A stretch of 64,000 nt of DNA from Ancylostoma caninum (Eukaryota > Nematoda > Chromadorea > Rhabditida > Ancylostomatidae), in NCBI GenBank assembly GCA_037903475.1, contig JBAJFG010000615.1, forward strand, positions 1,574,501 to 1,638,500. Direction: 5' to 3'. This document shows, one piece after another, positions 1-64,000 of this stretch (positions within the stretch are counted from its first letter, which is position 1; every line of letters starts with the position of its first letter). The notes below the pieces were generated by a model, which did not search any database, was not told the DNA's origin, and saw only the letters and a list, made by a program, of their open reading frames with translations. Both the position numbers and the translations under genes were made by a program.

Positions 1-488
1 GTGTGTCTGTGCACGGGAACCAGCCACTGCCGTCAAAAACTAACAAAGAAAAGGTTTGTTGTTCGGCTTAGATTTGAGTACTCCTGCGTTTTCACTTTAT
101 TGGCTAGCTTTCGGTACAATAATACCTTCGTCAGGCCTATAACGTTTACAATTGCATTCAGTCTATTGTTATTCCTACAAATGTTATGCGAATATACTGA
201 CCAGGCCAACAATCAAGCTAGGCGACAATAGATTCTGACGCTAGCAACTAAGCGACAGGACAACTGCGCACTGCCCACAAGAATGAGAGTCACTTGAACG
301 ACAGATGTGACACTGTCACAATCACCACCGCTATCTTCCTATCTTATGAGTTGCAATGCATCCGCTAGTTCATTCTTGTTGTTTATCTCTGGAGAGAGGC
401 GTTTGATGGCAAGAGCCTCCATCATTTTTCTTTCCAGCGGTGCATCCAGTGAGCGGTGTAGTATTGTGACCTTTATTTTAGGAGGATC
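1..488. other. No gene recognised; edge of window
   Basis: No exon of the neighbouring peptidase family and no conserved domain could be found here. The first bases (TGTGTCTGTGCACGGGAACC) resemble the sequence after the short TG tract near 36110, so this may be part of a dispersed repeat. The missing 5' exons of peptidase copy 1 are not present here. Confidence 0.5.
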
Positions 489-1078
489 CTAGTGTGTGTG
501 GTGAAGGGTGCGATGATGCGAGAAACTGCTGTTAGGATAGGAGCTAGGATTCCGTAGTGCTCGCATATGTTCGTCTAGACGTTTATGAAGCGGTCTTGCC
601 GTTTCTCCAACGTATTTACGTCCGCATTCTTCACACGTGACCAAGTAGACCATTCCTCTCAGCTGACATATCTTGTTTCCTGCGCAGTAAATACAGTTAT
701 TTCGGTCACATTTTTCCTTCATAGATCCTCGTCGAGGTTAGCAAACTCTTGAGGTTCGGAGGTGGACGGAACACCAATTTGATTGGTAGGTTTGCGGTTT
801 TCACAATTCGATTCACATCTTTGGCATTTTGTTCGTTTACATAGGGAAGTACTAGCGGAATACCCCCTGGAACGAATCGCCATGATACGGGTTCCGAGTT
901 CGTGTAACCGTTTTCTTTCAATATCTGTGCTACTTTTTCCTCCATCTTCGGGAACTCTTGACTGCATATTCTCCTTTTCGTCGTGATGAGGTTTCTTATC
1001 ATATTTGCTTTCATGTAAAGGGGATGCGCGCTTCGAGAGTGTAATATTATATTCCTTGACTGAGGTTTCTTGTACCAC
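489..1078 (-). pseudogene. Penelope-like retroelement 3' fragment with GIY-YIG domain (broken)
   Basis: The minus-strand frame at 722-489 encodes a Cys-rich lead followed by a GIY-YIG-type motif, [20 protein letters not shown], then HKRLDEH. This matches the endonuclease that ends Penelope-like reverse transcriptases. The adjoining minus-strand frame at 1014-706 (VNEQNAKDVNRIV ... LVFRPPPNLKSLL) looks like the linker that normally joins the reverse transcriptase to the endonuclease. The two parts are in different frames, so a frameshift separates them, and no reverse transcriptase core is visible upstream. This is a decayed fragment. A different GIY-YIG-bearing retroelement is possible; the domain itself is the firmer part of the call. 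Confidence 0.6.
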
Positions 1079-2022
1079 CTGATTTGTTTGATGCCGTGGT
1101 TTATTCGTACTTCTGCATTAAGGAATGGGTTGAAACCTCTGCTATCAGGTGATTCTACCGTAAAGGTTGAGAATTCTGATTTATGTATCTATACACGAGT
1201 GTCTCGCTACACATCCAACCATATTCATAAATGTTAGAATCTCTTGAAAATCGACACTTGTTTTCGCTACAGTTGAAGGGGACTCCACGGATGAGGGGGA
1301 AACCAGTACGTACATACGGAAGGAAAAATAATAAGATACGGACCCATGGCTATGTATTCAGTAGGCGCTGCAGCGCAACATAATGGGGAAAATACTCGTG
1401 GACAGCTCCAAAGTTGCGACATCGCTGCGTGGCGGTTAGCGTTGGAGAAAACGTCACTTGAATATGAGGCGAGCGTAGAAACTGTAAAGAACCCCGAGTC
1501 CGGCGTGAGGACGGTCAGACTGGTGTGTTCAAAGGGACCACTATCAAAGGCAGCTTTCACATCTAAACGGTAATGAAGGAGAAGATATACTGCTCATTCG
1601 ACTGGGAGCGAATATTGGTGTAATAGTCATGGACTGATACGCGGCCATATTCTACTTCCAGCACGTGGATGCATCAATATAAATTTCTTTCTGAAAGACC
1701 TATACTATAACTCCAGACAGCAATCCGTTAGGTGGCTATTAAAAAATGGCGACCTCTAGCGACGTGCTTGGAAGCAGTAGTGAGCAAAATTACGACACAA
1801 CATGACTCCGTTCGATAAATTCCAGCCTGTAGCAGACTCTAGGATCGTAGTACTTTCACGATCCGGGCGATAGAAGGTCGATTATACACTTCCAGAGATC
1901 AAATTCCTAGTGCATTTGCTTCATGTTTCTAACAATTCTCACGCACTATTTTTGCAGAGTTCAACCCTCTCCAAATGGCAGGCTAAAAAAACAGACTAAG
2001 CATATCAATAAACTGTCTTCAG
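1079..2022. other. Sequence upstream of visible copy 1 exons; nothing recognised
   Basis: This 0.9 kb lies between the Penelope-like fragment and the first recognisable exon of peptidase copy 1. In copies 2 and 3 the preceding exon sits only about 255 bases upstream of the equivalent point, and no such exon is present here. A 75-codon frame at 1346-1573 was read and matches nothing I know. Confidence 0.45.
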
Positions 2023-5000
2023 GCCTATCGCCGGCTATGTTAACGTCTGTCCAAGTGCCTTTAACCAGATGAAGGCAAACGATATTTCGCAGTGGGAAGC
2101 CACAATAAAGCATGAACTTATACATGCTTTCGTATTCTCAACATCTTTGTTTCCTAAATACCAACTAGCAAAAGGTCCTTCGAAAAAGTGAGAGTGCATT
2201 CAATTTCCGCGTCGAGAAAAACTATGTCTAGCAGTAAATTTCAGAATTGGATCTATTGTTCTGGTGCCAGGAGTTATTGAACAATTTACACGACTGGATT
2301 GGGAAACCGCTGGAGGCATAGTAAGTCCACTACGTCTTTTCCGCGTATACCGGTGGTAACTGTAGCCAGCAATTTGAGTGGACCCAGTCATATAATGTTA
2401 CAGGTCTCTCATAATGTCTTCATGATGGTTACACCAAAAGTAAGAGAAGAAGCGCGAAATTACTTCAAATGTCCGGATCTGGAAGGCGCTGAGATCGAGA
2501 ATCAAGGCGCAGAAGGGACTGCAGGCTGTCATTGGGAAAAGCGCGTTTTTGAGGTGAAGTCATATGCAATGTCCTCATATACAGGGTCTAAGCCACAAAA
2601 ATTCTGCACCTACTCAAGGCGCTGATTGCAAGTTATACGTGCAGCTTTGGGAAATTACCGTTAAATCAAACTCCTGCCCAGTTAAGAGTACGAGTTCCTT
2701 GGACAGACTCTGAGAAAAACACACAAAAAAGTTCCGGCATCTTTATCACCTTCTCTGCACATCATTGTTCTCAGCAGCTCTGGCAGATTCTGCCCATGTA
2801 AAACACTCAAAAACGATTACTGGGATGTGCGTTGGTATTTTACACAGGTAAATTCCAAACAAAACGAACTCATCAGTAGTGTGAGGAGCTTTGGACCTGG
2901 AGGCGGACTGCACTGCTGTATAGCTGACGGTGTCGTATCCGTCTTTAGATCACCAAATGTGTCGACAAACGAAGAAAAGTGACGATGCACCTCACGAAAA
3001 ATTAAAGTCAATACGATCGTGGCAGCGCTAGAGAGCGATTTCTCCCATGGATGAGAGGATAGGAGATTTTTGAAAATCCAGACTGTATGAAATTATATGG
3101 ATACCCAAAGTTGGAGTTTCATAGCACAATTGATCGTTAAATTTGCCACACAAAAGTGTTTTAACCCAAACACTTCAGGAAGAAAATAAAAGCACGAAGA
3201 AACCCGTGGGAGATACCTATCTACAGCGGCAGTGTCCAGCTGGACTGGCGCGTTGCGTAAGTGGTGCGGCGCGGCAGACCAAACAGAAATTCTGTGATAC
3301 AAGAGTGATTGACCAGCACTGTATCTGCATTGAAACTACGGGTGTAGTAATGACAATCGTAGTGATGATCTTGGGTTCTACCACCATTCTTGTATGCATT
3401 TCTGATAACATGAAATCACTTATTTCTCCACATCGCATCCAAGTCCGATCACTATGCCACATAATTACTGTTTTTTCAAGAAAAAGATCTGTGCACAGTA
3501 CACACAGTCAGTTTTGTTTTCCTGTTTTGAACAACAGCCCGAGAGCTTTATTCATTGTCAGACTACAATTACAATATGTTTCGTTTCATAATAACTAAGT
3601 TTAATGCACATTTTTTAGAACGAAGCAATGTCTGGAGTCGCTACGCAAGTCTATGCACTAAGTCGCCTAACACTAGCACTTTTTGAAGATTCGGGATGGT
3701 ACATTGTGAATTACGAGTGAGTGCATACAACAGCTATGGTGATATTAAAACTTTCAAAAAGCCTGTGCTAAATTGCATTACAGTAAGGCAGAGGAAATGA
3801 TCTGGGGTCATGAGCTGGGATGCAATTTCGCGAAACAAAGTTGCTTAACGTGGATGAGAAAAAATCAGAACAATCCCTATCCATTCTGCACTGTTCTCAC
3901 AGATACAAGGTATTCTTTCTTGCAACAACAGCCTGAATAAATGCTTGGTGGAATCAGAGCGATATATTCTAGGTGTAGCTCAAATCGAAAAGCGAAGGTT
4001 CGCTGCAACCTGTTTGATGCTACTAAGAATATGTCTAAAGAATTCGACTATAATATTCCAAATTTATTCATGGACAAGAGAAAACATCCTATACACGGCT
4101 ATGGTCACATAGAAACTGCGGATTACTGTCCTTATTATAGGGTGAGCTAGACGAAAAGGAGTTTATAAACGAGCAGAACTCCCATGCATAGTAGAAGACC
4201 TCCCAGGTTTCAAAGATTCACAATAAATAGCTGTGCGATCCTATCATTGCGGCTAAGGCATTGAGTCGCTTCGATTTATTACGAACCTTTTTATGCTCCT
4301 AATCTCATGTTCTGTGTCATGTTGAACGAAGTTAATATAGAGTACAGATCATGGTTTTGGCTGAAATCGAAAATACTTCCAACTTGTCTAGGCTTAGTCA
4401 AACCCGTCTCTCTATAGACGCTTTCTTAGGTTTACGGTGAATTTTCCACACAAGACCATGGCGCAGACACAAGATGCACATACCCGGACAATATGAACTA
4501 CAACAACTACTCGTTAGAGGTACGTTTTCCAAAGACAATGTCGTTACGTTGTAAAATGGAGATGCATTAGACTGAGTCGTTCCTATAAGCAGAGATCAAG
4601 GCTTATTTTGCGTTGAAGTGTACTCCGGAAGTTTCATTCGTCCTACCGTCAATTCTTCTTCGAAGGAATAAATATTCAAATTTTTCAGACAGCGCTTTTG
4701 TACTAACCTAGTAGAACATTCTCGTTAAGAATGATGGGATTTTCAGACGAAGGACTTTTACAGATCTTCTCACCCACAGCTCGTTGTTTTCAACTAGACG
4801 GTGGCATCCAAGTCACACACCAACATGGAATGTACACCTGGTTGCACAGCGTCGGATGCTACGAGGTGGGCCACAAATATTTTTGAAACTTTAGTTCTTG
4901 TTCTTAACATTCTATATTTGAGAGTTCGACACATGGGGGGTTTACGTAATTCGAACATTCTGGGTTTTTTGGATTATGTAGTAATCGGGGTGGGTAGGGA

Positions 5001-7280
5001 TGGGTGGGGAGGCTCCATGGATCGTTTTTGATTGGTTTTTTGCACTACAATTGCACCCATTCACAACCACCTTTGCCTAAATGGTCGTCACAGATCCCTT
5101 TTCCTCGTATTTGACCACTAACGATCGTAGAATATCCTCATAGGGGCAAATTGCACCGGATGACTGTCGTGGAGAGTGCGACGGTTACGGTTGAACACAT
5201 CCCTTACCCAACCCATACGCACATCAGACGCAAGCGTCAGTGGCCTCGCCGGCCACCACGCGGTATTCTAAATAATGGTGTTCATGCCACGTTGACCAGT
5301 CTTTCTCCAAAAATAAATTAGTAAGTCGGACGCGACTCTACATATAAAGGCAATTTTCGCAGCACAAACAGACGAAATATACGGGTTTGTATGTAGCTTT
5401 GAGGCTACCGCGCGGTATTTTCATTCGGATTGTAGATGTTGCGTTGACCAGTTTTCATGAAAGTCCTACGTAAATGAATGCTTTCGTCTGAGGCTGGCGC
5501 TATAGAACAAGTGGAGTATGGTACCCTGAGTCGCCATCTCTGGCGACAATCGCCAACATCGGCGATTGGCACGATCGATAGGCATCGATGTCACAGTCGC
5601 CAACTGCGGCGCCCACCACCAGCATCGACAAGTGCGGCGACGCAATCAATAAGCCCAGCTACGACACACCCGACATTCGCCGGTGACCGCGACGCAGGGT
5701 GCTACATTCCATGTGGACTGTAACGCCAGCTTGACGTACGACTGACGCACACGTCTATTATAAATTGTTCTTTATGTAGCAAGTGTAGTAGTATCCAAAC
5801 AAGACATTTCAAAAGAGCTAACGATGTTTTCAGTTTAAGAGTATTTTGGTTTGAGTTTATGTTGCTCTTAGTTCCATTTACCACACGGAACTCCAAACGG
5901 TCGCGTGCAGGAGGCGGGACCGCGGCGCAGCTCTCTTGGGCAGTGACACAGGGGTTCTGCATGTGGCTCTGGTTCTTTGCTTCTGCCAGCAGCAGATAGC
6001 ACGAGTGTCGCGCCGCGCCGCGGTCGCGCCCCTTGCACCCGGCCTTTTGAAGTTCCCTGCATGTGACTTCAGTTTCCGGAGTTCCATTTATTAGGTCTCC
6101 AGTTCTACAGCTATTAGTCGGAACAGGTTTACAGCGCAGACTCATTAATCGGAACAGGTTTGATCTCGTTCTAAATACTAGTGGTGCACCGTTGCGGTGT
6201 ATTGAATAAATAAACAAATGAATACAATTGTCATCTGTATATATAAAAGTGAAATTTTGTTTGTGTGTGTTGTTTGTTTGTTTGTTCGTGTGTTCTGAAT
6301 AGCAATCGTGGAGGATGAACAGATCGGGACCAAATTTTGCATGTGGGTTCTTCCAGGGTGGGCGGAGGTTATACGCTAGCTTGCACCTTTATTGATTTTA
6401 TCGATTTTTTCCGCAATTTCGCTCGGGGATCGACAAAGACGTGTCTTCTGGAGTTCCTCGATACGCTGAATGCGAATAAGACAACCATTTTGCACGAAAT
6501 ATCGATTTATCGATTTTATTGATTTTCGGTCTCTTCTGCCCAATGAAGCGGTGAGGACATGTCTCCTGGGGTTCCTCAATACGCTGAGTATGGATATGAC
6601 ACCCCCTTTTACGAACACGTCAATTCAATGTCACCGAAATAACTTTGCTAACTTTCCGCCTACAAGTTGATGGGAAAAAGTCAGCGGGGCTTCGCCAACA
6701 TGCTGATCACCAAAATTATGGAGATGTTAATGAATTTATCGGTGATAGTAATTGGCCTCAGCAGTGTGATGTACTTACCCAAGGTAGTAAAACTCGATGC
6801 CGGGTATGGCAGCTAGTGATTTAATATCCCTCGATAGTCAGAGAAAACAGTATGTAATTTGTAATTCTAGACCATCTGCAAGCAAAACATGTTGTTCATC
6901 AAAACGCAGAACTCAAAATTTTATCCATGCTATCAAGGTGGCCAATTCATACATGTGGAGAAGGTATAGTTGATTCTCTGAGAGAATTTGATGTAATACA
7001 TGATGGTAAGAGTCAATAATGGCTTGAGTCTTTCTATATATTGAGTTGTATTATTTGACATTCCATATGAGTGTTTACTATTTACGTTTAGAGAGTTTAT
7101 GGAGTTGGAACGGTAAGAACTCGAATTGTGTGCCCCTCTTGTACAGAACTTTGTGGAAAGCTGTTTTGCGCACCGGAGAAGATTGTCACAGAACGAATCG
7201 GTGATCCGACTAGAAACAAATCTCACTCACCAATTTTCATAGCTATATCCATATCAGTGCTCATGTATCATGCTCTATAG
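2023..7280 (+). CDS. Leishmanolysin-like (M8) metallopeptidase, copy 1, 3' exons only
   Basis: Zinc metalloendopeptidase of the leishmanolysin/invadolysin family. Exons equivalent to 7-16 of the complete copies: 2023-2187, 2245-2320, 2404-2553, 3619-3716, 3784-3909, 3973-4141, 4430-4519, 4764-4865, 6871-6963, 7092-7280. They join in phase to 418 codons plus stop. Visible features are the active site [10 protein letters not shown], the distant zinc ligand in GCHWEKR, the Met-turn NEAMSG, Cys-rich C-terminal exons ([10 protein letters not shown]) and a hydrophobic tail ending [15 protein letters not shown]. The signal-peptide exon and exons 2-6 are not found upstream. The first exon shown begins one base into a codon, so it needs an upstream exon. 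It is closest to copy 4: HELIH rather than HELMH, and a shared 3' flank motif (ATTATATGAATGCAAACAAT). Either the gene starts outside the window or its 5' half has been lost. Confidence 0.85.
4866..6870. other. Intron 14 of copy 1, repeat-rich, no coding sequence
   Basis: This 2 kb intron separates two well-supported exons. About 5220-5480 contains decayed pieces of the GCGTGCG palindromic MITE seen elsewhere in the window, with the internal motif GTTGACCAGTTTTCATGAAA. About 5880-6060 is a GC-rich patch without a recognisable domain. About 6230-6660 has internally repeated segments (for example TATCGATTTTATTGATTTT and a twice-seen CTGGRGTTCCTCRATACGCTGA unit) typical of a dispersed repeat. Short open frames here match nothing I recognise. 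Confidence 0.5.
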
Positions 7281-7435
7281 AAGTGCTATCTCATTTAACC
7301 TGAAATTATATGAATGCAAACAATACTCTCGCTTGTACCTTACAAATATTCCTTGATTTTGTCGAGAATTCTACAGTAAATTCGTGTTGTTTTTGTTCCT
7401 CCACATCTCCTCTGTACACACCTGGGGCCAGTAAC

Positions 7436-7700
7436 TTAAAGGCACGGCCCATCTCACATTCGCTCTTGAGCTATTGAAACATTCCGAAGCTTCTCGATGC
7501 GCTGATTCCGGCAATGTACTTGAAATGTCCCAAAATGGCCCGTAAACACGTTTTACGGGACAGGGCCTGTACCAGTTTGCAGCAACCTTGCGTGCAGACA
7601 CGTGTATAACCGTTGATCTTATCGATCGGACAGGTCAATACGTGTTCACCCGACGCTGCTGCAGTCGCGGAGAGCAAGCACAGTTCTCAACGATATCCCC
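7436..7700. repeat. Dispersed AAAGGCA-type repeat (diverged)
   Basis: The segment begins AAAGGCACGGCCCATCTCA and resembles the elements at 25371-25786 and 42231-42634, including the internal GATTCC...AATGTAC and the CGTTGATCTTATCGATCGGA core. Its right terminal inverted repeat is not evident here, so it is a partial or diverged copy. Confidence 0.45.
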
Positions 7701-7744
7701 GCCCTACTTCAAATTTCTGCGACTTTTGCTGAACATTATTAGAA

Positions 7745-8195
7745 CTCTACAGTTCTTCCAGCGCTCTCTTATGCTGCGGAGACGTGGGCGGACAATGCGG
7801 CCACGTCGAAGGCGCTACGTACCACACACAAAGCTGGCTGGGCTTCGCAGCTCCTGTGTCGAAATGTCTCGCCTTCGTGATCCAGCGGAATACGTATCGA
7901 AGGCTAAACATAGAATGGGCTGGTCATATAATGAGAAGAGAAGACGGTAGATGGACAAAAAGAACTTTGGAATGGATCCCAAGAGGAACGAAACGACCTC
8001 GAGGGAGACCACCAACGAGATGGGACGATGTGTTCAAAATACGGATTTATCAGCTGAACGCTCAACTGGAAAGGAATCAGAACTCTCGCCATTCTCGTCT
8101 GCGATGTTCCTGGATGACGGTGGCGCGAGAAGTAATCGAATGGAAGCGATGCTGGGGCCCGCACGACACGTGACGACGGGCCATCTAAGTAACTA
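7745..8195 (+). pseudogene. RTE-type non-LTR retrotransposon, 3' end of reverse transcriptase ORF (broken)
   Basis: Two overlapping + frames together encode the typical C-terminal part of an RTE-like reverse transcriptase: SYAAETWADNAATSKALRTT, then EWAGHIMRREDGRWTKR, then PRGTKRPRGRPPTRWDD and finally a VAREVIEWKRCW tail. Frames change between the first two blocks and internal sequence is missing, so it is a dead fragment. It lies between peptidase copies 1 and 2. The motifs are characteristic of the abundant RTE elements of nematodes. Confidence 0.75.
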
Positions 8196-8439
8196 AGTAA
8201 GTAGGTATTAGAATCAGCGTAGCAAGGAGGTCAAGAATCTGCTGATATCCTTCATGAAACAGATTGGGGCTTGCAGAACATACTCATCTAATGTGAACTA
8301 TACCGTAAATCACTGCAAATCTACTGCGAATCACTGTGAACATGGACAGTAAATCACTTCATCTTTTTCTTGTACTCTGGCGCGCTCCAGTGATAATCAG
8401 GTGTTGCTCTTCCTGTAGGTGATGGATCATGTTGAAATT

Positions 8440-8870
8440 TTGGCTATGGATGCGCACTGTACGAACAGTTATCCCTCCATAAAGGCATCTTTCGTTTTTG
8501 GGAGGCCGTCTTCGCTTTTGGGAAAAAAACTGTCATTAGTGGTCAAAAAGAGGTTTTAGACCATTTTTGACCACTTTCGACGGTTTTTTTTTCAAAAACG
8601 ACGACGGTTTCTCGAAAATGAAGGATGCCACTTCGGGAGAGAATTGGCATCCCCTACGCGCAACTTGGAGTTGACAGAACATCAATAAGCTCTTCCGAAC
8701 CAGAGAAATTTCTTGAAAAATTTCCGGGGTTGGGATAAAAACGTGCTCCATTCACAATTTTTAATAAGTTCGAGCTAGTTCTAGCGGGTTCTTAAGAGTT
8801 TCATGATTCAAAGTCGTGATTAGTTTTTCGAGACTTCAGCTTGGATTTGAGATAAACTGCACTGAACCAA
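8440..8870. repeat. Dispersed repeat shared with 54640-54860
   Basis: The stretch with TTGGGAAAAAAACTGTCATT, GGTCAAAAAGAGGTTTTAGACCATTTTTGACC and a T-rich ACGGTTTTTTTTTC segment recurs in diverged form in intron 9 of copy 4. No terminal repeats or coding sequence were found. Confidence 0.35.
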
Positions 8871-9583
8871 TTGCATGAGATGAGTCGTTCACGAACTGTA
8901 CGCATTCCTAGCTAAAGTTTCATTCTTAGGCTTCAGTAGAAGCTATTATTATTATTCTCCCGGTAGTTCGTTTATCCCTGAAAGAGCCCTGGAGTGTAGA
9001 AACTTAGTAATCCATTTCTGAGTCTGACTGGACTTAGTAGTCCCCGACCACATCTAGTGACCACATCGTGCTGTGTCCTGTTTGAAATGGGCCAGTTTAT
9101 TAATGCCCGACGTTTCGGCAGTTTTACCGCCTTACAACCATGAGAAGAGGTCGAATCTAAAGAACTTTACATCAAACATCTCTTGGATTCTCCAACACCG
9201 TTCGAAGCAAAGAACATGGAAGAGATGGAATGCTCAATATCACCTCTCCTGTTTCTCCATCTTGAATGCATTTACGTTTCAACCTAAAAATGTCCTTCAC
9301 TTGATCCAACGCCAATATTACAGGTGTTTTCCTACAATCTAGGAAAATCTCCGAGCGCATGCATCAGCTAGACCTTCAGTCCTCCTCTAGTTTCGCATCC
9401 AATCCCCCCCCCCCATTTCTGAGTCTTAACTTTCCGCAACTATTCCTTCACCGACCAATTCTACCCGAGACCTAACATGAACCACTGAACTACCAACAGA
9501 TCCATTGCTGATATCTCGGATCGGGGTTGGGAAGTGAAGTGTTGTTGTGGTTTGTTCCATTTCTTCATACTTGCCCACGCTGC

Positions 9584-26462
<16,879 letters not shown>

Positions 26463-29085
26463 CTTTGCCCCAGAGACTTCTAAATGCTTTCAATTTATAA
26501 ATGCCAGCAATCATTACGTGTTACAAATGTTCATCATGACTTTGAATAAATTCCGTGCAAAAAATAAATGAGTAATTTTTCTTGTCGTCATTGTTCTTTC
26601 AGAGGACTGTCCCACTTCAGAACGAAATCAACGATGTTTGTAGGGAGGACAACCTAACATTATCGGTGCAGACGACTTTCAGGTTTCTTACATACAATTA
26701 TAATTGCATGGTGTTTCTTAAGAAGATCACGACTCCTGCTGAGTGGTTCGAGATGAGCTAAACATGGAATGATACATGGATGAAGTATAAACACTTCAGA
26801 AACTACCGAAAAGAACGATATAAATACATAACATCTGAGGATTAATCTAGGGTTTGCCTAGAAGTTCAAGTCTAAAATTGGTCACTGATTTCCAAAGCCA
26901 TGTTTATGACTGCTGTTCTCTTAAAGAATGAGAATTCTCCGCGGAAGTTATTAGAAACCTCTATAATCCAGTGAATGCCAGTCACTTCCCTATAATCTAC
27001 AGCTTCTGCAGTCAGGCCAGTTTTAAAGAAGTCAGTCTCTGCAGTTTCTTCCAGAAATTAGTGGAGGCGGTAGAATCTGGGGAACCTGTGATCTCTAACC
27101 TGTGATCTGTATAGGTGACCTGGAATACCGCCTGAAATTAAGCTGTGGAACTTCGGGAGAAAAAACTAAGGTAGAAACCTCGGCGATGCCGTATTTGTGG
27201 TGACACCGAATGAGCAATGATTAAAGACTTCAATTCTAGTCCCCGCCTGATCTCAAGTGTCAAGACAAGAATTAGTGTTATCAATTCTCGCGGAAGAGTC
27301 AATTTTATCAATACCACTACATTGTCTGGATTTTTCGTAATTGTTGCGTTCCATCGTAGTTCAAACGAGAACTGATACCCATGACTCCTTGAAGCATTTT
27401 CAGTGAATATTGCATGCATTTCGTATGTGAGCAATGGTTTTGTCGATATTGTTAACTTCCTTTTCAACTCTCCCTAGAGACGAAAATTGGTACCCAGGAT
27501 TTTTTCCAACACTCCTAGAATTTAATGCGAGCATTCATCGTAAAAACGGTAGTTTAATCAAGGGCACAAAGGGGTCGTACATATTCGAGCTTGTTCTGTG
27601 CTGTTGGGCGAAAACCAACATGCCTGAGTGCCAACACCTCAGAATTGCACAGAATTGCATTCTGTGCAATTCGCGCACCTGATCATACGTACCTTCACAC
27701 CATCACCGTACTCCGAGTGAGATGCTCCGAGTACTTCACTCGGCGTCTCTTCGCTACGCACACTATCCAGTCGCCAAAGGATGACGATCATCGCCCCCCA
27801 GTGCGGTGAGATCAGCGCCCTGCTCATACGTGCTCGTAGCACCGCCACGGATGGTGATGATCTCCCATCCCTCAATGTTGGAAGGTCGTCGCGCGTGCGA
27901 TCATCGCCCCAAGTGTGGCGACGAGTTGTGCAGGCAGCTGATCTCACCGCCATGACACTTTACTACGGGCTCAGGTGTCAGGTGCAGTAGTGGACTGGGT
28001 TATCGGCTCTAACAAAATCATCTCCGAATCTCTAATATGAACCATGGATTTCTAAAGTTTTTATTTTGCCCCTATTTCGCCGCTGATCGCTGATCGCGCG
28101 CCACAAGGTGCGCGACGAGCTTTGCGACAAATTGAAAATCGACAGAAATTTGGAATTTTTCAGTAAATTTCTTAAGTACCCGTTATAGTTTCATGCATAG
28201 CATTTTCTTATGAGCCTTCGAGAAATCCGGGGGTCCCGGTTCGACTATCCGGTTCGACTTTCAACGACGTTTTCACAAACGAGCATGTCATAACATTAGA
28301 AGTAGGGCACAAGAGTGAGATGCAACAATAATTTCCGGACTACTCTTTATGCTCACTTAGCCCTCCGATCGGTGCTGCTGTAGATCTATTGGTTTTTATT
28401 TTATCCTTGTTCAAAATGCAGATTTTTGTTGTCAATGGCAAAGTCTCAATAGTGAGTGTGCTTTAGCTCAATGGTGAGAAAAGTGAACAACTTGCTCCTC
28501 CAGGAAGTACTGGAATCTCTGTCGTAGCTGTCCTCAATTCTTGGCTGGGGCTGCCCCTTTACGCATGATTTTTCACCAGGTTTCAAAAAACATCCGCAGC
28601 AGGCCTGGAAGACGTTGGGACAGCTGATACCTGCGCATTCCGAGAGACGTTATGAATGCACGTGTCCTCATCATGTCATATCTCTTGGATTCTCCAACAC
28701 CTTTCGAAGCGAAGAACATGGAAGAGACCGAATGCTTATTATCACCTCGGTTTCTCCATCTTGAACGCACCTACGTTTCAACCTAAAAATGTCCTTCATT
28801 TGATCCAACACCAATATTACAGGTGTTTTCCCACAATCTAGGAAAATCTCCAAGCGCATGCATCAGCTAGACCCTTAGTCCTCCTCTGGTTTCGCATCCG
28901 ATCCCCCCCCCCCCATTTCTGAGAGTCTTAACTTTCCGCAACCATTCCTCCACCGACCAATTCTACCCGAGGCCTAACATGAACCACTGAACTACCAAGA
29001 GATCCATTGCTGATATCTCGGATCGGAGTTGGGAAGTAAAGTGTTGTTGTGGTTTGTTCCGTTTCTTCATACTTGCCCACGCTGC
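26463..29085. other. Spacer between copies 2 and 3
   Basis: Polyadenylation signals AATAAA occur at 26545-26550 and 26563-26568. The first 1 kb is repeated downstream of copy 3 (about 44387-45345) and contains no shared reading frame without stops. About 27785-27951 contains an inverted repeat (GCGGTGAGATCAGC and its complement). From about 28680 the upstream flank of copy 3 repeats the flank of copy 2. No independent gene was recognised. Confidence 0.6.
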
Positions 29086-32000
29086 ATGGTCAAACATTTT
29101 CTGCTTGCTCTACTTCTACCCTCAGCAGTTTTCACGTGCGGTCATGAGGTATTCGCTTCATTCCATTCCACCTTGAATACTTGCTTCTCTTAAGGGTAAT
29201 TTACACTAGCTGCGTGCGTCAGTCGCGCATCAGTCGCACGCATCCATTTGCAAGGGATTTTTCATGAAGACCGGTCAACGCGGCATGCACATCCTCAATG
29301 AAAAGAACGCACGGATGTCGCGAGGCCGTAAACGCGTGCGTCTGAGCTGCGACTGCCATGCGACTGAGCCTTATTCTTCATCATATAGACGCACGCGCGT
29401 CAGTCGCACGCACCCAGTATAAATTGCAGCGCCATCGGAAGAATAGTTTCCCATCCTCTCATTTTTTGTGGACCTTAGAATATTTTTAAATTGTTGAAGC
29501 CGACACGGCACGAGGTATGTATTGTGAATCGTCCGTCATTTCAGTTAGTGTATTTGACTACAACTTCCCCTTGACGCTTCTTCACCTGTCCCCAATTACA
29601 GCTCCAGCTTCTTCTTCTTCTTCTTCCTCTTCTTGCTCTTGTTCTTGTTCTTGTTCTTCTTCCTCTTCTTGTTCTTGTTCTTCTTCTTCTTCCTCTTCTT
29701 CATACAAAAATCGGGGAAAAGGTGCCGGTAAGAAAGATGTGAGTTGTTTTTCAACGCAAGAGGTGGGCTGTGTTTGCACACAGGTTCATGCATTGGCGGT
29801 GCCGAAACATGTGGCGCAGTTGGTGAGGCAGTGGACGGCTAGGAAAACAATATCATTGCTTGATCTCCGTTGATATCGGAATATTTGCGCGCTTGAGAGC
29901 CCTTCCGGACGGGAATACATATGGTGGGAAATTATGTGTGGCAATATGATCGGCAAAGTTCGTTTGCCTAATTACATCGCAAATCGCCTGCTATCCAGGC
30001 AAGAGAAGATCACCAAATGTACCATGTCTCTTCTTCAAAGCAGGGTGTGTATTTTTGGAATAACTGAGTTGATTTCTCGCTTTCAAACACTAACACTGAA
30101 AGCAAACAAGAAGTGGTTCCTGTGTAAGACGTTCCGCACGGAGTATAGCCCCACTAGCTATCCAGTAAACAGTGAAGCCATTAAGAAACTAAAAATTTCA
30201 GCCACTTTCGTCTGAAAACTTGACTGTTGCATATGTGAAATATGAGAAGAGTAATGGAACTCGACGTGACGATCCCGTCTGGGATTGGATAAGAATCAAA
30301 ATAGAATATGATATTTCATTCTATAAGTGAGTAGCCACACTCGTAATTTAATTTTTTAAGCGATACTGGCAGTTTTGATAAAATAATAGTGATTAAACGG
30401 CTTTTCTGTTTCTACCCTTCGTATTCGGGAATGAAAGCTCGAGAATCTCTCTTTGGGTCTTTAAGCAATTATATGGATAACCTTCTCATTCCTAACAAAA
30501 CTTAAAAGCTATTACACCTCTACTTCTAAAAGACTTTGTTAACAGAAGTGTCTTTTCGCATTCGCGTTTTATATCTGAAGGTTCTCCCTGATCTTGCGAA
30601 GGAATGGATTTTGCTGCTCGAAAATCAAGAAAATCTAAGGAAAACAAAACCTCATGATGAGATCAGCTATTATTTACACCTCCTTCCATTTCGGCCCGAG
30701 AAACTACATAATTCATCCTTTGCAAATGAGCGAAAATTGTGGAAATGAAAAGCTGCTTTTTCCTAGGAAAACTGATCACTGTGTTGGTTTTCACTATTAT
30801 GCTATTATACCCAAATTAGTGAGAGCAAAATTACAGTAGGTGTTGCCTCCAAAGTAGCTGTACTTGACCTATACGAAATATAAGTGTAGCATCGGTGGGA
30901 ACGGTCTAGCAATCTGGCAATCCATGACATTGATAGTATAATATTTCAGCATGTTTTTTCAAGAATTTTATTTTCTATAGGATCATTCATTTTAGGCTCC
31001 GCGAACCAGAACAGGAATTGGTCAAAAATCTCATAAAGAATGCCGTCGACTACTTCGAGAGCACACTGAAAGTAAGGCGGCTGAGTGCAATGCAATTATC
31101 TCCGTAAGTGATAAATGCTCAAGTAAAGCTGACTCATACTGCTACTCATGTTTCCGCAAGATCGCGTAAGAGCCCTTTAACCCACAATGACCGCGCGGCT
31201 CGTTGGTGAGCCGCGTCTTTTCTGTACGGTTCAAAACTCTAAATCAACTTGTTATTAAAGGCAGCATCCGAGAAAATTTGCTCTCACAGATTTTGCTATG
31301 TTCCTGGGTTTAGCGCTGTAGTGGAAACGAAAGCAGTGTTCAATCTTGTAAAATTCTACGAAAAAGGCGGCTTTCATTGCCATTAATTCAGCCCGTTTGC
31401 GAATGATGGCCGACTCACCCGCTCTTCAAGGGAGGGACGTGGGGATGCAAGCAAGTGCTATCATAAGGCCCATGGCATACTTCACAGCGACATCGTCACA
31501 GTCAAGAAAATGAATGGAAATGATGAGAACAAGATGTTACAAGTTCTCATATTTTATCACTCAGTTCACGTGGAAAAGCGTGCTAGCATAGGAGCAATTG
31601 TTCGAAAACTTTCGGTGGTAAACGGTCGCAGCGACAGCGTCGCTGTGTTGGTTGCCAAAGGCCTAACTGATCTCCAGCACACACTTTATCTCTTCATGTT
31701 TTGAGAATGCTGGGGTGGTAGTAAAGTAGTAAACCACCTGGAACGGCGACGAAACGGTGAGTAGAAGGTCCCAGTGAACTATCAGCTCTGGTTTGCCTTA
31801 GACCCTTAGGGGTTTCGAACCTTCACAGATGGAATACTCGTTCTTTTCGGAGTATGCCGACATGCCTCTGAACCATGGATTCGATTGCTAATGGGACCTT
31901 ATGACCATTATACCCAAGCGGCCAGTGAATCTCTTGAGCGTAACCTAACTTTGACGTGTTAAGCTCACAAATGTAATAGCGTGCTCATAAAATATGTGGG

Positions 32001-35000
32001 ATTTAATCTGGGAATGTGTAGGGCTCAGCTGTCAAAATCAGCCACCAGGAAATCGAAGTCATCGATGATCTCCTGCGGAAGGTCATAGTGATCGAGACAA
32101 TGGGAACATCGATCAGCCGGGTGTACCCGGAAATGCGTCTTCACCGAAAAGGAGCCAGTGCACGCTCAACTGGCTACGACGATGAACTCGAACCGTGAGC
32201 AAAAAGTCCTCTGGAGGACTTTTTCGCGGAATGACGAGGCCGCCGTCTGCGTCTCCCGCGCCGCACACTCTTTCGCTCCCCGTGGCCTCGTCGTTTCATA
32301 CTGGCAGCAACTTCAGCGTGACAGTGAGCTCACAGTTCGATTTCGAACTATGAGTTTACCTGCAAGTATGGTCATCGTTTCGTCACAATTTTTAAGCATC
32401 ATACTTGGAGAACCATGTTCGTTCCAATGAAGCTCACTACTCTCCCGCAGTTCCCCGTAAGCTGGGAGTTAGCTGCCAATTAACGTTCATCGTTAATTGA
32501 CAGCTTCAGCAGGTTTACTACCACTCCTGATGTTTATGACTGCGCAACTTTCGTAGAATTATTGCAATAACTGCTAAGTATCCAAAACGATAAAATCTCA
32601 GACAAGGAAATTTCGGTGATTGTTGGCTTTTGAGCATTTGGCGAACACTTTCTGATCGCATCTGAAAATCGCTTGCGCGGAAGTTTACCGACAACTTGCT
32701 TTCTCCTTTTTCACTGACAATCTGTCAGCTTTACAAAACTGTCCAAATTTAGACCTGTAGAGAATACCGTAACTGCGCATGATTTGCTAGCAGTAGCTTC
32801 TCTAGAGTTGTACAATAGTGGCCATTGCCCTGGTCTCCTCAATGGTTGCATCGTATGTTACGCGGGCACGGGAAATTGATTTTCTCTCGTCGACAAACTG
32901 GTTGTAGCGTTTTCGGCAACTTGCTGTAGGTTGTTTCTGGAAAAGCTGGTCGACAACTTGTTTTTTTTGTCTTCCTTGTCAACAAGCTATTGGTAGAAAA
33001 GCTTGTGGACAACTTGTTTTTTTTTTGGGGGGGGGGGGGGAGCATGATGACGTTGAACTTGCTGACAACCATTTGCTGGTTAAAACCTTGTTTGCAAGTT
33101 GTTTTTGGCCAAAGCTGAGCCGACAAGTTGTTTTCGCAGTTCCGAGTTCAGTTCGAGAGATCATTAGACTTTAGAGCCAGTGTCTTAATTCGTTTGGTCT
33201 TGAGGGGTTAACATATTGGGTTGGTGCAAAAGTTTTGGAACATTTTCTATTTTCTTTTCTAAAACGCAAAGGGAGTTTCAAAGATGAGATCTTGTGTGGT
33301 ATGAGGTAGTATGTTCTCAAAGCTTTCTCGTGAAGGTCATACGAGGGAAACTCTATTAGTATTGGAGCAACAAAGCCTTCGGCCAGTTGAGTCTCACTTC
33401 CTTGCTTTGTCTGTTATGGGATCCTGCCGGGGCATCCTGTAAGAAGAGCGGATGCCAATATATGTGCTGCGTTTGAAGATAAGTCCCTCGTTTGTACCAG
33501 GGCTTCGAGTCCAGCGGAATAAAAGTTGGAATTCACCCACGCTTTAGACTAGCATAAGTAGCGATGATTTGCAGGATGCCTCTAAGGCGAGGCCGGATTC
33601 CGACACCTGAGAGTTGGAGAACACACTCCAGTGCGACTATGTGACCGTCATCAAGCATTCCCAAAGTCTTGATTGTACCAAAGTTGTCCGGAATAATACT
33701 CCATGGGTTGTGCGAATCTGGCAAGTCATAAAGGGTGAGCAGCGAAGGGTCGCTGCTTCTTCGTCCGAATAGGAGGGACTTCCCAAAGGATATTACAAGT
33801 GAGGGCGCATGCTTGGTTCTGCATGCAAACAACGCACAACAGTGCCAATGGATACCGTGGCCGGAATCACTTCCAAAGCAGTCAAAAGCAGTCCCGCAGA
33901 AAAGAAAGTTTTTCTCTGCTGCTGGTTGAGTTACAAGGAAAGCTTTACCATGAGTTCCTGATTAGTGGCATCCAAGTGATGAGCGATCTCTACGCTACCC
34001 AATACCAGATGTTTGAGAGGTGCTATCCATGAAAAACGTCCAAAACGTCTGCAAACGTAAGTAGTGAGAAGACTCAGAATTTTGGTTGGGAATTTCTGTC
34101 ACACCTTCCGCACTCGACAGATCTGGCCCTGCCGGAAGGTCAACTTTTCCTGGCCAAGAATAGCCATCTACAGAAAAAGAGGCCCAGTAATCAACAGGGA
34201 CTCGAAATTGAGGTGTCAGGGTTTTTCGAGCAACAGCGATCACTGCTATGGCAGAATGGGAAGGAGAAGCTGCCCAAAAGATGGGCGAAGGCACCACAAT
34301 AGTTGTAAATGTATCATCAATTGAGATTCTGCTTTGTTTAGGAGACCGAGCCAGAGCGCCGCTTTGCGGCGCTCTGTCTCGAACCTGTGCGCCACGTTAC
34401 CCTAGAGCTACCCTAACTCAGAAAAAAATGCGCCGCGTTACCCTGAGTTTACGAGCAGGTAATAGTGGTAGGAGCGGGCCGCGCTAATTGTTTAAGTCTA
34501 TTGGCGCAGCCCGCTATCACATGAATTGGAATAATCAAGAGTGGAATTAAAATATCGTTGAAAAGGAAGAAATGGACGAAATTCACAACTGAATTCCTTT
34601 TTGGTTGTTTTCTTCATTCCAGCAGGCCTACAGTTAAAACCGCACCTTTCAGAGCATGTGAAGGTGCGATGCTTATGCATCCAGATGGTACTGTTTACTG
34701 TGAGTACGATTGCGAAAATCGATGCGGACGAGCATTGGCGACAGAACAGACATATTTCCGAGTGATTTTTTTACTTGATTATAGTAATCCACCACCTTTT
34801 TCATTTCTTATTTTTTTACTATTACATGAGCATACTCATGTGGACGGAGGAACATCCGTATTAGAATATTCGTGATACAATTGGAAAAGTTGGAAAAATA
34901 TAAAAGTGGTGATGGAATTCTGCGAATTATCTCAAGTAGATAAGTAGCGGTTAATCATGTTCCTGAATGAAAGAATGCTATCTGGTATTCCTTGCCTTTA

Positions 35001-38000
35001 CTTAACTTAGCATACTCCGAACCTGCTCTGTTGGAAAAGAAGTTAAATCTCAAGTTACTTCTGTATTAGATTACTTACCTTTTTTGATGAAATGTCGTGT
35101 GAATAGGTCTAGATACGCAACTACATCTACGTAAATGCAAAACACCGGCTGCTGCAAAATCGACGATGTGTTCTCAAACTGCAAACCTTGGTTGTTTTTA
35201 GAAGGGATGTGTCGGCCACATATTTGTATTGGTTTCTTTCTCTCTCTGGTAATTCATTCACTTTCAAATCATGCCATATTTCTTGGATTCTCGGGGAATG
35301 GTTCTAACTGCACTCAAATGCAAAAAAAATGTCTCATTGTATGTCATGGGATAAATCTTGGGAACAGCAAAGCTTGAAGGAACAATAACATTGCAAAGGA
35401 GACGGGGAAGAAGATGTCAAACAAAATCACAACCCGAAATTGGCTCAAGAAATTCAGGACAGGAAACGTGCCGCCGAGCACTAAATCGAAGTGTGAGCCT
35501 AAGGTACTGAGGTTGTCAACGGAATTCTGAAAGCACTGGAGGAAGACTTCACCGAAAAAAACCCGTCCAACATTTTGAAGATGACCTACAAAGAACCTGA
35601 CTGTAGCCATAAGCAGAAATGAGAATGGTAAGGAAATTGGACAAGTGGCAGCGCACAGAGTTTGGGGACCACCAATTCCAATCAAACTCAGAAATGGGTT
35701 ATTAGATTACCTATTAGGCTCTTTCAGGAGAAGAGGAAGTACTAGAAAAAATTATGTGAAAAGCTGATGCTGAATTCTAGTACTGATATTTCAGCTGGAA
35801 ACGCGTACGTTTCTTGAAGATTTGATGCGCGTGACGCACTGGCAAGAGAGGCGCTGCGCACGCACACGGTGGTTGGCTTGATCCGGGTCGGGGAATTGTA
35901 CCAGAGGCAGGGTCAAGCTTCATTAGCACCACATTAGCCTGCACAGAACTTACACAAAAGTGAAGATTTCAGCAAGCGCTGCCTTCAAAGACTAGAATAG
36001 CCGGAAATCAGAGCAGTCCTTTCTGCACTACAATTATCTGAACCTTTAGACGTTATCAATAAGCTGATCATAAGTTATCTTACTTCTTCTTAATTGGCAC
36101 TTCATGTGTGTGTGTGTGTGTGTGCACGAGAACCAGCCATCGAAAACGGAAAATACCTACACCATTGTGTTCAGCGCATCGAGTTATGTACGAAAACGTG
36201 GTAAATTTTGACTTTTACCTTGATTTAAGGGTGTTTCGGGCCACTTTTGTCATGTTCAGACATGTTAATGGCCTGCAGTTGTTTTCACCACGGTCGGAAT
36301 GAATGAGATAAGTTTATGATCACAGGACCGTATAAAAGCAAGGAGAAGGGTAGTATGCCTTTATAACGAGGACGATGAACCAGACGGGTGAGGAGTGACA
36401 AGGATGGGGATTGGAGTATAGAGTATGGTAGAGGTGGGCTAGCGGATTGATCGGCGTCCAAAATAGGGGGAACGCCTGGAGACGGGTCCAAAGGCGTAAT
36501 AAGGGTGCACTAGCGTCCGAAAGTGGGAAAACGACTGGAGTCGGGTCCAACGGCGTGATAAAGGTGCGCCGGCGTCTAAAAGTGGGAAAACGCGTTGAGT
36601 CGGGTCCAACGGTGTGATAAAGGTGCGCCTGCGTCCGAAAGTGGGGAAACGCCTGGAGTCGGGTCCAACAGCGTGATAAGGGTGCGCCGGCGTCTAAAAG
36701 TGGGAAAACGCGTGGAGTCGGGTCCAACGGCGTGATAAGGGTGCGCCGGCGTCCGAAAGTGGGGAAACGCCTGGAGTGGGTCCAACGGTGTGATAAGGGT
36801 GCGCCGGCGTCCGAAAGTGGGGAAACGCCTGGAGTGGGTCCAACGTGATAAGGGTGCGCCGGCGTCCAAAAGTGGGGAAACGCGTGGAGTCGGGTCCAAC
36901 GGTGTGATAAGGGTGCGCCGGCGTCTAAAAGTGCCGGAGTCGGGTCCAACGGTGTGATAAGGGTGCGCCGGCGTCCGAAAGTGGGGAAACGCGTGGAGTC
37001 GGGTCCAACGGTGTGATAAGGGTGCGCCGGCGTCCGAAAGTGGGGAAACGCCTGGAGTCGGGTCCAACGGTGTGATAAGGGTGCGCCGGCGTCCGAAAGT
37101 GGGGAAACGCGTGGAGTCGGGTCCAACGGTGTGATAAGGGTGCGCCGGCGTCCGAAAGTGGGAAACGCGCCGGCGTCCGAAAGACGGGTCCAAAGGCGTG
37201 ATAAGTGTGCGCCGGCGTCCGAAAGTGGGGAAACGCGTGGAGACGGGTCCAAAGGCGTGATAAGTGTGCGCCGGCGTCCGAAAGTGGGGAAACGCATGGA
37301 GACGGGTCCAAAGGCGTGATAAGTGTGCGCCGGCGTCCGAAAGTGGGGAAACACCTGGAGTCGGGTCCAACGGTGTGATAAGGGTGCGCCGGCGTCCGAA
37401 AGTGGGGAAACGCCTGGAGTCGGGTCCAACGGCGTGATAAGGGTGCGCCGGCGTCTAAAAGTGGGAAAACGCGTGGAGTCGGGTCCAACGGTGTGATAAG
37501 GGTGCGCCGGCGTCCGAAAGTGGGGAAACGCGTGGAGTCGGGTCCAACGGTGTGATGAGGGTGCGCCGGCGTCCGAAAGTGGGGAAACGCCTGGAGTCGG
37601 GTCCAACGATGTGATAAGGGTGCGCCGGCGTCCGAAAGTGGGGAAACGCGTGGAGTCGGGTCCAACGGTGTGATAAGGGTGCGCCGGCGTCCGAAAGTGG
37701 GGAAACGCCTGGAGTCGGGTCCAACGATGTGATAAGGGTGCGCCGGCGTCCGAAAGTGGGGAAACGCCTGGAGTCGGGTCCAACGATGTGATAAGGTGCG
37801 CCGGCGTCGGAAAGTGGGGAAACGCCTGGAGTCGGGTCCAACGGTGTGATAAGGGTGCGCCGGCGTCCGAAAGTGGGGAAACGCGTGGAGTCGGGTCCAA
37901 CGGCGTGATAAGGGTGCGCCGGCGTCTAAAAGTGGGAAAACGCGTGGAGTCGGGTCCAACGGTGTGATAAGGGTGCGCCGGCGTCCAAAACGGGAGGAAC

Positions 38001-41000
38001 CTTTGGAGGCAGGTTCCAGCGGTGAGATAAGGGTGCACCGGTGTTCAGGTCCAATCCCAATTTGCACTTACTTGGTCAATTTTTACTATTTACTTCCACC
38101 GAAATGCGGCACCACAAATTGTTGGAAAGGAGCTGTCCATAGTGGGTCAATGGTTCCATGAACCGCGGTAAAGAATGCTTCTTTGTGGATAGTGTCTGTT
38201 CATCCACCTGCACTAATCTTACCTGAGGACAATGAAAATATGCGAGCGAAGCGAGCACAAAAAGAAGCCTGAGAGTCCGGCGTTAGCCGGACGATCAGGC
38301 TGGTTGAAGAATAAAAAACAAATAGAAAAATGGCCCAAATTCCTTTTCGTACCTCACCCATATAAGGAAGCTGAGCTAAAGGCGTAGGACTTCCCCCAAT
38401 ATTCATCAATAAGGGAGGGGAAGTCCTAAACTGTAACCTAACCCTGTATGTGAGCGAAATTATAAGATTCTGAAAGAGGATAACAATACCTTTGTTCCCA
38501 CTTGATGCCTATTTTGACATCTCGAGGTGGGAAAAGAGCTGGAGGTCCTCTTCCAAAATGGAAAACGCGATTTTTTTCGCTATACGACAGGAAGTTGTGA
38601 AGCTAGCATAGAGAGGAAGGAACCTTTGCAACACAGTTTTTTGAAGTCTTGACTGGTTTCAAATTTAACTGCAAAATTTGAGCGTGGGAATAGTAGGGGG
38701 ATATCATGCGTAGTAAATGTTACTTGTGCCAGCCTCTAACATCATTGATGCATTTTATACGTAGCAGCAATGTCCATAGCTCTTTCACATTTCCTTATGA
38801 GCTTAAGTAGTTTTGTTCAGAAATGCATCTGCACTAAAGGACCATGTTTCACCAGGAAAAGAAAGTGGGGAGGTATGATAGCAGACGTGAATGTCATGTT
38901 CACAGTAAAATTCTAAAAATCCATTTCCTTTCAGGTTTTATTTGGGCTTTTTCATTTAGGAGTCCTGAGGAATGCAGATTATGTTCTATTTGTCTCAGCG
39001 CAAGACACCGGATCTTGCACCTCTGGAAACACTTTGGCATCCGCTTTGTCTTGTGAAATAGAACAGATCACTTACAGGTTTTTGAGCTATCTGTCTATAT
39101 TTCTTACAAATAAGGGGCTTCAGGCCTGCACATATGACAACAGCTGCTATGAGAAAGATATTCGAGCACGAGAAACTAGAACATGTTTACCTTTTAAAAT
39201 GACGGTAGATGCTAGAAATTCGTTAGAGCGATTTTCGACAAATGATTTTCGAGACGTGGCATTTCATCGCAAACCATTCATATAGATGTCAAGCAGTGTT
39301 AGTTGAATTATCTGCAGAGGTTCACTTCCAGGCCAATCGCCGGCTATGTCAACATATGTCCACGGGCACTGAGATGGGATGCTCCAGATCACTTCTCTCA
39401 GTGGGAATCCACACTCAAACACGAACTTATGCACGCTCTCATATTCGCAACATATCTCTATCAATTCTTCCAAGCAGCAAAAGGCCCTCCTCCTAAGTGA
39501 GTGTCGAAATTCATAGATGCATTAGCACACAGCCTAATGATCGAATGCGATTCCTATATCACAGAGATGGAAAACCGAAGATCGTACCAGGAGTTTTCGA
39601 ACGAGTCAAACGCTTAGAATGGGAAACTGCTAAAGGTTATGTAAGTCTGTGTTCACTAGGACAAATTCTTTCAATGTTACTGAAACCTTGGTTGTAGCCG
39701 CAGCGGGAGACGAGTTCGATACTTCGACACAAGTCTTCAACTCCTTATCTAGTATGATCATGAGTGTTGCAAATGCATAGTTCACTTTTGCCTAGGTGTC
39801 GCACGATGTATACATGATAGTATCACCTAAAGTAAGGGAAGAAGCACGGAGGTTCTTCAACTGTCCAGACCTCGAAGGCGCGGAACTTGAAAGTCAAGGC
39901 GGCGCTGGAAGCGCATTTGCTCACTGGGAAAAGCGTATTTTTGAGGTAACCCTGCTATGTTTTAAGCTTTGCCTTTGAAGAACGAAGCTGATAATCTTGA
40001 TCAGAGTTCGGCACAAGCTTAGCTCGAGCAGAAAAAAATTACGAAATCCCCTTTGAAATAGCTGAGAATCTACGAAGCCCCCATGGTGAACAAATTGGAA
40101 CAAGTTCGTGCGAAGAACATGGGTTTCGTGTTTTCAATGAACATCGATATGTCCATACTAGTTAACAAGTGTTAGCAAGTACACCGGCGGTGGAGCACGT
40201 TAACACGTCATTCAATTTTTGAATTTCCAGCCAAAATACGAGAAGGGATGGAGATTTTGGAGGCTTTTGACATTATTTTGACAAGCGATACCTCCTGAAT
40301 ACAACAGTGCGAATAAAATTGGAAATGATTGATTTTGGAAGAAGTCATTTAAATTGTGTCGAGGTGGTGCTGAAGACCGCTTTTTAGCTATTTTCTTCCG
40401 ATGTAACTGAATAAGCGAGACAATTTTATTCTTTTTTATTTTATTCTCTGAACCCTAAATTCTAGGGTAAATTCAGGGTTCAGAGAACTCCTGAGCGAGT
40501 GAGCACTGATGTATGCCTTGACTATCCCTTCGGTTGTGGACACGGATGGAGCAGAGGCTAACGGCGGATGATGATGTGATAGAGGCTTGCTAACTTCACC
40601 AATTAGAGAACCAGCACTAGACGAGTGTGGAGAGGTGCCGCCTCCAGAAAGACGGAGTACGTCAGAAGTCGAGTGCGATTCTGTAATAAGGGTGCGCCGG
40701 AGCCCAAAATAGAATTTGTAGGAAACGAAGCTAAGAGCCATTGAGAGACATACTCCTCTCCGGCCAAGAATATTCAAAATGATGGAGAGAAGAAGGAGCG
40801 CCCACCTCTTACAACATGGAGGTAGTATTTCTCGTCGTGCAAACGAAGCTGTGATGTGAGAGTGCCTGTTAGGGGCAATCCGAGAAAAGAAAAGTTATTT
40901 TGCTCTAAACCGCGAAAAATGATATTGCACACTTTTCAATTTGCTTCAAGACTTACATAGATTATGTACTAGGCAACTGCTTGTATAAATAATGGCATCA

Positions 41001-44000
41001 GTGTTGAACCATTGCCTCGAATACGGATGTAATGCTTAATGGGTTCTCGAACACATTTTTAGAAGTAAATTAGGGAAATCTTCTTTAAACCATTTTATTT
41101 GTGTTAGTTCTCACCTTCTTCGAGAAATTGTGGACTTGTTATTAGTAGCTAAGACGTTCAAACTTCAGCATGAAGCAATGAGCGCAATTAGTACAGCGCA
41201 CAATGCTTTTTCTCGTATAACACTAGCCCTTTTCGAAGACTCTGGGTGGTATCAAGTGAACTACAAGTGAGCACACTATCATCCATGTTTTTTTTTCTCT
41301 CAACATCATTCTTGTTCAGAAAGTTTTTACTTCAAATTGCAGTAATGCCGACGACATGTTGTTCGGACGTGGATTGGGGTGCAATTTTGCAAAACAAAGT
41401 TGTTTATCCTGGATGAGAACAAATAAGGACGACCCTTACCCATTTTGTAATGTCCTCTATGACACAAGGTATGTATGGATGAAGAAGCTATTACGAATTT
41501 TTGATCAAACTGATTCGACAAGGCTGGATTGGGCTGCTATGCTTCAGTAGAGCACTGTGCTTTTGCTGTACCCGTCTTCGAAAGTATCCTCCTTTATCTG
41601 GAATCATACTTGCTCCAAAAAAAGACAATCTTTGGCACGAAGGAAAAATATTCAATTCGTGGCGATTCCGGCAGCCATGATGAGAGTGTGGTTCTTTTTA
41701 GTCGAGCTTCTTTTGAAAAACTTTCAAAATCAAAGTGCTGTGCAGTTCATGTACTTGACCTATAACTAAAGGGAAATATATTTAAATATGGAAATATTTA
41801 ATAATATCTTCATTAAGGGGAAAAAAGATAGCACGCAGACTCATACCAATACTACTCATACCTACACACGGCTTTCAGATGCAGCGCGAATCGAAAGGAT
41901 AAGCTACGATGCAACATGGTACGAGGTTCGAAAGGATTGCCGACCCAGTTCGACTACAACGCTCCTGACATGTACAAGGACAAGAAAGGACGACCCATCC
42001 AAGGGCGTGGACTTCTTTCCTTTGCGGATTACTGTCCCTACTACCGGGTATGAAATCAGCTAAGCATAAATAGAGCAATAATAACACCTAGGATAATCTT
42101 TCCGCGGAGAGATCATCTCTCGCGAAATGTGGGAATTCGTGTTGAATGGGTTCAAGAAATGCATTTCGAAACAACACATTGGGCGGAGTATAATTGTCAC
42201 CTCTCTGTTGACTCGCGCCTCCTCTTCTTAAAGGCAGTGTGTCACCTCGTTTCATATGCTGTGGATATTAGCACACTTCAGACCTTCTCGTCACGCTGAT
42301 TCCAATGATGTACGTCATAACGCATTACTTTGACGGAAACCCCGTTTTCAGATGGTCCGAATGTGAGCGGAGCGGTCCGCGACTGTGCTGGCTGCCCTCC
42401 TCGGCTGCAGCGTTGGTCAACAGGTATTAACGTGTTCGATCGGTGAGATCAACGGCTTCGCCCACTCGGGGCGACAAACTGTTCCAATCCCGTCCCGAAA
42501 AAACGTCCAAAAACTGGTTCAGAGACCGTTCTGTGACAAGGCATGTATATCGCTAGTTTAGCGCCTCGAGAAGATTCAGAATCCGCTAAGACCTCAAACA
42601 TGAAAACGAGGTGACATACTGCCTTTAATGCCTTTAACCACGAAACAATCACATTGAAATGACAAAGCAATTGGGTGGTAGCTTTCCATAGTCGAAGAGA
42701 ACAACCCTCTAACAGAATGCATAGTAGCTTATTATCGATGATAACAATGAGGAGGAAACTTTGTACTAGAAACACAAATCTGTATTCACACCCTATCTGT
42801 TTAGCCCTACTCTTCAGCACACCTACTAGAAAAAGAGAGGGTGACAACATATCACTATCTGTGTTTGTTTTCCTTGCACTCGCGGTGCGCTACAGACATA
42901 AGGAGAAAATTGCAACTATTAGAACTGGAAACCTAGATAAAAATCCAAAACAAAAAATAGAGAAATGTCTCTCAAACCAGAACAGGACTAACAATAGAAA
43001 CCTCAGAATAGAGCAAGAGATTCTGCAAGAAAACAAAGCAAAGCTGCTTCGTTGATGTGGCAGCAGGACAGTGTTTGTGCCTGAAATCCTCGTTTGGACA
43101 ACTGTTTGTATAAGAAAACTGTTTTCCCGCAAACAGGATGGGATATATGTATACGTTTTTATTTCACTACGACCACTCGTCACTATGCTACCCAGATTTA
43201 TTATGAGCCGTTGTTAAGGTGCAGTCTACGCTCTTAGAGAAGGGAAGCTATGACACAAAATGTACGTTACCTGACAATATGAACTACAACAATTATTCTC
43301 TGGAGGTGAAGCATCAGTGAAGATTAGAAGGGCGTTCCACACCATGTTATGAGTAACGAAAATTTTCAGATCTTCTCGCCTTCAGCACGCTGTTTTGAAT
43401 TAGATGGTGGTATTACGGTTCAACGTGAACAGAACACAGACATCTGGTTGCATAATGTAGGATGTTACGAGGTAGTTCTTGCATTGCATTATTGATCACA
43501 GCGAAGAAAATTGAAAGAGCTATAGCTTGCTACAGTTCTTTCAACAGCTAGTAAGTAGCGGTACAACTACCACGGACTGATACGCTGCCATTTTCAGTCA
43601 ATATCAAACATGCTTGATAGTGCACAGCTACCCCAGACATTCGTGGGGGTCGACAGTAGGTAGAAAAGAGGTCCAGCCTGTTGTACCTGAGGGTGGGTGG
43701 ACATATGGCAGACGTCCCCTCACCCACGTGCCCTCGCGGCTACCCCAACGTCAACAACCATCTATCATCTACCCAAGACCTCATGTACATCCTCAATGAA
43801 AAGATCGCGCGTTGCCTCCTGGGTGTAAAAGAGGCAACGCTAGAAACCTATGTATCTCTTCACAAATGCGATCTGAACTGAATTAGCAAGAATTTCAGAC
43901 CAAATGCGAAGAAGGTTTATTGTTTGTAAAAACGCAGAAATCGAAATTTTATCCATGCTACAAACGAGGACAACTGGTACATGTGGAAAAGGTGGGCAGT

Positions 44001-44386
44001 TGCTTTTCTTGTGCAAATAAGGGAGATCCGGGGTTCGTACTCAGGATATCACAAACGTAACCACGGTCACCAACCCACCGTAAACAGCATTTCAGCTACT
44101 ACTTTCGAAGAATATATCACTTGTTTAGGTCATGAAGAAAATCTGCTCCTAAATCCGTGAAAACCACTAGAAATTATTTTTCTGTGTTCAGAGATTGCCC
44201 GGCGTCGGCACGGTGCGCACGAAAATCATCTGCCCGTCATGTACGGAACTTTGTGGGGAGCAGTTTTGTGAGCCTGAGAGAACCGTTCCACAAAGAATTG
44301 GAGACCGTAGCAAGCATCCGCTTTCCTCATCCATAGCTTTTTTCCTCCTTTACTTCATTGTTTATCTCTCTATATTTCACTGCTAA
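29086..44386 (+). CDS. Leishmanolysin-like (M8) metallopeptidase, copy 3
   Basis: Sister of copy 2. Exons: 29086-29148, 30202-30326, 30996-31103, 34653-34761, 38821-38872, 38960-39077, 39332-39496, 39565-39640, 39796-39945, 41169-41266, 41343-41468, 41879-42047, 43219-43305, 43370-43471, 43899-43991, 44192-44386. They join to 611 codons with no stop. The signal-peptide exon is identical in protein sequence to that of copy 2. Zinc ligands are H222 and H226 in [10 protein letters not shown] and H315 in AHWEKR; the Met-turn is HEAMSA with Met326. Cys residues of the C-terminal exons ([17 protein letters not shown]) and the hydrophobic tail are conserved. Sequons include ENLT and SNGT in exon 2. 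Intron 4 holds a 1.5-kb minisatellite and intron 3 a dead mariner. AATAAA at 44480-44485 is a likely polyadenylation signal. Confidence 0.88.
29196..29426. mobile_element. GCGTGCG palindromic MITE, intron 1 of copy 3
   Basis: The left end GGTAATTTACACTAGCTGCG and the right end CGCACCCAGTATAAATTGC are imperfect inverted repeats, with GTGCGTCAGTCGCGC-type sub-terminal repeats. It occupies the same place as 9681-9913 in copy 2. Confidence 0.7.
29604..29702. repeat. CTT/GTT-rich low-complexity tract
   Basis: About 100 bases of CTT and GTTCTT repeats in intron 1 of copy 3. They encode Ser/Cys or Glu-rich pseudo-peptides on the two strands. The tract lies in a 0.7-kb segment that copy 2 lacks at this place. 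Confidence 0.9.
31469..31664. mobile_element. CCCATGGCATAC-family MITE, degraded, intron 3 of copy 3
   Basis: Starts CCCATGGCATACTTCACAGC and is similar along its length to 60120-60312. The right terminal repeat is eroded (CGTCGCTGTGTTGGTTGCC). Confidence 0.55.
31800..31882 (-). repeat. tRNA-like (pol III box A/B) relic, intron 3 of copy 3
   Basis: On the minus strand TGGTTCAGAGG fits box A and GGTTCGAAACC fits box B, 54 bases apart. A strong ATACTC/GAGTAT hairpin lies between them. No convincing acceptor stem was found. A tRNA-derived SINE relic is the likeliest reading. Confidence 0.35.
33216..34035 (+). pseudogene. Degenerate mariner transposon, intron 3 of copy 3
   Basis: The left end TTGGGTTGGTGCAAAAGT follows a TA and matches the mariner terminal repeat. 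Further along, a frame near 33900-34020 reads [18 protein letters not shown], which corresponds to the mariner transposase segment after the second catalytic Asp region. Earlier parts are in other frames with stops. The right terminal repeat was not located. Confidence 0.6.
36480..38025. repeat. 59-bp minisatellite, about 26 units, intron 4 of copy 3
   Basis: The unit begins GTGCGCCGGCGTCCGAAAGT and recurs every 59 bases (for example at 36963, 37022 and 37081). Variants differ mainly at a few positions (GTC-CGA versus GTC-TAA, GCCTGG versus GCGTGG) and some units are shortened. It explains the long minus-strand frames over 36320-38067. The short intron 4 of copy 2 (16271-17618) lacks it. Confidence 0.97.
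42231..42634. mobile_element. AAAGGCAG-family TIR element, intron 12 of copy 3
   Basis: The left end AAAGGCAGTGTGTCACCTCG is complementary to the right end CGAGGTGACATACTGCCTTT. TTAA lies at both junctions (TTAAAGGCAG and CTGCCTTTAA), consistent with a TTAA target. Copy 2 has the flanks (CTCCTCCTTG and TAACCACAAAGCAATC) joined near 22990-23010. Confidence 0.7.
42869..43070. mobile_element. 202-bp insertion with 8-bp duplication, no visible TIRs, intron 12 of copy 3
   Basis: GTGTTTGT flanks the segment at 42861-42868 and 43071-43078. In copy 2 the same context has a single GTGTTTGT followed directly by GCCTGAAATCC. The insert is A-rich on the + strand and encodes a charged peptide ([20 protein letters not shown]) ending in a stop. 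No inverted repeats were seen. Confidence 0.65.
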
Positions 44387-45419
44387 CTTTTAAAATGTTT
44401 TCAATGTGGACTTTTAAAATGTTTCCAATGTATAAATGCCAGCAATCATTACGTGTTACAAATGTTCATCATAATTTTGAATAAATTCCATGCAAAGAAT
44501 AAATTAGATGTTTTTCCTCTCTCTATTGCGTTCTAGCTGCGTATCCCACTATAGATCGAAATTAACGAAGTTCGTAGGAATTGAACATTGTCTATGCAGA
44601 CGACTTTCGGATTTCTTACATAATTGCATGTGTTTGTTGAGAAGAACACGACTCCTGCTGAGTGGTTCAAGATAAGTAAAACCTTGGATGACAAATCGAA
44701 ACCCTTTAGAAACTCAGGAAAAGAACGATATAAATGCAGAACACCTAAGGATTCATCTGAGGTTCGCTTAAAAGTTCAAATCAAAAATCCATCAGATTTC
44801 CGAAGTCATGCTTCCGACTGCTGAACAGCCTTCGAGCACGCTCCCGTAAAAAAATTCCCATAGAGACCAAGAATTTTCTATAGAATTTATTAGAGAATTC
44901 TACATGCCAGAGAATGCCGAAGCAAGTCAGTTTCTACAATTTCTTCCAGAAATTAGTGGAATTTGGAAAATCCGAGGCCTCTATAGGAGATTTCTGCAAT
45001 ACCTCTCAAAATTTCTGTACTGTGAAACCTCGGCGATGCTATATTTGTGGTGACTCCAAAAGCGCAACGACTAAGGATTTCAAGTATAGGTCTTCGTGTG
45101 ATCTGTGTGTGTCTCATGTGTCAAGACAAGAATTGATGTTATCAATTCTCGAGGAACAGTTAATTTTATCAATACCGCTACATTGTCTGGATCTTTCGTC
45201 ATCGTTATGCTCCATCGAAGTCCAAACGAGAACTGGTCCCCATCACTCCTGCAGGCATTTTTAGCAAATATTGCATGCATTCTGTATGCGAACACTGGTT
45301 TTCTAGAGAATTTTAGCTTCCTTTGGAACTCTCCTTGGAACCAAGGATTGTTGCCTACAGTCGGGTCCGGCAGCCACTGTAAATGGGCTGAGTTGGGGGG
45401 GGGGGGGTCACTCCTGTGA

Positions 45420-45530
45420 AGCCTAAGCTAAGCCTTAGGCTTAGGCTTAAACCCATGCTTAAGCATAGGATTAGGTTTAGGCTTAGCTTAGGCTTAGGCT
45501 TAGGCTTAAGCTAGTGCTTTTACTTAGGCT
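45420..45530. repeat. TTAGGC telomere-like tract
   Basis: Degenerate TTAGGC/GCCTAA repeats in both orientations (CCTTAGGCTTAGGCTTA, GCTTAGGCTTAGGCTTAGGC) meet as an imperfect palindrome inside the left arm of the element. TTAGGC is the nematode telomere repeat. Shorter GCCTAAGCCTAAGCC runs recur in the right arms of all three elements of this family. Confidence 0.6.
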
Positions 45531-46214
45531 TACAAGGTGAAGCCTATGACCTTTTGTAGGGTGCCCCCCCCCACTCCCTTTTCACCCAAATGGGCGCGGG
45601 CGGGCGCCGGCCGCCGCCACCCTCCGGCGCCCCGGTATTAATGAGCTATAAATCATTTTTAGTCCATAGCAGACAGAGTGCAGTGGATATGTTAAGGCTA
45701 TAAAGCAGGGGATCATTTTCACAACTTTCACGTTTTTTCATTTTTCTGATTTTCATGGGGGAAGATTTCTGAATACACAATAAGCAAAACCAACTCTTCC
45801 ATTTTCTGCTATAGTACACTGCTTCGCGAATACAAAAATGGCCGTTATTCTTCTATAGATGGACACACTACTTCAGTTATCTCATCTGAATAATAAAGCT
45901 CATCCAATCCTCAGAAATAATTGAAATCCGTATAAATTGTTCCATATCCATTGCGAAGTAGTTCTACCGCTGTCATTTATCTTTCGTGGAGCAGTTCTTT
46001 ACGGCGGAGTTACTCTCTCCCGGTTTCCCTCAACTTTGAAAAAGTGGTTTTTCACTATATCTTACACTATTACTATTACTTACACTTACACTTATCGTAG
46101 TTTATCTTCGAAATTTATGCAAAACGTTGCCGGATGCCTTCCTGGACTGCCCGAAGGAGATCACGGGGGACGTTCCAAGCAGTGAACCCCAAACACTGCG
46201 ATACTTAACTCTGG

Positions 46215-46286
46215 ATCTCCAACGGAGTGGAACCAGCGATAGGGACAGATTGCAATCTGCCACTCAAACCACTGAGCCATCCGGGC
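46215..46286 (-). repeat. tRNA-like unit 1 in element copy A
   Basis: On the minus strand GCCCGGATGGCTCAGTGG gives box A (TGGCTCAGTGG), a CAGATTGCAATCTG anticodon-like hairpin follows, and GGTTCCACTCC stands at the box B position. The acceptor stem does not pair. This is a pol III promoter-like tRNA relic, not a working tRNA gene. Confidence 0.5.
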
Positions 46287-46360
46287 TACTTTTTATGTTG
46301 GAGTTTGTTAGATAACTGCAGCAGTCATAGGCAGCATACTATATGTATTTGCAAAACGGC

Positions 46361-46432
46361 GCACAGGGCAGGATTCGATCCCCTGACCACCACAACGTCG
46401 ATCATTCGCTCAACCCACTGAGCCATGCGCGC
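46361..46432 (-). repeat. tRNA-like unit 2 in element copy A
   Basis: On the minus strand GCGCGCATGGCTCAGTGGG gives box A and GGATCGAATCC gives box B with one mismatch to consensus. The outer acceptor bases pair partly (GCGCG with TGTGC by G-C and G-U). It is about 75 bases from unit 1, same orientation. Confidence 0.5.
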
Positions 46433-47044
46433 ACGCGATGCAACATACAAATGGTGTCCACTATTACTTACACTTACACTTATCGTAGTTTATCTTCGAA
46501 ATTTAGGTGAAAAGGAGTTGGGTGGGGCCACTCCTGTGAAGCCTAGGCCTAAGCCTTAAACCCATTCTTAAGCATAGGGTTAGGCTTATCTACCCTGTTT
46601 ACTATGGACTAAAATTGTATTTTTCTTCGCTTTCTCCCAAGCTCGAGTGATTTATAGCTCATTAATACCGGGGCGCCGGAGGGTGGCAGCGGCCGGCGCC
46701 TGCCGGCGCACATTTGCAGTGGCTGCCGGACCGGACTGTGGGTGTGTTTTTTTTCGGCTTCAATAGAATTTATCGGAGCAATTTCCATGAAAAGAACAGC
46801 AGTTCAATCAATTGAGCAATTTCTTTGGAATTGCTTTGTTTCGTTAGCATTGCATGCACTTCACGAGAACCCTGCCAGTCTCAAACAGATCAAACTCCAT
46901 TTAAAACTAGTTTGTTCCACAAAAACGAGACTTAGTCGCGATGGGTTGCGGTGTTTTTCGCAGATTTTTATTGTTTTTTTAAAATTTTTTTTTGATTTCG
47001 TAGCACTCTGCGCCACCGCACCGCTTACTCCACAATCCTCGATA

Positions 47045-47135
47045 GCAAACCATCAGGTTTTCTTGATAGTTGGTTAGTTTTCTTGTTGGTTAATATGATA
47101 TATGATCAAAAACTATCAAGAAAACCCTGATTTGC
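47045..47135. repeat. Short hairpin / foldback upstream of copy 4
   Basis: GCAAACCATCAGGTTTTCTT...GATAGTT and the complementary AACTATCAAGAAAACCCTGATTTGC form a stem of about 25 base pairs with few mismatches around a loop of about 40 bases. It could be a tiny MITE or a hairpin RNA precursor; the sequence alone does not decide. Confidence 0.5.
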
Positions 47136-47412
47136 CACTGCAGCGGCGATCCTGGCGCGAGCGGCGCGGGGGTGGTGCGTGCGTTCCATGTTTTATAATC
47201 GTGCCAACGTACCCAGAAAGTAACCCGAATTCCTGGAATCTCCTCGGCCACCACGAAAAGCGTGGACTGAATATCGTCATGAAACCGGTGTAGCTAATAA
47301 AGCACGCGTAATCCTAATGATTAAACAAGACATTCTTTGTTGTTCGACCGCTAGATGATGTTCATCCAAGTTTGCATGAAACTTAGTGCAGAATGAGATT
47401 AAATAAATGAAT

Positions 47413-47631
47413 GGGTAAAATGGAGTTGGGGGGGGGCCACTTGGTATAAGTCGATAATATGACCTGTCCTGCACGTTCAGACTCGTTAGCTGACACGTCC
47501 AGAACGCTCTGACTTGTTAGCTCTCTTAATGTACAGTAGTTACCTGTAATGCAAACAAGTCAGAACGTGCAGGACAGGTCATATCATCAACTTATACCAA
47601 GTGCCCCCCCCCCCCCAACTCCATTTTACCC
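47413..47631. mobile_element. Mutator-type MITE with perfect 9-bp target duplication, just upstream of copy 4
   Basis: The terminal repeats GGGTAAAATGGAGTTGGGGG and complement continue inward through CCACTTGGTATAAGT and ATGACCTGTCCTGCACGTTC, giving arms of about 80 bases. TAAATGAAT is present at 47404-47412 and 47632-47640. Its right end is 53 bases from the start codon of copy 4, so it supplies much of the proximal promoter or 5' untranslated region. Confidence 0.85.
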
Positions 47632-47684
47632 TAAATGAATTTCTGGTGTGGTTCATTCTATCGTTACGTTGTTGTCCAGTGTGG

Positions 47685-50600
47685 ATGTTCACTCGTTCCT
47701 TCATCGCCCACCTGCTTCTCTCACCAGTCTTATCATGCGACTATAAAGTATGCTCAAATGTGTCCATGCGTTATGAGCAAGACTGACACCTTTCAGCCTC
47801 CTTCTGACGAGAACGTAACCATTGCAATAACGGAGTATCCAAGTGATGTTCAACGTGCAAAGCGTGATACACCCTATTGGGATTGGATACGAATAGAGGT
47901 TGAGTACGATGAGACATTCACATCGTAAGTAGTGTTATCTTGTTTTGAACCATTGCTTAATCGTAAGCCTAAGCTCTAGTCGAGGTGAAGAGAAGTCGAG
48001 CTAGAGAAACGCAAGTGGTACTAAACGTTTTCACACATTTCAAGAGGATTTGGGCAAGAAAAATCGATTCCGTCATCACAAGATCCCATACATTCCCTCT
48101 TGTACCTTCCTCCCCCACCCCATTTTCCACTTCATTTCGTCTCAGAACCCTCCTCTTACTTCTTTTTGGCTATCTCGTTTGGTTGCCTCGAAGAGTGGCC
48201 AAAATTCACACCACCCCCACACCTTGCTGTACCAAATATGCACTGGTTTTTACCAGGCCCGTTTGCTACTGATTTTCATGGAAATTTCGCGACCTTATGT
48301 GTGGTTTTTGATCACAAATGCATTTTTCATTCTTTGGTTCTATTCGATCTCTGGAGGCGATAATAATCCATCAAGTACCCTGGCATTTCATGAACATAGA
48401 TATAAAATATCGCAAAACTTCCTAACCAAACCTCAATATTCATAGCAAAATGCCTAATGCAGCTTTTCACAGATTGACCAAAGAGAAGCAAGGGATGCTC
48501 AGAGAGCTTATCACTAACGCTCGAGACTACTTCGAAAGTACAATACAAGTGCAACGACTCACCTCGATTATCTTACCTTCGTAAGTGCTCCAACATCCGT
48601 TTGTAATGGAATTTGTCTACCGCGGAATCATCTTTATTCGAACTAGGAACAACCAAATGTTCATCAGAGAAAAATGTTAGCCTTATAATAAAGGAACAGG
48701 TATCTCGTAAGAAGACAGGGCAGAATCCTGAAGATGAAGAAGAGTTTACGATTCTACATAAGTTTGTGAAAAAAAATCAATTTCAAAGGGGAAGATACAA
48801 ACCTTTAAACAAAAAAAGGGTTTTTTGTATACGAACTGAGATAATCGAAATTGTTCCGGCTTAAATGCTGTTTCCCTTATTACTTCTTTAACCTGTACTT
48901 CCTGCCCAAATATATGCGTATATGGACAGTTGTGGGTGAATTCTTACCTCAACCTGACAACTCGACCCTTTTATTCAACCCCAGCAAAATCGGAGCATTT
49001 CAAAATTGTTTTCTCTTGAGTCCTAATGAACCTCATATTCGTGCTCCTCACAGTCGAGACCCTAGGGTTATGTTGGAATCTCGCAGTTGAAATTTCTCAT
49101 GGGTGCTGTCTTCAAAGAAAAGCCCTGCCTAGGCGCTTATAAGAGCTCAACATGAAAATATATTATTCGCTGGGTTCTTGATGCCGTACCCTTATGGTTA
49201 TTGATTGATCTCCATCACTGGCAATTCTTGAAGGTAAAATATATGTAAATTACTCAGGATCATTTTAGTTTTCGTTTTGTGCACTGTCCTCATGCGAAAA
49301 CTAATCAGTGTAAAAAAATAGATAGTCCTGTATTGATAATGATATAGATATAATCTATTACATGTCCATATGTGACCAGTTAATAATGTTTGAAATAAGT
49401 GAATGAGGTGTAAATAATATGCAAATAGTAATGTCATTTCAAGACAGTGATTACGATATGAGATAACTAGAATTCTAAATTCTAAATGAAGTATAGTTTA
49501 TTTCATTCAACTTGGGAACATACAGCGCTGATACCATTCCGAGACATCTCCTTATACTTGAAGCTCCACACACAGTAGACATGACCGATCAGTACTTAGA
49601 AGGCCAACGCTAACGGCAACGAGAGCTATTCACGACAGCGTTGGAAAGATAGGGATCCCGATCTACTAAACTCATTTACGCTTTTGTTTGCATTCAGTAT
49701 AGAGTGCGCGAGCGAAGCGAGAATCTATGAAATGGGGTTTGGTTTCTGACGTACATCATTGGAATCAGCATGACGAGGACTTCTAGACCGGGCTGATTTC
49801 TATAAACCACGGAACGAAATGAAACGCTGCCTTCAAGTGGTGAATTGTCCTAGCTCATTGGAATAGACTGCAGGCGTAAGTGCTGCTAGTGGTAAATTGG
49901 CCTGCGCATTAGACAAATGGTTTTGTATAGTGATAAAACTTCTACTGAGAGTAAGTACACAAATGAAGAAATGAGCGCGACTTCAAAGTCATAGACATTA
50001 ATTTGAGCCACTAATTAACGTAGAACGATAAACCTTCAGATCGTGTAAATTCGGAGCCCCCCAATACGTCAAAGGCGTCACTCACTGTGAATTCGACTGT
50101 GCGAAACGATGCGGTACTGCGACGGCACCGCCCCATGCCGACTACTTCTCGGTATAATCTTCATCTTTGCTCCTTTAGGCTAAAATTTCGCTCGAAGTAG
50201 TACATTTTTCAGCCGTGCATCTGCACACAAGGGGATTGCCTTACAGAAGACGCAAACTGGGGAGGTTTGCTTCAGCACAAGGATAGGGTCTCCATCATCT
50301 GAGTGACTCGGTTTCAGGAAAGTTGCACAATGCTGACTTTGTCCTCTTTGTTTCACTGGATGGAGATGAGTGTGGGAACTCAACGCTCGCTTTCGCATCA
50401 CATTGCTCACTGGATCGTCTCACAAAAAGGTCTGCACACTGTTGTTCTATCGAAAACACTTATTTTCCAGAGTGATTTCAAGTGAAAGTAGTGGAGCAGT
50501 TATTTCGATATTCCTATCACTGGGAAATTGGACGTTTATGATGTAGCAGTTGAAAATCTATGCAAGTAGAACAAACCGTGTTAAGAAAAACCTGGATCAC

Positions 50601-53600
50601 CCCTAGAAAGACCTCTTGCCTGACGGCAATTTAGACTAGACTCGTGCCTTTCTCGTGCGTGCGACTTTATGATGAATGAAGGGACGACACGTACTTCTAA
50701 AGTAGCCTTCATGCAAATTATATCGGCGTCGCGGCTATAAGCCGAAGTCGAGCGGAGTCTTCTTTCATAGCTCCCGAGATGTTCGTGAGAAAGAAAAACT
50801 GCCGCAGCTGAATGCGTGAGACGCACGATGCATCAATGTAATGTGGACTGTCCTATATGTAGTACGTACTTCCTTCAGTTATCAGTCGAAACAGCTACAG
50901 GGCAATTTATACCGGAAGAGTGCGACTGACGCGCGTGCGTCCTTATGATGAAGGATAGGACCCAGTCGCATCGTAGTCGCAGCCCAGACTCGTTTACGCT
51001 ATTTTCGAAGTGATTCTGATGAAGACCAGTCAAAGTGGGAATGCAAATTCTAAATGGAGAGAACGCGCGGCCGCCGTGACGGCGTAAACGCGCGCGCTTG
51101 GGCTGCATTGCGATGCGACTGGGCCCTATTCTCACATAGACGCACGCGCGTCAGTCGCACACATGCAGTATAAAAGGCTCTACTAACACCCATTAGCACC
51201 CAATAGCTAGGCAGTAGAATAAATTTACAATCCACGAGGTTCAATATCTAGTAAACATGTAACAAAAGCATGAATTACTTGAGCAATTCGTGCTCATGCT
51301 CATGAATACATAGCAGCAGATAGTCCTGTAATTTCCTTTTGTGTTGCTTCCCGATATTCAAACTACTACCCGTTCGGATGAATTAGCTTTTCCTCAACAG
51401 CGAGGATGCGCGAAAACATCGACGCAATGACTAATTGCTCCGACATAACCGAGTTACCCAGTGTAGAGAATAGAGGTGATAAAAGGAAAAAAGTTATGCC
51501 AGAAAGAATCCAAAATTACTAATAACTATCAGTTCATAAACTGTGAGGGGAGTGACAAATCGTCGTTCCAGTGGCAGGGTAAGTGGGAACCTTCTCATTT
51601 ACGCGTGAAGTTGGTCGCTACGGTTCATGATAGCTCCGCGGATATCACTTTCACCCTCAAATTCAGTACAACCGTAGCAAGACTAAAAGCTTCCTTCAAC
51701 TAGAGTGTAGGGAACCTTTGTTGCGACGCCTCTCGACAAAAGCAACAAGGGATAAACCTTTAAAAAGCTAATTTTAGCAAGGAGTAAACCCATATTTCAA
51801 CAACTTCACCACCGCTGAAAGTCTCGCTGTTCAGACCGGTCGCCGGCTATGTGAACATTTGTCCACACTTGTTTAATAAAATCAAAGTTAACGAGCTGTC
51901 GCAGTGGGAGGCCACAATCAAACATGAGCTTATACACGCTTTCGTATTCTCAACAACTCTCTACGCAAGATACAAACCAGCAAAAGGCCGCGCAAGAAGG
52001 TGAGCATTCACATTCACAACATTGATTACATTCTTATAAATTCTCTGTTTCCAAATTCCAGGGTAGGAAGCGTAGTCCTAGTGCCTGGAGTAATTGAAAA
52101 AGTCAAACGCCCGAACTGGGAGACTGCATATGGCGAAGTTAGTTCTATACGTCACAAATTTTGGGAACTTTTTTTTTCTTAGTCTCTCTCAACATCTCAG
52201 GGGAAAGTGGAGACTTATCTGTGCGCTCGGAACTTTTACGATTTACGACTTAGGGCAGTTTTGAAAAATTTACGATCTACGATTTACGAAAATCAAATTT
52301 CTTGCTTCGCACATCCCTGCTCTGGACCTACTTCCCATATACATACAGTCGGGTCTGGAAGCCACTGCAAATGGGCGCCGACCCTCCGGCGCCCCGGTAT
52401 TAATGAGCTCTAAATTACTCGAGCTTGGGAGAAAGCGAAGAAAAATACAATTTTAGTCCATAGCAGACAGAGTGCAGTGGATATGTTAAGGCTATAAAAC
52501 AGGGGACCATTTTCACAACTTTCACGTTTTTTTTTTTCATTTTTGTGATTTTCATGGGGAAAGATTTCTGAACACACAATAAGCGAATCCAACTCTTCCA
52601 TTTTCTGCCATAATACACTGCTTCGCGAATACAAAAATGGCCGTTATTCTTCTATAGATGGACACAGTACTTCAGTTATCCCATCTGAATAATAAAGCTC
52701 ATCCAATTTGTGATCCTCAGAAATAATAAAAATCCGTATAAATTGTTCCATATCCATTGCGAAGTAGTTCTACCGCTGTCATTTATCTCTCGTGGAGTAG
52801 CCCTTTACGACGGAGTTACTCGGCTTCCCTCAACTTTGAAAAAGTGGTTTTTCACTATTACTTGCACTATTACTATTACTAACACTTACACTCATCGTAG
52901 TTTATCTTCGAAAGAGTTTTCCACTATTACTTACACTTACACTTATCGTAGTTTATCTTCGAAATTTATGCAAAACGTTGCCGGATGCCTTCCTGGACTA
53001 CCCGAAGGAGATCACGGGGGACGTTCCAAGCAGTGAACCCCAAACACTGCGATACTTAACTCTGGATCTCCAACGGAGTGGAACCAGCGATAGGGACAGA
53101 TTGCAATCTGCCACTCAAACCACTGAGCCATCCGGGCTACTTTTTATGTTGGAGTTTGTTAGATAACTGCAGCAGTCGCAGTCGGCATACTATATGTATT
53201 TGCAAAACGGGGGCACAGGTCAGGATTCGATCCCCTGACCGCCACAACGTCGATCATTCGCTCAACCCACTGAGCTATGCGCGCACGCGATGCGACATAC
53301 AAATAGTGTCCAATCTTACTTACACTTACACTTGTCGTAGTTTATCTTAGAAATTTAGGTGAAAAGGGAGTTGGGTGGGGCCACTCCTGTGAAGCCTAAG
53401 CCTAAGCCTTAAACCCATTCTTAAGCATAGGGTTAGGCTTATCTACCCTGTCTACTATGGACTAAAATTGTATTTTTCTTCGCTTTCTCCCAAGCTCGAG
53501 TGATTTATAGCTCATTAATAGCGGGGCGCCGGAGGGTGGCGGCGGCCGGCGCCCGCCGGCGCCCATTTGCAGTGGCTGCCGGACCGGACTGTAAATAGTC

Positions 53601-56600
53601 ACATGCGCAGCGACCACACGCATCTAATAAAAGATGTTTTTTTAGGAAGTGAAGGCAGCTGAACAAAAATTTCATAAACTGTATAATTTAGTGAGGTCTT
53701 CCCTCCTTTTTAAGGCTTTTAAGGTTGTGAACTTACCGCGGCGGTCTTCGGTTATATCATGTGGGATGTCCCATTAATCGTGCACTACGCAAAATTCCGG
53801 AGATTTTTGGGCAAACTTTGATTGGCCTTTGCGCATGCCAACCATTTCCAAATTTTTGGAGGAATCTTCTAAATTTCAAGTTAATTCCAGGTAATCTCGG
53901 TAGTCTTCTCTCGGTAGCCACCTTTTTTTGCTATAGCATATACCACAGTTTCTCCCAGGCGGAAACTGCCGATGTAAAATCCGTAGAAGTAGTCATAGTT
54001 GTTATCTCCACAATGCATAACTGTTTTTAGAATTGTTGTTTTGAGCACAACAGTGTATAATGTGGCTTAGGTAGCTCACGAAGTTGTCATGATGGTCACG
54101 CCAAAAGTAAGGGAGGAAGCGCGGAATTTCTTCAATTGTCCTGACCTGGAAGGAGCAGAGATTGAAAGTCAAGGAGGTTTGGGGACGGCAGGCTCTCACT
54201 GGGAAAAACGAGTATTTGAGGTGAGTGTGTGTGGATCCGTTCCAATATCTATAGGTTTAGGTTCATGATTATTGTTCACCTTAAAACTCCTCATGGATGC
54301 GCCTTGCTAATGCTAGTTTTGATATGAATTTTGACATAGACCATTGAAATTCTGGTAACAAGAAACAAGGTACTTGTACTGCACGCATCCGATATCCATA
54401 GGCTAAACTCCAAGGGGCCGGGCCCGCTCGCCGCGCCGCATCATCTATGGCTGTCTTGACGATCTGCGGAACCAGTCTAGCGCTTGTTGGAGGAAACAGA
54501 AACAGGGACAGAAAATTGCCACTGAATCATGTTCTCTCCTTTAGCCCGGGAATATTTTCAAGGACTTTTTACTGTTCGACTGAGCGTGTTGATGCATTGT
54601 AAATCCCAAAACGCGCAACTAGGTGGACCACGTCTCCCCCAGAGCGGCATTCTTGGTTTTTATGGGAAAGTCTTGGTTTTTGAAGAAAAAAAACCATTCA
54701 TTTATTGGTCAAAAGCCATTTTTAAGCGGTTTTAACGGTTTCTTTTTTTCACAAGATTAAAGACGGTTTTACTAAACGGAGGATACTGTTTCGCGGGATA
54801 ATTGGTTGCTTACGTAGTATGCACCTACACTCGCCATGCGAAACAAGTCTGGTGGACCATCTTTGATGTTCTGCTCATTCTTTAAACAAAAGTTAGTTTA
54901 GTAGGTGACCGATAAAACTTACCATCAAGGTTTGCTGGGCAAGTGTTTCAAGGACTGCAGTTCTGATTGTCTACGCATCCGCATATTCCATCGGTATCAC
55001 TGTTCTCGTTTTCGATCGATCATGTGGCGGATGCGGTGAGGGGGTTCGGACAAACAGAGAACGCCTGATACTCATATTCCAGAAATTAATCCAATCATCT
55101 GCATTCCAGAATGAAGCGATGACTGGCGTTACCACACAAGTATACGCGCTCAGTCGGTTAACACTAGCTCTTTTTGAAGACTCTGGCTGGTATAAAGTGA
55201 ATTACGAGTGAGTGCTTCATAGTTATGAATCTGCTCTGGAAACTGCCTCAATATCCTGAGACTCCAGCAAAGCCGAGGAAATGAAATGGGGACAAGGACT
55301 AGGATGCAAGTTCGCTAAACAAAGCTGCTTAACATGGATGAAAGCAAACATCAAAGATCCTTATCCATACTGCAACGTGCTTGGAGATACAAGGTATTTC
55401 TTGTTAGCAAGAAACCACTGAAAACCTTGCTATCTACTGCACAATTTCTTTCAGATGTACCGACAACCGACGCGCAAAAGTTCGCTGCAACCTGGTCTCA
55501 GGCTCAAAGCAACTGCCTTCCACATATGACTACAATATTAAGGACTTGTTCTGGGACAAGAAGGGACGCAGCATACGCGGTTATGGTCACGTCTCGGTCG
55601 CCGACTACTGTCCTTACTACCGAGTAGGTAACACAGAATTCGTAGAACTTTTGATAGCTCACTTTTGAAGATAGCGGCATGATTATGTGAAGTTTGTAAA
55701 TCAAAGTCAAACACTAATAGTGTGCGCTACCTTGCGCTGCCTCCAAGTGTACACCATTTAATTTCAAAAACTGATTTTTCCCCTTATCTCTCTCTCCCCC
55801 CTTGTTCAGAAACAAACCTAAACGAGGCCTGCATAGACACAGTGAGCATTGATGAAGCTGACCGAATTGTGGGCTTAAAGGTGTGCCCCAGCTAAGGATC
55901 GATTCTGAAGTCTCGACATCAGAAGAATCTGCAGGCGACTCTGATCGAATTGGTGTACACATTTCCTAGCAGAAGCGCAGGTAAAACCCTTACTGAACCC
56001 CCTATTCTTGGAGAGTTCCAACTCCATGCGCTGCGACAACTACCACAACTAGTTGGACTCATTTAGGTGCCACCAATCGATATCACCCTGCCAGCGCACA
56101 TTACTACTCCTCGTTGCAGGCATCGCAGAGCGAGAACCTCGAACTCTCCAAAAATTAGGGATTCAAAAAGAGGTTTTCCGGCGCTTTTACGAATAAATTT
56201 CGATACCATTTTGGTCGGCATCGCCTGTAGATTCTCCAGATGCCACGACTTCAAAATCTAACCTTAGGTGGGACACTGTCGTTGAGCGCGTATCGCAGCA
56301 CGACCGCACCGCACGTTCGACTCAATTTCTTGCATTGCCATAATGACGTAGAACTACCAAATACGATGAAAAACACAAAGCATAGCTACGATCAACCATT
56401 ACGTACTGCAAGATTCCAGCGCGCGATGCGGTCGCGCTCCCGTTCACGTTTTAATCTCGTTGTTTACTATGTCTAATCAAAAACATTTGAGATTTACGGC
56501 GACGTTTCAAAAGAGGACACGGATACAAGATGTACATTCGCAGGAAACATGAATTACAACAATTATTCGCTGGAGGTAATGCATTCTAAGTGAAAATAAT

Positions 56601-58041
56601 TTTGGCTGGTGCAAAAGGCCTTCATATCATCTGTGGGATGTTTACAGATTTTCTCACCATCAGCTCGTTGTTTTGAGCTTGATGGTGACGGAGGCATCGC
56701 TATCAGGAATGAACACGGTACAAACACTTGGTTGCACTCCGTTGGATGCTTCGAGGTAAACATTTACTCCTCGGGCCAGATCAGAAAATGTGACCAGTAG
56801 TGGAGAGATGATCGTTTGCTACTATTTAGTACCGGTGTTCATCAGAACTCCGGAGCGCTTAAGGCGGAGAACTTTACCATATTTTCTGTTCAGACTGTTT
56901 GCGAGAAAAACTTACTCTACATCAAAACGCAGAGGTCAAAATTCTACCCATGTCATCGAAAAGGGCAGCTGATTCATGTAGAAAAGGTATGAGTTTGTTT
57001 CACCGGAATCTCATTGTGGAATTGGAATTGAAATCGAAATGTGGTATCAAAAACCTAGCAATGACACCCGTGAATCTATCAGCTGAGTTATGCTCTATTA
57101 GCTCCCAGAGGGCCCCTGATCTGACTTTGTCTGCAATTACACTATACATAGGCGTTGACTCTTCGAAACACATTCTCTTTTTTCTCCTTCTTATAATCGC
57201 CCATACCATGAACATCAGAAAGATAAACTAACTAATAATATGAGTGGGCGCTTCAACACTTGGAATTTGGGTACATTCATTCGTCCATTCATTCATTCAT
57301 TCATGCATTCGTAAATTCATTCATTCATTCATTCTCCCATTCATTCATTCATTCATTCATTCATTCATTCATTCATTCATTCATTCATTCATTCATTCAT
57401 TCATCCATTCATTATTCATTCCAGTACGAACAATTCTGACTGGACCCTTTAGGCGGTGTCATAAAGGGGTAGTGAGCAGGGATGAGCGGAATTATTGCAT
57501 GAGGCCGGAAGTCGGAAGTCGGAGGTTGGGAGAAGTTCGAAATCTGGCGAAATTTGGAGCGATGAATACAGCATGTCTAGATTGCCGTGGCCCAACGACT
57601 GCCAATCGTCCAGAAATCTAGAAGTCAGAAGCTCGCATGAGGCAAGAATTCAGGGACTTCCGACTTCCGGAAACCGGAATTCCGCTCATCCCTGGTAGTG
57701 AGCCCTGCGCTATTCACAAAAAAGATGTTCAGCTAAAAATATCAGTAATCAGTAATAATTACAACAGTCGAAATATGCTGGAGCCAAAATCCATTATCGA
57801 ATTTCCCGTCGATATGTGTCTCTGATTAGATGAAATCCATTATTTTCAGAGGGTGCATGGAGTCGGGACGATTAAAACCCGCATTGTCTGTCCTTCCTGT
57901 GCTGAACTTTGTGGAAAGTTGTTTTGCGCACCAGAAAGACATATTCATGAGCGCATTGGAGATTCGGCTAGAAGAAGCCCTTTCAACTTCTTATATCCTT
58001 TATTTACCTTCGTCATTACTATTGTTTTTCATATACTTTGA
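47685..58041 (+). CDS. Leishmanolysin-like (M8) metallopeptidase, copy 4
   Basis: Exons: 47685-47747, 47797-47924, 48473-48580, 50040-50151, 50213-50264, 50318-50429, 51835-51999, 52062-52137, 54071-54220, 55110-55207, 55268-55393, 55455-55623, 56492-56575, 56648-56755, 56894-56986, 57850-58041. They join to 611 codons without stop. The start was chosen because [18 protein letters not shown] is a signal peptide in an exon of exactly the same length (63 bases) and phase as exon 1 of copies 2 and 3. Zinc ligands H222 and H226 lie in [11 protein letters not shown]315 in SHWEKR, and Met326 in NEAMTG. The tail is strongly hydrophobic ([14 protein letters not shown]). The exon 13 acceptor (CATTTGAG) is poor. 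AATAAA at 58163-58168 may be the polyadenylation signal. Intron 8 contains long-TIR element copy B and intron 15 a hAT-type MITE. It is closest to copy 1. Confidence 0.88.
50901..51175. mobile_element. GCGTGCG palindromic MITE, intron 6 of copy 4
   Basis: The left end GGCAATTTATACCGGAAGAG then TGCGACTGACGCGCGTGCGT is complementary to the right end ACGCACGCGCGTCAGTCGCA then ...CAGTATAAAA. The interior carries GATGAAGACCAGTCAA. The orientation is opposite to the intron 1 copies. Confidence 0.7.
53066..53137 (-). repeat. tRNA-like unit 1 in element copy B
   Basis: Same structure as the unit at 46215-46286: minus-strand box A TGGCTCAGTGG, a central hairpin and GGTTCCACTCC. Confidence 0.5.
53213..53284 (-). 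repeat. tRNA-like unit 2 in element copy B
   Basis: Minus-strand TAGCTCAGTGG is a perfect box A here, followed by GGATCGAATCC as box B. Confidence 0.55.
54640..54860. repeat. Dispersed repeat shared with 8440-8870
   Basis: A TTGGGAAAGTCTTGG-like start, TTGGTCAAAAGCCATTTTTA and a T-rich ACGGTTTCTTTTTTTC segment correspond to the repeat upstream of copy 2. It lies in intron 9 of copy 4. Confidence 0.35.
57271..57420. repeat. (CATT)n microsatellite, intron 15 of copy 4
   Basis: About 150 bases of ATTC/CATT tetranucleotide repeats with a few interruptions. The Ser-Phe-Ile-His frame across it is a repeat artefact. Confidence 0.96.
57477..57694. mobile_element. hAT-type MITE with perfect 8-bp target duplication, intron 15 of copy 4
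   Basis: Terminal repeats CAGGGATGAGCGGAATT are exactly inverted at the two ends. GTAGTGAG flanks the element at 57469-57476 and 57695-57702. The CAGGGRTG terminus and the 8-base duplication are hAT signatures. The 218-base interior has no coding capacity. Confidence 0.85.
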
Positions 58042-59924
58042 ATTGTACTTAATTAAGAGGACTATAACTGCACAGATTTAACTGGAATTATATGAATGCA
58101 AACAATACTCTAGTCTGTACATTCCAAATATTCATCGCTTTCATGTTCAACCAACTACAAATAATAAACTTATGTATCTTTTGTGGTCAGGATGACGAAG
58201 TTGCAAAATTTACACCGAGAATAAAAACACGAGATCAACTAAAAGGTTGGACAACCGCTTCTTCTCAGAAGCGAGCAATCTCTGTTGATAAGGTAGACAG
58301 CAATGAGCCTTGGAATTCTAGGATTTCTCTTAAGAGCACATGGCAAAGAAGAGAGTGCGAATCAGCTGATAGACGTTCACTCAGGACAACTAGGGAACCT
58401 GTTTTGCATGAAATTGAAAGATGCAGATCTCATAATCAAGTTATACTGGCTATTGCAAGACAAGATATTTTAAAATCAATAGTTCTACAGCAACAAAGGG
58501 CAAATCCATGCAAAACTCATGCATATCTTTGCGAAATTCATTCGTCTCTAAATCCTGTACAAAACCTCGCGAAAAACACATGGATTTTCTCAATTCCATG
58601 CGAAACCCATGCATACCGGTGAACACACGGTTTCTATGTAGGTTTCCAGAGTATGTACTATTATAAAAAAGTGCACGCCTCGAGTGTCGATCAATAAAGG
58701 AACGCTGTGAAGCGACGACAGTGAGGAAAGCACATACAAACTGCTCTTTCCCACTATTATCTTCTCATCCTTACCATTTCTGATTACTACTGAACCACTG
58801 CTAAGCTTCACTTCTATATTTAATTGAGAATACACTCCTTATACCGAGCAGCCGAAGCGAAGCGTTCACGGATAATCTTCTTTTCTTTTTTTTTTCTTTC
58901 TCCACTTCTTGATTGTGCTGATTCCTATGTAATTGTGTCTTTTGTTCAAAAATTAGCAAAGATAGTTTCGACACATGTGAAAAGCCCGGAAATCTTTGAC
59001 TTCCGAAGTAACTGATCAGTTCACATGTTTGAATTGCACCTTTGATGTTGAAAATTAGCCTATCCGAAACCTTGTATTATAATTGAGAATGAATTAAAAT
59101 GGGATGCCATGCAGCTTATATGTAGGGCAATTTATACTGGATGCGTGCATTTGACGGAACGCATGCGCGTCTAATGATGATCGTGATGGTGTGAAGACAG
59201 ATTCGTTACCTTCATGGTGAGGCAGGTGTCTGCTGTTACATCATCTTTGCTAGACACCACTGTTCATGATCGTTTCGGAAAATTCAGCGGTGGAATGTGC
59301 ATAAATGGAGATTTCTAGTAACTTACTCATTGTGAGAAGTTAAAGGCACCTAATCTGAGAGCATGAAGAGATCGATTAGTAAGGATAATAAGAAGAACAC
59401 AGTCAACGTTCCTAGGATTTTTGCACTAGCCGGTATCGGGGCTTGAACTAGACCCTCCTCGGGTTGTAGACCCTTTCATCAGTAGTTCCCAAGGAAGCTA
59501 CAAAAAGACCTTAGTACTAAGTCAATAAGATGAGTCCGAGAACGTTAGAGGAATGTGTTGCAACAGGCAAAGAAATAGTTGCTCATTGAAAAAAAAAACT
59601 TCCCAAATCCATCTCCTACAAACAAGTCAGATCACAAAATTATGAGCCCAGAATAGTAGGTGATAAGGCACGTGTGAGCCTGATGATTCCTTTTCCTCTC
59701 TGGCATTAATTTGTTATTATACAGCAGGACCACCCGGTAGGGTTACAATAGGACATTAATTAGGGATATTTCTATCATTTTGTTCTGTTTTTGTTTTCAA
59801 GTTTCTCTTAACCACAAATGGTCGCGACATCGGAATCACGAATGTCTGACGCACGCACACGTTCCTTATATATTCTCGTGTTCATGTAACATAATTATTT
59901 ATAGAGGATGTTGCAGCATTTCAA
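58042..59924. other. Spacer between copy 4 and the ester hydrolase gene
   Basis: No gene recognised. A polyadenylation signal lies at 58163-58168. One end of a GCGTGCG MITE is present at about 59125-59190 (GGGCAATTTATACTGGATGC) without its partner end. Around 59434-59510 the minus strand has weak box A- and box B-like sequence, too poor to call. Confidence 0.5.
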
Positions 59925-62900
59925 ATGTCATGGAGAACGTTCGTTATCAACACGCTCAAGCCATCCAACAACGAACTTCGTTCAGTTATCGATTCTATAC
60001 TTTGGAGGAATTTCAAAAATGTTCAAGTAGAGGTTGCCTCAACTCCAGGTTTGTTCAATTATGTTTGTATTCATCCAGGCATCATGAAAAGTCACAGGTA
60101 TCCATGAGACCACTTTAGGCCCATGGCATACTTCACAGCGACACCGTCGCGGTGAAGAAAGTGAATGGAAATGGTGAGAACAAAATGTTACAAGTTCTCA
60201 TATCTTATCACTCAGTTTGTGTGGAATAGCGTGCTGGCACAAGAGCTAGTGTGTGAAAACTTTTGATGATGAACGGTCGCAGGGACGGCGTCGCTGTGTA
60301 GTATGCCATGGGTCTTCTCAGACACTCGTGAGGTTCGACCCCAGCACGTAAAGTTCTAGTTCCGTCCGCTCCCATGGAAGAGGCGACGTGCTGTTGGTGC
60401 CGTACGTACTGTGTTCCACCCCCGCCTACTGACTTGAACTGCCGGACGTGCTCAGTTCCACCTCCGCGTATCAGTTCCTATGCATTCACTTTTAGGGTTC
60501 AACCCCAGCACAAAACGTTTTCACAATGACCGTGCTAGCTAAATATGCTGCTGATACTGATTCAAACGTATATGTATAGGCCGACTGTCCGGTGTGGAAG
60601 TCTCAGCGGAGACCAGACTGAGGTCTCCACATGTGTAACTGGGGTCGAGTCCCTATTCGTGCTGATGTCGAACTCCACGAATGCCTGAGTTCTGCTTTGA
60701 TACGCGCGTTTGCGAAACGCTATTGCAAGCTGATGAGATGAAGTCCTCAGGAAGCCAGCAGTCATGCAAGTCCTAGCACTGGCTTCCAAAATAATTGGAT
60801 TACGCGCCCAAGAGCATTACGCAACATAATGAAGTTGAACATTAAATGGCTAAGGAAGTCTCAGAACCAGCTTTTGAGCCAACTTTGAGGTACAGGTAAA
60901 GTGTACGATCCATCCTGCTCGATGATTAGCACGTTCATAAGTCGTTCTCTCGAAGTTTCCGAAAGCTTGTATGGGTCTTAGGTCTTTTATGAGTCGCAAA
61001 CTTGCAAAAAAAAAGAGTATAAATTGTCCGATAACGAGACCTTACCCTGCTATAAGAAACTGTAATGATAGGTAACCTGAACAGTGTTCTTTATCAGGAC
61101 TTGAAGTTTCACGAGATTTTCAAAGGGGAAGGCAAGAAAGAGAAGATTAAGTTGCATGTCATATTCTAGACCTCACTGCGGCTCCATTCCGAATGACATC
61201 GAACGGCTTTGGCAGGAACCTTGTGATAGCTGAAGTCGGCGGGATGGGAAATTTATACCCCGAACTTCACAAGGAAAAGCAATATGATATCAAGGTAGAC
61301 AAAGTACTACTTTATGCCGATAAATGAATATAAAAATTCAACCATTCCAGGAAATTTGTGAGAAATGTGGCGCCCCCAATGCTTTTGTGTTCGGACCAGG
61401 AGCCTGTCCTTCTAGAGTTGTTGGTGCTGGTGAATTAGTTGCTGATGCGAACTTGTCGGAGAATAAGGTCTATTTCGGCGAATACATCCAATTCCTTCGT
61501 ATTTTTTTATTTCTCTCGGTATTTCATACTAAATTCTCAGATGACAAGTTCTCAGATACTTAGATGAAGTGTGTCTAGTGTCTATTTACTATTTATTACC
61601 AGTCTGGATATTGTGATTCCACTGACGCATCAAAAGCAAATAATAATGTTAACTACAAGGTATTTTAGGTGACGTCGAAGGTGACAACCTTGGTAAAGGA
61701 CCATTTCCTAGAGTACAAGACGAAGATAATAAATTCTACAAAATTTAGTCTGATGGGTAATCTTGTTGTTTCGGGACAGCCAGGCCCGTCGGAAGTTGGT
61801 GAGCTTCCCTTTGACTTCAAATTTACATATGTTTAGCTTTTATTTACGTCTTATGCATGGAATAGGAAGAATCAAAGTCCAATCTTGATCCAAGGTACAG
61901 TCGGGTCCGGCAGCCACTGCAAATGGGCGCCGGCGAGCGGCGCCCCGGTATTAATGAGCTATAAATCACTCGAGCTTGGGAGAAAGCGAAGAAAAATATA
62001 ATTTTAAAGTCCATGGTAGACAGAGTGCAGTGGATATGTTAAGGCTATAAAGCAGGGGACCATTTTCACAACTTTCACGTTTTTTCATTTTTGTGATTTT
62101 CATGAGGAAAGATTTCTGAATACACAATAAGCGAAGCCAACTCTTCCATTTTCTGCTATAGTACACTGCTTCGCGAATACAAAAATGGCCGTTATTCTTC
62201 TATAGATGGACACAGTACTTCAGTTATCCCATCTGAATAATAAAGCTCATCCAATTTGGGATCCTCAGAAATAATTGAAATCCGTATAAATTGTTCCATA
62301 TCCATTACGAAGTAGTTCTACCGCTCTCATTTATCTTTCGTGGAGTAGTCCTTTACGGCGGAGTTACTCTCTCCCGGTTTCCCTCAACTTTGAAAAAGTG
62401 GTTTTTCACTATTACTCACACTATTACTAATACTTACACTTACACTTATCGTAGTTTATCTTCGAAATTTATGCAAAACGTTGCCGGATGCCTTCCTGGA
62501 CTACCCTAAGGAGATCACGGGGGACGTTCCAAGCAGTGAACCCCAAACACTGCGATACTTAACTCTGGATCTCCAACGGAGTGGAACCAGCGATAGGGAC
62601 AGATTGCAATCTGCCACTCAAACCACTGAGCCATCCGGGCTACTTTTTATGTTGGAGTTTGTTAGATAACTGCAGCAGTCGTAGGCAGCATACTATATGT
62701 ATTTGCAAAACGGGGGCACAGGGCAGGATTCGATCCCCTGACCACCACAACGTCGATCATTCGCTCAACCCACTGAGCTATGCGCGCACGCGATGCAACA
62801 TACAAATAGTGTCCAATCTTACTTACACTTACACTTATCGTAGTTTATCTTAGAAATTTAGGTGAAAGGGAGTTGGGTGGGGCCACTCCTGTGAAGCCTA

Positions 62901-63939
62901 AGCCTAAGCCTTAAACCCATTCTTAAGCATAGGGTTAGGCTTATCTACCCTGTCTACTATGGACTAAATTGTATTTTTCTTCGCTTTCTCCCAAGCTCGA
63001 GTGATTTATAGCTCATTAATACCGGGGCGCCGGAGGGTGGCGGCGGCCGGCGCCCGCCGGCGCCCATTTGCAGTGGCTGCCGGGCCGGACTGTAGTCCTA
63101 GGCATACTGAAGAGTCGATATCTCAGAAAAACCTGCCAAAAAATTATCTATCAAAAAAAAAACTCTTATTTTATCAACTAAACTGTTACAAATCAACATA
63201 CAGTCTCTCTTTCGATCGATACTTATTAAAAACCTGCTACATGTAATTTTCAGTACATCTCAAATGTTCTGAGCGTACTGGAGAAGACAGCCTGCCGGGA
63301 TGCATCCGGAAAGGCATGGCTGAGCACTACGGACAATGGTGAGGGTTCAAGAATAATTATATTTTCACTTCCATTGCTGTGGTCCAAAATTTTCCCTCCA
63401 AAGTCCTTGTATTAGTGGAAGCTATAGCAGTAAGATCTATTAAATTAATATGTTCCAAAATTTGTAAATCGCTCTTGTACAGCTGCGTCTCCTTGGCTGG
63501 CATATTTCTACTCCTCCGAGGGAAAGCCGATGTTCACATAATTCCCGACTATCCAGCGAAATCGTTTAGTTCCATGGAGGAGGCAAGGCCAAATCTCGTC
63601 CTCTTAATTCTTTTTTTTGGCGATTTATCACAGTTTCAGGTAGAAAAGTGGTTCCAAATATTCAACGTAAGCGCTCCGCTAGTTTGTGCGTCTGTGCTAC
63701 ATTCATACGATCCAGGTTATAAATTACGAGTACAGCACACTCACTGCTATTCAGACCATGATGATGCAGGTTAGTGCAGCTACATTTGATGAAGAGACGT
63801 ACATATCCCTTCCTTAGAAAATATTTGTCGTACATTTCAAATTTCAGGACATTTCTACAACGACACGACGCCAGAAACTGCCGAATATGAAGGCTGGTTC
63901 ACGGCAGCCGAAAAAATCTATAGGATAGATGAAATCTAG
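59925..63939 (+). CDS. C11orf54: C11orf54-like ester hydrolase (DUF1907), zinc site intact, one splice unresolved
   Basis: Homologue of human C11orf54, a zinc-dependent esterase-fold protein. Exons: 59925-60048, 61170-61294, 61351-61467, possibly 61603-61659, 61669-61798, 63254-63338, 63483-63582, 63640-63769, 63848-63939. Recognisable blocks are STPDLT across junction 1, IAEVGGMGNLYPEL, NAFVFGPGACP, VSGQPG, HLKCSERTG, HIIPDYPAKSFSS, SAPLVC and the zinc motif HTHCYSDHDDAGH, with H279, H281 and H291 at the spacing of the human ligands. Length is 300-319 residues depending on the fourth exon (human protein about 315). The start ATG lies nine bases after a TTGCAG that could accept a spliced leader. 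The intron after SFSSMEE begins with GC (GAG/GCAAGG). At 61660-61668 only nine bases (GTATTTTAG) separate two open segments and contain an in-frame stop, so the fourth exon is either skipped or joined by another acceptor. The intron before 63254 contains long-TIR element copy C. Confidence 0.85.
60120..60312. mobile_element. CCCATGGCATAC-family MITE, intron 1 of the ester hydrolase gene
   Basis: The left end CCCATGGCATACTTCACAGC and the right end GTGTAGTATGCCATGGG are inverted with one mismatch over about 28 bases. The interior matches 31469-31664. No clear target duplication was found. Confidence 0.7.
62569..62640 (-). repeat. tRNA-like unit 1 in element copy C
   Basis: Same layout as 46215-46286; minus-strand TGGCTCAGTGG and GGTTCCACTCC are both retained. 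Confidence 0.5.
62716..62787 (-). repeat. tRNA-like unit 2 in element copy C
   Basis: Minus-strand TAGCTCAGTGG (perfect box A) and GGATCGAATCC (box B with one mismatch). Confidence 0.55.
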
Positions 63940-64000
63940 AGTCGCTTACCGGGGAGTTGACAGATTCAAGTGTAAATCGAAAATTCTACTTGCTGTTACA

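Follow-up and report, generated by a model that had tools for sequence, protein, structure and literature searches.

Mobile elements of class II, which are cut and pasted, and those of class I, which are copied through RNA and often driven by RNA polymerase III (pol III), are usually treated separately. A stretch of 64,000 nucleotides of Ancylostoma caninum (contig JBAJFG010000615.1, positions 1,574,501 to 1,638,500), here called the window, raises the question of whether one element can combine features of both. An original prediction from the sequence had described three copies of a Tc1/mariner-like miniature inverted-repeat element (MITE) carrying paired tRNA-like pol III units, and had proposed either a SINE captured by a DNA transposon or a DNA element that makes its own small RNA. 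With a probability of roughly 0.6, sequence comparisons favor the reading that a nonautonomous Tc1/mariner-like element captured, and spreads, a SINE-like or satellite-like module of pol III units.

Element copies in the window and in the genome

Copy 1 (45358..46738) opens with CAGT at 45358 and closes with ACTG at 46738; copy 2 occupies 52346..53591 and copy 3 61898..63092, and the units of all three lie on the minus strand. TA flanks five of the six ends, namely both ends of copies 2 and 3 and the left end of copy 1, the right end of which has TG. Counting gaps, the arms of copies 2 and 3 are 81-82 % identical in alignments of about 150 columns, which contain ungapped stretches of 93 bp (95 %) in copy 2 and 67 bp (99 %) in copy 3. 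In copy 1, the right arm spans 46592..46738, while the left arm is interrupted by a 207-bp TTAGGC-rich hairpin insertion (45389..45595, read from the sequence) with AAATGGGC on each side; the left interior between arm and module extends over 45656..46071. The observation of a single TA-flanked, CAGT-ended family with inverted arms and paired box units holds, with TG at the one end of copy 1.

Compared over 700 bp, the flanks of the three copies show no match to one another, so that these are separate insertions. Among the window's repeated blocks, no paralogue spans the insertion point of any of the three. The left flank of copy 1 resembles 27174-27473, the match ending 23 bp before the insertion point. 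Copy 2 sits between blocks that start at 51830 and 54030, that is, 2,200 bp apart, and the counterpart blocks in the other three repeats start 345, 425, and 428 bp apart; this arrangement is consistent with insertion of copy 2 after the blocks had been duplicated.

No reading frame in the window copies exceeds 115 amino acids. Elements measured at 13 tip-selected loci were 1,166-1,669 bp long and the strict MITE size class lies below about 800 bp; the element is noncoding and works like a MITE, but in a larger size class. A search of 348 Mb of genome with the tip pattern (up to two mismatches, right TA included) gave 727 + 725 = 1,452 matches (control, 0 + 0), and we infer from half this number that an element of about 1.2 kb is present in several hundred copies. 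A 21-mer of unit A, again with up to two mismatches, was matched 640 + 596 times (control, 0), and exact 40-mers from the body of unit A, from unit B, and from the left interior were found 976, 446, and 408 times, respectively.

Twenty tip-selected loci of the 80 listed were read, all on contig C2; they represent 20 of its 22 perfect-tip matches, those left out being at 685054 (within L021) and at 2758041. Both units were present in all 20 loci, and their orientation was the same in 19, the exception being the inverted units of L041. The left tip was absent (within five mismatches) from seven loci and was preceded by TA in each of the 13 that had it. CAGT-type termini with terminal inverted repeats (TIRs) are a feature of the family, with some copies truncated at one end, and the left TA agrees with Tc1/mariner target sites, the right TA being part of the search pattern.

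The genome contains 149 listed DDE_3 matches. At the eight transposase loci read (L060-L067) the tips of the element were not seen, and no transposase source was found among the transposase loci read. A 374-amino-acid DDE_3 transposase at L059 was considered as the autonomous partner and rejected: it belongs to a separate Tc1 family nested in the element, which at its other 374-amino-acid loci has 206-bp inverted repeats of its own.

Paired box A/box B units and the repeated module

A strict scan of both strands (box A without mismatches, box B with at most one, spacing 28-45) yielded eight pairs in the 64 kb versus 0.025 expected under a first-order Markov model. Only strict matches were counted because a looser scan would be expected to yield 3.5 pairs per window. 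Six of the eight pairs lie inside the three copies, two per copy and all on the minus strand, as had been predicted; their box A sequences start at 46279, 46425, 53130, 53277, 62633, and 62780 and have no mismatch, while each box B has one. The spacing between boxes is 34 in unit A and 33 in unit B.

Unit A of copy 1 (46121..46287) runs for about 167 nt from its tRNA-like 5' end at 46287 to a T4 run at 46121-46124, with box A at 46279-46269 and box B at 46234-46224. Its position, like that of unit A in copy 2 (52972..53138), was shifted from copy 3 (62475..62641), where boxes, T4 run, and conserved stretch define the unit. The tRNA-like unit B lies at 46358..46436 in copy 1 (box A 46425-46415, box B 46381-46371), at 53211..53288 in copy 2 (boxes and relaxed ARAGORN), and at 62712..62790 in copy 3 (boxes). 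All 38 element copies of unit A have their first T4 run at +161 to +163, and pol III may transcribe this unit into an RNA of about 165 nt. Of 45 copies of unit B, 39 have T4 at +74 to +76 and six have none.

The term "tRNA-like" finds partial support. ARAGORN at default settings found no tRNA gene, and Rfam at its gathering cut-off had no tRNA match in the window; relaxed to 80 %, ARAGORN called unit B in all three copies amid 35 calls window-wide. The Rfam tRNA model was not listed for copy 1 at E values up to 10. Below its cut-off, it matched copies of unit A outside elements: 17.6 bits at L057 (cut-off 29, E 0.45), in a match spanning the D, anticodon, and T arms, and 12.8 bits at L074 (E 9.5). 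As regards a tRNA-derived SINE head, the boxes are present and the Rfam tRNA score lies under the cut-off. The folding energy is not unusual for either unit A (z -1.1) or unit B (z -0.1).

A satellite of schistosomes combines a tRNA promoter with a hammerhead ribozyme. The nematode module resembles it as a tandem repeat of a few hundred base pairs with a pol III-type promoter and differs in that no ribozyme family was found in the window at the Rfam cut-off. The resemblance to RAGATH-11 (RF03148) is weak, with 27.0 bits for copy 1, 27.6 for L057, and 23.3 for L074, all below the cut-off of 79.4.

The units lie in a module of about 388 bp that is at times tandem within the element. In copy 1 a 46-bp repeat R at 46072..46117 recurs identically at 46460..46505, 388 bp from the first, which is the tandem period; copy 2 has an extra R at 52872-52913. 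The direct repeat said to bound the block is real, but it marks the junction between tandem units and is no insertion scar, and its interpretation as a target-site duplication was rejected on that ground. The elements read hold one to three modules, with tandem modules at L017, L024, and L037 and three of them in L017. The order in protein P0008 can, in our reading, be followed as the end of B-R-A-B-R.

Conservation of unit A

Private changes in the tip-selected loci were rarer in unit A (10/3507) than in neighboring regions (134/11364; p 2e-7), and both boxes of unit A were unchanged (0/231 each). This set comprised 17 left interiors, 21 copies of unit A, 19 of the sp1 region, 21 of unit B, and 19 each of right interiors and right arms; each unit of a tandem was counted on its own, element regions covered for less than 85 % were dropped, the inverted copy L041 was kept, and the counts were made without the 21-base unit A motif. 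A site-permutation test of unit A versus the left interior was marginal (p 0.05) owing to high variation at two sites of the D arm. Position and T4 profiles were aligned on the 21-base motif (up to two mismatches), by which conservation at +0..+20 is partly built in. In these profiles, conservation drops just beyond the T4 run at +163, the predicted end of a pol III transcript; within the element copies, variation at +21..+59 (38/1482) equals that of the 23 bases that follow the unit (21/874). Slower evolution of boxes A and B, which the original prediction had put forward as a check, is seen in unit A, but over the whole unit and not just the boxes, and it is not seen in unit B.

A comparison of four loci with free modules (see below) with the element majority gave differences at 8 of 824 sites in unit A (about 1 %), 11 of 253 in sp1 (4 %), 37 of 338 in unit B (11 %), and 32 of 199 in R (16 %), bait excluded and free regions covered for less than 40 % dropped. 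The free-versus-element and T4 counts include the unit A of L078, which is truncated; the position profile omits it. Loci L009-L028, obtained with a query over R, unit A, and the spacer and biased for that reason, were excluded from the final conservation figures. In Ancylostoma ceylanicum, P0009 (E 5e-5) is a homologue of unit A.

It is conceivable, though less likely than not, that unit A is an active small-RNA gene, conserved in strongylid nematodes and transcribed by pol III, which a transposon has multiplied to about a thousand dispersed copies. If it were true, the copies would be kept uniform by selection or by conversion templated by RNA or DNA, the transposon would be the spreading vehicle of a small-RNA gene family, and its success might depend on the unit A RNA or on TFIIIC binding.

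A rather doubtful alternative is that the module is a passive passenger, an inert satellite in the master copy with boxes that are relics and a unit A made uniform by conversion among about 1,000 copies or by polishing. Gene conversion or assembly polishing rather than selection could account for the low private variation. Private mutations in unit A are too rare to be well explained by selection on individual dispersed copies; the tandem, circularly permuted array at one of the free loci is typical of satellites, and the neighboring unit B is not conserved. Against this reading, conversion or polishing offers no reason for the drop in conservation just past the T4 run; the difference between free and element copies is about 1 % in unit A and 4 % and 16 % in its flanks sp1 and R; and a homologue is present in another genome.

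Origin of the module and comparison with known systems

The module was found without inverted repeats in the fetched flanks at four loci, L057, L058, L074, and L078, the first three being three of 20 unit A loci lacking a listed perfect tip. Some of these loci are arrays with a repeat unit of about 390 bp; L058 and L074 each hold a single unit A and lack a TIR in the flanks fetched, and the array of L078 is circularly permuted and begins and ends within unit A. Next to L058 and L078 lies a further repeat, H, which is itself abundant. Junctions of the kind seen in two free loci had 80 matches at 52 loci, counted by junction type, versus 871 of the element type. Of the free-type spacings below 2 kb, 19 of 28 were 380-395 bp, and 15 of the 52 loci fell on contig C8 (0.8 expected), which also has the longest array seen, with up to four junctions in a row. 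As in a satellite, one unit forms head-to-tail arrays, short where seen. No target-site duplication and no A-rich or LINE-like tail was seen by eye in the four free loci, which are tandem or truncated.

The occurrence of the module without inverted repeats fits capture. A module of about 388 bp with two tRNA-headed, pol III-type units would have passed from the free state into the element; a Tc1/mariner transposase supplied in trans would cut and paste the whole element at TA sites and disperse the module with it, and unit A may be conserved through its predicted RNA or through the promoter itself. The proposal of a SINE captured by a DNA transposon agrees with the presence of the units at all 20 tip-selected loci and with the free modules, but the SINE part of it is not established because some free modules are tandem and one of their arrays is circularly permuted.

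The reverse course, in which the element family made the module and the free arrays are element remnants amplified as a satellite, is unlikely. Tandem modules do occur inside elements, and there is a precedent in Tetris of Drosophila virilis, a foldback transposon associated with the TIR-220 satellite (PMC4079207). Against it, free R and B differ by 16 % and 11 % from the element majority, the Rfam tRNA model fits the free unit A of L057 better than the unit A of copy 1, and the A. ceylanicum homologue appears, in our reading, to share the free-type state at one spacer residue, a single site. It is quite improbable that the module in its free form is a genuine dimeric SINE of tRNA type that continues to retrotranspose and for which the element is just one landing site: its tRNA-like heads, A and B boxes, lack of coding capacity, body unrelated to tRNA, and lone copies of unit A at L058 and L074 would suit a SINE, but retroposition hallmarks were not visible by eye at the four free loci, free-type junctions are often tandem and clustered, and L078 has both its ends inside unit A.

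The capture reading has its nearest counterpart in MER6/MER6A, a mammalian Tc1/mariner MITE with an inserted V-SINE (PMC6887750). Both are TA-flanked, TIR-bearing, and noncoding, have spread SINE-derived or SINE-like sequence that includes a highly conserved domain, and number hundreds of copies. The SINE part of MER6 is without a tRNA-related head, whereas the nematode element keeps two box heads and T4 runs; its module is a dimer, tandem in some cases, and conservation of unit A extends over roughly the predicted transcript. Tetris, too, is nonautonomous and bears inverted repeats, and its tandem repeats are also found in arrays beyond it; these repeats lie in the TIRs and the abstract mentions no pol III units (PMC4079207), whereas the nematode repeat is internal and gene-like. 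Helicoverpa HaSE SINEs (PMC3272025) are built similarly, with a conserved central domain behind a tRNA-related head, and differ from the nematode module in that the latter is spread by a TIR element, its free copies are often tandem, and retroposition hallmarks were not seen by eye. No description of the nematode element was found among the best-ranked papers of a literature search that included few subscription titles, and the 5 and 54 pattern matches in the viral_contigs and genome_contigs collections were not upheld by tblastn, leaving no confirmed match in either.

In every tip-sampled copy of this DNA element, tRNA-headed, promoter-bearing units ride along. This makes it possible to test if small-RNA genes can be amplified by a DNA transposon and if sequences that bind TFIIIC aid the persistence of transposons. 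For a group of worms that parasitize animals, the element also provides a repeat marker.

Anatomy of the element and its tandem module

Three copies of a TA-flanked, nonautonomous Tc1/mariner-like element are present at 45358-46738 (c1), 52346-53591 (c2) and 61898-63092 (c3), as claimed in the original prediction. Their ends start with CAGTC, followed by inverted arms of approximately 130-150 bp. The TA dinucleotides that had been assigned to all three copies are found on both sides of c2 and c3 and on the left of c1, but the right flank of c1 is TG. The flanks of c1, c2 and c3 gave no mutual match, so each copy inserted independently, and none arose through the large duplications that fill the window. 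The left arm of c1 carries an inserted TTAGGC-rich hairpin of 207 bp (45389-45595), flanked on either side by AAATGGGC. All three copies have a related TTAGGC-rich stretch within their right interior (46539-46588, 53392-53441 and 62894-62943); repeats of this kind are of the nematode telomere type.

The direct repeat (R) that was said to bound the block containing the two tRNA-like units, A and B, is indeed present, at 46072 and 46460 in c1, 388 bp apart. Elements elsewhere in the genome carry three (L017) or two (L024 and L037) consecutive modules and, in our own comparison with the window, a public reading frame of 153 aa (P0008) spans the end of unit B, R, unit A and unit B and continues into R again. 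Because of the 388-bp spacing, the repeated modules and the layout of P0008, R is the seam of a tandem unit of ~388 bp, and its interpretation as a target-site duplication was rejected.

Elsewhere in the window, several 96-175-bp blocks are each present in four places, ~12-21 kb apart (e.g., at 2018, 18124, 39327 and 51830), together with larger duplications of 90-95 %. A DUF1907 frame at 63343-63774 has seven protein matches; the named ones are from Trichostrongylus, Ostertagia, Haemonchus, Strongylus, Angiostrongylus and Ancylostoma, which identifies the source of the window as a strongylid nematode, and the best match, outside this named set, is 73 % identical. The recurring blocks and this frame look like a tandem gene array. 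On the minus strand, an array of a 59-bp GC-rich repeat (36334-38101; 23 registered starts, ~30 units by span) remains open for 574 aa. Frames at 7733-8173 (+) and 20643-21002 (-) are without a Pfam match; they resemble the C-terminal parts of proteins encoded by nematode non-LTR retrotransposons.

tRNA likeness of the two units

Two minus-strand box A/box B pairs were observed in each of c1, c2 and c3, with a perfect box A, one mismatch in box B and a spacing of 33 or 34 bases, which is approximately that of a standard tRNA gene. A strict scan for box pairs yielded eight, against 0.025 expected per 64 kb, and six of these lie in the elements. The other two, at 15069 and 31875 on the minus strand, have spacings of 44 and 43, and a second copy of either was not found among the loci fetched from the genome; the pair at 15069 resembles a relic of a serine/leucine-type tRNA.

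The box pairs thus bear out the two predicted tRNA-like units per copy, but dedicated searches do so to a lesser extent: in the window, ARAGORN reported no tRNA gene and Rfam gave no match at its gathering cut-off, while the Rfam tRNA model was not among the matches listed for c1 at E values up to 10. The head of unit A in L057, a free module (i.e., one without the terminal inverted repeats (TIRs) of the element), aligns to positions 7-64 of the Rfam tRNA model, all three arms included, with 17.6 bits (cut-off 29; E 0.45), and L074, another free module, scored 12.8 bits (E 9.5). By gene finders, the units are weak tRNAs. In view of these results and of the L057 and L074 matches, they are called tRNA-like and are probably tRNA-derived. 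In a search with 346 bases, the body of unit A (46160-46228, minus strand) also resembled Rfam RAGATH-11, at 27 bits against a cut-off of 79.4 and with E 0.005; it has the GUUUGGGGUUC hairpin and GAACGUCCC downstream in common with that model. This is possibly a chance likeness, since a miRNA family matched the palindromic insertion in c1 with E 0.002.

Element-borne and free modules

Allowing up to two mismatches, the right-tip pattern matched 727 + 725 times genome-wide and the reversed control not at all. The left tip in the window copies is one or a few bases away from this pattern; each element should therefore be counted at both ends, and the number of elements is estimated at ~700 rather than 1,452. 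Units A and B were both present in 20/20 loci picked by tip alone from the 22 perfect-tip matches on one contig (C2), so the objection that genomic copies might mostly lack the units does not hold for this one-contig sample. The module has its usual orientation in 19 of the 20 and is inverted in L041. A left tip within five mismatches was found in 13, always preceded by TA, and these elements measure 1,166-1,669 bp.

Twenty loci match a unit A 21-mer exactly and have no perfect tip among the matches listed. At least one TIR arm was present in 17; in the other three (L057, L058 and L074) no TIR was found in 0.8-1.1 kb of flank per side. L078 is an array of 2.2 units with a period of 390 bp and both ends within unit A, and its flanks (0.8 and 0.5 kb) hold no TIR. 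Genome-wide, R-A junctions of the L057/L078 type number 80, at 52 loci, counted by junction and not by absence of a TIR; of their 28 spacings below 2 kb, 19 are 380-395 bp, and contig C8 has 15 of these loci, where 0.8 would be expected. The element-type junction occurs 871 times. On the basis of these counts, spacings and clustering, there appear to be two populations, clustered short free arrays and dispersed element-borne modules. Free-type loci are also bunched on C620 (7), C58 (5) and C67 (5), a concentration as if chromosome-specific and perhaps sex-linked. A dispersed repeat that is abundant in its own right (1,179 first-look candidates) lies beside two free modules (L078:300-769 and L058:655-811) and, by eye, seems to hold another tRNA-like box B.

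A 75-aa frame of Ancylostoma ceylanicum (P0009) matches unit A and a short part of the upstream spacer (E 4.9e-5, 49 % over 76 % of the query), with a diverged middle and three extra residues at the anticodon-like hairpin. At one spacer residue it has, in our own reading of this single site in a protein frame, the free-type V and not the element-type E, which weakly suggests that the module was free first and in the element second. The observation behind the original prediction was confirmed and its interpretation in part: units in all tip-selected loci and the existence of free modules fit a hybrid with captured units, whereas the direction of capture is one that we infer.

Most likely, the element moves by cut-and-paste through a Tc1/mariner transposase acting in trans, with the module carried along. 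At least 149 DDE_3 matches are among those listed in the genome. L059:3467-5054 is a Tc1-like transposon that lies inside an element copy; it is bounded by 206-bp inverted repeats, and its 374-aa DDE_3 frame is open. Being a separate transposon, it was rejected as the autonomous partner of the element. Its kin occur at 95-99 % in L061-L065, with a broken frame in L065. None of the eight other transposase loci read carried the element's tips.

MER6/MER6A, which spread in mammals, is a MITE of the Tc1/mariner type that has taken up a V-SINE; the SINE part there is without a tRNA head (PMC6887750). Tetris has tandem repeats that occur both in a TIR element and in satellite arrays (PMC4079207). 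The present element joins both themes with promoters retained; a description of it was not found among the papers that the literature searches listed.

Conservation of unit A

The unusual and testable feature of the element is the gene-like conservation of unit A. When four free loci were compared with the element majority, excluding the 21-bp bait, 8/824 sites differed in unit A, 11/253 in the spacer region sp1, 37/338 in unit B and 32/199 in R; unit A is lower than R (p 4e-17), unit B (p 6e-14) and sp1 (p 0.001). Unit A of L078, which was retrieved by a query without unit A, has 4/362 differences. Counted from the start of unit A, of which +0..+20 is partly search motif, four complete free copies showed 2/156 differences at +21..+59 and 3/428 at +60..+166, against 22/160 in the 40 bases upstream, 19/92 at +167..+189 and 64/160 at +190..+229. 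The first T4 run of unit A is at +163 in 36/38 element copies, the two exceptions being at +161 and +162, and conservation drops past it. In unit B, a T4 run is located at +74 to +76 from the start of that unit in 39/45 copies and is lacking in six. The internal boxes would direct pol III transcription of unit A and perhaps also of unit B.

The tip-selected loci, obtained without a unit A bait, have 10/3507 private changes in unit A and 134/11364 in the pooled left interior, sp1, unit B and right interior (p 2e-7). Of the proposed box conservation, the part concerning unit A stood (0/231 changes in each box), but the unit B boxes have 3/231 and 6/231 changes; judged by these alignments, unit A is conserved and unit B is not. 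Variable columns among c1-c3 number 2/175 in unit A, 4/79 in unit B and 48/822 in the rest. Exact 40-mers, hand-chosen and liable to hit subfamily differences, occur 976 times for the unit A body, 446 for unit B and 408 for the left interior genome-wide; none of the four free loci had a left interior beside its modules. Against this conservation, unit A and the left interior differed with only p 0.05 in a site-permutation test, since shared variation is high at two sites in the D arm of unit A (TTT/TTA/TTC and GAGT/GAGC): +21..+59 varies at 38/1482 in element copies, at least as much as the 23 downstream bases (21/874). The D-stem pair is preserved at the GAGT/GAGC site, as G-U or G-C.

That unit A has so little private variation is puzzling, since single dispersed copies should drift. 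Copy-to-copy conversion or polishing of repeats in the assembly must be considered, as selection on individual copies is an unlikely cause, but neither of the two easily explains why conservation drops at the predicted transcript end.
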